64,000 nucleotides of DNA from Buxus sempervirens (Eukaryota; Streptophyta; Magnoliopsida; Buxales; Buxaceae). Below the pieces are notes generated by a model. That model had not been told where the DNA came from, did not search any database, and was given only the letters and a program-made list of their open reading frames with translations. The position numbers were made by a program, and so were the translations under genes. Position 1 is the stretch's first letter. Every line of letters starts with the position of its first letter. The stretch is from NCBI GenBank assembly GCA_947561395.2, contig OX387192.1:744001-808000 (forward strand). The letters are read 5' to 3'. Shown in pieces: positions 1-64,000 of the stretch.

Positions 1-840
1 CCTCTATCTCCCCAATACACACACATTGGGTCTAGCACGTCGTAATGCGTGTACATGCAAAACAACCAGTCGAAGTTGCTGGTTATATTAGCCTATGGTA
101 ATGAACTTCCACCTACAAGACTAAGGTATTATACGAAATGATTAAAATCTGCAACGAAGGCCGTGGGAAGACGGGGAATGCAAAAAAAGTCAGCTTATAT
201 TAATCTTAATCTTGAGATACCCTTCCAAACGTGCCTACGTATCCCCCAAATCAGCCCAGGGTACCCCCCACACGAGCCTTAATTTATCCACAAAAAATAC
301 TCCAAATTAAGGGGAGAGTACCTCCAAGTAACACTTAGGTACCCCAAAGGTAAATTTGAGGTACCCCACTAGAAACCCGAAGGTACCCACACGTACAAAA
401 TAGTGGGAGCATAATCAACGCGCGAATCTTTCCTGGTAACGCTCGCGCGTACTGTGCACTTTAAAGCTGCAACGTGCGGGCGTTAATGATTAACGTCCGC
501 GCGTTAATGATTAACGTCCGCGCGTTTTGTTCATTATCAGTTCCTACTTGGGGGTACCTCCGGCTTACTTATGGGTTACCTTAATATTAATTTTGGGGGT
601 ACCTGGGTATTACTTAGGGGTACTTTGGCTTATTTGCTGATGTAACTTAGGCTTATTTCGTGGGCGCCTTGGCCTTATTTCGGCGTGTACGCAACTCTTA
701 CTAGGTGACACCTAAGCTTATATGGGGTGGGGGTGGTACATTGTGCCGGTTACGGGGTTACCTTAAACTTCACACGAACCGTACCTTCATTTTGTTTTGG
801 GGGGGAGTACCTAATGTATAGTAACTTGTTTTAAAATTTG
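1..840. repeat. Inverted GGTACC-type degenerate arrays around a dyad core (downstream of the Ulp1-like gene)
   Basis: From about 220 to 410 the motif reads as AGGTACCCC-like units in minus orientation; from about 540 to 830 it reads as GGGTACCTTAGGCTTATTT-like units in plus orientation. Between them, 420-540 is CG-rich. It holds the 15-bp palindrome CGTTAATGATTAACG at 481-495 and again at 502-516, separated by ACGTCCGCGCG. AACGTSCGSGCGTT occurs at 471, 492 and 513 (exact 21-bp step). No coding frame is visible. The same array-core-array design recurs at 4470-5310. The block may be part of a transposon whose left end lies outside the window. Confidence 0.6.
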
Positions 841-1152
841 GCATAATTTACGATCAACGAGTTCGACGAATCTGTGGCAGAACTTAAGCAATCAAAATAA
901 CCAAGCTTTTATTCAATGGATACAATGTCCTATGTACACAATACTTTACAAAAATATGATCGTGAAACATCATAAAAAACTAAACATGCCATAAAAGTAA
1001 AATCCAAGTGAATGCTTGATTCAGCTACAGCATTCATTACAGGAACATCCTTGTCCTCAAATAAATACATACAGATTCCCCAAAAATTAAAATTTTAGTT
1101 TGTAGTGTGACGCATGTATAATATAAAAATGTTAATACATCGAACTCTCCCC

Positions 1153-4100
1153 CTAGGTAGAACTCTTCTTCACAATATCATCCTTCACCGTGTTTTCTTC
1201 GTGGAGGATCATCTCACTCACAATGCTTCTTCTGAAGCCCGGAATATCATTCTATTCAAAATTAACAAAACTATATTAATAATGTGATCATTTGGAGCTT
1301 TTGAAAACACAACTGGATAGGTTAGGAGTTGTAGCGTACCTGCGTGAATCGAGGAGAAAGTTCTCCTCTCCAGAAAGCGGCGAACTTCATGGCGAAGATT
1401 CCACAGTCATTGCTACAAAAGATGCGAGTACAAGTTAATGCTATTAATATCATATCGTAGTAAGTATAGAAAAGAAGGAATAGGTGGAAAACGTACGGGT
1501 TGCCTTGCCGAGGAAGCTTAAGAGCATCTGCTTTCGTCCTTGGAAATTTGCTTACTAAAACTTGCTTTTCCCATTGCCAGGTGCATATAATATCTACTGC
1601 TTTTAGCTGAAATATAAAAATTGATACTTAATAACAACATTAGTGACACAAGAAATTATTACGCTGATCACTTACCACTCCAGTGAGAACTTCACGGGTT
1701 CTCCACACCTTCATCGAGTTCAAAAAAAAGACTTTCTTTTTATTCATGTCAACAACACACATGTACCAATGTTCTTGCTCCAATATAGGGAAAAACAACT
1801 GCATACAAACATATTTATTAGCCCTACCCTATTAAAAGATCCCAGCAACAATGGTGAGTTAAGCTTACCATTTTGTAGTTCACTATATTCAGTAGGTACG
1901 ATGGATCAAATTGATCATTAAGTCTGGTAAGTTCTCGGTTTTCTTCTGCCGCGCAAAAAGTCTGAAAAGTTATAATATAGGTTCAACAGGAGTATTACAG
2001 ACAGTGTCAAATTCTTTTGAAGAATGTCGTAATAATTACCCCAATATCTGACAGGAAGAAGTAACATGGGCCTCCAACCTGCTGTTCCTGGAAATTCAGC
2101 ATCCGCATGTAGCAATCCAAGATCTACATAGAAAAAAATAAAATCTAAGAATCCAAATATTTATGCGATCTGACAAGATACTTAGGTTGTTAGACTCCTA
2201 CCCAGTTGGTAACCCATTTCTCAGGCTTCAAACATTCGAACTCACCGCGGGCAATGAAGACATCAAAGAATCTCACCAAAACCTCGCTACATATATATCC
2301 CACAAAAGAAACAGTCAAACCATACACAACAATTTACAAAGCAACAACGCGTCAAACATAAATATGCGAAAGTACTTACTCTGGATCGAGGTCCTCACGG
2401 AATGCATAGTTGCAGACCGCGCTTCCAGCATCCACAGGCGTCCTACTAGAAGATGCATCCGCTGGTTCGCTTGCCTACAAGTTTATTAAAAATTCCAAAA
2501 AATGAATATATGGCTGTCAACCTAATTCTAACCGAAAAACAAAAACAATTCCTTTAGAAAAACTGAGAACAAACATACCAATGGCTCTATGGACGGATCT
2601 GCAGTGTTCAGATCCGGCAACAACCTAGCCTCCGCACTATCATCATCGTAAGATGGTACCTGAAATATATTTCATGTAGGTCACACAATGATCATTACAT
2701 CGACAATATTGCTCTTCAATCTACTATGGTAAAGTTTTACATGAATGGTTGACATGCAATTAGACATCCAATTATATACTACTTACCGTTTGCGTTGGCC
2801 TCTCGGCATCGAGCGGTTGCTTACTCTTTCTGGCCCTCTTCTTTTTCTCCCCGGTGATGGTTGTAAAAGGACTCCTTTTTGCCTTGCCGGGAATCTTCAT
2901 TCGTTTCAATCTTGGAGCCTCAACGGGTTGAAATGGAACGATTGAACCTTCATATTCTCCCGCTGTTGGATCCGGGATACATTCCGCCCTAGGTTCAATA
3001 TCTTCCATCGGCGACACCGGGCAAGGGCCCTCCGGTGCAGAAGCAACGTTCACTGGAACCTCAAATGGTTCACGTGGACATTCAGGGGTAGGGTAGCTTC
3101 GGTAGTCACGAGCATATCCAACAAGCTCGAGAACCATCTCTCTTAGTTCAGCTTGCCCTACTCCAAGATTGCTTATCATCAACTTCAATCTCTCCACCTA
3201 AACAAATCAAGCCACAAACATTTGCATTTCTATAAGATATGGAACTTATAATGAATAATGACAAAAACCGATTTCCATTACCTCCTTCTCCAAAGCCTTC
3301 AATCTCGAGGATTTGGCTACCTCACGCTGAAGGGCAGCAACTACCTTTGTTAGCTTCTTTATCGCTGCCCTCAGTTTATCCTCCTAAAACACATAATCAA
3401 GTAAAATTTATGTCCATGTACGTATAATGAATATTCATATTGAGTACCCCCTATTCGAAAATATAAATACAATACAATATAATATACCTTCTTCCTCCCC
3501 TTTGATTTATCGGACTCCGGAACATTTTCATAGTCAATATGTTCCGGAATATTCATGTCCTTTTCCTTTCCTTCTTTCTCCCTTTCCAACACATCCTCAT
3601 CATTCCACACGGTGATGAGAGGAGCTGTTGCATCCAACTCTATCGCGCTCCCATCCATGCGCAAGCATTCATAATAGAACATCTGCGATTGATTAAACAT
3701 TTCTTCCATTACAATTTAAGCATACCAAATATATGAAATGTGTGTATAACAATAATTTACCTTTAGAAAAACCAAACAACCACCGACATATATTTGGTGC
3801 TTCTCCTTGTATCGGCGGATTGCAGCAATGAGCCAATCAAGAACCAACTTCGACCAGTTGAGGGTACGGAGTCCCTCCATATCCATTATGAGATTTAAGA
3901 ACTTTGTGCTGGCCTCCGGCTTAGCTTGAGGGCATAAAAATGAGCCCAATGCAAGCAATACAAAAAGCCTCAAAAAATCTTCATCCGCCGTCTCCTTCTC
4001 TTGCAGTCTTCTCTCCAGCTCTCCTAAAGGTATCTTACCTTTATCATCACAATACATTTTCTTTAATTCTGTGAGGTCATTTTCCACCTCATCGATTTCT

Positions 4101-4381
4101 ATACTCTCCCCGGCAGAGGTCACCCCCAATATCCGCTGAACATCAGGAGGTGATATCTCAAACGTCCTTCCACTTACTTCAAGGCAACATTTTTCGGGAT
4201 CAAATGAAGCCAATAAGGACACAATGTTGCCCTTATAACAGTGTTTAATCGTCATATCCAGAAGGCTTCCCAGCCCAATTTCTCTAACAGCTAGCTTCTG
4301 GGACTCGTTCAACCTTTTGATAATTTTTAGAAGTCGTTGAGGACTACATCTATTGCGAACTCCTTCCCCGCTTGGTGCCAT
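1153..4381 (-). CDS. Ulp1-like cysteine protease (peptidase C48) gene, 13 exons, intact frame
   Basis: Predicted SUMO/ubiquitin-like-protein protease of the kind often carried by plant MULE-type transposons. Hand-spliced exons with GT..AG ends: 3761-4381, 3488-3682, 3282-3383, 2787-3197, 2579-2659, 2380-2474, 2202-2286, 2040-2123, 1869-1961, 1676-1798, 1497-1606, 1340-1412, 1153-1251. Phases agree throughout and give 723 codons. Residues 1-207 look like the N-terminal plant-mobile-type domain seen in such proteins. Residues about 273-306 form a coiled coil, followed by an acidic and then basic linker (KKKRARKSK). The C-terminal catalytic core has H599 in an HWY motif, Q664 and C670 in NDCG. 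The H-to-acidic-residue spacing (17) and Q-to-C spacing (6) match yeast Ulp1, but the Asp position is Asn (N616). The start is the first ATG after an acceptor at 4386-4387, implying a 5'-UTR intron. It could be a domesticated gene or a transposon passenger. Confidence 0.8.
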
Positions 4382-4385
4382 TTAT

Positions 4386-5372
4386 CTACAAATAAATACA
4401 TAAATTGATAAAAAAAACTTTGCAATGTGACTATTTACATGTGCCATCTATAAAATCAAAATGTAAATTGAAATACGCCTTACGTACCCCACAAATATGC
4501 ATTTTGTACCCCACAAATAAGAATTGGGTACCCACAAATAGGTCCCCTAAATTGGTTTACGTACACCTACAAATTGGCTTACCAAAACCCAATTAAGCCT
4601 TCGGTACCCCCAACAAAATAAGACTTTCGTACCCCACAAATAAGCCTTGGGTATCCCCAAATATCCTCCCCCCCCACCCCCACCCAAAATGTTCTAGGTA
4701 CACCCCAAAAATGCCTTGGTACAAACAAGTGAGCCTTAGGTACCAGCCCCCTAAGCCTTGAGTAACCCACCAATTATGAATTAATTGGGGAGGGGAGAGG
4801 AATCTAAGCCTTACTTCCCAAGATTTTCATCACGATTAAGTACAGGATTAATCGTGACCTGGCGATTAGATGCGGCGATTAATCAGACGACGAATCGCAG
4901 ATTTGCGATTAACTGTAAGCAGTGAAACATTGTCTCTGTTTCGTAGCGATTAGGTCTCAGGACAAATCGCCGAATCACGATTTCAGGAAGTACCTTAGAC
5001 CTATATTGGGGATACCTTGGGCTTATATTGTGGGTACTGTAGGTTTAGGGGGTACCTTAGGCTAATTTTCGTGAGTGGGTTTGGCTTACCATGGGGTACC
5101 TTAGGTTTATATGGGAGCTACCTTAGGCTTATATGTGGTACCTTGGGCTAAGAGTGGGGTACCTTAATCTGATTTGTGGGGTACCTTAGGTTTATTTGTT
5201 GACTACGAAAATGTTTTTTGGGGAGCTCTTCGGGCGTACCTAAAGCTTAACTCGGAAGGTACCCATCGTTATTTGGAGCAGTACCTTTGGCTTATTTCGC
5301 CTGGTACCCATGGCTCCTTATGATACATTTGGTCATTGACTCATTATATTATAAAATTAAATAACGACTTAC
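4386..5372 (-). repeat. Array-dyad-array block forming the probable 5'-UTR intron of the Ulp1-like gene
   Basis: About 4470-4780 consists of degenerate TACCCCACAAATAAG-like units, and about 4985-5310 of the inverted form GGGTACCTTAGGCTTAT. The core at 4830-4990 is rich in GCGATTA/TAATCGC half-sites. Examples are the 9-bp inverted pair CACGATTAA / TTAATCGTG at 4831-4856 and AATCGCA / TGCGATT at 4893-4910. On the minus strand GTAAGT sits at 5372-5367 and a TTTGTAG acceptor lies just before 4385, so the block fits one intron in the leader of the gene at 1153-4381. The splice call is an inference from motif positions only. Confidence 0.5.
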
Positions 5373-5872
5373 AGTCGTCTTTCAATGAGGCTGGTGGCTG
5401 TCGTGGTGGTCCCTCAATTACAAAGTTCTTGTGATGGTGGTGGTCCCTTTCTTTCGTCAAGTGGGCGCGCGCGTTTGTAAGAAAGGGAAACCTCTGTGAA
5501 GCAAATGGAGTATGATCCTGTCCCTTTCGTATGCGATGAGGATGACGAAGACGAAGACGAAGAAGGTCCAGAAATGGCGCAATGTCGGGTAAAGCGCGGA
5601 CGTGGAGAGGATCCAAAAATAAATAATATGTTTCGCACGTTGCGGACGTGGAGAGGATCCAAAATTAAATACTATGTTTCGCACGTTTTCATCGAGACGA
5701 GGAGATTGCCGAGGAGAGAGCCGAGGAGAGTTTTAATAGTTTTTTAAGCGTTTGGATCAAAATTACTATTATAACCTTCGCTTATTCTGGTCCGTTGGAT
5801 TGCGCTTCACAGAGGATGCCTTTGCTTCACAGGCGATGCGCTTCACAGAGGATCCGCGCGCTTTATATTGGC
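5373..5872 (-). promoter_or_regulatory. Probable promoter and first non-coding exon of the Ulp1-like gene
   Basis: The minus strand has a TATA-like CAATATAAAG at 5870-5861. Downstream are three CTTCACAGRSGATGC-like short repeats (5805-5850) and a 47-50 bp direct duplication around GCGGACGTGGAGAGGATCC (about 5594-5690). Several short overlapping minus-strand reading frames here look like leader sequence rather than a protein. Transcription start and exon limits are inferred. Confidence 0.35.
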
Positions 5873-6007
5873 TCCATCTGTCACACAGGTTTAGGAACCA
5901 AACCATGAGATGAATAGATATCCAATTAGTAGTTCAAACAGTTATCCGGGTTCAGCCCAAGACCGAGTCCTAGCTCATTTGAGCTTTACGGGCCTAGTAA
6001 GAGCTTA

Positions 6008-6371
6008 GGGATGGCAACGGTTTGTTTAAAACCGAACCAAACCTATTATGATTGGTATTGGATTGTCAATGAATCGGCTTTGGTTTGGTTTCGGTTCATG
6101 CTATATAAAACGGATTCGGTTTTGGTTTTAGGGCCAACCCGAATATTATATCTTCTATATATGTATATATACATGTTTTAGACCAACAATTATGGGGTTT
6201 TCGGTTTATAGGTTAAAACCGGCAAGCTGAACCAAATTGAACCTATTAACTCAGTTTTGGATTTGCTTCAATCCGTCTCAGTTCAGTTCGATTTTATGCT
6301 AAAAAAACCGAGTTGTTTTTTGTTAATTAGTTTGATTCCGGTTTTTCTCAAAACCGAACTGTTGCCATCCC
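6008..6371. mobile_element. MITE with GGGATGGCAAC terminal inverted repeats
   Basis: The ends are GGGATGGCAACGGTTTG at 6008 and its inverse CGAACTGTTGCCATCCC ending at 6371. The inside is a run of GGTTTTGG/AACCGAA repeats with no coding potential. End sequence and size (364 bp) suggest a hAT-like MITE, but no clear 8-bp target duplication is left. Related GGTTTCGG-rich pieces lie at 53230-53430 and 54150-54260. Confidence 0.6.
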
Positions 6372-6488
6372 CATAACAGCTGGCAAAAAAGTTTCGGTTT
6401 TTTTTCTCAAAACCGAAATGGTTTGAGTTGTTTTTGGTTCGGTCCGGACCAACTAGTAAGAAATTAGGGCAAATGGTTTATTCCAGAA

Positions 6489-6560
6489 GCATATGCTTTT
6501 TTGAAGGTATGATTCCTAAGGATATACTCAATTGTATCATTGAGGCACCCACATATAAAT
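6489..6560 (+). promoter_or_regulatory. MIR827 promoter: two P1BS boxes and a TATA box
   Basis: GCATATGC at 6489-6496 and GGATATAC at 6520-6527 both fit GNATATNC, the PHR1 binding site of phosphate-starvation genes. TATAAAT follows at 6554-6560, about 80 bp before the miRNA hairpin. miR827 is known to be induced by phosphate starvation through PHR1 in other plants; that this promoter responds likewise is an inference. Confidence 0.65.
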
Positions 6561-6637
6561 AATAGTTATAGTGGAGAACCCTTCAATCAGAACAGTTGCC
6601 TTGTGTTTTTACTTGCGTTTATGCTTGCGGCTATATA

Positions 6638-6731
6638 TGAATGTGTTTTGTTGATGGCCATCTAATCATTTACAGTTTCTGCATTTCATGCTGTAGAGTG
6701 GTTAGATGATCATCAACAAACACATTCATGA
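6638..6731 (+). ncRNA. MIR827: miR827 precursor hairpin
   Basis: The 3' arm carries the 21-nt miR827-type sequence at 6702-6722 (starts TTAGATGATC, ends CAACAAACA). It appears to differ from the common plant form by a C-to-T change at position 9. The 5' arm at about 6646-6667 is its partner: TGAATGTG at 6638 pairs with CACATTCA at 6721-6728, and GATGGCCATC pairs with GATGATCATC with one G-U and one mismatch. There is also a one-base bulge in the T run, and the loop is about 34 nt. miR827 in other plants targets NLA and SPX-MFS transcripts in phosphate homeostasis. Two P1BS boxes lie just upstream. No protein gene overlaps it. Confidence 0.88.
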
Positions 6732-7440
6732 CATTGCGTCTCTCCTCATTTTCTCAGATTTTTAAACTTTTCTTTCCCTTACAAAGGTCTGTTACTGTTA
6801 TTAATTTAGACAAGTGATACTGTTTTCTTGTTGTTTCACAATCTAAGCATTGAAGAACTCAACTCTAGGCATTCTAGACCTTCAATTTCTTTTGTATAAG
6901 AATCATCCTCTTTAATTATTGAGTTGATCCTTTCAACCATAGACCCATGCATCCTAGCTACCCAGAAGTATTTTCTACTTCTGTTTTAAGTTTTTTTATA
7001 TATTTTTTCCGTAGGCTTGTATTTAGTGGATGGTCAAAGAGATATAACACACATGAGGTATGATACCTAGAAATATGATGGTGGTGATTGTAGTGGTATT
7101 AAATCAAACCATAACTGAGATTTGATTTATCTCACTATAAATAACAAAAATGCCATAAAAGAAAATTAGAAAATGATTTTCCCTCCTCTTTTTTTTTTTT
7201 TGTGGGGACTATATGCAAACCTGATCAGTTGATGGCTCTAAATACAGCAACTAACAGGTTGGATTGAATCATATTCAAGTTTTCTTGAATGTGACATAAA
7301 AATACAAAATAAATCTAGTTTTGAGCCCATCCAAAATAAAGAGAAAGTTGCTTACTCTGTGCCGGTTGTGCACCTTGTAGATGAAAACTAAGCTAAAATT
7401 GCATAGGCACCACAAAAAAGCAGAGGAGCTTACCTAACAT

Positions 7441-7682
7441 GTACTAGGCTACTAGCGGGGTGTACGTGCGGTGCTTCAAGTACGTTGACAAAAAAGCTTA
7501 GGACATGTAAAGGATAAAAATTTGTTGAAGGGTATCTTTTGGAAAGTTAAAATAAGAAAGACAAAATTACCCATATAAATATATAAGATAAAATTACATT
7601 AAAAGGTTATTTTTGAAAAAAAATGAAGTATGGCTTTAGCACACTTTCCAAGGGGCCCTTCGGTTTATATATAGTATAGATG
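7441..7682 (+). repeat. Short dispersed repeat (ACTAGCGGGGTGTACGTGC ... TATATAGTATAGAT)
   Basis: A non-coding unit of about 240 bp begins with a GGGGTGTACGTGCGGTGC stretch and ends with CCAAGGGGCCCTTC then TATATATAGTATAGAT. Two diverged copies are at 54701-54955 and 62185-62392. It is probably a non-autonomous DNA element (Helitron-like or MITE); the class is not certain. Confidence 0.5.
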
Positions 7683-7756
7683 TATGTTTTGGTTGAAAAT
7701 TTATATTCACAGCATTTCGAGGTATGCCCTGAGCAAACCATCAATTGTTTTTCTTA

Positions 7757-8459
7757 GGGGTTGTTTGGTAGAGTTTTTGTTTTTTGGATTATGAATAATT
7801 TGGATTTTAGAAAACTAGATTCTCAATGTTAACTTTTAGAATCTAAAATCTTGTTTGGATACTTTGGAACCCACCACTATGAATAGCTTTTTGCTACTTA
7901 GGCAGCGTTTGGTGGGCATTATAGAATCTGGATTTCGATTATAATCCTAGATTCTATAACCTAGATTATTTTGGATAAGTTGGATTATGAACTCAGATTT
8001 TTAAACTAGAATTTAGAATCTTGTTTGGTTTACACCATTTGTTGAGATTAAATTTGGAGTTTTTGTACCAAAAAATTAAAGTCTATTTATACAGAAAAAT
8101 TAAAGTCTATTTAATATAATTTATAAATTAAAAATAATATTAATTAAAGTCTATTTAATATAAATTAAAAATAATATAATTTATACAGAAAAGTTAAAGT
8201 CTATTTAAAATCATATATATATTATTACATAATATGTATATTTTTATATAATATATAAATTTATATATAATATTATAATATAATAATAATATTTATACCA
8301 TGTGTAATACAATAACACTGTTATTATTTTAATAATATTATAATAATATATAATAGTTATAATACTATTATAATCTATAATATAATACTATCATAATATA
8401 TTATAATATAACACATATTATAATATAAACTATATTATAATTTATAATATGTATTATAT

Positions 8460-8507
<48 letters not shown>

Positions 8508-9241
8508 TTTCTTACAATATATTAAAATATTCTAAATTTATTATGATATTATAAACATAGTATTATAAATGTATATTATTATGATGTAATGATATGTTTA
8601 TTATAATAATATAATATTATAATATATAATATAATTTATGTTTATTATAACGTAAATTCTAATATAAGCTATATTATAATTTATTATTATAATAATAATA
8701 AATTATATTATAATTTATAATATAATATATATACTAATATATATAATAGAATAATATATAATAATGATGTTTATATTAATAATATTTATATTATGTGTAA
8801 TATAATATAATATTGTATTACCAATTATATATCATGTAATAGAATATATTATATTATAATACTTATAATGTTATTATTTATTATAATATGTTTTATATAA
8901 TATGTTAAACATAATCTCTAGAATCACAGATTTTGGAAATATAAGCACCAATGTCCATAATCCCTATAATCACCCAAAAATTAGATTCTGATTATGGGCT
9001 TGATTAAACAATCAGATAGTAGAATTCGGCCTTAAAATCCCAACCAAATATACCTTTTGGATTGTGGAATTGGATTCAAGTAGAATCTAGATTCTATAAT
9101 GCCCACCAAATGCCCCCTTAGGTTTATTCTTTTAATCGTCAAAATCTATAGAAACCCATAAAAGGTGGATTGTGGTTTTTGGCTAGATTTTAACATTTGA
9201 TTTTGAAAATCCAACTTTCAAAGCCTCTACCAAATAGCTTC
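7757..9241. mobile_element. Outer MITE split by an inner MITE
   Basis: The left end GGGGTTGTTTGGTAGAG at 7757 pairs with the right end (CTCTACCAAATAGCTTC ending at 9241), and both sides hold GGATTTT/AAAATCC subterminal sequence. TTA precedes the left end; the right target copy is not preserved, because the Harbinger end at 9243 abuts it. The outer element alone is about 265 bp without the insertion at 7901-9117. Confidence 0.6.
7901..9117. mobile_element. PIF/Harbinger-type MITE with an extremely AT-rich core
   Basis: Terminal inverted repeats are GGCAGCGTTTGGTGGGC at 7901 and the inverse of GGGGGCATTTGGTGGGC ending at 9117. Both continue into ATTATAGAATCT, with TTA on each side (7898-7900 and 9118-9120). 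About 8040-8910 is almost pure A and T, including an (AT)n run at 8463-8502 and many TATAATAT units. It has no coding capacity. Confidence 0.75.
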
Positions 9242-11825
9242 AATGTCTGTTTGGTGATGCTTTTCAGAAGTACTTTTTTGCTTTTGAAAGTAAAAAAGTG
9301 ATTTTAAAAGCAAAAGCACCGTTTGGATTTGCACACATAAAGAAATTTATAAGAAGCAATAAAGCAATTTTATTGCTTTTCATGAGAAGCACAGAAATGT
9401 TGCTTCTCACTTGAAAGATAAAACTACTTTATTGCTACTAAATCACTCGATATTGTCTAACGGCCTCCTCGATAGCAAGCTTTCGCTCAACTGCAACTAC
9501 GGTCATCCTTCGTCGGAGTCAGGCTGCGTTCAACTTGAAGACGAACTTCTTCCTCGTCGATGGCAAGCTTCTTCTCTGGTGACTCTTTGTTGCTTGCGTT
9601 GAGTGTCTTCTTTGGTGATGGTAAGAGATTTTTACCTTTCATCTACTTCTCTGTTAAAGGGCCTTCTATTCCCTTTTTGATTCATCCCTTCATCCACTTG
9701 GAGAACCAAAAATTTTGATGTTGAAACTTAACGAATGGTTTTAGAAAACCCTATTCCAGTGATGTTGAACAATGGTTGTATTCTTAGGGTTGTCGATGGT
9801 TGTACTCTTAGGGTTGTTGATTAACCTCCCTATACGTACCATCAGATTAATGTTGCTTGGTAGTTTTATGATATCAAATGGTGCTTGGTGGCCATTTATC
9901 TTTGTTTTTGTTTAACAACTGCCAGTTTATGCTAGTGGTCAATTTGAATATATGATTTTAGGTTTTCTTAATGCAAAAAACGTAATGCTCCCCTTCTTTT
10001 GGTATACAAATGATGTTTGGTATGTTTATTTACAAGCTTGTTTAATTATTTATGGTTATGAAATCACTTCCTCTCTCTACCACTTGTTTCTTGCTACTAT
10101 CTTCTCATGCTTGTTGTTTCTCATCTTCTCCGAATTTTTTCTGCATGTTTTTTTATTAAACATCAGAGCTCTACTGATCATCACCTCTGTTTTTTTTGGA
10201 TCTAAAGCTTGTATCCTTTCACCCCTTTATTATAACAGATAAAGGTACATCTGAATTTTTTTATCAAGCTTTCACTTTTCTTTAGTAGGCATGTGTACAT
10301 AATCAGGGTACTCGAATACCCTCATTTCAGAGTAATCTACCTCCTTTACCATCCATACTTATTCTACAGCTTTTTCATTAAGAGATGCTATAGGTGATCT
10401 GTTGATAACTTAGCATACTATATTCATTTCCTTAGCCATAAGTTCTTAGGTAGACCAGCATTCAAGCTCATACACCCTACTCTCTTGGCAATGGCTTGGT
10501 TTGTAGCACCCCAGATCTGGGTCTGCCCTATCACGGCACCAACTTGTTCCAGAGACCAGAGACCTACTTATGGGCCCAAAAGGACCTGATAAACACAATT
10601 GGCTCATCATACAACATAGGCAATTACAATGTAATCATTAGAGTGCATAAGCCAAAGAAGCATGGAATTAAAAATTTCCATATAACAAAAAGGGCACCTG
10701 TGTAATAATTCCAAAAGATAATATTTGTGTATACAAAAAGGCAACTAAGATCTCTCCATCACTATCTCTCACATGAGCAGTCATATACAAAGGTGATAAT
10801 CTAAAAATAACTCTCAAGTCTACAAATCCAAAAAGAATAATTACATCCCATTTATAGTTTCTAAAAACTAAATACAGTAACACAAAGAGAACCCTACTAT
10901 GGGTAGTAGTAGTCAGTAGTAGTCCTCGGGCCTGTGCTCAAGCTCACCCTTAATATCTGCCTCAGTACGTGGCTCACCAAGCGGATCTAAAAACAAATCT
11001 GGTAAAACAAAACACGAGTGAAACTTAAAGTCCTAGTAAGCAGCAAACATGTATGAGTGGAAGCAGTTTATGCATTTCATATAACATCATGAATAGAAAC
11101 AGTTCATGCAATTCATATAACACCATGAATAGGAGCAGTTTATGTAAGTCTATGACTTCACGATAATATTCTCAAGTCAAAGCATCTACATAGTATAACA
11201 CATAGAATTAGCTCGATAGACCCAATCATTTATTACAAGCATATCTTAGTAGGATTCATAATGTAAAGCAAACCTTTCGCATCATTTACTAGAACCAATA
11301 CTTTATCTCACAACCCAAGAGAGTACTCAATGCACAAACCAAGTGGAATTTCCCATCCACTACCATTCAACTAAGGCTAAGTGAGATCTACACCTTCATT
11401 GTCAGTCAACCACAGCCAAGTGAGATCTATACCTTCACTGTTAAGTGGGACTACTCAATCACTGCCAATCAACCCTGGGCCAGTTGTTCGGTCCAACCAC
11501 ATAAGAGAGCTCATCATAACTTTACCAAATCAAATTAATACTAACGTAAATGTAAGAAATAATCAATAATCACTTTATATCCAAATCTAAATCAAAGTAA
11601 AATACATCCAAATCCATTGGCATTCAACCAAAGCCAAGTGATATCTACACCTTCACTGGTATTCAACCAAGAACAAGTGAGATTCTACACTTTCACTGCC
11701 AAGTAAACCCAGGGCTAAGCACCTTGTCAAATTCATAAGATATCTCAACCTTATCTTTAATAAGCCCACATCAAGCAAACCAATAGCTATAAATTCTACA
11801 ATTTACATATTTGATGGGTGGGATA

Positions 11826-14637
11826 TGTAAAACCCCGAATTTTCCCAAATATTAAAATAAAATAACAATTAATATTCTTTAGGATTATTATGGATGGAAA
11901 TAATTTATTATTGTAGAGAATATCATTATTAGTGAAGATCAGGAGTTTGGCGCAGATCGGAGCGTCTGATCGCGGTAAGATTAATATTTTAAAGCTAAAG
12001 TATTTTGATTGGGCGATGTGCATTGAGTTTGTTGTGTGTGCATTGCGTGGGATAGAAGGTATATATATATATATGCTAAAATAACCTAAACGAATAAGTT
12101 GGGAAGACTTGCTCGTATTCTTTAGCCGCACGACGGAGAGCGGCAGTAAGAACGACCAAAGAAGAAGGAGGAAGAGGTTGCTCTGGTTTTCTTCATCCCA
12201 AAGGAGTGCTTTTGAGTCTGAGTGTTGCTGTTTAGAGAAGGAAGAGGAGAGCACACGTTCAAGAGGTAGGTAGCACCGATTTCCGTTTCGTTTTGTGTTT
12301 TGGAGGTTAATCGATCGTATTGCATGTTTTAGTGTTATATATACATGTATTTAGCTTGATATCATTCATATAATTATGTTAGAATCATCCTGGACATGAA
12401 AAAACAGATTTCTAAACATTTTATGTTCGTTTTTGGGAGACCGCCTACCTCTCTGCGCTCGGCGATCCTGGGCGCTAGTGTAAAATTTAAGACCGCCGAA
12501 TATCGTTTGAAGACGGACCGCGGGCGACCTATTTTGTACTACTGCCGACCTTTGACCGCCTAGGCGATCCTGAGCGATCTAGCAAAAAAATGCAATTTCG
12601 ACAGTTTTTCATCCCCTTTTCTTCTCCAACCCTTTCCCAGACAACCCAAGCCTCTCGCATAGCACCCTTATTACATGAAAGACATTTAAGTAAATGTCCT
12701 GTGTATTTATTGCTCCATTTACTTAAGTCTTTACATGTAAATAAGGTTTTACCCCCCATTTGGAATCAATAAAAATACTTCCAAGGTCTAATTCCCAGTC
12801 AATAAAAAGTCAACTTTCCAGTTCATGCCTAAATCCCGGTTTTTATCAAAAAGCCCGGTTTGGGTTTAATACCCAGATGAGTGATTCAGGAGTCCATAAA
12901 ATTGTAGGAGATGTGTTTACCCTTCAATAGACTACAACCAAAATTTGAGCTCGAAACTCCTTGTCGATTTGTCTAGAAAAATTATATACCAAAAGTCAGC
13001 GTTTTTAACTAGACTTAGAATATTTTTGGGGTCCGAAACTTTTTGTCTCAGAATTGATTGATTATTGGTATGGTGACCTTATTAGGGATCCTAAGACTAT
13101 TCCACTCATCCAAAATGTATTTTGAGAACTTTATGACATTCATAGTCCCTAAATCATTATAAAATAGGGTATTTGGATTTCCACCCTTGTAACACTTCTC
13201 TAAGATTATTCTTAAGGTGTCCCTGAAGTCCAATTACACTAAAAAGTTTATATTAGATATTTAACTACCTTGTTTTATGATTTAGTACAATTTGGGGTTT
13301 AAAGAGAATCAAATTCACTTGAAATGGTTACAAGGATTCTATATAGGTAATTTCCTTCTGAAAATATAATTGGACCGTGGACCGAATGCCATGATGGCTA
13401 TAAGAGATTGTACCATCTGCGGATGAGATATGAGACCACCTGCGGGTGAGATGTGACTCCTGCGGGAGAGACCTCCTGTTGGGGGAGATGTGATCCTGAT
13501 TGGATTGCATCCCACAGGGGAGATATGTGACCACTTGCGGGTGAGATGTGACTCCTGCGGGAGAGACCTCCTGTTGGGGGAGATGTGATCCTGATTGGAT
13601 TGCATCCCACAGGGGAGATATGTGACCTCCTGTGGGAGAGATGAGACCTCTTGTGGGGGAGATGTAATCAGATGTGATTGCATCCCACAAGGGAGATATA
13701 TGACCACCTGCGGGTGAGATGAGACCTCCTGTTGGGGGAGATGTGATCCTGATTGGATTGCATCCCACAGGGGAGATATGTGACCTCCTGCGGGAGAGAT
13801 GAGACCTCTTGTGGGGGAGATGTAATCACGATGTGATTGCATCCCACAAGGGAGATATATGTGATTACCACCTGCGGGTGAGATGTGACCACCTGCGGGT
13901 GAGATATGATGACTCCTGCGGGAGAGACCTCATGTAGGGTAGATGTGATTACTGCGTGATTGCATCCCACATGGGAGAATGTTGTTATCAGATTGAGACT
14001 TACTATTAATTATGAATGACATGATCTACATTTGAATCAGAAGAGTTTGATTTATATTACATTGCCTTTCTAATTGAAACGAAGGTTACATAATAAACTC
14101 TCTTTATTCCAAACACTGATTAGATGTTGGTTTCCTGTGGTGATTAATCGTTCTTATTATCGACCGTGACTACCTGATTATTTTATCGTGCATGAATGAT
14201 TACTTTTATATATAAACTGTTTCTAGCATGCATGTGTTACCTACTGAGATAGTTGTATCTCACCCCTACTTCATATTCTACTTTTCAGGTTATCTTGGAG
14301 AGGACGCCACGGGTTAGACAGATAGTGGGTTGAAGTCTAGAAATTCCATATGAAAAGAGTAAGGTGATTTTATATAGCTGTATTTATTTTAGTGGAATCG
14401 TAATAGATGATTTTGTAGGATATTAAGAGTTAGTTAAATTTGTAGTTGCCTTTCATTTGATTAGTTAATGTAATCGGATGACTCAGCTTCTAATAAATGA
14501 TTTAAGCTTCCTAGTACTCTGATAAATCTTAGTTCTTTATTTCCTTATATTTGAACTGATTGTAATGTACCACAAGTTAATGCCTTGATCCGAGTCAAAA
14601 TGAGAAAAAAAAAGAGACCCGGATTCGGGGCGTTACA
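11826..14637 (+). mobile_element. Solo LTR of a related Tekay-like family, inserted in the LTR at 10502-19095
   Basis: It starts TGTAAAACCCCGAATT at 11826 and ends GATTCGGGGCGTTACA at 14637. GGATA is duplicated at 11821-11825 and 14638-14642. A TATA-rich stretch lies at 12060-12075, followed by a leader-like stretch and CG-rich repeats of the GACCGCC / GGCGATCC type at 12440-12585. Sequence 12590-13100 is homologous, in inverted orientation, to 14643-15120 of the host LTR, which shows the two LTRs are related. It contains a minisatellite at 13425-13975 and has no coding genes. Confidence 0.88.
13425..13975 (+). repeat. Minisatellite with GAGATGTGACCACCTGCGGG-type subunits
   Basis: Higher-order tandem repeats of roughly 90-110 bp are built from CCTGCGGGAGAGA, CCTGTTGGGGGAGATGTGATC, and GATTGCATCCCACAGGGGAGATA modules. 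At least five copies differ by module loss. Open frames on the minus strand through it (up to 167 codons) are by-products of the repeat, since the same modules are read in several frames. Confidence 0.8.
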
Positions 14638-15123
14638 GGATAGTCTTAGGATCCCCAATAAGGTCACTATACCAAAAATCAATGGATTCTGAGACAAAAA
14701 GTTTTGGACCTAAAAAATATTCTAAGTCTGATTAAAAATGTTGACTTTTGGGGTATATGATTTTTCTAGACAAATATACAAGGAGTTTTGGGCTCAATTT
14801 CTAGTTGTAGTCTAATTAAGGGTAGACAAATTTTCTGGAATTTTATGGGCTGTTGAATCACTCATTCGGGTATCAAACTCAAAAAGTGGTTTTTGGTGAA
14901 AATCGGGCCAAACTGGAAATTTAGGCATGAACTGGTAAGTTGACTTCATATTAGTTGGGCATTGAGCCTTGGGAGTATTTTTAATGGTTCCAAATGGGGA
15001 TAAAACCTTATTTACATGTAAAGACTTAAGTAAATTGAGACATAAATACACAGGACATTTACTTTAACCTTATTTGTCTTTCATGTAAAAATGGTGAAAA
15101 ACTATTAAAAAACAAGGCTTCTT

Positions 15124-15303
15124 CTAATGTTTTGGCGTTCAACTAAGTCCTTGTGGACATTCGGGCGTTCGACCTATTATTCATGGACGTTCGCGCGTCC
15201 ATGCTCGCGATTAGGCTTGCGATTAATTGCCGAGCTAATCTTGATTCGCGATTAGCCTCGGCGATTAATCTTGATTCGCAATTAGCTTTACAGTGACTGT
15301 TTT
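15124..15303. repeat. 30-bp-period array of CG-containing dyads in the Tekay-like LTR
   Basis: Six units step by 30 bp (about 15124, 15154, 15184, 15214, 15244, 15274). The first three contain TGGACATTCGGGCGTTCG-like sequence, with a perfect TGGAC-N8-GTCCA at 15184-15201. The last three carry GCGATTA/TAATC half-sites, with a perfect GCTAATC-N9-GATTAGC at 15234-15256 and a near copy 30 bp later. The half-site resembles the core at 4830-4990. Confidence 0.65.
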
Positions 15304-16030
15304 GGGTGTTTTGGCTCAAGATTAATTGCCCATTTCCAGGGTTAATCACTAGCTTAGGTTTCTACAAATTTTTGGTTGTTTTCCAACACCAAACCCATAC
15401 AAACCATATCTAACCTTTTCAATATCAAATGGGATGATCATAAAACATCCCAATATGCTCAAAAACACCTTCCAACACAGGAATCCATCCAAGATACATA
15501 TAACCCAAGTCCAACCACATGAAACCTCATTCACCCCACCAAACTCAAACCAAAAACTAAGATGTGAGCAATATAGGTTGGAAATCTATGGCAAATCAAT
15601 AAAAAACTAAACAAGATAGTTAGATAAACCAAACCTTACGAATTTTAGAGGCAATACCCAACATGCAAGAGATTTTCCATTTTAACCAAACCTAGGAGAG
15701 ATAAATACAAAATCCGTAGCAAATCAATAGAAAACTAAACAAGATAGTTATACAACCAAAACCCTAAAAATTTTAAATGCAAAACCCAACATGCAAGTGA
15801 TTTTCCAGTTTATCCAAACCCTAGGAGAGAGAAATACGAAAATCTAGTAAATTCATTTTAGTTTGAAGGGTTTGCTATTTACTTGTTTAATGGAGAAGCA
15901 CAACTTCTCTCCTAGCTCTCCTCTTCTCCTTCTTCTTGAAGCTTTCAAACAAGCTCTCACAACTTCTTCTCTTGTTCTATACGTCCAAAACAAGGAAATG
16001 GGTTTTTAAAACACTAGATATTTTAGTTAG

Positions 16031-17833
16031 TGTAGACACCCCAAATTGCACTACAAAATGAGAAAATAATGAAAACATTAATTGGAATTTAAAACAGGCA
16101 AAAAATGCATGAAAATCAATAAGTTGAGCCTTGACCGTATTGTATCTACGGGCTAAGCGCGCCCGAATTTTATATACGGGCACGCAGCGCTCGTAATACA
16201 TATACGGACACCATTGGACCGTAAATCATTTACGGGCACATCAGACTCGTGCAAGTTCTGTTCTTCTTTCGATTTCTGAGCCTTATCTTTAGTCCAATAT
16301 CCCTTTAAATGAGCGAATTATATATTTTATTCGTGCGAAATATGTGGATAAAGGATGGGCATGATCTTGTGTTTAACTCAAACTGAAACTCTATCTTGCC
16401 AAACCTTGGACCAACCATACCCCTGTGCTTGCCTATAAATAGAGGGCATTTCCTCAAGTAAAAGGCCACGAAAATTTGAAGTCTAAGAAGCTCTAAGAGA
16501 AGAGAGGAATCCCTGCTGCCTTGCTTGCTCAATCCAGGTAAGTCCCTTTTCCCTTTTATTTTCTGTTTTCAATTCTAGAAGTAATAGGATCTTCTCTATT
16601 GCTGTAGAATAAGGCCATCTTTTGTACTTGTATTCCTAAACTTGCCTTTAAGTACATCAAGAGTCTCTCTAGCCGTAAAACGTGAAGAGAGAGCTAGGGG
16701 AAAAGAGAACAGGTGGATCCCTAGAATAGAACCCCATATCTGTTTTTATCCTTTTTTTCTAGAATAAGGCCTTTGATTGTGTTTGTATACCCAAACTATC
16801 TCCAAGTACCTCAAGAATCCTCTCTAGCCGTAAAACGTGAAGAGAGAGCTAGGGGAAAAGAGAACAGGTGGATCCGTAGGGTAGACCCCCATATGCTCAA
16901 ATCTGTGAGATGTGGCTGCTTTGGATATCCTGATCATGTTTTAATTGCTTTTTATGATGAATCTGAATGAATCACATGAATCTATGATGTTTATAGCATG
17001 AGATCCCCACTTTTTTTTTATAAAATTTGGATTTTCCACACTTTTGCACCTACAGCACTGTTTTCGTGATTTTTGTAATATTAGGCCAAGATCCTGGATT
17101 TATCATGATTAATATGATAGATCTGGATCCAAAAGCCTGAAAATAAATTCTAGGGTTTCATGATGTGGTTTTTAAATCCTTTTTCATTATTGAGAGAAGA
17201 CCCTACGGTCTAAGTTCTCCCCTTTTGATGTTCTTCATCAACATGGGTATTTTTGGTTTTTATTTCTTGATTTAATGTGAAATTTGGGCTATACCTATGT
17301 CCTGGACTATTCAAGTTCAATTTTGAAATATTTTATAAAAATCATATTTTTCTAGATTTCTAGAATTTGACTTGAAGCCAGATTTTTGGATTTTTCACTT
17401 TAAATTGATTTCATTTGATTTTATCTCAATTTTAATTTGATCATGAAACCCTAGGAATGGTATGATCATATTTGAAAGTTCTGGATCAATCAGATTATTC
17501 GTATGAAAAAACCATATATTTTGTCTTTTTTGTGATTTTTCCTGATTTTTATAGCAAGCCTTTTTTCTTTGAAAAACATGAACAATACCTAGCAACCACC
17601 TTGTGTGGATGAATAGGGGTGCCTAACACCTTCCCCTGTTCATAACCTAATCCCCTTACCCATCTCTGGTTGTTTTTTTAGGAGGGTTATTTTTACCCTA
17701 AAATTGCCTTTTGTGCTTATTTAATATTTAGGTGTCCATTCACACCTAAATTGAATGGTGGCGATTCTTTGTTTTATTCAATCCCGCGTGATGATTGAGG
17801 AAGTCATTGGATTTTGATTTTCCATGTCTCACA
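16031..17833 (+). mobile_element. Solo LTR, Tat-type (TGTAGACACC...CTCACA), 1803 bp
   Basis: It begins TGTAGACACCCCAAATTGCA and ends CCATGTCTCACA, with GTTAG duplicated at 16026-16030 and 17834-17838. TATAAAT lies at 16434-16440 in GCTTGCCTATAAATAGAGG, with a leader and a CAGGTAAGT-like splice donor at about 16535. A repeated CGTAAAACGTGAAGAGAGAGC segment occurs near 16674 and 16828. The end of the LTR has GGTGGCGATTC. It is related to, but clearly a different family from, the LTR at 23219 (about half the sequence is alignable by eye). Confidence 0.92.
16119..16251. promoter_or_regulatory. 28-bp-period array of five 21-bp dyads (TACGGGC-N7-GCCCGTA)
   Basis: Dyads start at 16119 (left half decayed), 16147, 16175, 16203 and 16231, a constant 28-bp step, each with a 7-bp spacer. 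Halves are TACGGGC or TACGGAC on the left and GCCCGAA, GCTCGTA, GACCGTA or ACTCGTG on the right. The array ends about 180 bp upstream of the TATA box at 16434. Confidence 0.8.
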
Positions 17834-17879
17834 GTTAGGACATCCTTTTATATGCCCAACTTTTGGTCTTTCAAATTTG

Positions 17880-18850
17880 CCCATAACAAAGGTTTTATTC
17901 TCACTAAACCCTTGGGTGTACCTAAAGGTTATCAAGGGGTATCTTAGTGTTATGAGAAAGGTTACCTTAGTGTTAAGTGGGGGGTACCTTAGTGTTATTT
18001 GAGGGGTACCTCGGTATTTCAAGGGGGTTTACCTTAGTTATTCTAAGGGGTATACTTTAGGTATACTTGGAGGTGTACTTTAGTAATATAAGAGGGGTAT
18101 TTTAGTTATAGAAGGGGTGTACCTTAGTTATATGGGAGGGGTACCTTTAAGTAATACAAGGGATGTACCCTAAGTAATATAAGGGGTATACCTTAGTTAT
18201 ATAAGTGGGGGTATTTTAGTTATACAAAGGGGTACCTTCGTTATATAATGGGGTACTTTAGCTATATAAAGGGGGTGTACCTTAGGTATAACAAGGGGGT
18301 ACCTTAGGTATTCAAGTGAGATACCTTAGGTATACAAGTAGGGTACCTTAGGCAACACAAGTAGAGTACCTTAGGCAATACAAGAGGGTACTTTAGGTAT
18401 ACAAATAGGGTATCTTAGGCAACACATGGGGGTACTTTAGGCAACATAAGTGGGGTGTGAGAATTTCTTCTAGAGCCAAAATCCGGTGGTTCAATGAAAC
18501 CACTGGCTGAGATGCATTTTGGGGTGTGGGCCCCACTATTGAAAAGTGCCTTCCATCCGCAAGTTTCATGCTGGAACCATTGAGTGACTCCAGATGAAAT
18601 GATCTCAAGTGGGGTACTTTAGGCAACAAAAGAGGGTAGTTTAGGTAGTACTTGGGTGGTACCTTGGGTAATGCATGAGTGTACTTGGGTGGTACCTTGG
18701 GTAATGCATGGGTGTACTTTGGGTATGCTTGAAGGTACTTTAGGTACTCTTAGGAGTTACTTTATGCACACTTGAGAGGTACTTTGTGTATACTTAGGAG
18801 TTACTTTAGGTATTCGTATGGGATACTTTAGGTATACTTGGCTCTAATTT
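17880..18850 (+). repeat. Degenerate GGGGTACCTTAGTTATATAAG array
   Basis: More than 30 imperfect units of roughly 22-28 bp contain GGTACCTTAG or GTACTTTAGG, interrupted by a unique stretch at about 18455-18605. It is part of the LTR at 10502-19095. The same unit type flanks and interrupts the Ulp1-like gene at 1-840 and 4470-5310. Confidence 0.75.
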
Positions 18851-21705
18851 TTCAGAATTTGATTTCTAATTCACTAGATCTAATTGGAGAATACCTTAGC
18901 CAATTATAATTAAGACATAGCACTAACTAAGCTTACCTTAATAATTTCAATAAAGTTCAATTTGATTTCCCTAAATCCTTAAGTATAATGCAAATTTACC
19001 CCATCTTCATAATATAAGTACTTAATTAATCTAATAATCACACTTTAGATAATTAAGCTTAATAATTAAGATATAATCCGGGACGGGGTTTTACATGGTT
19101 CATCTCTTCTAGTACATCATTTTGTTGCATTGTTTTTTGAACCATGATGTGTCTTCTAATATGAAGTCCCTCATGGCAAACCATATTGCAATTTGTCTAT
19201 GCCCACTTGAACATAGAGAAAAGAACAAAATCCCATTAGACAGCTTGGTTGATGCAGGGGTGGTACCTTGGGTAATGCATAAAAAAAGGGGTTTAGAACT
19301 TTTTGAGTTTATGATGATTTAGATTGTATTCTTGGAGCAACTCAAATGCCTAACAGATTGGTTGAAAGTGTACATGTTGAAGATTGTGTTACGTCTCACT
19401 ATTTGTGAAAAGAATTAGATGTGATGTTGATTCCTCATAGGCACTACAGTTCTAACATCAATAATCCATGGATTGACTTGGAACAGGTTTTTAAGTTGAC
19501 TACTCAGTGACAGCATGTGCATTGTTTATAAACACAGCCCAAGATTTCCTTCATTGCAAATTTACTGGCATCAACTCTTTTGGATCACCAAGTATGTCTC
19601 TGTTTTTATTTTAATTTTGGAATGTTTAGTGGTACCACAAGATGACCCTGGTTGCAGGGAAGATGCAGAGGCACCAAATATTAGGGAACAGTACATCCCC
19701 ACTAAAGCAGGCATGGGGAGTAATGAAATAGTATGTCAAAATTGATAGGCTTTACAGTTACACATTGCTGCAAGTAACAGCAAGAACTGAGAACTAGGAG
19801 ATTGTTAAAAATATCTACTTTATTTTATCTTTAACGTAGGAATGGTGATTTTGATTATTGAATTATCTTGAATAGCTGGGGTTGGAATATAAGTGTAGCT
19901 ATTTTATATAAAAATACCAAATGTCAGGTCTATGATCAATCCACCTCCTCTCATTGATTTCTTCCATGAGAGGATACTTTCAAAGTATTATGTTTTGTTA
20001 TTGATTTGTTATGGTTAGTTTTAAAGCATAATTGTATAGAACATTATTAGAGCTTCAATGATGTGTAAAACTAAATGACAACGAAGAGAAAATATTAACA
20101 GAATATATGATATGAGAGTATTGAGATTAAAAAGATACTAGTGAGAAGGTGCACGTTAAATGATAAACAATCAATAATTAGATTGACATGATTAACATAA
20201 AGGCATCTTGTTGAAAGGGAGAAATGGTGAATGAAAAGAGGTAGGCAGTGTTGATAGCAATGGGCAGTCAACAAAATGTTAAAGCTGTTGGGTGATGGTG
20301 GATGATGGACAATAGTACTGATACCAACCCACATAGAAGAACCAGTCAGAAGTTTGGTAAATTGGAGTCAAAGCCAAAGGCATTCTAACCTCTCTCACAG
20401 GGCATAGCCAGTCTAATCTTGCATCACCAGATTTGTGATGATACTAAAAGAAAATTGCTTCCTTCGTACATGAAAGAAATCTAATTTTTATATTTTAAAT
20501 GTCAATCACCTCATGGAAATTGCTTGTGCTTCTGATATATTTTACTACTTATCTTTTTAATTGTTTGCATATATAAATTAGTGTTCTAATGATAGATATT
20601 TGTCAATTAGATGTCCTCCATTCCTACCAATAATATATCTTTGGAAGATGCCGAAGAGTCGGTGGCAAATTGGACAAGGGATCAAGAGAGGACATTTATT
20701 GAGTTGATGGTAGATGAAGTGAAGAAGGGAAATAGATTAATGACAACATTTAAGAAAGGTGGATGGAAAAGAATTAGAGAGGAATTTTATAAAAGGACTA
20801 GGAAAAAATACAGGATGAAAAAATTCCAGAACAAATATAATATCTTCAGAGCAATATATAGAGAGTTTTCACAACTAAAAGAAATACCTACGGGATTTGG
20901 TTGGGATCCAATTGCTCAAACTATAACAGCACCTAACTCAATATAGGAATCTTATTTTAAGGTAAACATTGTACGCACCTAAAATCGGTCGCATGACGAG
21001 GCGCACGTGACGATGCGCGTGCATCGGGACTATTTTGGAGTCGCCACTGCCTGAGAGGTGCAGGCAGACACAAGGGGTGCCTATACAGGTCTATTTTTAC
21101 TGATCTGCGGCTTTTTAGAGATTCAAGGTAAGTTCTCGGTTACGTCCAGGGAAGTCCGAAGACACCCTGGCCCGCCCCGTCGATTTGACAGGTCCCTTGG
21201 GTCTCCCTGGTTTTTGAGTCAGTTTCACCCTTCCTAGGCCAGCATGCCACTTGGTTTGGTCTGGCGGGACCCTCTGGAGGTGTGGATCCCTTTCTATTTT
21301 ATTTTATCTTCTTATTTAGGCGAAGTGGGTCGGAGGCGGGTCCCGTTGGAAGACCCATGGATTGCCAAGGTTGGGCTTGAGCCTAGCAGGGTTATTGGGT
21401 AACCCATTTTGATTATTTATCTAATTAAATTAAACATGCTAAGGGCTTAGTGGGCTTGGATTTGGCCCATTAACCAAGGGTCAGATGCCTTGGGCCCATT
21501 TGTTAAAAAGGGCCTAGTTTGGGCTGGTCAAAGGTGGGTCCTATAGGTGGGCCCAGGGTATGCCTTGGTGGGCCCATCTAGGCCCATGGTCCAAAAGTGG
21601 ACTTAAAACAGTCCAAATTACTCATATGGTCGGGTCAAAACCAATTCGGGTCGGATTTGGATCCAATCGGGTCAAAAAGAATAATTTTTGGTTGTTTATC
21701 GAATT

Positions 21706-21810
21706 GACCGCATTTACTATGCGGTCTGGTCTGAACCGTAGATGCAATGCGGTTTAGACCAGACCGCATACCAAGTGCGGTCAAGTCCAGACCGCCTTGA
21801 GTATGCGGTT
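21706..21810. promoter_or_regulatory. 28-bp-period array of four 21-bp dyads (GACCGCA-N7-TGCGGTC)
   Basis: Dyads start at 21706, 21734, 21762 and 21790, exactly 28 bp apart, each with a 7-bp spacer. The first and third are perfect GACCGCA-N7-TGCGGTC; the others carry A for G or a C for A at half-site edges. Unlike the other LTR arrays, this one lies about 0.9 kb downstream of the LTR's TATA box in the LTR's own orientation. Confidence 0.85.
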
Positions 21811-23218
21811 TTTGCCCGAATTTGCTGTTTTGCTCCGATTTCGGCCGGGATCGCTTCGTTTGCTTTTCAGGGAGGTTCGGCGACGTCCGTCGGGATTTTT
21901 AGCATCTTCACAGCAACACACAAGCTCCTTTCTTAGTCATATTTTTCTTCTTTTCTTCTTCCTTTTTCCTTTGCTCTTCATGTAGTCATTCTTTGCATGG
22001 GAATCAAGAGAGGCACCAGAGATTCTTTTACCATCTTGCTATGATCATAACCACGTATTCACCTTTGCTCGCGAAGATAGAAAGTTGGCAAGAGGATGAT
22101 TTGTCTCCTTTTATTTTGCAAGGACTAATGACATCTTATCTTAGATGACTTTTGCTCATTATATCCTTGACAAAATTCTCTCCTTTCACCCTTTAATTGG
22201 ATCTTGTTTTCAACATGAGATGCTCAGTATCGTACACATTAGAAGCAAATGGAGGTGAGAAATAAGTAATAAAACAAGTAATAAATCAAGCTTAAAAAGA
22301 AAAGAAACTTGATATGTATTGAATGAAACAACCTACTGTTTACTGTTACCTTCTTGTTTTTGACAGGTGATGGTTTTCCGATGATTTCGGCAGCGCTTCC
22401 GCACCCTCGTGGAATTCGAAGAATGGATTTGAAAAGGGATTCCACACTTCTGGGTTGAAAGGAATGAAATGGAAAGGGGGATGGTGCAATCCAAGGGTAT
22501 TTTGGATTTTGGTTTTGAGTGGGGCAGAGTTTGGGCAGGGGTTGGACGTAGAGAAAAAAAAAGGACAGAGCTAAAGGGAGGCCAGCCTCTCTTGATTGGA
22601 AATCAAGGAGGGAGAGAGAAGGGAGGGGGTGAGTGAAGGAGAGAGCAAAAGGGAGAGAGGAGAAGGGGTTTGATGCTTGGAATGGAATGGGGGGTGGCCC
22701 CCCTTTTATAGTTGAAAATTTGTCCTAAAATTGAATTTTAATCACTTTTTGATTGAATTTTAATTCCTTGTTTGACATAACTAAAACGTAAATATTTTTT
22801 ATTCTTATCTCTCCACATCATCTTATTCTACGAATGTGGTTAGTATTTTTTCTTTATTTTTTATTTATTTTAATCTTAAGATTCTTTAAGTTTTAATATT
22901 ATTTTATTCTTTAAGATTGGTTTGTTAGAAGACACATGTCTTTTCTATTTTCTATTTTATTTTTGATTTAGTTTAATTGTTAGATATTTACAAAATATTA
23001 TTATTTTATTCTTAGATTTTTATTTTTTGTCCTTTATTCAATCTTGCCACGTGTGCAGATTTTCCAAGATTTTTGACTGCTCATAACTTTCTCATTTGAC
23101 ACCCGATTTCAGCAAACATGGTGGCGTTGGAATCAGGTTGAGATTCCCTATCCACTAAGCAAAAGGTTGGCAGCAAACTCAAGCTTTTTAGCAGAAGTGT
23201 AAACTCGCGTCCCGGAGC

Positions 23219-25498
23219 TGTAGACACCCCAAATTGCACAAACAATCATCAAAAATCATTATCTCCTGGAAAGCCAGCACAGAATTTGAAGAAAATAGAC
23301 TTTTACCTGTATCCGGATACTCAATCCGGATACAAGTACCCTTTCCCGTATCCGGATACTCATACCGGATACATGTGAGCCTTAGCGTATCCGGTACCAT
23401 GTACCGGATACCTTAAAGCCCTTTGTTATCCGGCCTGATATACCGGATACCTTAAGTTTGCTCAAAATTAGGGTTTTCCGAGAGCTTTTCACTTTTACCA
23501 TCATGTCCCTCATTAAATGAGGGGAAATCGCGGAAATAACCTTAGGGTTTTGGTTGGAGGGGTTCTAGACATTAATTTGTGTCTACCAATGACCTTAGCC
23601 CTTGCCTATAAATAGGAGCCTCCTCCTTGAGCAAATGGCACACAACTCTTGTTTTGAATTCTCGCAAAGAAGAACTCCAAGAGAAGAAGAAAACCGCTGT
23701 GGAATCGCCTCCAGAACTCAGGTAAGCCTCAACTTTTCTTTTTATTTTCTGTCTTTACATTCCTAGATCTAGATCTCTTCTTCTACCTTTCTGTAGTGTA
23801 AAGCCTTGTTTGTATGTGTGAAAATCCTTCCCCGGCTCAAAGTATCTCAAGACTCCCCTAGCCGTAAAACGTGAAGGCGGATCTAGGAGAAACGAGACTG
23901 GGGATTGACCCTAGTGCTAGAACCTATGTAGCATAAGGCCTTTTGATTGATTGTAAACCGTTCCATATTCAAAGTACCCTTGATTATCTTAAAGAGAACA
24001 GAGGGAAACGATAATGGAACGGAACCCTAGGCTATGCTAGAACCTATTTTGTTGAATCTATATGCATGTGTGTGGATCTTGCTTGGTTTTTCACTTTTGC
24101 ACACATATTACACCTTTTTGGTGAATAGGCTCACATTTGGGGATTTATTACATTCATTGTGATAAATCTCCAATAAATGGCCTCAATCAAATTCTGGAGT
24201 GTTTTTAAATGTTTTTTAAAGGTTTTGGATTCATCTCACACGAATCACACACTTTTTGTCAATTTTCGGATTTGGATTTCTTCAAAAGTGGCTTAGCTTG
24301 ACAGCACCTGTACCCTTACTTCAGACGTCCATAACTTCATCATCCGGATGAATTTTGGGGCGATTCCAGAACCATGGGAAAGGTGAGGCTGTCTAGTTTA
24401 TGTCCACCAAATTTCACAAATTTCTATCAAGCGGATTTTTGACACCTCTCTGTCGAAGTTAAGTGGACAGTTCAGGCTCAAGTACAGAACTTGTCACTTC
24501 GACGGACCGCCATGTGTTCGTTTTAAGTCCGATTCGAGTGATTTTTGTTTCTGAGTACTCCTTTATGAGTCTATTTTCAAATCCAGTTCGTTTCATAATT
24601 TTTGGATTCCATTTGAATTATTGGTAGCCGATTTACTCAGAACTGCTCATTTGCATTTTTCTGGGTAAATCTGTGATCTTCGGGGCATGTTCGGGAGACC
24701 ACCCAAGGCACATCCGAAGGGATTTTTGTATGAGGCTAGTTTCTCTGGAAAGGTGGCCATACAGACTTCAATCACACCAAATTTCACGGATTTCTATGAA
24801 GTGGATTTTTCTAGATAATTTTCCAAAGTTGCCCACTTACCACTTTTAAAAATCCCCAGCAGCAACTTCAAAGGAGCATAACTCCCTAGATTTTTCGTCG
24901 GAATGAAGTGAAATTTTTTCATGAGACTCTTATTTACCATATTCTTTCAAATGGATTTGGTTTGGTTCAATTTAGAATTGGATTTGAATGATTTTAAGGC
25001 AAATGGCATACTTTTTACCAAATTTTCCGGATTTGATTCAACTTGGTTTTTTAGCAACTTGTGCTTTGATTTCCATCTTTTGAGATATTCCAGAAATGAT
25101 ATTGACATAAGAGAGGATCTAAAATCCATTTAGATCTTCATGTGAAAATATCATACATTAATCCTTTTTCACAGTTTCTCATGATTTTTAGCAAGCTTTC
25201 TTACTTTGTTTTTTGCATGAACATACACTTGGCAACCACTTTGTGTGGATGAATGGGGGTGCCTAACACCTTCCCCCGTTCATAATCTAATCCCCTTACC
25301 CATCTCTGGATTTGATTTTCAAGTAGGATTATTTTTATCCTAGAATGTTTCTTTTGGCTATTTTTGCCTACTTTTGAACTCTTTGGTGTCCATTCTCACC
25401 CCAAAATCATGAATGGTGGCGACTCTCCCAATTTTTGCGTTGAGCCCGTGTGTTGACGGAGGGACGATCACTCCGGTGATTTTTTCCCATGTCTCACA
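23219..25498 (+). mobile_element. Solo LTR of the same family as the 22.8-kb Tat element, 2280 bp
   Basis: It begins TGTAGACACCCCAAATTGCA and ends CCCATGTCTCACA, with a perfect GGAGC duplication at 23214-23218 and 25499-25503. TATAAAT is at 23607-23613. The leader with CAGGTAAGCCTCAAC at about 23720 and most of the body match the LTRs at 26736-29060 and 47247-49581, but with many substitutions, so it is an older insertion. It is nested inside the solo LTR at 20970-25861. Confidence 0.93.
23310..23449. promoter_or_regulatory. 39-bp-period array of four TATCCGG-N9-CCGGATA dyads
   Basis: The 23-bp dyads start at 23310, 23349, 23388 and 23427. All four have intact half-sites and a 9-bp spacer of varying sequence. 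TATA follows 180 bp after the start of the last dyad. Confidence 0.92.
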
Positions 25499-26735
25499 GG
25501 AGCCAGTTTTGCTCATATCTCTTTATCCGGGACTCCGATTCCAGCAAACTCAGTTGCGTTGGAGTCGTGTCGATGCGCCCTTTCTGCTGATATCCAATTG
25601 AGCAGCTAATTCGGAGTTCTGCAGAAAGCCGATTTATGCTATTTCCAGATTTGACCAGCCCATAACTTCTTCATCCGGACTCCGATTTGAGCAAACTCAG
25701 TGGCGTTAGAACCGTATCGGAATCCTCTTTCCAATGGTATGAAGTTTGGTGGTCAATTTGCACCCGATCAAAAAGTCAACTTTTTGAGCCCTTCAAGTTT
25801 GACTTTTTCAATTAGGGTTTTATTCTTTCATTTTTTGGGGTGCAAAAATGAGGTGCTGACAAACATTTTATTATTATTTAATATTTTTTCACTTTCATAA
25901 TTATTTATACGATAAGTTAATAATAATCAAAATGTATTAGACAGCAATGATCAAAATAGGTTAGTAATTTAATGTAGGTTCATCCAAAAGCAAGAAGGTT
26001 TCGAAAGGCAGGTTGTCCCATGTATGATCAACTTGTAATCATATATGGTGACACATCTGCTACTGGGGAAATGGTCAATGCTAATAATCAAAATGTATCA
26101 AACAGCAATGATGATTTTGACCATGGACATGAGTTTCAAACTAAAGACCTTGGCACAATTGATGGGAGTCAAAAAGTATATTTTTTTTATAGGATTGTAT
26201 TGGAGCAATTGATGGGACTCATATTAGTGCCAGTGTACCATCAGATAAACAAATACCATACAAGGGTTGGAAGGTGACGATAACACAAAATGTTATGTGT
26301 GTTTGTTCTTTCGACATGCGCTTTACTTTTGTTTAGCTGGGTGGGAAGGAACAACACATGATGCTTTATTGATGTAGTTACTAAACCTGAATATATGTTT
26401 CCTCATCCACCAAAAGGTAAGTGGAGTCAATAAATTTGGTTTTTATTGTCACAAAAAAGTATAAATGATATCTTATAAATTTTTTTATTCATTTATTAGG
26501 TAAGTATTATGTGGTCAACTCCGGTTATTGCAACATGCAAGGTTTCTTAACAACATTTCCTAAAGAGCGATATCATCTTCAAGAGTATAGAGGAAATAAT
26601 CGTCAACCATCAAGAGCCAGAGAGTTATTCAATCAAAGGCATTCATCTTTGTGGAATGCCATAGAAGTTGTTTTGGAGTTCTAAAGAAACATTTTCCTAT
26701 ACTAAAGATGATGCCTCCATACTCACTTCAGAAGC

Positions 26736-29060
26736 TGTGAGACATGGGAAAAAATCACCCAAATGATCATCCCTTCGTCAACACACGGGCTCAACGCAAA
26801 AATGGGAGAGTCGCCACCATTCAGAATTTTTAGGTGAGAATGGACACCAAAAGATTAAAGAACAAGCAAAAAGAGATAAAAAGTGCTAAAAGGCAAATTC
26901 TAGAGTAAAAATAACCCTACTTGAAAATCAAATCCAGAGATGGGTAAGGGGATTAGATTATGAACGGGGGAAGGTGTTAGGCACCCCCATTCACCCACAC
27001 AAGGTGGTTGCCAAGTGTTTGTTCATGCTAAAAGAAAATAGGAAGCTTGCTAAAAAATCATGAAAAGCCTTGAAAAAGGAACAAGTGTATGATATATTCA
27101 CATGAAGATCCAAATGGATTTTAGATCTTCTCTTATGTCAATATCATTTCTGAAATGTCATAAAAGGATAAAAATCCAAGCAAAAGAATGTACAAAGCCA
27201 AGTTGAATCAAATCCGGAAAATTCGGTGAAAAGTAATGCCATTTGTCTTGAAATCATTCAAATCAAATTTTAAATCAAATCAAACCAAATCTATTTGAAA
27301 GATTATGGTAAATAATAGTCTCATGCAAAATTTCAAGTAACTCCGGGTGAAAACCTAAGAGTTATGTTCCTTGTAAGGTTGCTGCCGGAGAAAATCAAAA
27401 GTAGCAAGTAGACAACTTTGGAAAATCACCTAGAAACATCCACTCCATAAAAACCCACGAAATTTGGTGTGATTGAAGTCTGTATGGCTATCTTTCAAAA
27501 GAAACTAGCCTCATACAAAAATTCATTCGGATGTGCCTTGGGTGGTTTCCCGAACAAACCCCGAAGATCACAGATTTACCCAGAAAAGTACTAATGAGCA
27601 GCTCTGAGTAAATCTGTTACAAATAATTCAAATGGAGTCAAAAAATTATGAAACCAACTGGATTTAAAAATAGACTCATAAAGGAATGCCCAGAAACAAA
27701 AATAATTCGAATCGGACTTAAAACGAACACATGGCGCTCCGTCGAAGTGACAAGTTCTGTATTTGAACCTGAACTGTCCAATCAACTTCGACAGAGAGGT
27801 GTCAAAAATCCGCTTGATAGAAATTAATGAAATTTAGTGGAAATAAACTAGACAGCCTCACCTTTCCCATGGTTCTGGAATCACTCCAAAATTCATCTGG
27901 ACGATGAAGTTATGAGTGTCCGAAGTCGGGGTACAGTTGCTGTCAAGTTAAGCCCTTTTTGAACAAAACCAATGCAAAAATGTGACAAAGTGTGTGAAAT
28001 TCGTGCAAGATGAACACAAAACCTTTAAAAATCATCCAAAGACATTCCAGAATTGATTGAGGCCATTTATTTGAGATTTATCACAATGAATGTAATAAAT
28101 CCCCAAATGTGAGCCTATCCCGCCAAAATAGTGCTATGTATGTGCAAGTGTGAAAAACCATACAAGATCAATAGCATGCATACATATTCATCAAAATAAG
28201 GTTCTAAGAACAGCCTAGGGTTCCGTTCCATTATCGTTTCCCTTTGTTCTCTCTCCCCGTTAAACACGGTTCTTAAAGATAATCAAGGGTACTTTGAATA
28301 TGAAACGGTTTACAATCAATCAAAAGGCTTTATGCTGCATAGGTTCTAGCACTAGGGTCAATCCCCAGTCTCGTTTGTCCTAGATCCCGCCTCCACGTTT
28401 TACGGCTAGGGGGAGTCTCGAGATACTTTGAGCCGGGGAAGGATTTTCACACACATAGAAAGCCTTATTCTACAGAAAGGTAGAAGAAGAGATCTAGATC
28501 TAGAAATATAAAGACAGAAATTAAAAGAAAAGTTTGAGGCTTACCTGGGTTCTGGAAGCACTTCCGCAGCGGTTTCCCTCTTCTCTTGGAGTTCTTCTTG
28601 GCGAGAATTCAAAACAAGAGTTAATGGCCATTTGCTTAAGGAGGAGCCTCCTATTTATAGGCAAAGGTTAGGGTTAGGGTTGGTGAGAATGGTAGACACA
28701 ACATAATGTCTATAGCCCACCAACCTTAACCCTAAGGCTATTTCCGAGATTTCCCCTCATTTAATGAGGGATATGATGGTAAAAGTGAAAAGCTCTCGGA
28801 AAACCCTAATTTATAGCAAAACTTGTGTATCCGGTATATCAGGTCGGATACACAAGGACCTTAAGGTATCCGGTATATAATACCGGATACACTAAGCACT
28901 GCTTGTATCCGGTATTTGTCACCGGATACAAAGAGGACTACTTGTATCCGGCCTGAGTTACCGGATACAGGTAAAATTTCATTTTCTTCAATTTTTGTGC
29001 TGGCTTTCAAGGAGATAATGATTTTTGATCATTTTGACAATGCAATTTGGGGTGTCTACA
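26736..29060 (-). repeat. 3' LTR of the Tat element
   Basis: 2325 bp, TGTAGACACC at 29060 to CTCACA at 26736 on the minus strand. TATAAAT on the minus strand is at 28659-28653. Compared by eye with the other LTR it shows about 40 substitutions and one short length change, about 98% identity. Dyad array at 28828-28967. Confidence 0.95.
28828..28967. promoter_or_regulatory. 39-bp-period dyad array, 3' LTR
   Basis: Starts at 28828, 28867, 28906 and 28945; spacers are 9 bp. Only the first has a changed half (TCGGATA). The TATA box of the LTR is about 190 bp downstream on the minus strand. Confidence 0.92.
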
Positions 29061-29612
29061 ACTACCCCTCTTTGCGGGAGCTGCGAAGCAGTGAGCTGCA
29101 AAGATTAGACAAGCCCAAATTGCATTCCTTGAAGCATGATTTGCTTGATTTAATTCAATTTTGTAAAAAGCAATTTTTGGGTGGAGATTTGCCAAAAAGT
29201 CCTAACTTTAAGGGGGGCATCTCTCCAAGAGTTCTTAAATTCAACTGAGCTCTCGTGGCTGTGAAGTGGATTTTAAGCCCAAAAATAGGATTTTTGAAAA
29301 CTGATTTTTTTATCAAACCAAGTTGAAAATTGAGTGGATATCTTCCTTTTGACCAGCACATTTCCCAAAGTTGTCCTAAATTCCACTGAGCTCTCGTGGC
29401 TGTGAGGTGGATTTTAAGGCAAAAATAGGATTTTTGTGAGAAAATAGCGGACTTTGTAGCACCTTTTTGCTCTTTTCCTTTTTTTTTCTATTTTTTTTTC
29501 ATTTTCCTTTTTTTCTTCGTTTTTCCTTTTTCTTTTTTTTTTCTTTTTTCTTTTTTTCATTTCATTTTTCCCTTTTTTCTTTTCTTTTTTCCTTTTTTTT
29601 TCTTTTTTCTTT
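29061..29612 (-). other. Polypurine tract and 3' untranslated region of the Tat element
   Basis: Directly before the 3' LTR, the minus strand reads GCAAAGAGGGGTAGT (29075-29061), a typical polypurine tract. Further in, two direct copies of a segment around CTGAGCTCTCGTGGCTGTGA (about 29245 and 29388) are followed by a 150-bp T/C tract (29460-29612). No gene is seen; the short lysine-rich frame over the tract is low-complexity. Confidence 0.75.
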
Positions 29613-29614
29613 TG

Positions 29615-29693
29615 TATCCGGTATAACATACCGGATACGAATGATCTTGTGTGTATCCGGTCTGAGTTACCGGATACACAGGGTTTTATAAAG
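29615..29693 (+). promoter_or_regulatory. Promoter of antisense gene A: two 39-bp-spaced dyads and TATA box
   Basis: TATCCGG-N9-CCGGATA at 29615-29637 and 29654-29676, then TATAAAG at 29687-29693, 33 bp after the last dyad start. A CT-rich leader follows. A likely 5'-UTR intron runs from a GACCAG/GTCAGT donor at about 29960 to the acceptor just before 31036. Confidence 0.7.
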
Positions 29694-31035
29694 TCGCGCG
29701 CGACCGCGACTTTCCCTATTCTTTCTTCCTTCTCCGATTACTCAAACCGGACACCTCTCTTCTCCTTCGTCCCCGACGGCTCCCCCCTCTTCTCCGGCCA
29801 TTTCCGGTAGCTCCGGCGCCCCTTATTGCTGCCGGCGACAGTCTGCAACTCCGGCGACCTTCATTGTTCGCCCATTCAAGGCAGCAGTCGAGCCCTAGCT
29901 CGATTTTTCCTGCTTTCTTGTCCATTCGCCTGTTCTTCTCCAATCCGACTCAATCCGACCAGGTCAGTGAGCATCTTAGCATGCATTCTTCCCCTTTTAG
30001 TTCGCTGTGTCAAATACTGTATACATTGGGCGAGCATGCATATATATATATTTTTTCTTGCTGTGTTGAATCCTGTATGCATTGGGCGAGCATATATGCT
30101 TACTGTATTGACTCCTTCAATGTTAGATGCATGCCCATGGTTCCAATTCCTGATGCTTTGTATGATTCTTATTTTGTCCTTCTCCGATCATTTTGCTCAC
30201 TTTGAGCCGGGTTGTTGATTTCAACTGTACTTAGTGCACGCATGTTTCTGATCATGGCGATGGAATTTTTATACCATGCTGCTGCTGTTTTTTTTTCTTC
30301 TGCTTTGACTGCCTTGCCCATTCTGGATTTATATTTCCATAATTCCTTAGGATATGGTTGCCTGCTTGTGAACCGAATTGCTTATTCCGCATTGTATTGT
30401 CTGCTTTGATGGGAAAATGCCCATTTTTAAATTGGATCCACATGCCATGACTTGTTCTTTGACCACACTTTGCATGACCCCTTTGGTATCTCTGCATACC
30501 TTTTATGTTCCGATTGGCTGATATCAAGCTTTAGTTGCCCATATAGCGGTAGTCACCCTTTTAGCCTGATGCCTTTGATAGTACCTGAAAGCCTTAGATT
30601 GCCTGCCGGTGGTATTTGCTGACTGCATGCCTTTTGAACTGATGATGTCATGCTAATTTCCTGATTGCATGCTAGATTTCTTGATTGCATGTTAGAAGAA
30701 GCTTTGATGTCCCAATATTGATCTGATTTTTTGCATTTCCTTAAGATTGACCTGGCTGTGAATTTTTCCCAATTCCTCTTGACTTTCCAACCTGGCTTGT
30801 CGATCTTCACTTCTACTTTTATCCTGTCTCTATGAATATGTCCTGAAATCATGACAGATTAGGAAATGTTAAGCATCGTAGGAATCTTTTAGAAATATCT
30901 CTCCCTTCCCAAAACTTTGTAGATAACACAAATGAGATAAATTCCTTCGAGACATGATTCGTGATAAAAAGAAAAAATCATGTGAACCTAGACAAAAGTA
31001 AGATAAAATTTCTGATAAAAAACTTCCCTGTGTAG

Positions 31036-33677
31036 ATGGCTAGGAGTCGCTCCCACGTGCGAGAGGAGGTTGATCCAGCTGATCAGCCCTCCACTTCGCG
31101 GGCTCGAGTAGAGGCGAGTTCTAGCGCTACCCTTTCGGAGCCGCTAGCTAATTCCACAGAGAGCTCTGCTGAGGTAGGCTTTCAAGTTTTTCTTTTTCCT
31201 CCTTCTATTTCCTTCCTACACAAATCTTCACACCTTTCTCTTGAATTTTAGCCCATTGTTGCTCCTGCTCGAGGTCGAGGCCGAGGCCGAGGTAGGGTTC
31301 ATGATCAGGCCCTTGAGGGCGAGAGAGGCCGTGGCAGAGGCCGAGGTAGAGCTCGAAGTGCGGTTCAGGATGGTGTTGCCGTAGCCTTGTCAGGGGTTTC
31401 TGAGGAGCTGAGAGCATCTGTTCATGATACAGAGCTCCTCAGTGGCTTGGGTAGCCACCCCTCCATGTGCATCAGGGCAGATGTGCCTCTTCCGTATCAC
31501 TCCTCCCATTTGTGAGGCAGTTGGGGGAGATTCAGTGAGTTGGCACAGTCTCTTTCTCCGGCACTCAGGTGTGAGTTTGGGAGGTGCCACCTGGATCATT
31601 TCCTCAGCATCCCATCGTTCAGAGCCGACCGTCCCCTCATCTTCGCCATGATGGAGAGATATTTCCCGGAGACGCAGTCATTCCATCTACAGGACGTGGA
31701 GCTAGGGATCCGCCCCTCCGACTTTGTGATGATTATTGGTATCCCTCTGACGGGGCGGACCATAGTCTTGGAGCGACCTTCTATGGAGGATATTGGCCTT
31801 CTCTTGGGATATCAGGCCCTGCCTCCTGCTGCTTGGGATGGGCGGAGTGGCCGTCTTTCTATTAGTTGGCTGCGGGAGAGCCTGGCTCGACATTTTGAGG
31901 GGAGGCACGAGACTGTTGCTGTGGAGGATGCAGCTTTTGTCCCTATCTTCCGCCATGTATTCCTGCTGATGCTCGGGAGCTGCTTCTTCCCGGAGGATAC
32001 CACCAGTGTCAGCCCACTCTTCTTAGGCCCCTTGAGAGATTTTCATCAGACCCGCCAGCTAGCATGGGGTCGGCTTATATATGGGACCATCCTAGTCGGG
32101 CTGTGCCGAGCGGTTCGAGGCCTGGCATCCCCGAGAGGTGATGGAGTCAGCAGCCGGTTCTTCTGGTAGATTCTGCAGGTATTGAATTCATCTGTCTGGT
32201 TTAATCCCTTATGCTTTATTTTTTTTCTGACTGATTTTCCTTTTGCTAGGTGTTCATGTACACCTATATGACTTTCTTCCGCCCATCCCCGGTACCTGAG
32301 GTCACGGATTTTCCTGTGGCTTTGCGGTGATCGGCCCAGGTCCGAGATGCTGATAGGAGTCAGCCTCGTACTGCTCGGGTGCACTTGGACCGCGCCCGAC
32401 GATCCGATGTAAATTCTTTATCCTTTTTCCTTTTATTTCTCTTCCTGCCTCTTGATTGTATCTGATCACTTTTCTTCTTTGCAGCTCATCTTATCCCATC
32501 CTGATGACGTGGATGTTGGAGTGGCTCGTGAGATGGCAGTACAGGACGCTTTTGATAGAGATCTCCGACGTCAGCCCTACCAGTGCTTCCTTGGGAGACT
32601 TGGTAGGGTGATGTATTTGGGAGAGCGCCTGTATTTCCAGCACACAGGCACACTTTGCATCCCCGTTCCTCCTCCTCCTGTGGGTCCCGACACACTCCTC
32701 CCAGGCTTTGATGTCGATCAGTTCGATCACTTCCTGGATGCGGAGGGGCTCACAGTAGCTGGAGATTATGACGAGTGGATCCAAAGAGTCTCTATTGGAT
32801 GCTTGATGGATAGACCCACTCGTGCCGGGGTGACTGAGATCGGCGGGATCTTCATTCAGGTCCATGATGACACTGTGAGTTTCATGATCTTCATCTTGCA
32901 TCCCATTTTTCTTCAATTCTGCATTTCTGACTCTAATTCTATTCTTATTGGTAGGTACACGAGCTGAATCTGATTCGGGACCGGTTCGAGAGCCAGCGGG
33001 CCGCAATTGATGATATGATCGCAGAGCATGATGCGGTCGTGGCCCAGCGAGATGCTAGGATCAGAGAGCTGGAGGCCCTAGTTGCTGAGCTTCAGGCTAG
33101 ACAGGTATCTGGTCTTCTTATAATTTCATTTCTTTCATGTTTCTGCTATTATGATATTCTGGTTTGATTTTTGCAGGGCCCGGTCCCAGATGATACTGCT
33201 TACGAGCCAGCTCCTCCGGCTCCTGACTTATCTCCAGTTCGAGCTGCTGATCCTGTGGATGTCTCCGTTGCTGACCCGGTTGAGCCGGATCCTCCTGTTC
33301 CTGCTGCAGATATTCCTGGTATATTCTCTTTTAAATTTTTTCCTCTTTGGTTCCTCTTTATATCTCAATTTTCTGATTTTTTTTCTATTGACCCAGATAT
33401 TTCTGCTCCTGGCCCTTCCTCTAATGCTGCTGGGCCTTCTGGATCTGCGGGTCCAGTCGAGCCTGCTCGTGCTGAGCCCGAGGCATCTTCTCCAGATTCT
33501 GCTCCTGCTCCGCCCCCAGACATTGAGGAGTATTGCTTGGAGTATCAGATCCAGCAAGTGGTGGGTTGGCTTCCTTGTCATGCAGCCGAGCGTATTCTGG
33601 CCTACTCTAGGGGCCGATCGCTTTGAGGGAGAGGTCGTAGAGGTGGACGCGGGGATGATCCTGCACAGGAGCAGTAG
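31036..33677 (+). pseudogene. Antisense gene A of the Tat element: plant mobile domain (PMD) protein, 7 exons, with stops
   Basis: Spliced exons: 31036-31173, 31252-32178, 32250-32408, 32485-32874, 32955-33114, 33177-33318, 33397-33677. The start ATG follows a TGTGTAG acceptor. The protein has an RG-rich N-terminus (ARGRGRGRGR), then a PMD/aminotransferase-like region (FHLQDVELGIRPSDFVMIIG and downstream) in exon 2, a coiled coil in exon 5, a Pro/Ala-rich tail in exons 6-7 and an RG-rich end (GRGRRGGRG). Defects: a frameshift near 31480-31540, TAG at 32167 (from a Gln codon), TGA near 32327 (Trp) and TGA at 33624 (Arg). PMD genes occur in several plant transposons; the function here is unknown. 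Confidence 0.75.
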
Positions 33678-33887
33678 ATTAGGATTTTTTGTTTTTTTGT
33701 ATTTATACCATCATCCTTTGTACAAAGAGACTTGCATATATATATGAAAAAAGCTTTTTATTCATTCTCTCTTGTCTTGCACTTCTTTTGTTTTTAATTT
33801 TATGCAATTATGACTTGTACACAGGTAAAACAGGTAAAAAAATTCGGATTTTTCATCCTTTGCTCTCTTTTTTTGCTGTTTTCTTTG

Positions 33888-34047
33888 TATTCGGCATATC
33901 AGACCGGATACATTGAGTTTTCTTTGTATCCGGTCTCATATACCGGATACACATGGTCCCCTATGTATCCGGTTAAGTATACCGGATATGAATAAAACCT
34001 TTGTTATCCGGTCTGAGTTACCGGATACATTAAAAGATGCTATAAAT
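33888..34047 (+). promoter_or_regulatory. Promoter of antisense gene B: four 39-bp-spaced dyads and TATA box
   Basis: Dyads start at 33888 (first half TATTCGG), 33927, 33966 and 34005, all with 9-bp spacers. TATAAAT is at 34041-34047, 36 bp after the last dyad start, and the ATG at 34157 is about 110 bp further on. It lies entirely inside the transposon and points away from its LTR promoter. Confidence 0.85.
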
Positions 34048-34156
34048 GCAACCAGCCTCGGGATTTGCGTATTTTTACGAGTTTTTGAGTTTAGAAACCC
34101 CCTTTTTCGGCTTTTTCTTCCTCCCCTTGAGTTCTAGCTTGCTCCCATCAATTCCA

Positions 34157-35860
34157 ATGGAATCTGGATCACCTTCTGCCCCATTATTGTCTGTCCACAC
34201 TGCCTCCCCTGCAAAACAACTTTTTAGATCAAAACCCCCAAATCTCATTAGGTACAACCCTGTGGATTCCTTTTACACAAGATGGGTTAACTCTATGACC
34301 CTAGATGAGGAGAGGAGATTGGACTCTACTAATCAAGGCCATACCCTGCTCATTCCCAAGGTTCCCTTCAAGTGGGAGATTATAGAGGCCATGATTGGTC
34401 ATTGAGTTCCCGACCTCAACTTGTTCCGTTTTGGGAACCATGAGATGACCCCGACCATAGAAGAGGTGGAAACCATCTTGGGTTTGAGGTTTGCAGAGAA
34501 AGTAGTGAATCCACCTCTTAGGCCCAGTTACAAGAAGGAAGCTTCTGCATTCTTGGGCATAGGAAAGAAGGACTTAGGGGATTCTGACACCCTTTTGACC
34601 CTATCTAAGGCTTTTTTGACTGAGAAGCTTTTGAGGGGGGAGAATAAGGAAGCCCGGTTCAACGCCTTGACTCTGATAGTGGTCAACCAGCTACTTTTCC
34701 CACGAGATGATGACGAGGTGGACTTGGCCCTGATTTCAGTGATATGCCAGGTTAGGGAGCGGGAGAGGTTGGCCCCTATGATTTTGGCTGGGATGTATCA
34801 GGCCTTGACTGATTGCTACAATAGGAAGTCGAAACGCTTCCTAGCATGTGCCCAGATCCTGCAGGTAAAAAAAATTTTTTTTTTTAATTTTATTTTTGCT
34901 TTCTTTTTTTGCTTTTTTTGCTTTTTTTCTTTTACAATGTGCTGATATATCTCTCTTCCTTTGCAACTTTGGCTACTTGATCATTTGAGTCAGATTGAGG
35001 AAATCAATCGACACTTCTTCCCGAACTTGAAAGTCCCCATTTTGATGAGCAACTAGGGGTGTCCCGATATTCCAGGGGGCAAACAGGGCTGGTTCACTTT
35101 CTTAGGCTCACTTCAGGATGACCAGGTGAGATGGCCTGGTACTTATCAGCCCAATGCAGAGACAGTGATTAGCTTTCGTGACCGCAATTTTCTGATCCTA
35201 GCTGGCCTGAGACATGCAGTGCTGTATCTTCCTCTGCGGGTCCTTCGTCAGTTCAGAGCGATCCAGGGGATTATCATCCCAAGTGGGTATGAGGATCATC
35301 TGGGGCCCCTTTCTCCAGATACCATGAAGCTGAATGCCTGGTTGATGAGGGAGTGGTCCTATGTTCGCTTTATGCGTGGCCCCGTTTTCTCAGAAGCCCA
35401 TGTGAAGGATTATCTCTTCTGGATCAAGGAGCAGATATAGAGTCAAGCACCAGTACCCTAAGATCCTCCTGCAATCTTGGCTCCTACTTATGAGGATATT
35501 TTAGAGTCTGAGAGGGCTTCCCACAAGCAACTTCAGCAGATATGGGTACGAGAAGCCCAGGAGCTTAGGATACGGGGCCTTGACATGGAAAGGCAACTTG
35601 CAGAGCAGGTATCTCGCCGTCTGGCTATGGAGAAGCAACTTGTGGAGCATAGGCAGGCCCGCTGTCTTGAAGTCCAAGCACTGCGGCAGAAGCATAAGGA
35701 TGCTTTAGCCAGCCTTAGGAGCATGAGGATTAGGCAGACTCTTTCAGATGAGGTCATTTCCTTCTTGAGTGATCTCGCTGCAGAGGGCGCTTCAGGAATT
35801 ATTGCAGCTCAGGCAGCTAGGATTCGAGAACTTGAGGAGCAGCTAGGAGACAGAGATTAG
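34157..35860 (+). pseudogene. Antisense gene B of the Tat element: DUF7745-like protein, 2 exons, with stops
   Basis: Exon 1 34157-34864, exon 2 34977-35860. Exon 1 holds the pattern LIPKVPFKWEIIEAMIGH..VPDLNLFRFGNHEMTPTIEE, as in plant DUF7745 proteins related to the mobile domain. Exon 2 ends in a long coiled coil (about the last 110 residues). Defects: TGA at 34403 (Trp position), TAG near 35055, TAG at 35438 and TAA near 35458. The exon-2 acceptor now reads GCAA instead of GCAG, so splicing is probably lost. It is convergent with the integrase gene; the 3' ends are about 0.95 kb apart. Confidence 0.75.
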
Positions 35861-36808
35861 CCTTATTTCCTTCACACATTTTTTCTTTTTTCCCACCTTT
35901 GTACAAAAGCAAACTCCAATAGTGGAAAGACAAAAGATTTAATTCAAAATAAAATTTTTATATTATTGGTCTCAGAATGCTCAGATGCTTGTAAAAACGA
36001 AGGTTTTATGAAAAGTATTTGATTTATCATCACTGGCCAAAGTATAATTTTTCCTTTTTATATTTTTTTATTTTTTGAAATTTGGTCCATGCACTTAATC
36101 ACCTATAATTAAAGGAATTAAAACCAGGTTAAATAATGAAAAGGGTAGTCCAAAAATAATGAGGGATCAGAACCGTCCATCTTAGGACCTTTAGAGTCAT
36201 CCCCAAATGCCAAACTGACCCCATTCTGCTCATGCCAACTTTGCTTCAAGCTCAGATCTCCATGATCAACTCAACCTCTGATTTTTCTTCATTTTTTTTA
36301 TTTTTTCTTTTTCCCTTTTTTGCCAATACTGCCCCTAGTGCCAGTTACGGTTTTCATTAGGGCCGGCTTCTGCATTCCGTCATCACCAATCTTACTCTAA
36401 CATTTGAATGAATAAACTAAGATCACCGAGGGCTTAAAAATAGGACGAAATAAAGGCTAGGCTCGGTTTATGAACGAAAGGGTATTAAAGGCCCAAAAAA
36501 TTTCAAGTGTGGAAATAGGTCGACCGGACTTACAGTCATGATGAATTTAACCCTTTTCCCAAATTGCATTCTTTGCATCTTTTTTCCATACTCGGCTTTC
36601 ATTTGCCATTTTTCTTTGCTTTTTTTTCTTTTTTTCTTACTTTGCCCCAATTGGCTTTGCCCCAATTTGTTTTGTCCCAATTTAAGACTATAAATCCGGT
36701 TTGGGTTTATCAAAGGAACGAACCGGCTCAACTTGGCTAGACTAGGGATTAAAATTTTTGAAGGAAATAAAGAAAAATGTCCTCGGATCATTTCCTAGAA
36801 ATATTCAC
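35861..36808. other. Spacer between antisense gene B and integrase
   Basis: Contains T-rich stretches (36290-36320, 36600-36640) and three copies of a TTTGCCCCAATT-like unit at about 36641-36675. No coding sequence is recognised. Both convergent transcripts would end here. Confidence 0.5.
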
Positions 36809-37780
36809 TCAAGGGAAATACCTTTTTACTGCATCAGAGTTAATTGGCTCAGGAAAATCTGACCCATCCATTTCTGCTAAGATGAGTGCACCCCCTGACA
36901 GGACCTTCTTGACGACATAAGGCCCTTCCCAATTGGGCTTGAACTTACCACAAGGGTCTTCCAAAAATGGTAAGATTTTCTTTAGCACTAAGTTTCCTTC
37001 CTGGAAAGTTCTGGGCCTCACTTTCTTATTGTAGGCCCGGGCCATTCTCCTTTGGTACAACTGGCCATGACATAGTGCTTTTAACCGCTTTTCTTCTATC
37101 AGGTTGAGTTGATCATGTCTTGACTGTATCCATTCAGCTTCTTCCAATTCTGCCTCCATGAGCACTCTAAGTGATGGGATTTCTACTTCCACTGGCAAGA
37201 CTGCTTCCATTTCATAGACTAGGGAATACTGTGTTGCCCCGGTTGAGGTCCGGATCGAGGTTCTGTAGGCATGTAGAGCAAGTGGCAGCATTTTATGCCA
37301 ATCCTTGTAGCTCACTACCATCTTCTGAATGATTTTCTTTATGTTCTTGTTTGCTGCTTCCACTGCCCCATTCATCTTAGGCCTGTACGGAGCTGACTTA
37401 TGGTGGGTGATCTGAAACTGCTCACACATTTTCTTCATGTCCTTGTTTTTAATATTTGAAGCATTATCTGATACTATGGCATTTGGCAGTCCATAGCGAC
37501 AAATGATATTGTGCTTCAAAAATTTAATAACATGGTTGCTTGTGATGTTCGCATATGAAGCTGCTTCTACCCATTTAGTGAAGTAATCAATCGCCACCAG
37601 AATAAATCTGTGCCCGTTCGATGCCTTAGGGGAGATCATGCCAATAACATCTATGCCCCACATGGAGAAGGGCCACGGTGATGTCATGTTGTGCAACTCA
37701 CTTGGGGGTGCATGCTTGTTATCTGCATATATTTGGCATTGATGGCACCTCTTGACATGTATACAGCAATCATGCTCCAT
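36809..37780 (-). CDS. Integrase of the Tat element
   Basis: 323-codon open frame. The zinc-binding HHCC motif is split: the two His are at the end of the upstream frame (VHGGVCGPHMSGH) and the Cys pair is here (RCHQC, residues 11-15). The catalytic triad is intact: D44 in WGIDVIG, D105 in SDNASN and E141 in GAVEAAN (D,D-35-E). The C-terminal part has WEGPYVV, a chromo-less Tat-type end. An in-frame TAG just upstream (about 37786), in place of a Trp codon, separates it from the RNase H frame, so the polyprotein is broken although this part reads intact. Confidence 0.9.
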   Translation of the reverse strand: MEHDCCIHVKRCHQCQIYADNKHAPPSELHNMTSPWPFSMWGIDVIGMISPKASNGHRFILVAIDYFTKWVEAASYANITSNHVIKFLKHNIICRYGLPNAIVSDNASNIKNKDMKKMCEQFQITHHKSAPYRPKMNGAVEAANKNIKKIIQKMVVSYKDWHKMLPLALHAYRTSIRTSTGATQYSLVYEMEAVLPVEVEIPSLRVLMEAELEEAEWIQSRHDQLNLIEEKRLKALCHGQLYQRRMARAYNKKVRPRTFQEGNLVLKKILPFLEDPCGKFKPNWEGPYVVKKVLSGGALILAEMDGSDFPEPINSDAVKRYFP

Positions 37781-37786
37781 GGTTGT

Positions 37787-39022
37787 CTAGTAATATCCCA
37801 ACCTCAAGATCTTCTTTGCCAACATGTGCCCGCTCATGTGGGGCCCACAAACTCCTCCATGTACGGTCTCAATCAGCCTTTCTGACTCAGCCTTAGCAAC
37901 ACACCTGAGCAGAATGTCGTTATGTGACCTCTTGTACAAATGTCCACCACTTAGCAGAAGCTGACCCGCCAACCTCTGTATTGTCCTCTTCTCAGTAGAC
38001 GTGGCATTTTCTGGTAGACTCCGATTGTTCAAGAAATTTTTGATATCTTGAAACCACGGTGCTTCTTCTTCTGGTGCTCCCTCTAGGATGAGACAGTAAG
38101 CCGGTTCATCTCTAACCTCAATTTCCAGTGGTCTGATGTCTACTCCTTCTGGTATGTTGACCATTGAAGCCAAGGTTGCTAGAGCATCCGCAAACTGATT
38201 CTTGGCCCTTGGCATATAGTTGAAGGAAATTCGAGTGAAATTTGTGCTTATTTCTTCCAAATACTGGTGATAGGGGATCAATTTATGATCCTTGGTTTTC
38301 CATTCACCAGTTGTTTGGAAGATGATAAGACTCGAATCCCCGTATATGTCAAGTTCCTCTACTCCATGATCCATGGCTGCTTGCAATCCCATTATGCATG
38401 CTTCATATTCTGCTATGTTATTGGTGCACTGGAATCTCAGCTTTACTGCAATTGGGATATGTGAACCATCTGGTTTAACCAAGACTGCCCCTATTCCGTT
38501 CCCATTCATGTTGGCGGCCCCATCAAAGAACATCTGCCAAGAACTCTCACTTTCGTCCTCTTCAGTGTATAGGATTGCCTCATCGGGAAAGTTGGTCCTC
38601 AAGGGTTGATATTTTGGCAGAGGATGTGCAGCCAGGTGATCAGCTATGGCTTGACCCTTGATCGCCTTCTGGGTGATGTATGTGAGGTCAAACGCGGACA
38701 GTAGTAGTTGCCACTTTGCCGTCCTGCCAGTCAGTGCCGGTTTCTCAAATAAATACTTCAGCGGGTCCATCCGGGATATCAATAATGTGGAGTGACTAAG
38801 GAAGTAATGCCTTAGCCTCTGAGTTGCCCACACTAGAGCACAACAGGTCTTCTCCAATGATGAATACTTGGCTTCATATTCCGTGAATTTTTTACTTAAA
38901 TAGTAAATGGCCCTTTCTTTTCTACCAGTCTCATCATGCTGTCCCAAGACACATCCCATCGACGTTTCCAACACTGACAAGTACAGGATCAGTGGTCTTC
39001 CTGGAGTTGGTGGCACTAGCAC
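37787..39022 (-). CDS. RNase H (RT-linked) plus second archaeal-type RNase H of the Tat element
   Basis: 411-codon open frame. Residues 1-130 are the RT connection/RNase H region, with AIYYLSKKFTEYEAKYSSLEK and AIADHLAAHPLP. Residues about 163-285 are a second RNase H with D167 (FFDGAAN), E207 (AEYEAC), D229 (YGDSS) and D279 (QFADALA) all present; this extra domain marks the Tat lineage. The C-terminus holds the first half of the integrase zinc finger. The frame begins at an internal Met because a one-base shift and stops disrupt the sequence at 39023-39262. Confidence 0.9.
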   Translation of the reverse strand: MLVPPTPGRPLILYLSVLETSMGCVLGQHDETGRKERAIYYLSKKFTEYEAKYSSLEKTCCALVWATQRLRHYFLSHSTLLISRMDPLKYLFEKPALTGRTAKWQLLLSAFDLTYITQKAIKGQAIADHLAAHPLPKYQPLRTNFPDEAILYTEEDESESSWQMFFDGAANMNGNGIGAVLVKPDGSHIPIAVKLRFQCTNNIAEYEACIMGLQAAMDHGVEELDIYGDSSLIIFQTTGEWKTKDHKLIPYHQYLEEISTNFTRISFNYMPRAKNQFADALATLASMVNIPEGVDIRPLEIEVRDEPAYCLILEGAPEEEAPWFQDIKNFLNNRSLPENATSTEKRTIQRLAGQLLLSGGHLYKRSHNDILLRCVAKAESERLIETVHGGVCGPHMSGHMLAKKILRLGYY

Positions 39023-40038
39023 AGGTGGGTTCAGTAAATATTCCTTGATCGTATCGAAGGCCTGCTGGCAATCCTCATTCCAGACCGTCGGTTATCCTTC
39101 CTCAGAAGCTTGAAAATTGGTTCACAGATAGCAGTGAGCTGTGCTATGAACCGGCTTATGTACTGAATTCTTCAGCGAAAACCACGAACCTCCTTCTCGG
39201 TTCTGGGTGCTGGCATGTCAATTATGGCCTTGGCTTTAGCCGGGTCAATTTCAATTCCTCTTCAGCTCACTATAAACCCCAGTAACTTCCCTGATGTAGC
39301 CCCAAAGACGCACTTAGCCGGGTTAAGCCATAGACTGTACTTCTTGAGCCGATCAAACACTTTCTTCAGATTGATCAAGTGGTCCTCCTCTTTACATGAT
39401 TTGGCAATCATATCGTCCACATAGACCTCCATCTCCTTATGGATCATATCATGGAATAGTGCTGTCATGGCCCGCTGGTATGTTGCCCCAGCGTTCTTAA
39501 GCCCAAACGGCATGACCGTGTAGTGGAATGTGCCCCAAGGTGTGATAAATGTCGTTTTCTCTTGATCTTCCTTAGCCATCTTGATCTGATTATATCCAGA
39601 GAACCCATCCATGAAGGAGAACAGACTATGTACCGCAGTATTATCGACCAGAATGTCGATGTGTGGAAGTGGAAAATCGTCCTTTGGGCTTGCCTTGTTC
39701 AAGTCTCTATAGTCCACGCACATTCGGACTTTCCCGTCCTTCTTTGGTACCGGCACTATGTTTGCGAGCCACTCAGGGTACGTAGATACTGCCAAAAATC
39801 CGGCTTGAAATTGTTTGACCACTTCGTCCTTGACGTTTAAGGTCCATTCCGGCTTCAATCTTCTTAGCTTCTGCTTGATTGGCTTAACCCCTGGCAAAAT
39901 TGGCAACTTATGCACCACCATGTCTGTGTCCAACCCCGGCATGTCCCGATACGACCAAACAAACACATCCTTGTAATCTGCCAAGAACCGTGACATTTCA
40001 TTTTGCTGCACATTAGACAAGCATGACCCGATTTTCAC
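39023..40038 (-). pseudogene. Reverse transcriptase of the Tat element, interrupted
   Basis: Open from 40038 to 39262 (258 codons) with the RT core: YRDLNKASPKDDFPLPHID, D144 in FMDGFSGYNQ, TPWGTFHYTVMPFGLKNAGA and YVDD (D208, D209). Beyond LLGFIVS, TGA at 39262, a second TGA near 39176 (in VRGFR.RIQYISRF) and a one-base loss near 39085 interrupt the thumb. Upstream, a one-base loss at about 40030 separates it from the acidic linker frame 40038-40394. Confidence 0.88.
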
Positions 40039-40394
40039 TATTTTGGGTCCTCTTCAGTCCCAAGGTTTATGGATATGGTCTCCTCAATATTAGGTTGGAC
40101 CCCCTTTTCATGACATTCCAATTGGTATTCAATTTCTTTTGGAACGTCTTCTTCTTCGACCTCGGTCTCTTCTTCAATCCCCATGAGGTCAAAGTCGAGC
40201 TCAAGGTCGAAGTCATATTCAACCTGGTCCAATTCGGTCTGATTATATGGTTCATAAGTGGTTTGGACCTTTTTGAAAAAATTAAATTTTCTAGAAAAAA
40301 TAGAAAAATCTTTTTGAGGTTTTTGTGGGCCTTCTAAACATAATTCCCCTGAAGACGAAGGCCTATTAGAACCTTCAGGGAAATGGCATTCCAC
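40038..40394 (-). pseudogene. Acidic linker between protease and reverse transcriptase
   Basis: 118 codons rich in Glu and Asp (DLELDFDLMGIEEETEVEEE), normal for the pro-RT junction of Tat elements. The frame change from the protease frame happens at a run of nine A on the minus strand (about 40405), and that to RT at AAAATAG (about 40030). Both look like small indels rather than programmed sites. Confidence 0.65.
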
Positions 40395-41839
40395 TATTGG
40401 AGTTTTTTTTTGGAAGCCGCGTCAGTTTGCCGAACTAACGTTGCCTCAAAGGTAAGGGGAGTTTCCTCCCAATTGTTTAATACAAAATTTTGGGGAGTAG
40501 GGGAAATAGGGAAAGCCTGCTTCTCAAGCCCAGCATCCGATGCCATCATCACTGGGTGGGTACTGCCCTTTTCTGCTACGGGGCCCAATCCAGATATGAC
40601 CTCATCCGGAATCTTTATTGCGGCCCAATCAATGAAAGGTAGCTCGTTGTCACTACCAGGTTTCTCGCCTTCAGTCATGGTGAAGAAAGCCCCCACATCT
40701 TCAGAGAAGTCTGTCCGCTGCTCTGGTTGTGGCCCAGGCCCATCCACTGCTCCCAGTATTGGAGATGGGTTGTATGGTTGCAAGGCCGAAACAAAAGGCT
40801 TTTGGAATGGGTTGATGTTGTAGTAGGGAGGCTTGGACTGGTCCATAGGAGGGGATATTTGGATTGTATATGAGGGTCTTGGAAAACTTTTCCTTAAGTG
40901 AGGGAATTTTCCCTTGCTTCTTTCCTCTCCTTCTTCATGCTTCATCCTCCTCCAGCCTCGGGGTTTAAACCCCAGTGCCACTTTATGAACCAGTTTCTTA
41001 GCCATGATTGGTTCCACCATTCCCTGCAAGTTTATTCCCAGGCCTTTTCCCGGGTGAAAGTGGTATTTTTCCATCACTTTCTTCACCATTTCTTCTGCAG
41101 TAGTCTGTTTCTTTTCTTTTTTCTCACACCCCCTAGGTATGAAATTGACCGTTTCAAATTGAAATGAGTGAAACGCAATCTTGTCGACAGTCAAGTCTAC
41201 ATTGATTAAGGGTACATCAGGTGACACTATGGGGGGCACCAAGTTTTCGGCTAGGACTGTTATCACCCTTTGCCCTCTTATGTATTTCACCCTTTGGTGG
41301 AGCGTGGATGGTATTACCCTAGCCGAATGTATCCACGGCCTTCCTAGGAGCAGATTGAAGGCTGCGGGTATATCCATCACCTCAAATGTGATGTTAAAGA
41401 TATTCGGCCCGATTGTGACCGGCAGTTCAATCTCCCCTAGGGAGTGGGTCTTGGAGCTATCAAAAGCCCTCACTATCCTCCCATTTTGCTTGATCCTTGA
41501 CTGGTCCAGACCAAGCTTGGTAAAAGTGATTAACGGGCAAACGTTTAACGCCGACCCGTTGTCAATTAGAACCCGTGCAATCATGCAGCCCTTACAAAGC
41601 ACTGTGATGTGCAAAGGGTCAACATGATAACACTCACCTGGGCTGATCTCACCCTCAGAGAAACTTATCACATTATGTGACAAGATTTGACCAACCATTT
41701 TGCCAAGCTGGTCTGGATCGATTGTCTGGGATACGTGTGCACTCTGTAGCACCCTTAACAATGCATCCCTGTGCTTTTCAGAATTCAGCAAAAGGCCCAA
41801 TATTGAAATCTGGGCCGGGACCTTGTTCAGCTGATCCAC
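40394..41839 (-). CDS. Aspartic protease and G-patch region of the Tat element
   Basis: 481-codon open frame. The retropepsin-like domain has the catalytic loop VLIDNGSALNV (D93; Asn replaces the usual Ser/Thr, as is common in Tat proteases) and the second hallmark LLLGRPWIH at 163-171. A G-patch-like segment, FHPGKGLGINLQGMVEPI, lies at about 261-278. The tail is rich in Pro and Lys. The ORF starts at an internal Met; natural translation would read in from gag through a charged linker at 41869-42066 that is now out of frame. Confidence 0.88.
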   Translation of the reverse strand: MDQLNKVPAQISILGLLLNSEKHRDALLRVLQSAHVSQTIDPDQLGKMVGQILSHNVISFSEGEISPGECYHVDPLHITVLCKGCMIARVLIDNGSALNVCPLITFTKLGLDQSRIKQNGRIVRAFDSSKTHSLGEIELPVTIGPNIFNITFEVMDIPAAFNLLLGRPWIHSARVIPSTLHQRVKYIRGQRVITVLAENLVPPIVSPDVPLINVDLTVDKIAFHSFQFETVNFIPRGCEKKEKKQTTAEEMVKKVMEKYHFHPGKGLGINLQGMVEPIMAKKLVHKVALGFKPRGWRRMKHEEGEERSKGKFPHLRKSFPRPSYTIQISPPMDQSKPPYYNINPFQKPFVSALQPYNPSPILGAVDGPGPQPEQRTDFSEDVGAFFTMTEGEKPGSDNELPFIDWAAIKIPDEVISGLGPVAEKGSTHPVMMASDAGLEKQAFPISPTPQNFVLNNWEETPLTFEATLVRQTDAASKKKLQ

Positions 41840-41868
41840 AAGATTAAATTCACTTTTCTTAATTATTT

Positions 41869-44193
41869 TTATGAGGTCTGCTGCCTCATTTTCTGCACCC
41901 TGGGGGTGTCTTCTCCTATTTTTGTTTTTCCTTTCTGTTTTCTTTTTTCTTCATTTTCTTTTTTTTCTTTTTCTGCTTCTGTCTCCTTCTCCTTCTCTTC
42001 ACCCCCTGCACATCTCCCCGACCTCGTCATGAGGTTCACCTCCTCCTGGTTCTGGTTCCTAACCACTGGAACCGTAGCCGTGATTCCCTCGCTTTAATTC
42101 CATGGTACAGCGGCCTCAGAATAGGCTAGTTTGGGGATATTAACCACTAATGGTCGAGTTTGGACCGGGATGTATGGGCCGGTTTAGGGATAGTGTGGGC
42201 TGGCTGAACATTTACAACCAAGGGTTGAAGTTTGGAATTTGTGGGGACAGAAGAAGTGATGGAAGCAGTGGTGGGGTCAAGGTTGATGACCAGTGGGGCC
42301 TTGGACAGCTTGGATGGTGAATAGATGGGTGGACTGCAATTGAAGACCAATGGGGGCCTTGCAGTATTCATCTGGGCCATAAGAGAAGAGACCCGGTTTA
42401 AAGAGGAGCTTATGTCCTCAGCAGCAGGATTATTTTTCTGGGAGACCATGTTGATCTCCTCCTCTTCCTTTTCTTGGAAAAATCGGACCTGGACAATGGT
42501 CCTTACTGGAGCTATGAGCTGTGATGGGTCAAAGGCCCTTCTGGTGGTGGATATGGCAGTGATAGAATTGGATGGGCCTGCCCCATTATGGTACGGCAGA
42601 GGGTTTTGCCCAATATCATTCCCGGATGGGGCTGGTGCAGCAGTGTTAAACACCAAGGCCTTCTGGTCCAACAAGTCCTAGACCGCGTGTTTCAACACCC
42701 AGCAGGTATCTGTAGAATGCCCCGGTGCACCCATGTGGAAGTTACAGGGACCGATGTGTCAAAATTCCTCCCCCTGGTAGCATTCGGGTTGGGCTCTTTC
42801 AGAGTCAAATATTCACCCTTCAGCAGGGTTGGCAGCAGTTGGGAAAGAGATATTGGGAGAGGAGTGAAAACCCGGTTCCTTCTCGTTGCTAACCAGGCCT
42901 CCCTTTCCTCCCGGGTAAAAGCCCTCCTTAGGTTTGCTGGTATGGAGGGGGTGAAATTGACATTCTGCGGGGTTTGGTAAGACTGCTGGGCCTGTTGGGG
43001 TGCAGAGATATTCACGTGAAGCGGCTTCTTGGCTGGAGGAGCCTGGACTAGATTCACTTCCCCTTCTTTTCGGGCCCCGGTCTTTTTGAATCCAGCCCCT
43101 TTCTTCTGGGCCATGGAGGCAGAGGAATCAGCCTGCCCAGTCAGAGTAGAGTAATCTATCAGCCTTCCTGACCTGACCCCCTCCTCGATCCGGTCCGCCA
43201 CTTGCACCAGGGCTGCAAAGTTGGTGGTAATCTGACCCACCAGATGGTTGTAGAAGGGCTGCCCCAGTGTGCCTATAAACGTGGAGATCATCTCCAGTTC
43301 TTGCATAGGTGGCCTGACCTGGGAGGCGGCCTCTCTCCACCTCTTGGCGTACTGCCGTACCGGCTCATCTTTTCCCTTGCTCATCCTCATCATGTCGTAC
43401 CGGTCCGGCACGATCTCAGAGTTAAACTTGTACTGGTCCAGAAACGCGTCAGCCAAGTCCTTCCACCTCCTGATCCTTCCATGGTCCACTGTAGCGAACC
43501 ACCTAAGAGCTGACCCGGTCAAACTCCTCTGAAAGAGTTGGATCAGTATGCCGTCATCCCGGCCAAACTGGCATATGGCCCCGCAGTATAATTTAAGTGG
43601 CTCATAGGGCAGCCTGTGCCGTCGAACTTGTCGAAGTCCGGGCACTTGAACTTAGCCGGCAGACATACGTCAGGGTACATGCACAGATCCTCGAAGGTGG
43701 TGCCTCCATGGCTGTTTCCTCCCTTCACTTCCTTCAGCTCTTCCTGGATCCTTTCTATCCTGAGCAACATTTTCTTTTCCATCTCTTCTCTGGCCTTTTC
43801 TTTCTCCAGCTCTTTCTCAGATTCTGCTGTATTTTCTCTGATCAGAATGGGTTCAAGGACTGGTTCAGAAATAGGCTCAGGCATGGGTTGAGCCGGAGGC
43901 GGCATGTAGGCCTGCGGTGGTGGTGCCTGATAAGAAGTCGATGCTTGATTTTGGGCCTGGGCCTGCTGGGCCTGAGCCGCCAGTAGATCTCCCAGCATCT
44001 TGGCCAGACCGGCCACCTGCTCTTGTAGTTGAGCAAAGTCCTGAGTAGGTACAGTAGCTTGGGCTTGGTTCTCTTCAGTGTTCATGGCTTTGGCTTTAGA
44101 TCTGGTCACGGGAGCAATGGTTGCAAATAAATGTACCTGGGTTGCAAGTAAATGTACCTGGGGAAAAAATGAACAGAACATGTTAGCTTCCAT
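41869..44193 (-). pseudogene. Gag of the Tat element, frameshifted
   Basis: 44193-43543 encodes a Gln/Ala/Pro-rich N-terminus, a Glu/Lys coiled coil, and the start of the capsid domain (LPAKFKCPDFDKFDGTGCPMSHL). One missing base near 43600 moves the capsid to the next frame (LKLYCGAICQFGRDDG, RSLTGSALRWF, FIGTLGQPFYNHLVGQ), open to 42692. A further shift near 42735 breaks a zinc-knuckle-like C-N2-H-N6-H-N4-C motif, and a TAG at about 42677 follows in place of a Gln codon. The linker then continues 42674-42147 and 42066-41869. Gag packages the element's RNA. Confidence 0.88.
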
Positions 44194-44282
44194 TTAACTT
44201 GAGTTACACCCTTATACATGTAAACAAGTAGGTCAGGTGAACACCAATCCAAATTTGTTTTTTTTTTGTTTTGTTTTTGTGT

Positions 44283-45300
44283 TGGAATATTTTAGGGCTT
44301 CCAAGGGTCTCGAAATTTTTTGATTTGATTGGTATGAAAAAGACCAACCAAGGGTTCATGGAATATTTTAGGGCTTCCAGAGGTCCCACTTTTTTTTTGA
44401 CTTGATTGGTAAAAAGAAGACCAACCAAGGGTTTTTTTTTTTTGGGAATATTTTAGGGCTTCCAAAGGTCCCACAATTTTTTGATTTGATTGGTAAAAAG
44501 AAGACCAACCAAGGGTTCATGGAATATTTTAGGGCTTCCAGAGGTCCCACTTTTTTTGACTTGATTGGTAAAAAGAAGACCAACCAAGGGTTTTTTATGG
44601 AATATTTTAGGGCTTCCAGAGGTCCCACTTTTTTTGACTTGATTGGTAAAAAGAAGACCAACCAAGGGTTTTTTATGGAATATTTTAGGGCTTCCAAAGG
44701 TCCCACAATTTTTTGATTTGATTGGTAAAAAGAAGACCAACCAAGGGTTCATGGAATATTTTAGGGCTTCCAGAGGTCCCACTTTTTTTGACTTGATTGG
44801 TAAAAAGAAGACCAACCAAGGGTTTTTTATGGAATATTTTAGGGCTTCCAGAGGTCCCACTTTTTTTGACTTGATTGGTAAAAAGAAGACCAACCAAGGG
44901 TTTTTTATGGAATATTTTAGGGCTTCCAAAGGTCCCACAATTTTTTAATTTGATTGGTAAAAAGAAGACCAACCAAGGGTTCATGGAATATTTTAGGGCT
45001 TCCAGAGGTCCCGCAATTTTTTGATTTGATTGGTAAAAAGAAGACCAACCAAGGGTTCATGGAATATTTTAGGGCTTCCAGAGGTCCCACTTTTTTTGAC
45101 TTGATTGGTAAAAAGAAGACCAACCAAGGGTTTTTTATGGAATATTTTAGGGCTTCCAGAGGTCCCACTTTTTTTGACTTGATTGGTAAAAAGAAGACCA
45201 ACCAAGGGTTTTTTATGGAATATTTTAGGGCTTCCAAAGGTCCCACTTTTTTTTTGACTTGATTGGTAAAAAGAAGACCAACCAAGGGTTTTTTTTATTT
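44283..45300 (-). repeat. 13-copy tandem repeat of about 77 bp in the Tat leader
   Basis: Each unit contains AAGACCAACCAAGGGTT and GGAATATTTTAGGGCTTCC, followed by a short T run and TTGATTGGTAAAAAG. Unit lengths vary between about 73 and 82 bp through the T runs. Copies are very alike, so the array expanded recently. Frames of 100-160 codons are open on both strands because most units are multiples of three; no protein function is implied. It lies directly upstream of gag. Confidence 0.92.
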
Positions 45301-47230
45301 TTTTCAAATTTGCTGAATTTTCTCAGTTTTCAAGTTCAAAAGCTTGATTGAAACATGTTTGAGTTGAATTGATATCAAAAAATATGACACCTTAGCTTGT
45401 TCTTGGAGCTTCAATATTATGTTTAATCTTAAAGGAATACACATTTTTTTCTTTTTTTTTTTTGGACATTTTTATATTTTCTTTGGGGTGCCTAAGGATT
45501 ATCCACAGTGTTTAGGCATTTTATTCTGAAAATTCGGGCTGAAAAAGCCAATTTATTCATTTTCTGCATGTATCCGGTATTAAGGGCTGGATAAGCATAT
45601 GCCTTATTGTATCCGGTAACAATGACCGGATACACGCATATGTCTTTGTATCCGGTAATATATACCGGATATGAAGGAAAGTGTTCTTAACTGGCCTGAG
45701 TTGCCGGTTAATGCCTAAATGGCCATTTTTGACTCATTTTTTTCACCAGATTAGGTTTTTTTCATTCCCACTTGATGTTCACCTTAACTTGACCTTCAAA
45801 ACTTGCCCCAAATTGGGCTTGCACATCATACTTGCAAAATTCCCCAAATTCATGAAAATAGCATGGCTTTACCTTGCCACCTTGTATTACCTTCATTCAA
45901 TATGGTATTCACATTATACCTTGGCCTGTAAAACATGCAAACGGCCTTCCCACATTTACACCAAATTCCCCAAACGCAATTGTGTACTTTTAGCTGAAAA
46001 CGTGTTTCTCCACCTTCAAGCGTATGGTTTTTGAGTTTTGGCTTAATTGGCAACTTAGAACTCAAGTCTAGTGATGCCCGGAATCGAATCACAGATCCCA
46101 TTGTCATCACATCATTGACTCAAATTCTAAGGTGAATGCTTTCACTTTCGCTTTCCGAAGTCACGACCTCGGTGCGCCAAGCTACCTACATTCATGGTTC
46201 AACTTCCTATAGGTAAAAGGGTAGGTTGTGCAAAGTGTTTATTGTGCTCAAGTGCATTTAAAATTGAGGTAACATTCACAACGTCCCAGCCCCTTGCCAC
46301 TCTTTTTCGTAGCCATGCATTCAATTTCAAGCCAAGGTACATATGACAAAATAATGAAGCTAAATACAAGCAAGCAAGAGCCAAAGCAACCAAATATGCA
46401 CAAAAATATTACATGCCCAAAAAGTGGTGTACAAGCATGTTATCATGTTATACCAATAACCAAAAAATCATGCTAAACATGCTTGAAACCCAAAAGCATT
46501 CCCTAAATCTCAGATTTCATGCTCTTTTTCATGCTCAAAGTGTACCATTTCTACCCAAGTTGAAGCCTAAAAATTTTAGCAACTACTTGACATGGTCCAA
46601 AAGTGTTTCAATTAGGTAAAACATGCTTGAAATCTCCCCCGAAATACACTCAAATTTCCAGATTTTTCATGCTCAAAAGTGCATCACTCATACCCCAAAT
46701 TAATGCCTAAAAATTTAGCAACTACTTGACATGGTATAAGGAGAGTTTTGATGGTAAAAACATGCTTGAAAACCTCCAAATTAACTACTGAATTCCAGAT
46801 TTCATGCTCATGGTTTTCATGCTCAAATCAAGTCCCCCTATACCCCAAATCAAAGGCATGGCATAATAATAAAAAAAATTTAAGCACAAGAAAGCATGCT
46901 TCATGGGAATCATGTTTGAATACCCCAAAAATTCTGAACTCCTAGATTTCATGCTTCTAATTCTCATGTTCAAACCATGGTATTAAAAATTCAAATTAGA
47001 GCATGTTATCACCAAATGCATCAAAATCATGCTTCAAGATAGGCTTTTCTTAAATCAATCTCTAGGCAACATCAAACAACACATGCATGCCTTTGTCCAT
47101 AGAAATTCCCAAGCATCCTAATCAGATTTAAAATACAACAATATGCACAATAAAATAAGCAAAATAGCAAGCATTCAAAAGTAAGTAAAAAGCATGAATA
47201 TACACAAAATGGCTTAAATCCACAAATCCC
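45301..47230 (-). other. Leader region of the Tat element between PBS and the tandem repeat
   Basis: Non-coding. 46620-47030 has several direct copies of a GCATGCTTGAAA...CCAGATTTCATGCTC pattern. 46070-46200 holds a tRNA-like stretch (see findings). A four-dyad array is at 45571-45710. No gene is recognised. Confidence 0.6.
45571..45710. promoter_or_regulatory. 39-bp-period dyad array in the Tat leader
   Basis: Starts at 45571, 45610, 45649 and 45688, all with 9-bp spacers. The second and third have intact half-sites; the first has CTGGATA on the right; the fourth is TAACTGG-N9-CCGGTTA. No convincing TATA box is adjacent on either strand (GAATAAAT on the minus strand near 45560 is the best candidate). 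Confidence 0.85.
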
Positions 47231-47244
47231 CAGCAGAGTCGCCA
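47231..47244 (-). other. Primer binding site of the Tat element
   Basis: Two bases after the 5' LTR the minus strand reads TGGCGACTCTGCTG(GGGA), of the tRNA-Arg-complementary type described for Ogre and other Tat elements. The tRNA assignment is from family knowledge. Confidence 0.8.
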
Positions 47245-47246
47245 GT

Positions 47247-49581
47247 TGTGAGACATGGGAAAAAATCACCCGAATGATCATCCCTCCGTCAACACACGGG
47301 CTCAACGCAAAAATGGGAGAGTCACCACCATTCAGAATTTTTAGGTGAGAATGGACACCAAAAGATTAAAGAACAAGCAAAAAGAGATAAAAAGTGCTAA
47401 AAGGCAAATTTTAGAGTAAAAATAACCCTACTTGAAAATCAAATCCAGATATGGGTAAGGGGATTAGATTATGAACGGGGGAAGGTGTTAGGCACCCCCA
47501 TTCACCCACACAAGGTGGTTGCCAAGTGTTTGTTCATGCTAAAAGAAAATAGGAAGCTTGCTAAAAAATCATGAAAAGCCTTGAAAAAGGAACAAGTGTA
47601 TGATATATTCACATGAAAATCCAAATGGATTTTAGATCTTCTCTTATGTCAATATCATTTCTGAAATGTCATAAAAGGATAAAAATCTAAGCAAAAGAAT
47701 GTACAAAGCCAAGTTGAATCAAATCCGGAAAATTCGGTGAAAAGTAATGCCATTTGTCTTGAAATCATTCAAATCAAATTTTAAATCAAATCAAACCAAA
47801 TCTATTTGAAAGATTATGGTAAATAATAGTCTCATGCAAAATTTCAAGTAACTCCGGGTGAAAACCTAAGAGTTATGTTCCTTGTAAGGTTGCTGCCGGA
47901 GAAAATCAAAAATAGTAAGTAGACAACTTTGGAAAATCACCTAGAAAAATCCACTCCATAAAAACCCACGAAATTTGGTGTGATTGAAGTCTGTATGGCT
48001 ATCTTTCAGAATAAACTAGCCTCATACAAAAATTCATTCGGATGTGCCTTGGGTGGTCTCCCGAACAGGCCGCGAAGATCACAGATTTACCCAAAAAAGT
48101 ACTAATGAGCAGCTCTGAGTAAATTTGTTACCAATAATTCAAATGGAGTCAAAAAATTATGAAACTAACTGGATTTAAAAATAGACTCATAAAGGAGTGC
48201 CCAGAAACAAAAATCATTCGAATCGGACTTAAAACGAACACATGGCGCTCCGTCGAAGTGACAAGTTCTGTATTTGAACCTGAACTGTCCAATCAACTTC
48301 GACAGAGAGGTGTCAAAAATCCGCTTGATAGAAATTAATGAAATTTAGTGGAAATAAACTAGACAGCCTCACCTTTCCCATGGTTCTGGAATCACTCCAA
48401 AATTCATCTGGACGATGAAGTTATGAGTGTCCGAAGTCGGGGTACAGTTGCTGTCAAGTTAAGCCCTTTTTGAACAAAACCAATGCAAAAATGTGACAAA
48501 GTGTGTGAAATTCGTGCAAGATGAACACAAAACCTTTAAAAATCATCCAAAGACATTCCAGAATTGATTGAGTCCATTTATTTGAGATTTATCACAATGA
48601 ATGTAATAAATCCCCAAATGTGAGCCTATCCCGCTAAAATAGTGCTATGTATGTGCAAGTGTGAAAAACCATACAAGATCAATAGCATGCATACATATTC
48701 ATCAAAATAAGGTTCTAAGAACAGCTTAGGGTTTCGTTCCATTATCGTTTCCCTTTGTTCTCTCTCCCCGTTAAACACGGTTCTTCAAGATAATCAAGGG
48801 TACTTTGAATATGAAACGATTTACAATCAATCAAAAGGCTTTATGCTACATAGGTTCTAGCACTAGGGTCAATCCCCAGTCTCGTTTCTCCTAGATCCCG
48901 CCTCCACGTTTTACGGCTAGGGGGAGTCTCGAGATACTTTTAGCCGGGGAAGGATTTTCACACACATAGAAAGCCTTATTCTACAGAAAGGTAGAAGAAG
49001 AGATCTAGATCTAGAAATATAAAGACAGAAATTAAAAGAAAAGTTTGAGGCTTACCTGGGTTCTGGAAGCACTTCCGCAGCGGTTTCCCTATTCTCTTGG
49101 GGTTCTTCTTGGCGAGAATTCAAAACAAGAGTTAATGGCCATTTGCTTAAGGAGGAGCTTCCTATTTATAGGCAAAGGTTAGGGTTAGGGTTGGTGAGAA
49201 TGGTAGACACAACATAATGTCTATAGCCCACCAACCTTAACCCTAAGGCTATTTCCGAGATTTCCCCTCATTTAATGAGGGATATGATGGTAAAAGTGAA
49301 AAGCTCTCGGAAAACCCTAATTTATAGCAAAACTTGTGTATCCGGTATATCAGGCCGGATACACAAGGACCTTAAGGTATCCGGTATATAATACCGGATA
49401 CACTAAGCACTGCTTGTATCCGGTATTTGTCACCGAATACAAAGAGGACTACTTGTATCCGGCCTGAGTTGCCGGATACAGGTAAAAATTCATTTTCTTC
49501 AATTTTTGTGCTGGCTTTCAAGGAGATAATGATTTTTTATGATTGTTGATCATTTTGACAGTGCAATTTGGGGTGTCTGCA
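47247..49581 (-). repeat. 5' LTR of the Tat element
   Basis: 2335 bp. The first bases are TGCAGACACC (one change from TGTAGACACC). Minus-strand TATAAAT is near 49170-49163. Dyads start at 49339, 49378, 49417 (right half CCGAATA) and 49456. It contains the leader sequence ending in an AACCCAGGTAAGCC splice-donor-like site (about 49060). Confidence 0.95.
49339..49478. promoter_or_regulatory. 39-bp-period dyad array, 5' LTR
   Basis: Four 23-bp dyads at an exact 39-bp step, matching the 3' LTR. Spacer sequences are conserved between the two LTRs. TATA lies about 170-190 bp downstream on the minus strand. Confidence 0.92.
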
Positions 49582-50131
49582 GAAGCAACAACGTATTGCT
49601 ATTGCTTGTTGTGCATTACATAACTTTATCATAATGCAAGCACATGAAGATTATCTATTTGTAGAATTTGAAAATGAGGAAATGGTTGTCGAAGATGAGC
49701 TAGTGGGTTCAAGTTCACAACAACCAATAGAGATTGATGTGACAGCTCAATCTCGACGAGAGATGTCAGAATTAAGAACTCAATTGCACGTAGACTAGCT
49801 AGTGCATATGGATTAGCTTGGTGGTGATATTAGTTACTTGTTTAGCTATTTGAATGTAATTAAATGACTAATTTTATGAAACTTTTATAATATTAGACTT
49901 ATATTGTTGGATATATTTCTAAGTACAATGCATCAATTGTTTACAATACTTCTATGGAAGTAAAAAAACAATTTATATACTATTGCTGTTACCAAACATG
50001 CTTTTTTGCTTCTTAACAGCAAAGCAAAAGTTTACTAAACAATTTTGCTTCAAGAAAAAAACAGTCAAAAAGTATAAAATTGTTTTTTTGCTTTTAAAAG
50101 CAAAAAGGCAAAAGTATTACCAAACAGAGCC

Positions 50132-52146
50132 TTAGTGGACCTTGGATTCTAGATGAAAACAGAGCCTTAATTAAGAATATAATATTGGGATGAAACGTGA
50201 AACATGGGACCATTCCATTTTTATGGAGTGGTTTTGAACAAGTAACTTGTTTCCCCAGTTGACCAAAAACTATGAAATTGGATGACGTGGAAATCTGATC
50301 ATGTTGTCACCATACATTATACGACACCCTTTAATCTTATCCTAAGATACGGAGACCAAAACAGCTTGAACTTTAAAATTAATAAATATAGACTTACTTA
50401 ATTAGCAATCTTCTTACACTAGATCTCACCTGAAATCTCATCATACAACTAGAAGATAATATCAAAATCCATCAAATTGTGAGAGAAAGATTGGGGGAGA
50501 GGAGAAGATTTTTTGGGAACTTAAAATCATTCTTCGAAGGACTGAAAGAGTTGTATGGAGAAGATAATTGTATGTATTATGTAGCTTATTGAAGAAGGGA
50601 GAATGTTTGCCATAGATAAGTATTTCAAGAGGATTAGGTGAACTTGTAGCTTGAGGCAGACGGCTTCAGATCCCAACCACCCTAGCAGCTGGCTGTGGCT
50701 GTAGTTGTGTTTAATTAAACAAATGGAAAAAGAAAATAACATAATTAATAATTATTAATTGCAGCTCTCTATTCTTCCTTCTTCTCTTCTATTTCTTATT
50801 ATGGGATTAGAGACTCTTCTTTGATTGAGAAAGCTACATAAAAATTAGACCTAATCCATCACTAGAAACAAGGTCTCATTCACCTCATAATACAATACAT
50901 GTATTGAGATAGGCAGATGGGCAATGGAAAAAAGAACTAAAAAAGACAAATACAAAAGCAAGCCATGCCAAGGTTGAAGCAGTCAACTACAAAAAGGGAT
51001 ATATATCACATTTATCATGATATTTTAATACCATTTGCTGGTTCTTATACCTTGTGGGCTTCTCTTCTCTCATATGTAAAATTGATATTAAATATATTTT
51101 TATAAGAAAAATTATTTTAAATGGGTATATTAATACTTTCACCAGTTGACTTGAAAGGCAAAGGCAGATACAATAAGCAAAAGTGACTAATTCTCTTATA
51201 ATTAATATAACTGAGCATAACATAAGTTTATATATGTAAAAAATTAAAAATGTGTAACCAAAACTTAGTCACAATGATCAGATGATTAATTATTATCCCA
51301 CCATAGGTCAAGTATGTTTAATTGCATTTAAAAATTGGCCCATGTGTTATGACATATACTCACCATTAATACTAAACTAAATTACCTTGTATGTTTCTCC
51401 AAGGGGATAACAAATTAATTGTGAAATTTTTGTATTGGGAATACCTAACACATGCACCCAAATTAAGTTGTTAGACAGTCATGATCAGCTAGAATACTTC
51501 ACAATATATAATATCCTAAAAACCCTCAATACTAACTATTTATCCAAGAAAATCCATTGATGAGTATGTATACCCATTACACTTGGTAGTCAAAATATAT
51601 ATAAACCAAGGAAACCCAAAGCCAAGATTCCATTTAATTAACTTTCCGCGTTTAACTGATCGACTAATACGCTTATCTCTATTCATTAGCCAAGACAAAA
51701 ATTAAAAAGAAAGAAAGCCCCCAAATTAATTCTCTTGTTCTCCTTCTTATATAATGTGACATTTAGATGTTGAAAGGGAGAGAAGGTAAATTTAAGCCAT
51801 TTAGAGATCATGTCAAAAGTGAATGATTTGGTTTGGGACATATAAATCCATCAAAGGGATTTTTTTTTTCTTTTCTATAGAAAATTATATCTTGACATTT
51901 GTCCCAAAATTTAATTTAATCCCCTCTTTCTGTCTTGGTTTCTTCCTTTCCTGATAGTTTATAATAATGTGCACGTATTGCACAAGGGGCATTTCGTTAA
52001 CAACACTATTTAAGTCTAGGTGACGTGTTTGAATTGTGAAGCTTCGATTTATATGAAAGTAGATTGTATAAATTAAATGTTCTCACAACGCCGCCACCAA
52101 ACCCAATTCCTCTCATCCTCTTCCCCAAGAAAAGAAATTATCAGAA
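50132..52146. other. Intergenic region upstream of the small plant gene
   Basis: AT-rich. Short frames only, none with recognisable protein features. A TATA-like CTATTTAAG at about 52005 and a run of CCGCCACCAAACC at 52090 suit the promoter and leader of the gene at 52147. Confidence 0.5.
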
Positions 52147-52491
52147 ATGGAAGGTCTGATCCCTCTCGTTTACAAGGCCATCAAGCGAACGAGCACTCGC
52201 CGGAAATACGATTGTCTCTCGTCCGGGGCTCCACAAAGTTATAATTATAACATCGACGACTTTTATATCAGAAACCAGGTATATGATGAGAAGCCGTTGT
52301 TCACGCCGGAAAAGGTCGCCGGATTTGAAGTTGAACACAAGACTCATCGACGGAACAAGTCTGTTGGAGACTTCTCAGGCAGGCTCTTCTCGCCGGAGGA
52401 AGGCATGAAGGGGCCTCGTTTGTCCAAGGAAATTGTGGGGTTTAGGAGTCATCGAGCTTGGATGTTCTCATGTATCAGTGGTCATGCCTAG
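52147..52491 (+). CDS. Small conserved plant protein of unknown function (MEGLIP-type N-terminus)
   Basis: A single-exon frame of 114 codons. The start MEGLIPLVYKAIKRTSTRRKY resembles a family of short plant proteins that begin MEGLIP and carry a basic, Ser-rich middle; here HRRNKSVGDFSG at about 68-79. No signal peptide, membrane segment or catalytic motif is visible. Codon use is richer in G and C than the surrounding DNA, and the ATG is in a good context (GAAATGGAAG). A TATA-like element is about 140 bp upstream. The function is not known to me; stress-related regulation has been suggested for similar genes, but nothing here shows it. Confidence 0.75.
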   Translation: MEGLIPLVYKAIKRTSTRRKYDCLSSGAPQSYNYNIDDFYIRNQVYDEKPLFTPEKVAGFEVEHKTHRRNKSVGDFSGRLFSPEEGMKGPRLSKEIVGFRSHRAWMFSCISGHA

Positions 52492-52680
52492 TTCTTCCTT
52501 ATTTCCAATTTTTTTCTTTTGTGTGTTTTGAATGTTTTTATTTATGAAATGTAAGATGTTACATAAGCTTTGTTCGATGTTCATAGCAATCAAAAATACC
52601 CACAAGAGGGTTGGTCTTTCGTGTTCCGGTAATGGAAGTTCTTTCTTGCTACAGTCATGTTTATGTACGGAAGCATTGCA

Positions 52681-52707
52681 CAGAGATAGAGAGAGAGAGA
52701 GAGAGAG
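52681..52707 (+). repeat. (GA)n microsatellite
   Basis: AGAGATAGAGAGAGAGAG run in the 3' flank of the gene at 52147-52491. Confidence 0.8.
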
Positions 52708-53569
52708 GACTTTTTCTTCCTTAGTAATTAACAGAAAGCAGTTCATTTTGCGGAAAATTTGACATGAAAATAGGAACTTGGGGGGTGTACAAATTGAAGT
52801 TTTCTTTTAATTCTTTAATAATGATCTGGTGGGGGCTTAATTGGTCAAGACGGTTCAGGCTTAGATGGCGTCCGGAACCATCTCGATGTTCTCGATGTTC
52901 TTGAATCTAGCAGAGATGGTCAAGGGGAAGCTTCCTTAGTAGCTCACGGTGGTTTCGTCTTGGACCAAACAATTGTGCGCGGTTGACGAGCATTCATTGC
53001 AATGGTTGCAGTCCAACTAGCTACAAATCACCTCATGACCTGTTGGGTGGGTCAGTGAACTTTTTGAGTGTTTGATTTAAAAATGTACACGCCCTGTCAA
53101 GCTAATTTCCAAAAGGATGATCATCCAAAGTGTTTCAAACAATTCAAAGCATCAAGACCAAGTCACTTAAGAGCAAGTTTGTTTACAGGTAATCGATCGA
53201 ACTTTTTAAAGTCATCGGCGCGCCATAGTTTAGGTAGGACATATTTATAGGAGTCAACTTGGGTTGGGTAAATCCGAATACCTCTGGATCCAAGCTGTCG
53301 GTTTTCGTTGTGTTCTCAACTTTTTGGATCGGTTTTAGTTCAAACTGAATTTGTTTGATTCGGTTTTGGGTTTAAAGCTTGGTTAAACTAAACCGAACCG
53401 AAAACAGACTTTCAGAACACCCTGTCTCCACCTCTTCAAGCCCATTTTGATCATGAGTCCCATCATCTTCATTGCCTCTCTCCCAATTATTTCTCCCTTT
53501 ATTCTCTATTGCTCGAGAGGATTAGAGTCACTACTCAACCTTAAATGTAGAGATCTGTTATAATCTTAG
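52708..53569. other. Intergenic region
   Basis: No gene recognised. 53230-53430 contains GGTTTTGG/AACCGAAC repeats related to the MITE at 6008. Confidence 0.4.
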
Positions 53570-53828
53570 GCTGCGTTTGGTATTGTCTTTTTCTTTTTGA
53601 AGCAATAAGTATATTAGGACAGTGAATGCTTTTGAGAAAGAAAAAGAAATATAATTGCTTAATTTTCTTGAGAAGGAAAATTTTATTGCTTCTCAAATTT
53701 TTCTAGTTGCTTAAGAAAAATTGAGAAGCAATAAAATTTTACTTCTCAAGAGAAGTAAAAACACTCACTGTCCAAACATGCTTATTGCTTCAAAAGGCAA
53801 AAGCAAAAAAGCAGTGCCAAATACAATC
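53570..53828. mobile_element. Harbinger-type MITE, 259 bp
   Basis: Ends GGCTGCGTTTGGTATTG at 53570 and the inverse of GATTGTATTTGGCACTG at 53828. The inverted repeats extend through TTTTGAAGCAATAAG and GGACAGTGA. Flanks are TTA and TCA. The central part is itself a near-palindrome (AATTTTATTGCTTCTCAA). Subterminal GAAGCAATAA is shared with the Harbinger element at 9243, which may have mobilised it. Confidence 0.75.
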
Positions 53829-54700
53829 TCAATCTCCAAAAAGCTTCAATTTGCTACTTCGCACCTCCATGCCGTCTCCAATATTGGAAAAGATGCCATA
53901 TCTCGTTGCCTCCACTCGACTTCCGATGCTGATGCTGTTGTCGAGCAATTGATTTGAGAGCTCTTTTTCCTGTAAAGGAGGGTAACATGTAGGTTTCTAG
54001 CAATTTATTAGAAATTCAATTGGCTCTGAAGGGCTGTGATGCTTCTTTCGTTGATGTTTTTGTCCAAGAGATAGGTTTTCTTGTCCAGTTTGGATATCAC
54101 AAACAAAAAAAAAAAGAACCATTTGTCGTGGCAATTGGGTTTGGGTTGGGTTTGATTTTGGGTTTTTCATTTTTTATTGATTCGGCTTTGGTTTGGGAAC
54201 TTTGGTTCTGATATCAGTTCGGTTTTGGGTCAGCTCTTGGTATTTGGTAACTTCAGTTTGATCTTCGGTTGAGGCCGGCAAGGCAAGAAAATTGCAAGAC
54301 CGACAAGGCAAAAACCAAACAACCTCTTAATGGTTATTTAATTCTCGAATATACTGATGTTTCAAATGGACGGTATATGGTCAACCAAACCAGAAGGCGT
54401 TTAAAATAATCTGAACCCCCCAACTTAACCCGTTTAACTCCTTTAGATTACAATTTATTTGAAAATTTACAATTGATCACATTATTAATTTATTATATAT
54501 GTGACTGTGGGGTTGTTGGTGGGTATATAAATTTCACTATCACCATAACTTAATCTTATCTAATCCCTAGTTACGTGTGTTTCCTTCTCTTAGCTATTTC
54601 AAGCAACATTTCTAGGAATCTCATTGCATTAAATTGACTAGTAAAGAAACCAAAAACGTAATTGGCCGGCCGGTTCTTTAATCTATTTGCTATATTTACC
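53829..54700. other. Intergenic region
   Basis: Short plus-strand frames at 53721-53957 and 54020-54211 have no recognisable features. 54150-54260 is GGTTTTGG-rich repeat sequence. Confidence 0.35.
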
Positions 54701-54955
54701 ATATAATAATATAGACTAGAAGGGTGCACGTGCAGTACTGCACGTGTGCAAGAAGAGACGGAAGGAGACAATGTTGGAGGGAACGGTTGCAAAAAATTGA
54801 TTGGTAGTTTTTGAAAACATTAAGATAGTTTTTACCATTCTACCCTTTATTAATAAATCTTCTAAATAGTGTGTAAGGGCTATTTTGGAAAGCTGAGTAT
54901 TTTGTTTAGCACGATTCCCAAGGGGCCTCTTCTTGTTATATATAATATAGATAGA
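54701..54955 (+). repeat. Second copy of the 240-bp dispersed repeat
   Basis: ATATAGACTAGAAGGGTGCACGTGC at the left (split here: GGGTGCACGTGC is the key part), GTGTAAGGGCTATTTTGGAA in the middle, and CCAAGGGGCCTCTTC then TATATAATATAGAT at the right. It matches 7441-7682 and 62185-62392. Confidence 0.5.
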
Positions 54956-56290
54956 TATAAAGTATAGATTTATACAGCTTAGGTTTGTGTGACCAAACCA
55001 AATCCAACGAGCCTGAAATCAGACTTGGGCCTAAGAAATGTTTATGAAAATAAACCAACTCCAAGCCCAAAAATTTTAATCTGATTGATCCGGCCCAACC
55101 CTATTTTCAGCTCAACTTTTTGCCTGCTTAGACTTGTCTCGTAGTTGTAAGATCTGAACCACCTCACATGCATAAAGTTTTAAATCGGGCTAAGTGGGCT
55201 GGGCTTAAAATTGTCACTAGTTACTTCTTTGTTTCAAACCTTTTGTTCAATTTTGCTATTGAAATAGGCGATATAATGGGTTGGGCCTGCAACATATGTT
55301 CATCCCTTCTCAATGCTTGCCATGCCTTTTTGATCTGCAGATAAAAAGCTGCAGTTGCATGTCAGTCATTTTGGTTGAGAAAAGGAGTAAGTACAAGTGT
55401 TAAGAATTGTCTATAAGGTCACATGCATGAAAGGTTCTAGAGCAAAAACAATTTTTCACGACATAAGGGATCTCCTAAAACTAATGTTTTAATGTTTTTC
55501 TTTCCATAGACTTGAGAAAAATTAAAAAAAAAAAAAACAGTGTAGTGATTATACATGTCCTGAAATTTTGATAAATATATCATTTGTGCTTATATAGATT
55601 AAGATATTATATAAATGGCTAATACGAACAGTTCTTGACAATTAACGGTTTGGATTGGCTATAACATTCATCTGCTTGGCAGATATGATCTTATCACAAC
55701 AATAATCTATTTGACTTGAAAACTTCACTTTCTATTATTTTTTTTTCTTATATCAAAAATGATTTTACCCACAATTGTGAGCTTTTATTTTATTTAGTGC
55801 AAACCCATTCAAGAACATATATAGACCCTTCATTACATCCTAAGTTTTAGGAAAGCCTTTTGATGTCATCATCCTGGTACTCATCGTAGGCTACAAACCA
55901 AATCTTCCTAGGACATTAGTCCAATCATCGTAGCATATATACTAGCACGTTCTTCGTAGGATACTATTGTTATCATCGTCGCTTACGAGCCAAGGATATC
56001 AGTCCAATCATTGTACGATACTAGCATATTCTTCGTAAGATGTTTGGGGAATAAAGTATTAAGGTACAATGTTTTTGGACTTATTGGTAATTAGTTTGGA
56101 AAAGTATAATGTTTTTAGATCATTGACTTTTCCAAGTATGTTTTTGTAAATAGGTTGGAAAAGTAGCCCCTTTCAATAATTTCCCTTATTTTATTTAGTA
56201 CAAACCCACAAGATCGTACACCTTTCATTACGCCCTTACAAATGACTAAATAAATTTGCAGTCACCCCATCCATAGAATTAATGTGTGAT
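54956..56290. other. Intergenic region with a short direct repeat
   Basis: Two diverged copies of an AGTCCAATCATCGTA...TTCTTCGTAGGAT segment at 55909-55963 and 55991-56042. Otherwise AT-rich, no gene recognised. Confidence 0.4.
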
Positions 56291-57130
56291 GGTCAACAAA
56301 ACACATAAAAAATCATACAAAAAAAAAAAAAAAACCAATTAAAACCGGATATAAAGGTAAGGGAGTTCGGATATGAGTAAGGGAAGGTGTTAGGTACCCT
56401 CACTCATCCATCGTTAGATGGTTGCCTTATTTTTCATCATTTTTTAAATTGCTTTCATATTAAAATAAATGAAACAAAATAAAATAAAATAAAAAAGACA
56501 AAAATGAGAGCATATGACTCTCAATGAGGATTATCTTATGGATTAGGATGTCCTTGTTGATTGGTCACAATCAGAGCTCTTCTAGCTAGTAAGGCAATTA
56601 TAAAAAAAATTATGAAAAAGATCAAATCCAATGCCCGTATCTGAGCTAATTTAATAGATTTTGTAAACTCCTATATAGTAGTGCAACTTCTATTAAGCAT
56701 AACTCCCTCAAATTAAATCCAAATTAAATTAAAATAGAGGCATTTAAAAGCAAAATTTTGCTTAATTTATGTGTGTGTGTTTTCAGAAATCCACTTTGAT
56801 TGAAACAATAGTTAATGAAGAAGACCTAGAAACAAAAAACTTTAGAAATAAATTTGTTTCCAAATAAATTTTGCTTTGTTGAAGTGACAGGTTTTGTGGT
56901 TGAATTTCTGCAGAACTGTTTGGCTTCGAATGAGCATGGAATAAAATTGATTCCATGTAAATGACTAAAATTTGGTTTGGGGAGGGTAGAAATTAACACA
57001 TATCATTCAGATGTGAAACAAGTTTCATTCAAAAATTAATCCATATAATGAAGTTATAAGTTCTGCAAGTTCATACTTCAATGCAGATCATGAACCTAAA
57101 AAAAAATCTTTAGATTTTAATAAAGGGGTA
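56291..57130 (-). repeat. Remnant of a Tat-type LTR
   Basis: GGGAAGGTGTTAGGTACCC followed by CTCACTCATCC and GATGGTTGCC at about 56380-56430 matches the conserved part of the LTRs at 26736 and 47247. Downstream, GAAGTGACAGGTTTTG and ATGAAGTTATAAG segments occur in the same order. No ends or target duplication found. Confidence 0.55.
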
Positions 57131-57292
57131 TGGATCGGAGCTTGGGTTAGATTCAAATAGTCAAATCAAGGCTAATATAATGCCAATGACCTTAAATTGA
57201 ATTAGAAATTGTAGGAATATGCATTAGGGATAAAATTGAAGAACACTCGTCTTCTGAAAACACACACACATAACTTAAACAAGCCCTTACTA

Positions 57293-58692
57293 TGATAGAT
57301 TAATACTTCTCTTAAGACATAGCATATGTTATTCAATGATGAAAACATCACATACCTGGTTGTGAGCAAGATGAGTTCTCCATTTCAATCTTTAGGTTTC
57401 TGCAAGATAGAGAAAAATGGAGTGTGGAGAAACTACTCTCTACCCCTTTAAGCCCTAAGAGAGAGAGACAACAAAATGCCAACTCCTTAATAGAACTCAA
57501 TGGGCTAGTTCTATTTATAGTGGGGTGAGAGTAGGGGCCTCCACATGTGCTAAAAAGAAAATAGCCCATCCCATTATGGGTCCAATAGACAAATGTAGTG
57601 TTTGTCCATAAACAAATACAACAATCTCCCACTTGGACAACATTATATTTAATCATAACACAAGCACAAACAAGCATTCCAAAACCAAAATCAACATGGT
57701 GATAAATACTTGTTTTTCATACGAAGCCCAAGAGACAGTTACAAATGTCCTTAAAACAACAAGCCTTATCCATAATGTGACTGTAAGCATCCAATTTAGT
57801 GACTATACCGACAGGATATATGGCACCAACCTTATGCTAACAATCACAACATTCAGGCATACACTAAAATATATTGTCTCTTTGTGGATGATACACCTGC
57901 ATGAGACCAATCAAAATGCCTAAATACACAAAGCATGCCTTGTCCATAATGCGCGTGACCCAGGCACGAGACCAATCAAAATGTCTCAATACATAAACCA
58001 TTGCCACAAAAGTCAAGAAAAGAGGCTGTAGAAAACGAATACGGCTGTAAACTTGCTTTTTCCAACAAAAAGTTGAGACCCTTGCCACAAACCAGCCATA
58101 AACTTTGTTTTCCTAACAAAAGAAAAAGAGAAAAGGTTGAAACCGTAGGAAACACGGTTTCTTTCAAATCACAACAAGACGAACCCAAAAAGAAAAGGAC
58201 CTCCGATTTCGTCTCAATCACAAAGGACGAAAGCCAATAAAGAATGAAAAGAAACAAAAACACAGCCACATATCATCTCTTAACCAGAATATGAAAAGGG
58301 GATTTCAATGAGTTGAAGCGTACATAGCTATGAATAAAGAGAAGGAGGCTCCGATACCAATTGATAGATTAATACTTCTCTTAAGACATAGCATATGTTA
58401 TTCAATGATGAAAACATCACATACCTGGTTGTGAGCAAGATGAGTTCTCCATTTCAATCTTTAGGTTTCTGCAAGATAGAGAAAAATGGAGTGTGGAGAA
58501 ACTACTCTCTACCCCTTTAAGCCCTAAGAGAGAGAGACAACAAAATGCCAACTCCTTAATAGAACTCAATGGGCTAGTTCTATTTATAGTGGGGTGAGAG
58601 TAGGGGCCTCCACATGTGTTAAAAAGAAAATAGCCCATCCCATTATGGGCCCAATAGACAAATGTAGTGTTTGTCCATAAACAAATACAACA
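57293..58692 (-). mobile_element. Non-autonomous Copia-type LTR element, 1.4 kb
   Basis: Two 331-bp LTRs (57293-57623 and 58362-58692) differ at only about two positions and are flanked by a perfect TACTA duplication (57288-57292 and 58693-58697). Minus-strand order: LTR (TGTTGTATTTG...CTATCA), PBS TGGTATCGGAGCC at 58359-58347 (initiator Met tRNA type), 0.74-kb interior, PPT AAGTGGGAGATT at 57635-57624, LTR. The interior has no gag or pol, so it is a small LARD/SMART-like derivative. LTR TATA: CTATAAATAGAAC on the minus strand (about 57520 and 58589). Confidence 0.93.
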
Positions 58693-58745
58693 TACTAATG
58701 TAGTCTCATTGGTTATAAGTTCCTATTGAATTGCAATCAAATTAA

Positions 58746-59850
58746 GACTGCGTTTGGGGTTGCTTAATTAAGTGCTTATTTGAGCTTTTAGCTTAATAAA
58801 ACACTTTTTTAAATTAAAAAATTGTTTGGTAATGAAAGTCGGATAATCCCTTACCCATAAGCAGTAGAGGAAAAATACCCATAAGGAGAATCTGATAACA
58901 TTAGCTTCTCTTAGCGCTTATACGGGAAGCGATGGCGTTTTTGTAATTTTACTGGGTTAATCATTTCGATATCAACTTGTCTTTCTCCCCCCCCCTCTCT
59001 CTCTATCTCCGATCTCCCCATATTTCTCTGGACAAGGTGAACTCCACAAAAGCCCTACTCTCACCACTTATGTGGGAAGTTGGTGATTCTCCGATGGATA
59101 CGACCTTACGACATCTTTTTTTTTTTTTTTTTATCGATCTTCCATCTTGTTACTCATTTCTATCTATCTCTGGCTTCCCTTTCATACCATCGACGAAGCT
59201 GCCTGACCTATCATAATCTCCAATAAGTCTGATCCAAATTTCGATGGTTGCATCATGGTTGCAACTATGGAATAGGCTCATCAGGTTCTTCATCAACATC
59301 CAACCAGTCCGATCATCCTCGGTGATATCAGTAAAAACTTAATGAAGTTTGTTAGAAAAATGGACGGAATCGGAAAGACTATCTTGTTGAAAGTCTCTGC
59401 TATAATTCAATAGTGTAATCCCATTTCGTGACAATAATTTGGGTGAACGTGCCCAGGCATTCCCCTTTAACTTAATCTCGTCCAGAGCATCAAGATATAT
59501 CAAAGCACGTCTGGTGATTTGAAACCCCAAGAAATCAATCTCGTCCAGAGCAAGTTGGATGTGATAATGTCAATTTTCTCATACAATCATGCATGCCACA
59601 TGTTTGTCAAAATTTCTGAACCAATTTGTTTCAAAAAAAAAAATTATCTGCTTGTTTTAGTTTTGTCACATGTACTTGTTAAGTGCTTAAATAAAAATGA
59701 TTTACCAAACATTATTTTTTATTAAATGAATAACTTTTTTTAACAGTGGATAAGTACTTAAAGAAAATAAGTTATCTCTAAGTACTTATCCATAAGTTAT
59801 CTGCTTCTTTTAGTTCTCTATGAATATTGAGGTATTGCTACCAAATGACT
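58746..59850. mobile_element. Harbinger-like element with TAA duplication, 1.1 kb
   Basis: The left end GACTGCGTTTGGGGTTGC and right end (inverse AGTCATTTGGTAGCAA) are flanked by TAA (58743-58745 and 59851-59853). Subterminal repeats of AAGTACTTATCCATAAG type lie near the right end and CTTATTTGAGC near the left. The interior contains a CT run, a T run and two GTCCAGAGCA segments; no transposase. Confidence 0.65.
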
Positions 59851-59853
59851 TAA

Positions 59854-62184
59854 AAATTTTATTGTGCATCATCTCATCAATGACCACCATTAAGTACTTA
59901 ATCACAATCATTGAAGAAAATAAAACAATTGAATAACCGATGTGGACATGACAACTACAACTTAGACATCTCATTTGCACGTAAAAACTATGCCCTAAAC
60001 CTTTTTGTAAGGCATGATATTATTACGAGTTAAATACGGCCGGATACGAACATGACGTTGATATTATATCTAGAAACGTTATGGCATGGCATGATGCATG
60101 TAAGACTGCATTTGGATGCGCATGAAGCCGCAGCAAGGTGGTGGGGCGGTGTGTACGTATAAGGAAACCCCTCTCTCTCTCTATCTCTTCCCGATCGATC
60201 TCTCACTCTCAAGATCGCTTGAACCTCCGTTTGTCTCCCCACTCATCCCCCGGCCGTACTGGTCCAGCAAATGTATGACACACATTCATGTTGTTCTGAT
60301 CTGTCGGTTTCTGTAGCTCTCAGACTTTAATGGTTTTAGAGAGGAGAAAAGCACACGTTTCCCAAAGCCGCCTGACATGAAATGTCACATACCATGACAA
60401 TGCTTGCACACATACCTCGAGGTTTCAAGTCAACCAACCCTACAAAACAGATTAAAAGAAAAGGATCAGAGATAGAGACGGAAGTGGAAACATCAAGACA
60501 GATGTCATAAACCCCACTTAACGGTTCTTCCACCCTCTCTCCTTCTGGTTTTAAAAGCTCCAGCGGCGGTTTCCATAAGATGGAAAAGGTTTGGTCACCC
60601 TTGACAGGACCTTCATGTGGAAAAGATTGAAAAGACACTGGCTAATTCGCCGGATTCTGGGAAGACGTACTTCAATACTTCAATTAGCTGCTGCTTCATT
60701 GTGTTTTCCGGACCGGTCCGGTTCGCCGGGCTTCCCGGGTTAATGTTTTTTTATTAGGGGGTACAGCACAGATTACACCTTTCGCCCGGTTTCATGGCCG
60801 AGTATGCAGTCAACTTCAATCCAGTTTCGTTATGTTGCAGTTAATTAATGTTTGTCTCTTATGTTTAATTGATCTGCTCATTAGACTGTCCCAGGTTTAT
60901 TTCTTGGTGGATTTTTGTGGATCACGTTGAAGGATGGAGCGATTAATCCAATCGATAAGACAAATAATGTTAGTACCCATAAATCAATTATGGCTTCACA
61001 TTGTCTGCAGTAAAACCTACTCCCTGCATTGTTCTTTGATGTCATGACAATAACAGCGCAATACATGTCTGAGGTAAGACCATGCACATATCAATCGTTT
61101 GTAACTTAACAGCAATGTGGTTTAACTTTGGATTTGTGTTGTATTACAAAACCTTTGCTATATATGTGTGAAGTATGCATTTATCAAACATAATCCTTTG
61201 GCCACACATGATGTTAAAATGCCTTGGTCTATATATTTATGTGTCATCAGCATGGTGTTACATCATTGAATACTAACACATGAGTAAAGCCACCAAGAAA
61301 GAAGGGGCAACCACCGGATCAGTGTTGATAGAGTGGATCGCCGTGGATGTCAGCTAGGGAAGGGTGGTATAGAATTTACAATCCTAAATGTTGAAGTACT
61401 TAACGAAAGAAGTCTCCATATATATATATATAACAATATTTCCTTCAACATGTACACTTGATTGAAATGAAAACTATGGTTTCTAGATTGTTTTGTGATA
61501 TATTGTTTGGTCAAGTGTCAAGGTAGTTTATAAGTATTTAGCATAAATAATGTCAAAATTCATTTCAAAGCTTTTGATTTTTCCAATTTTTATGTGATTT
61601 TTGCATATTGATAGATGTCCAATTTTGACTTATTTATATTTTAGCTTGATGTATACAAAGCAACAGAATGAGAAGTTTGTCTTCCTTCACTCACATGGAC
61701 CATGACACATGTCTCAGTAAGTCATGTTTCTGTCATTCAAGCAACTAATTTAAAAACATGAATAAAAAAAGATGTGGTTTAACTTTTAAGGAATCTGTAG
61801 TTCTTCCATCGATAGTCATGAGCATAGTAATTAACACTTTGTTCCCATTGGAGCACTAAATAAAAAAGAATCTGGATGTAGAATTAGGAATTAATTAATT
61901 GGTTTTAAACAATTCAGTCCAATTGCATACATAAGTATTTCTTTCCCTTGCGTAAAGAATCAAGCACATAATCAGTCCAACTTGGAAGTTGCCGTAATTG
62001 GGACTTTCAAGCATCATTTTTTTATGATTACTAAGAATTTCCAATCGTATTTTACCATGTTCTTAAAAGAAGAAAGCAACAACATAAAATTCTAAAATCA
62101 ACGAATTGGTTTATGATTCAAGGTTCCAACTATATATGATTATTCTCTCGCGTTCATGTCATTGTAATTAGGTACATTTTTACA
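59854..62184. other. Intergenic region
   Basis: No gene confidently recognised. 60115-60250 has a TATA-like GTATAAGG and a CT-rich leader-like stretch without a following long frame. 60700-60745 is an unusually GC-rich palindromic patch (CCGGACCGGTCCGG and CCGGGCTTCCCGGG). Confidence 0.4.
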
Positions 62185-62392
62185 TTAAAGTTACTATCAG
62201 GGTGTATGTGTAATACTTCACGTCATGGGAGGGAACAGTTGCATAACTAATTACTATTGAGTTTAAAAAAAATCGAAATATTTTTTTTTTACCAGTGTAT
62301 GTATCTTCACAATGGTGTGTATGGGCTATTACAAAAAGTTTTGTATTTTGATTGGTGCAAATCGCGAGGGTCCACCTTGCATTATAATTAGG
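62185..62392 (+). repeat. Third copy of the 240-bp dispersed repeat, diverged
   Basis: AGGGTGTATGTGTAATACTTCACG then GGGAGGGAACAGTTGC, GTGTGTATGGGCTATTAC and TTGGTGCAAATCGCGAGGG match the order of 54701-54955 (shorter sub-blocks: GGGAACAGTTGC and GGGCTATT are the clearest). Confidence 0.4.
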
Positions 62393-62639
62393 AATGATGA
62401 AATTAACTAATCAAACATTTCACATTGTTTATGACATGTACATGATGGCATGTTTACATGTATCAGACTTGATTTTCGAAATTCCTGAATTTAAGTACTT
62501 GGGATTGGCAGCATGAACTAACCTTGTTTTGTGATCTATGTGTACTTAAAGTAATTAGTGACCAACTCCTTGACAGCTATTTATGGTCCCTAACACTATT
62601 CTTTTACCTCCTTTTTCTTAGACCATAAAAAAAACCTGT

Positions 62640-64000
62640 TATTAATTTATTTGGGAAAATAGCAACATGTGTGATAAATTCCCCTAAACCCTAAAAGCTC
62701 CTACACAAGGTGGCTTCATCAATTGTAGAAAAATTAAGAGGGAGGAGTGAAGGGAAGAGGTGATAACATATATACTACAAAATTAATAGTGATAGCTAGA
62801 GGGAGTGGGGGCTCTCTGAGCAGAGGAAGAGTCACAGTCCGCACTCTCAGTTTGCTTTCGTCGCGATTCCTTAGGCTCAGGTCCAGGAGCCGAATTCTCA
62901 ATTCCATTCCGTTTCTCCCGCTCCACCCTCCACCACTCACTGCTCCTATTTCTTCTCCTTCTCTCTCTTCTCTCTCTCTCTCTCTCTCTCTCACAGATGT
63001 CAGCTGGTTTCTTATTTGTAGGCGTCCTTTGAGAGAACCCGCCTTCCCGTCTTCTTTTCATCCTTTTTCTCAGCCTCCTGTTTTCCAGAAACAAATCTTC
63101 CGATTAAACAGAAGTGACTATACGGAATAGAGAGATAGGGAGAGATTTGAATAGATATTCCGAAAACCCAAGTCAGAAGACGACGTGGAGAACAGAAAGA
63201 AGAATAAGTAGAAAGGAGAAGGACAAGACGGTCGTCGTGAAAAGAAGTGAGTACTGAAACTGAGGATCTTGAAAAGCATGACTTCCAAGAAAGGTAGAAT
63301 AGAAATAGAAGTTTTTTTTTTTTTTTTTTGAAAAAAACAAAGGGTTTGAGTGAAGAAATCGAGGTATAGAGAAATAAAGCAGATCTGTTAATTTCTTCCA
63401 TGCTTTTTCAAACTTCTGTATTTCCTTCCTAGTTTTTGTGTTTCTTTAGTTCTTCGAAGCACCTTCTTCGTCTCATCTCTCAAAACTCAAAAAGCCTAAA
63501 ATTACAGAAACCCAAAAAGGATTCTAAAAAACTTGAAGAAATCTCCATAAAATTGAAGCAAGCGGTAGTAACGTATATGGTGCTTTATTTTAATATTGAA
63601 AGGGTATCTTTGCTTAATCTCTTACTTGATCTTTACAGCTCAGTCTCTTAACTTCCAACTTAATTTCGATTCAGAAACAGAAATTTTCAAGAAGATTCAC
63701 TGCGATTCGTTTTGAATATAATCAAAGCCAGTGGACGTTTGCAATCATATATATCAAATCTTAGCATCATATCCTGAAGCAAACGGTACGTAATCTTTCT
63801 ATATAATTCTCTATTTTCTCTCTCTATTTCTTTCTCCATCTCTTATACATATAGATCTATTTTGCCTATTTTATCTCACTAGTTTAATTTTCTTTTCTTC
63901 TTCTTGTTCAACTCTTTCCACGTTCAAGACGATTGAGCTCCGTTAGGCGCTTTGCTTCCTCTAATTGCACCATTTCTCTGAAATTTACGAGTAGATCTGC
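62640..64000 (+). promoter_or_regulatory. Probable promoter and 5' leader of a gene extending beyond the right edge
   Basis: A rise in GC and CT-rich leader-type sequence at 62800-63000 (with a (CT)n run at 62964-62992), AGAG-rich sequence to 63400 and a plausible splice donor AAACG/GTACGT at 63785 suggest a long 5'-UTR with an intron. Frames here (up to 129 codons) are low-complexity Ser/Arg/Leu and overlap on both strands, so I do not call a protein. The coding part should lie to the right of 64000. Confidence 0.35.

Follow-up and report, generated by a model that had tools for sequence, protein, structure and literature searches.

Dyads of the form TATCCGG-N9-CCGGATA, with a fixed geometry, constrained half-sites and a place at promoters of both strands, occur in arrays in LTR retrotransposons of Buxus sempervirens and represent one of three motif classes. 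The best explanation as a whole, to which the comparison of sequences lends about an even chance, is that the element dyads would be targets of a dimeric factor, most likely one encoded by an antisense gene of the elements (gene B).

Dyad arrays in the window and in the genome

The window (the whole stretch analysed, 64,000 nucleotides, positions 744,001 to 808,000 of contig OX387192.1) contains a Ty3/gypsy Tat element, probably an Ogre. Its 5′ LTR (47244..49581, minus strand) and 3′ LTR (26733..29060, minus strand) are 97.9% identical, and gag (PF03732), G-patch, RT, RNase H, second RNase H and integrase are encoded in several reading frames at 36812..44193 (minus strand). The second RNase H of the Tat clade lies between RNase H and integrase: the domain search placed RT_RNaseH (30-134) and RVT_3 (189-307) in one ORF, and rve in the next. 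The extra plant mobile domain (PMD) ORF is also present, with PF10536 and PF24924 on the strand opposite to pol, in two antisense genes: gene A (31036..33630, plus strand; exons with PMD, PF10536, and a coiled-coil-like exon) and gene B (34157..35857, plus strand; DUF7745, PF24924, with a PMD overlap and a coiled-coil-like C-terminus). Both genes are broken in the window copy and their exon limits were read by eye; the coiled-coil-like ends of the products are likewise apparent features, read from the residues. The dN/dS of gene B exon 2 is ~0.09. Eight antisense pieces were scanned for TRP28 (PF04195), the antisense domain of Retand, and none matched it at E values up to 1. A search of a large protein set returned one match for the gene A protein (Camellia MAIN-LIKE 1-like) and none for that of gene B, and a PDB sequence search gave no match; since the sole structure model (AlphaFold, built from three sequences) is poor, with a pLDDT of 49.6, a DNA-binding fold of either product is hypothetical.

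The 22 named TATCCGG dyads of the window are grouped as six arrays (given here without strand). Four dyads at a 39-bp step are found in the 5′ LTR (49339..49478, ∼100 bp inside the LTR start) and another four at the same step in the 3′ LTR (28828..28967). The promoter of gene A has two dyads (29615..29676), followed by TATAAAG at about 29687, and that of gene B has four (33888..34027), with TATAAAT at 34041, 36 bp after the last dyad begins. The leader array (45571..45710) has four units, the last being degenerate with changes in both arms, and an older inverted LTR copy carries four dyads (23310..23449). All 22 positions listed in the first-pass annotation are real: 17 dyads are exact, four (28828, 33888, 49417 and 45571) have one mismatch and one (45688) has three. 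A scan of the window allowing up to three mismatches gave 23 matches (the 23rd, at 29731, is weak), against 0.96 expected (100 shuffles, largest 5), which rules out chance as their source.

The enrichment extends genome-wide, as the first-pass annotation had proposed to check: there are 28,399 exact sites, and five for a reversed-pattern control. When half-sites may be 1-31 bp apart, 28,822 pairs are found (59 for the reversed control), and 98.5% of them have the 9-bp spacer. The claim of an exact 39-bp step holds inside the six window arrays but is not absolute, since other steps occur elsewhere: among dyads with at most two mismatches, taken from the window plus 26 loci that were fetched (three being joined into one of these), we counted steps of 39 (158), 38 (13) and 103 (2). 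Similarly, over the initial 5.92 Mb of contig C1, gaps below 200 bp from one exact site to the next are 39 (48), 78 (5), 77 (3), 38 (1) and 103 (1). Spacer bases had been described as variable; spacers do differ between relatives but are not free, G being the first spacer base in only 73 out of 56,798 oriented sites. We dropped any strong claim that spacers are symmetric: the 119 distinct spacers are complementary at the four pairs in 53, 48, 56 and 33 cases, and shuffles gave means of 40.0, 41.5, 53.4 and 29.8 (largest 56, 60, 70 and 44).

Of the 90 exact sites in this part of C1, 82 have another exact site within 200 bp; of the eight single ones, seven lie within 4 kb of another array and one (4227668) is inside a degenerate array, so there is no lone host-promoter-like site among them. 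This argues against a host transcription factor family (dimeric and with a CCG core, LBD-like factors being an example) that would bind the dyads as LTR enhancers, the antisense promoters reusing the enhancer. We consider such an origin unlikely, although LTR enhancers bound by host proteins, e.g. those of Tnt1 and ONSEN, are a well-known kind.

Constraint on half-sites and distance to TATA boxes

Twenty relatives, picked by protein, were used for comparing half-sites. Half-sites are kept across these relatives and spacers and linkers change: the group-majority base differs in one out of 140 half-site columns, 56 out of 201 linker and spacer columns and 125 out of 1,427 flank columns (Fisher 1e-13 and 1e-4 for the half-site contrasts, columns taken as independent). 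Within seven LTR pairs of single elements, five out of 392 half-site positions have changed versus 17 out of 3,833 elsewhere (p 0.047), so half-sites are unprotected after insertion and decay at the neutral rate or faster. Being kept among relatives and decaying after insertion, they show selection on active copies.

A second LTR lineage with dyads (F2) gives a similar picture. Among its 11 copies the pairwise difference is 6.6% for half-sites, 34% for linkers, 44% for spacers and 20% for flanks (with the ascertained unit masked), and TATCCGG is kept across LTR lineages that can be aligned only at the dyads. Relatives, LTR pairs and F2 copies together bear out the earlier proposal of selection on half-sites and spacing beyond the copying of one tandem repeat, as that proposal's own refutation test demanded; a single unconstrained ancestral tandem repeat is ruled out by the divergence of half-sites versus linkers, spacers and flanks, by the LTR pairs and by the F2 copies.

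The distance between dyads and TATA boxes is nearly constant at two kinds of promoters: measured from where the last dyad begins, the TATA box is at 36 bp in all 20 gene B arrays out of 20, and at 35-36 bp in 10 out of 11 F2 LTRs. For the host LTR, the TATAAAT adjoining the array in the window was rejected as the LTR TATA, as none of the 19 relatives whose LTR carries an array has it; the LTR TATA that is conserved is 157-168 bp away. The gene B and F2 promoters share one short stretch 3′ of the dyad (1 out of 500 shuffles was as good), and for gene A there is no such stretch (120 out of 500).

Changes within the dyads bear on two further alternatives. In 247 dyads there are 66 changed pair positions, 58 of them one-sided, six paired and two unpaired. 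If the dyads acted as hairpins in packaging or reverse transcription, within either the full-length RNA or DNA in its single-stranded state, their 7-8-bp arms could pair, and the arrays of the window element, all in or between the LTRs, can be in the genomic RNA. But compensatory changes are few, the exact sequence is kept rather than the pairing, and the distance to TATA is fixed at gene B and the F2 LTR; we regard hairpins as the least probable of the alternatives. Only slightly less improbable is a mutational process with little selection, in which template switching repairs and inverts arms and a single ancestral repeat is propagated as arrays are copied. The abstract of PMC8604942 describes template switching that homogenises arms and inverts spacers. 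Consistent with such a process, we found in-place spacer inversions whose linkers match fully or almost fully (LTR unit 4, locus L024 versus L025; gene B unit 3, the window versus L010), spacers common to the LTR, gene A, gene B and leader arrays, and the six paired both-arm changes, every one of which is in leader or F2 arrays. It predicts, however, arms that drift but stay symmetric, and 58 of the 66 changed positions are one-sided; nor does it account for TATCCGG itself being kept across lineages aligning solely at the dyads, or for the geometry common to three motif classes.

Three motif classes and the putative factor

Gene B homologues elsewhere in the genome have dyad arrays at the equivalent place with other sequences at eight out of 14 sampled DUF7745 loci; at the remaining six there are no dyads within 600 bp. 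(These loci and the 16 PMD loci described below were hand-picked to span the list and are non-random.) The two other dyad groups, which were defined after viewing the sequences, are represented at these promoters by 16 and 11 sites versus 0.37 and 0.14 expected, with no such dyads at spacings 8-10 or 12-15. Genome-wide there are 11,266 sites of GCCCGTA-N7-TACGGGC (control 0) and 3,706 of AACCGCA-N7-TGCGGTT (control 2), and 11,266 out of 11,328 GCCCGTA pairs have the 7-bp spacer. All three classes share the geometry CCG-N11-CGG. On C1 below 17.2 Mb lie two of the 118 listed DUF7745 matches, each preceded by an exact AACCGCA dyad, at 357 and 355 bp upstream. A 28-bp step is absent among the first 50 exact AACCGCA sites of C1 (gaps below 200 are 48, 56, 60, 148 and 156, once each), so the 28-bp step of this class rests on three gene promoters and one window array.

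That window array (21706..21810, without strand) has four dyads [AG]ACCG[CT]A-N7-TGCGGT[TC], one degenerate, at an exact 28-bp step, in an LTR-like relic that is 70% identical to the F2 LTR over 356 bp. Another (16133..16237, without strand) has four dyads G[CA]CCGTA-N7-TACGGGC, two degenerate, also at an exact 28-bp step, in an LTR beginning TGTAGACACCCC at 16031, with TATAAATAG at 16434. The first-pass attribution of TATCCGG dyads to every Tat-family promoter was thus too wide, these arrays of the same kind, which it had overlooked, carrying other half-sites. It is LTR-type sequence that holds the GCCCGTA and AACCGCA kinds in the window; the gene B arrays of those kinds are at other loci.

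One geometry with exchangeable specificity suggests, as far as sequence can tell, a dimeric factor co-diversifying with its sites. The motif class tracks the gene B class at the eight array-bearing promoters, and three classes of one geometry would require three host factors; both argue against a host origin of the factor. Arrays inside one element have spacers in common, though, so that copying between arrays also explains matching motifs. Two results speak for a host factor. The F2 copy that we read has dyads, its pol frame is open and its LTRs agree at 99.5% across the 2.63 kb that was fetched. Between pol and the 3′ LTR it has four frames of at least 100 residues, and the three of these that were scanned gave no match to PMD or DUF7745; F2 may borrow the factor of another element, or may be an argument for a host factor. 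And in the 2.6 kb upstream of 16 PMD genes from other families there are only scattered matches with 2-4 mismatches and no dyad array. These two results leave the element-encoded factor envisaged by the first-pass annotation putative. The anti-silencing and the sensing of methylation suggested there are likewise candidate roles.

The sampled PMD genes also bear on which antisense gene might encode the binder. Gene A has its own two-dyad promoter array in 19 out of 20 relatives, a coiled-coil-like exon and a low dN/dS of 0.07 (a biased figure, as the copies were picked by similarity of that exon), but none of the 16 PMD genes of other families has an array, against eight of the 14 DUF7745 genes, and we think it improbable that gene A rather than gene B encodes it. 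The gene B product is our preferred binder, with roughly even chances, ahead of the host factor.

On this conditional model the dyads would be half-site pairs for a dimeric, sequence-specific factor touching CCG-N11-CGG and flanking bases. It would bind at short arrays that precede the core promoters, both that of the LTR (sense) and those of the antisense genes. The elements themselves would encode it, with gene B (a PMD relative) as the likeliest source, and the LTR and gene B would thereby be switched together; gene A may be a further target or a partner, and LTRs lacking the gene (F2) would borrow the factor. Predicted binding is likelier to result in activation of transcription or anti-silencing than in high-dose repression, as the sites lie close to TATA boxes and persist from lineage to lineage but not in single copies after insertion. 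The fuller proposal of an Ogre-type, self-encoded and switchable control, with an antisense DUF7745 dimer binding its own promoter and the LTR, a flanking code for each family, code exchange and F2 borrowers, is put forward tentatively, at somewhat less than an even chance.

Relation to known systems

Repeated binding sites in U3, like the putative ones of the dyad arrays here, are found in Tnt1 (BII) and ONSEN (heat elements); we know of no host-bound LTR enhancer repeats that occur at promoters of antisense genes or that form co-varying classes. In Spm (TnpA, subterminal repeats) and HTLV (Tax/HBZ) an element or virus factor acts via repeats at its own promoter, and HTLV carries an antisense gene, as Tat elements do, but the protein families and layouts of both differ from those of the dyad system.

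The analogy with VANC drawn in the first-pass annotation appears strengthened, as the dyads at homologous antisense-type genes within this genome differ while sharing one geometry. According to passages of PMC5735166, the anti-silencing protein gene VANC is encoded by VANDAL transposons, non-coding VANDAL sequence carries a short motif in tandem, as that of the host element carries dyads, the motif differs from one related family to another (gene B homologue promoters here fall into three classes, six out of 14 lacking arrays), and an unrelated element, AT9TSD1, carries the VANC motif, as F2 here carries dyads. In contrast, VANDAL is a Mu-like DNA transposon and the host element here an LTR retrotransposon; there is a single short motif there and a dyad here; demethylation is established there and only a candidate effect here; and VANC has no known protein family relation to gene A or B. 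Should DUF7745 control be self-encoded, it may be a retrotransposon counterpart of VANC, and if the element proteins bind, plants would have, next to VANC, another type of transposon self-regulation that is sequence-specific.

Tat antisense genes have long been on record with no function assigned to them (passages of PMC7264820 and PMC11963269), and the dyad arrays are a candidate DNA target for their products, with three gene B classes versus three dyad classes offering a ready test of specificity. Binding would also explain control of both strands in some very large plant repeat families. PMD is found in 57% of Ogre elements (PMC6317226, in part), and a regulatory DNA-related role was suggested earlier for TRP28 of the Retand antisense ORFs (PMC11963269, in part); here PMD and DUF7745 are found instead of TRP28, with arrays at their promoters. 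The passages on antisense ORFs in these two papers name no binding site, and in the literature on the motif itself, Tat/Ogre palindromes, Ogre promoters, Tnt1-like boxes, antisense PMD, anti-silencing in retrotransposons and DUF7745 no such arrays appear in titles or abstract openings among the matches listed.

The PMD proteins MAIN and MAIL1 differ in being encoded by host genes and in having a PP7L partner, and their DOWN motif was ruled out as the same site, the instance given being CATGCAGTTT, which is not a dyad (passages of PMC7156037, PMC9899485 and PMC5418596). These proteins share the PMD with the antisense genes here and are tied to a promoter motif, transcription and transposon silencing in the same passages, and binding by the element proteins would place a function on the PMD superfamily, host members of which act in silencing.

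Dyad arrays of the window element and their genome-wide distribution

The window element, a minus-strand Tat-type Ty3/gypsy retrotransposon, is bounded by LTRs at 47244-49581 and 26733-29060 (97.9% identical). Matches to gag, G-patch, RT, RNase H, a second RNase H domain and integrase occur in its reading frames, in the domain order of the Tat clade. Two genes lie between pol and the 3' LTR, antisense to the element and both broken in this copy: gene A encodes a plant mobile domain (PMD; PF10536, E 6.7e-13), and gene B a DUF7745 domain (PF24924, E 2.1e-15) plus a weaker PMD match. PMDs have been reported in 57% of Ogre elements (PMC6317226, excerpt), and the Tat domain order together with the PMD suggests that the window element is an Ogre. 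A 78-bp tandem repeat of about 13 copies (44283-45294) separates its leader array from gag.

We searched for TATCCGG-N9-CCGGATA dyads (two 7-bp half-sites around a 9-bp spacer). With up to three mismatches there are 23 matches in the window, versus 0.96 expected from shuffles. All 22 dyads named in the first-pass annotation were recovered (17 exact, four with one mismatch and one with three), and they form six arrays with a step of 39 bp; the window element itself carries arrays in each LTR, in its leader and upstream of both antisense genes. Across the 676.5-Mb assembly the exact dyad occurs 28,399 times, versus five for the reversed pattern used as control; allowing any spacer of 1-31 bp gives 28,822 TATCCGG/CCGGATA pairs (control 59), 98.5% of them with a 9-base spacer. 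The 90 exact sites in the first 5.92 Mb of contig C1 fall into 32 clusters (24 of at least two sites, eight single), with successive gaps below 200 bp of 39 bp (48 times), 78 (5), 77 (3), 38 (1) and 103 (1). Of the eight single sites, seven have another array within 4 kb; the last (C1 4227668) is inside a degenerate four-unit array.

Constraint on half-sites and position relative to TATA

Starting from at least 150 listed places, we chose 20 relatives by gene A exon similarity, independently of the dyads. Each of the three arrays compared, in the LTR and at genes A and B, occurs in 19 of these 20; three LTR arrays have lost one dyad. Mean pairwise differences over the 20-copy alignments, window included, are 2.9% (LTR), 3.3% (gene A) and 2.3% (gene B) for half-sites, versus 22.7%, 32.9% and 21.4% for linkers (the DNA between neighbouring dyads), 28.1%, 30.4% and 15.6% for spacers, and 6.5%, 28.1% and 9.4% for flanks. 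When two subfamilies are compared by majority base, the columns that differ number 1 of 140 in half-sites, 30 of 111 in linkers, 26 of 90 in spacers and 125 of 1,427 in flanks. These comparisons support the earlier claim that half-sites are kept while spacers vary between diverged copies. Half-site CpGs are retained in 96-98% of copies, versus 72-84% for other CpGs of the same regions. Within single elements, seven LTR pairs (six chosen via exact dyad matches) show 5 differences in 392 half-site positions versus 17 in 3,833 elsewhere (p 0.047), so that after insertion half-sites change no more slowly than other positions, like CpG-rich DNA. In these alignments, the half-site pattern is the one expected if purifying selection acts on the copies that transpose. 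For gene B exon 2, dN/dS is 0.09 at dS 0.28, and gene B itself is therefore constrained.

Template switching between the arms, which is described as yielding in-place spacer inversion (PMC8604942, excerpt), can also keep dyad arms alike, and nine-base spacers are occasionally inverted between intact palindromic arms: the spacer of LTR unit 4 is ATACTCAAT in one relative (L024) and ATTGAGTAT in another (L025), with identical left and near-identical right linkers, and that of gene B unit 3 (33966) is TTAAGTATA in the window and TATACTTAA in a relative (L010), with almost equal linkers. However, among 66 changed pair positions in 247 dyads, 58 are one-sided, six paired and two unpaired; the prevalence of one-sided changes therefore indicates that sequence is kept, beyond symmetry alone.

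Measured from where the last dyad begins, the TATA starts at 36 bp in all 20 gene B arrays. For gene A arrays, TATAWA occurs at 32-33 bp in three of 20 and nowhere within 50 bp in the other 17; 19 of 20 window-family LTRs have TATAAATAG at a distance of 157-168 bp from their array. Directly past the gene A TATA region is a CpG-rich near-palindrome (GTCGCGCGCGACCGCGAC, 29693-29710), retained with few changes at most across the 20 gene A arrays.

A second LTR lineage and further dyad classes

The dyads also occur in a second LTR lineage, F2. One copy lies on C1 from 5919700, where the fetched stretch begins, to about 5936975. Its LTRs are 99.5% identical across the 2.63 kb that was read, and it has an open frame of 2,136 residues with pol (68% nucleotide identity to the window element across 3.2 kb of pol). 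Among the BLASTN matches listed, its LTR aligns with that of the window element at the dyads only. Five dyads precede the TATA and four lie about 900 bp downstream. Four frames of 100 residues or more lie between pol and the 3' LTR; a Pfam scan of three of them gave no match, and in translated comparison this region matched genes A and B just in short, weak stretches. Sixteen of 73 oriented sites with a spacer starting with G were sampled and typed by BLAST: 11 are F2-type, five are window-type loci and none is of another type. With the ascertained unit masked, the 11 F2 copies differ by 6.6% at half-sites, 34% in linkers, 44% in spacers and 20% in flanks. Ten of the 11 have the TATA 35-36 bp past the point where the last dyad starts; the exception (L072) has lost one base in that dyad and its distance reads 74. 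In L041 and relatives, dyad units 2 and 3 flank a GC-rich stretch (TCGCGCGAGATTCGCGCC ... AATTCGCGGCGG) that is apparently more conserved than the surrounding F2 LTR and may be another site.

The first-pass observation was right, and the finding is larger than was stated there: several dyad classes share one geometry, where a single dyad had been described. Sites, geometry, constraint and position are shown by the data. The 600 bp upstream of 14 DUF7745 genes (sampled from at least 118 places listed out of 5,751 candidates) contain no TATCCGG dyads; eight of the 14 have dyads of other sequence and six have none of any class. Grouped after inspection of the sequences, these are GCCCGTA-N7-TACGGGC (promoters L085, L087, L088, L089 and L090, with L087 degenerate) and AACCGCA-N7-TGCGGTT (L083, L084 and L086). 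All three classes share the core CCG-N11-CGG, with 16 occurrences in GCCCGTA-class promoters (0.37 expected) and 11 in AACCGCA-class promoters (0.14 expected). CCG/CGG pairs at other spacings within 3-16 are absent from the former and number two at 7 and three at 16 in the latter. The step in these promoters is 28, and also 27, 41, 55 and 69. Near the N-terminus, gene B homology (one copy per class) reaches 55 of 68 identical residues between the window family and the GCCCGTA class, and 48 of 68 in each other pair.

Genome-wide, GCCCGTA-N7-TACGGGC has 11,266 exact sites (control 0), with 11,328 pairs at any spacer of 1-31 (control 105), and AACCGCA-N7-TGCGGTT has 3,706 (control 2). Among the first 50 exact C1 sites, gaps below 200 bp are 28 (9), 56 (4), 110 (4), 111 (2), 100 (2) and 109 (1) for GCCCGTA, and 48, 56, 60, 148 and 156, once each, for AACCGCA, for which no 28-bp alignment was found in that set. 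Among the 118 DUF7745 matches listed, two lie on C1 below 17.2 Mb (10,600,809 and 14,559,809); upstream of each is an exact AACCGCA dyad, at 357 and 355 bp respectively.

A CCG-N11-CGG scan of the window finds 28 sites, versus a mean of 1.9 in 60 Markov shuffles, at steps of 39 (11), 28 (4) and 56 (3) and no other up to 60. Besides the known arrays, the window has two further arrays of four dyads at an exact 28-bp step. The GCCCGTA-kind array at 16133-16237 (one unit without the exact core) sits in an LTR that starts at 16031, has the same end as the window-element LTR and is 75% identical to that LTR across 309 bp; both LTRs have their array about 100 bp in; L095 is a further LTR of this kind (68% over 442 bp). 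The AACCGCA-kind array at 21706-21810 lies in a relic with 70% identity to the F2 LTR over 356 bp. The GCCCGTA-class locus L094 has an LTR-like promoter aligning to none of the references given, with 3+2 dyads, a 110-bp gap and an adjoining TATA. In these examples, therefore, motif class does not follow LTR descent: LTRs that can be aligned carry different motifs, and LTRs that cannot carry the same one. Two GCCCGTA arrays 12 kb apart (C1:8110176-8110362 and C1:8122237-8122423) have the same layout with a 110-bp gap, which suggests a pair of LTRs from a single element of another lineage.

A putative dyad-binding factor

Among the papers listed by our searches of open-licence literature, none was indicated to be about these arrays. 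That homologous gene promoters and LTRs carry three specificities side by side, all of one geometry, is easiest to explain by a factor diversifying with its sites, and so by one made by the elements themselves. Such a factor would bind CCG-N11-CGG as a dimer; the 11-bp difference between the 28- and 39-bp steps is close to one helical turn. A host factor family binding the dyads is a serious though less likely rival. Host PMD proteins are described as acting in silencing (PMC5418596, PMC7156037), and antisense genes of Tat elements as being of unknown function (PMC7264820, PMC11963269), in the excerpts cited.

For an element-made factor, gene B is the candidate source, because some of its homologues have arrays and other sampled PMD genes have none: the 2.6 kb upstream of 16 PMD genes of other families (from at least 117 places listed out of 8,448 candidates) hold no dyad array, just scattered matches with 2-4 mismatches. 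Points against gene B are that F2 lacks the gene in the copy read, that six DUF7745 loci are without arrays, and copying between arrays. F2 could use the window-family factor in trans, much as VANC6 is reported to affect AT9TSD1 (PMC5735166, excerpt).

PMD gene pairs about 3.4 kb apart, mostly of 575-590 residues each, form a further family at no fewer than 12 places in the assembly; none of the three loci read (L048-L050) has a dyad array upstream. At C1:3385807-3395482, LTR-type arrays stand just 9.5 kb apart and exact dyads occur at the gene A and gene B array spacings, perhaps marking a short derivative without gag-pol.
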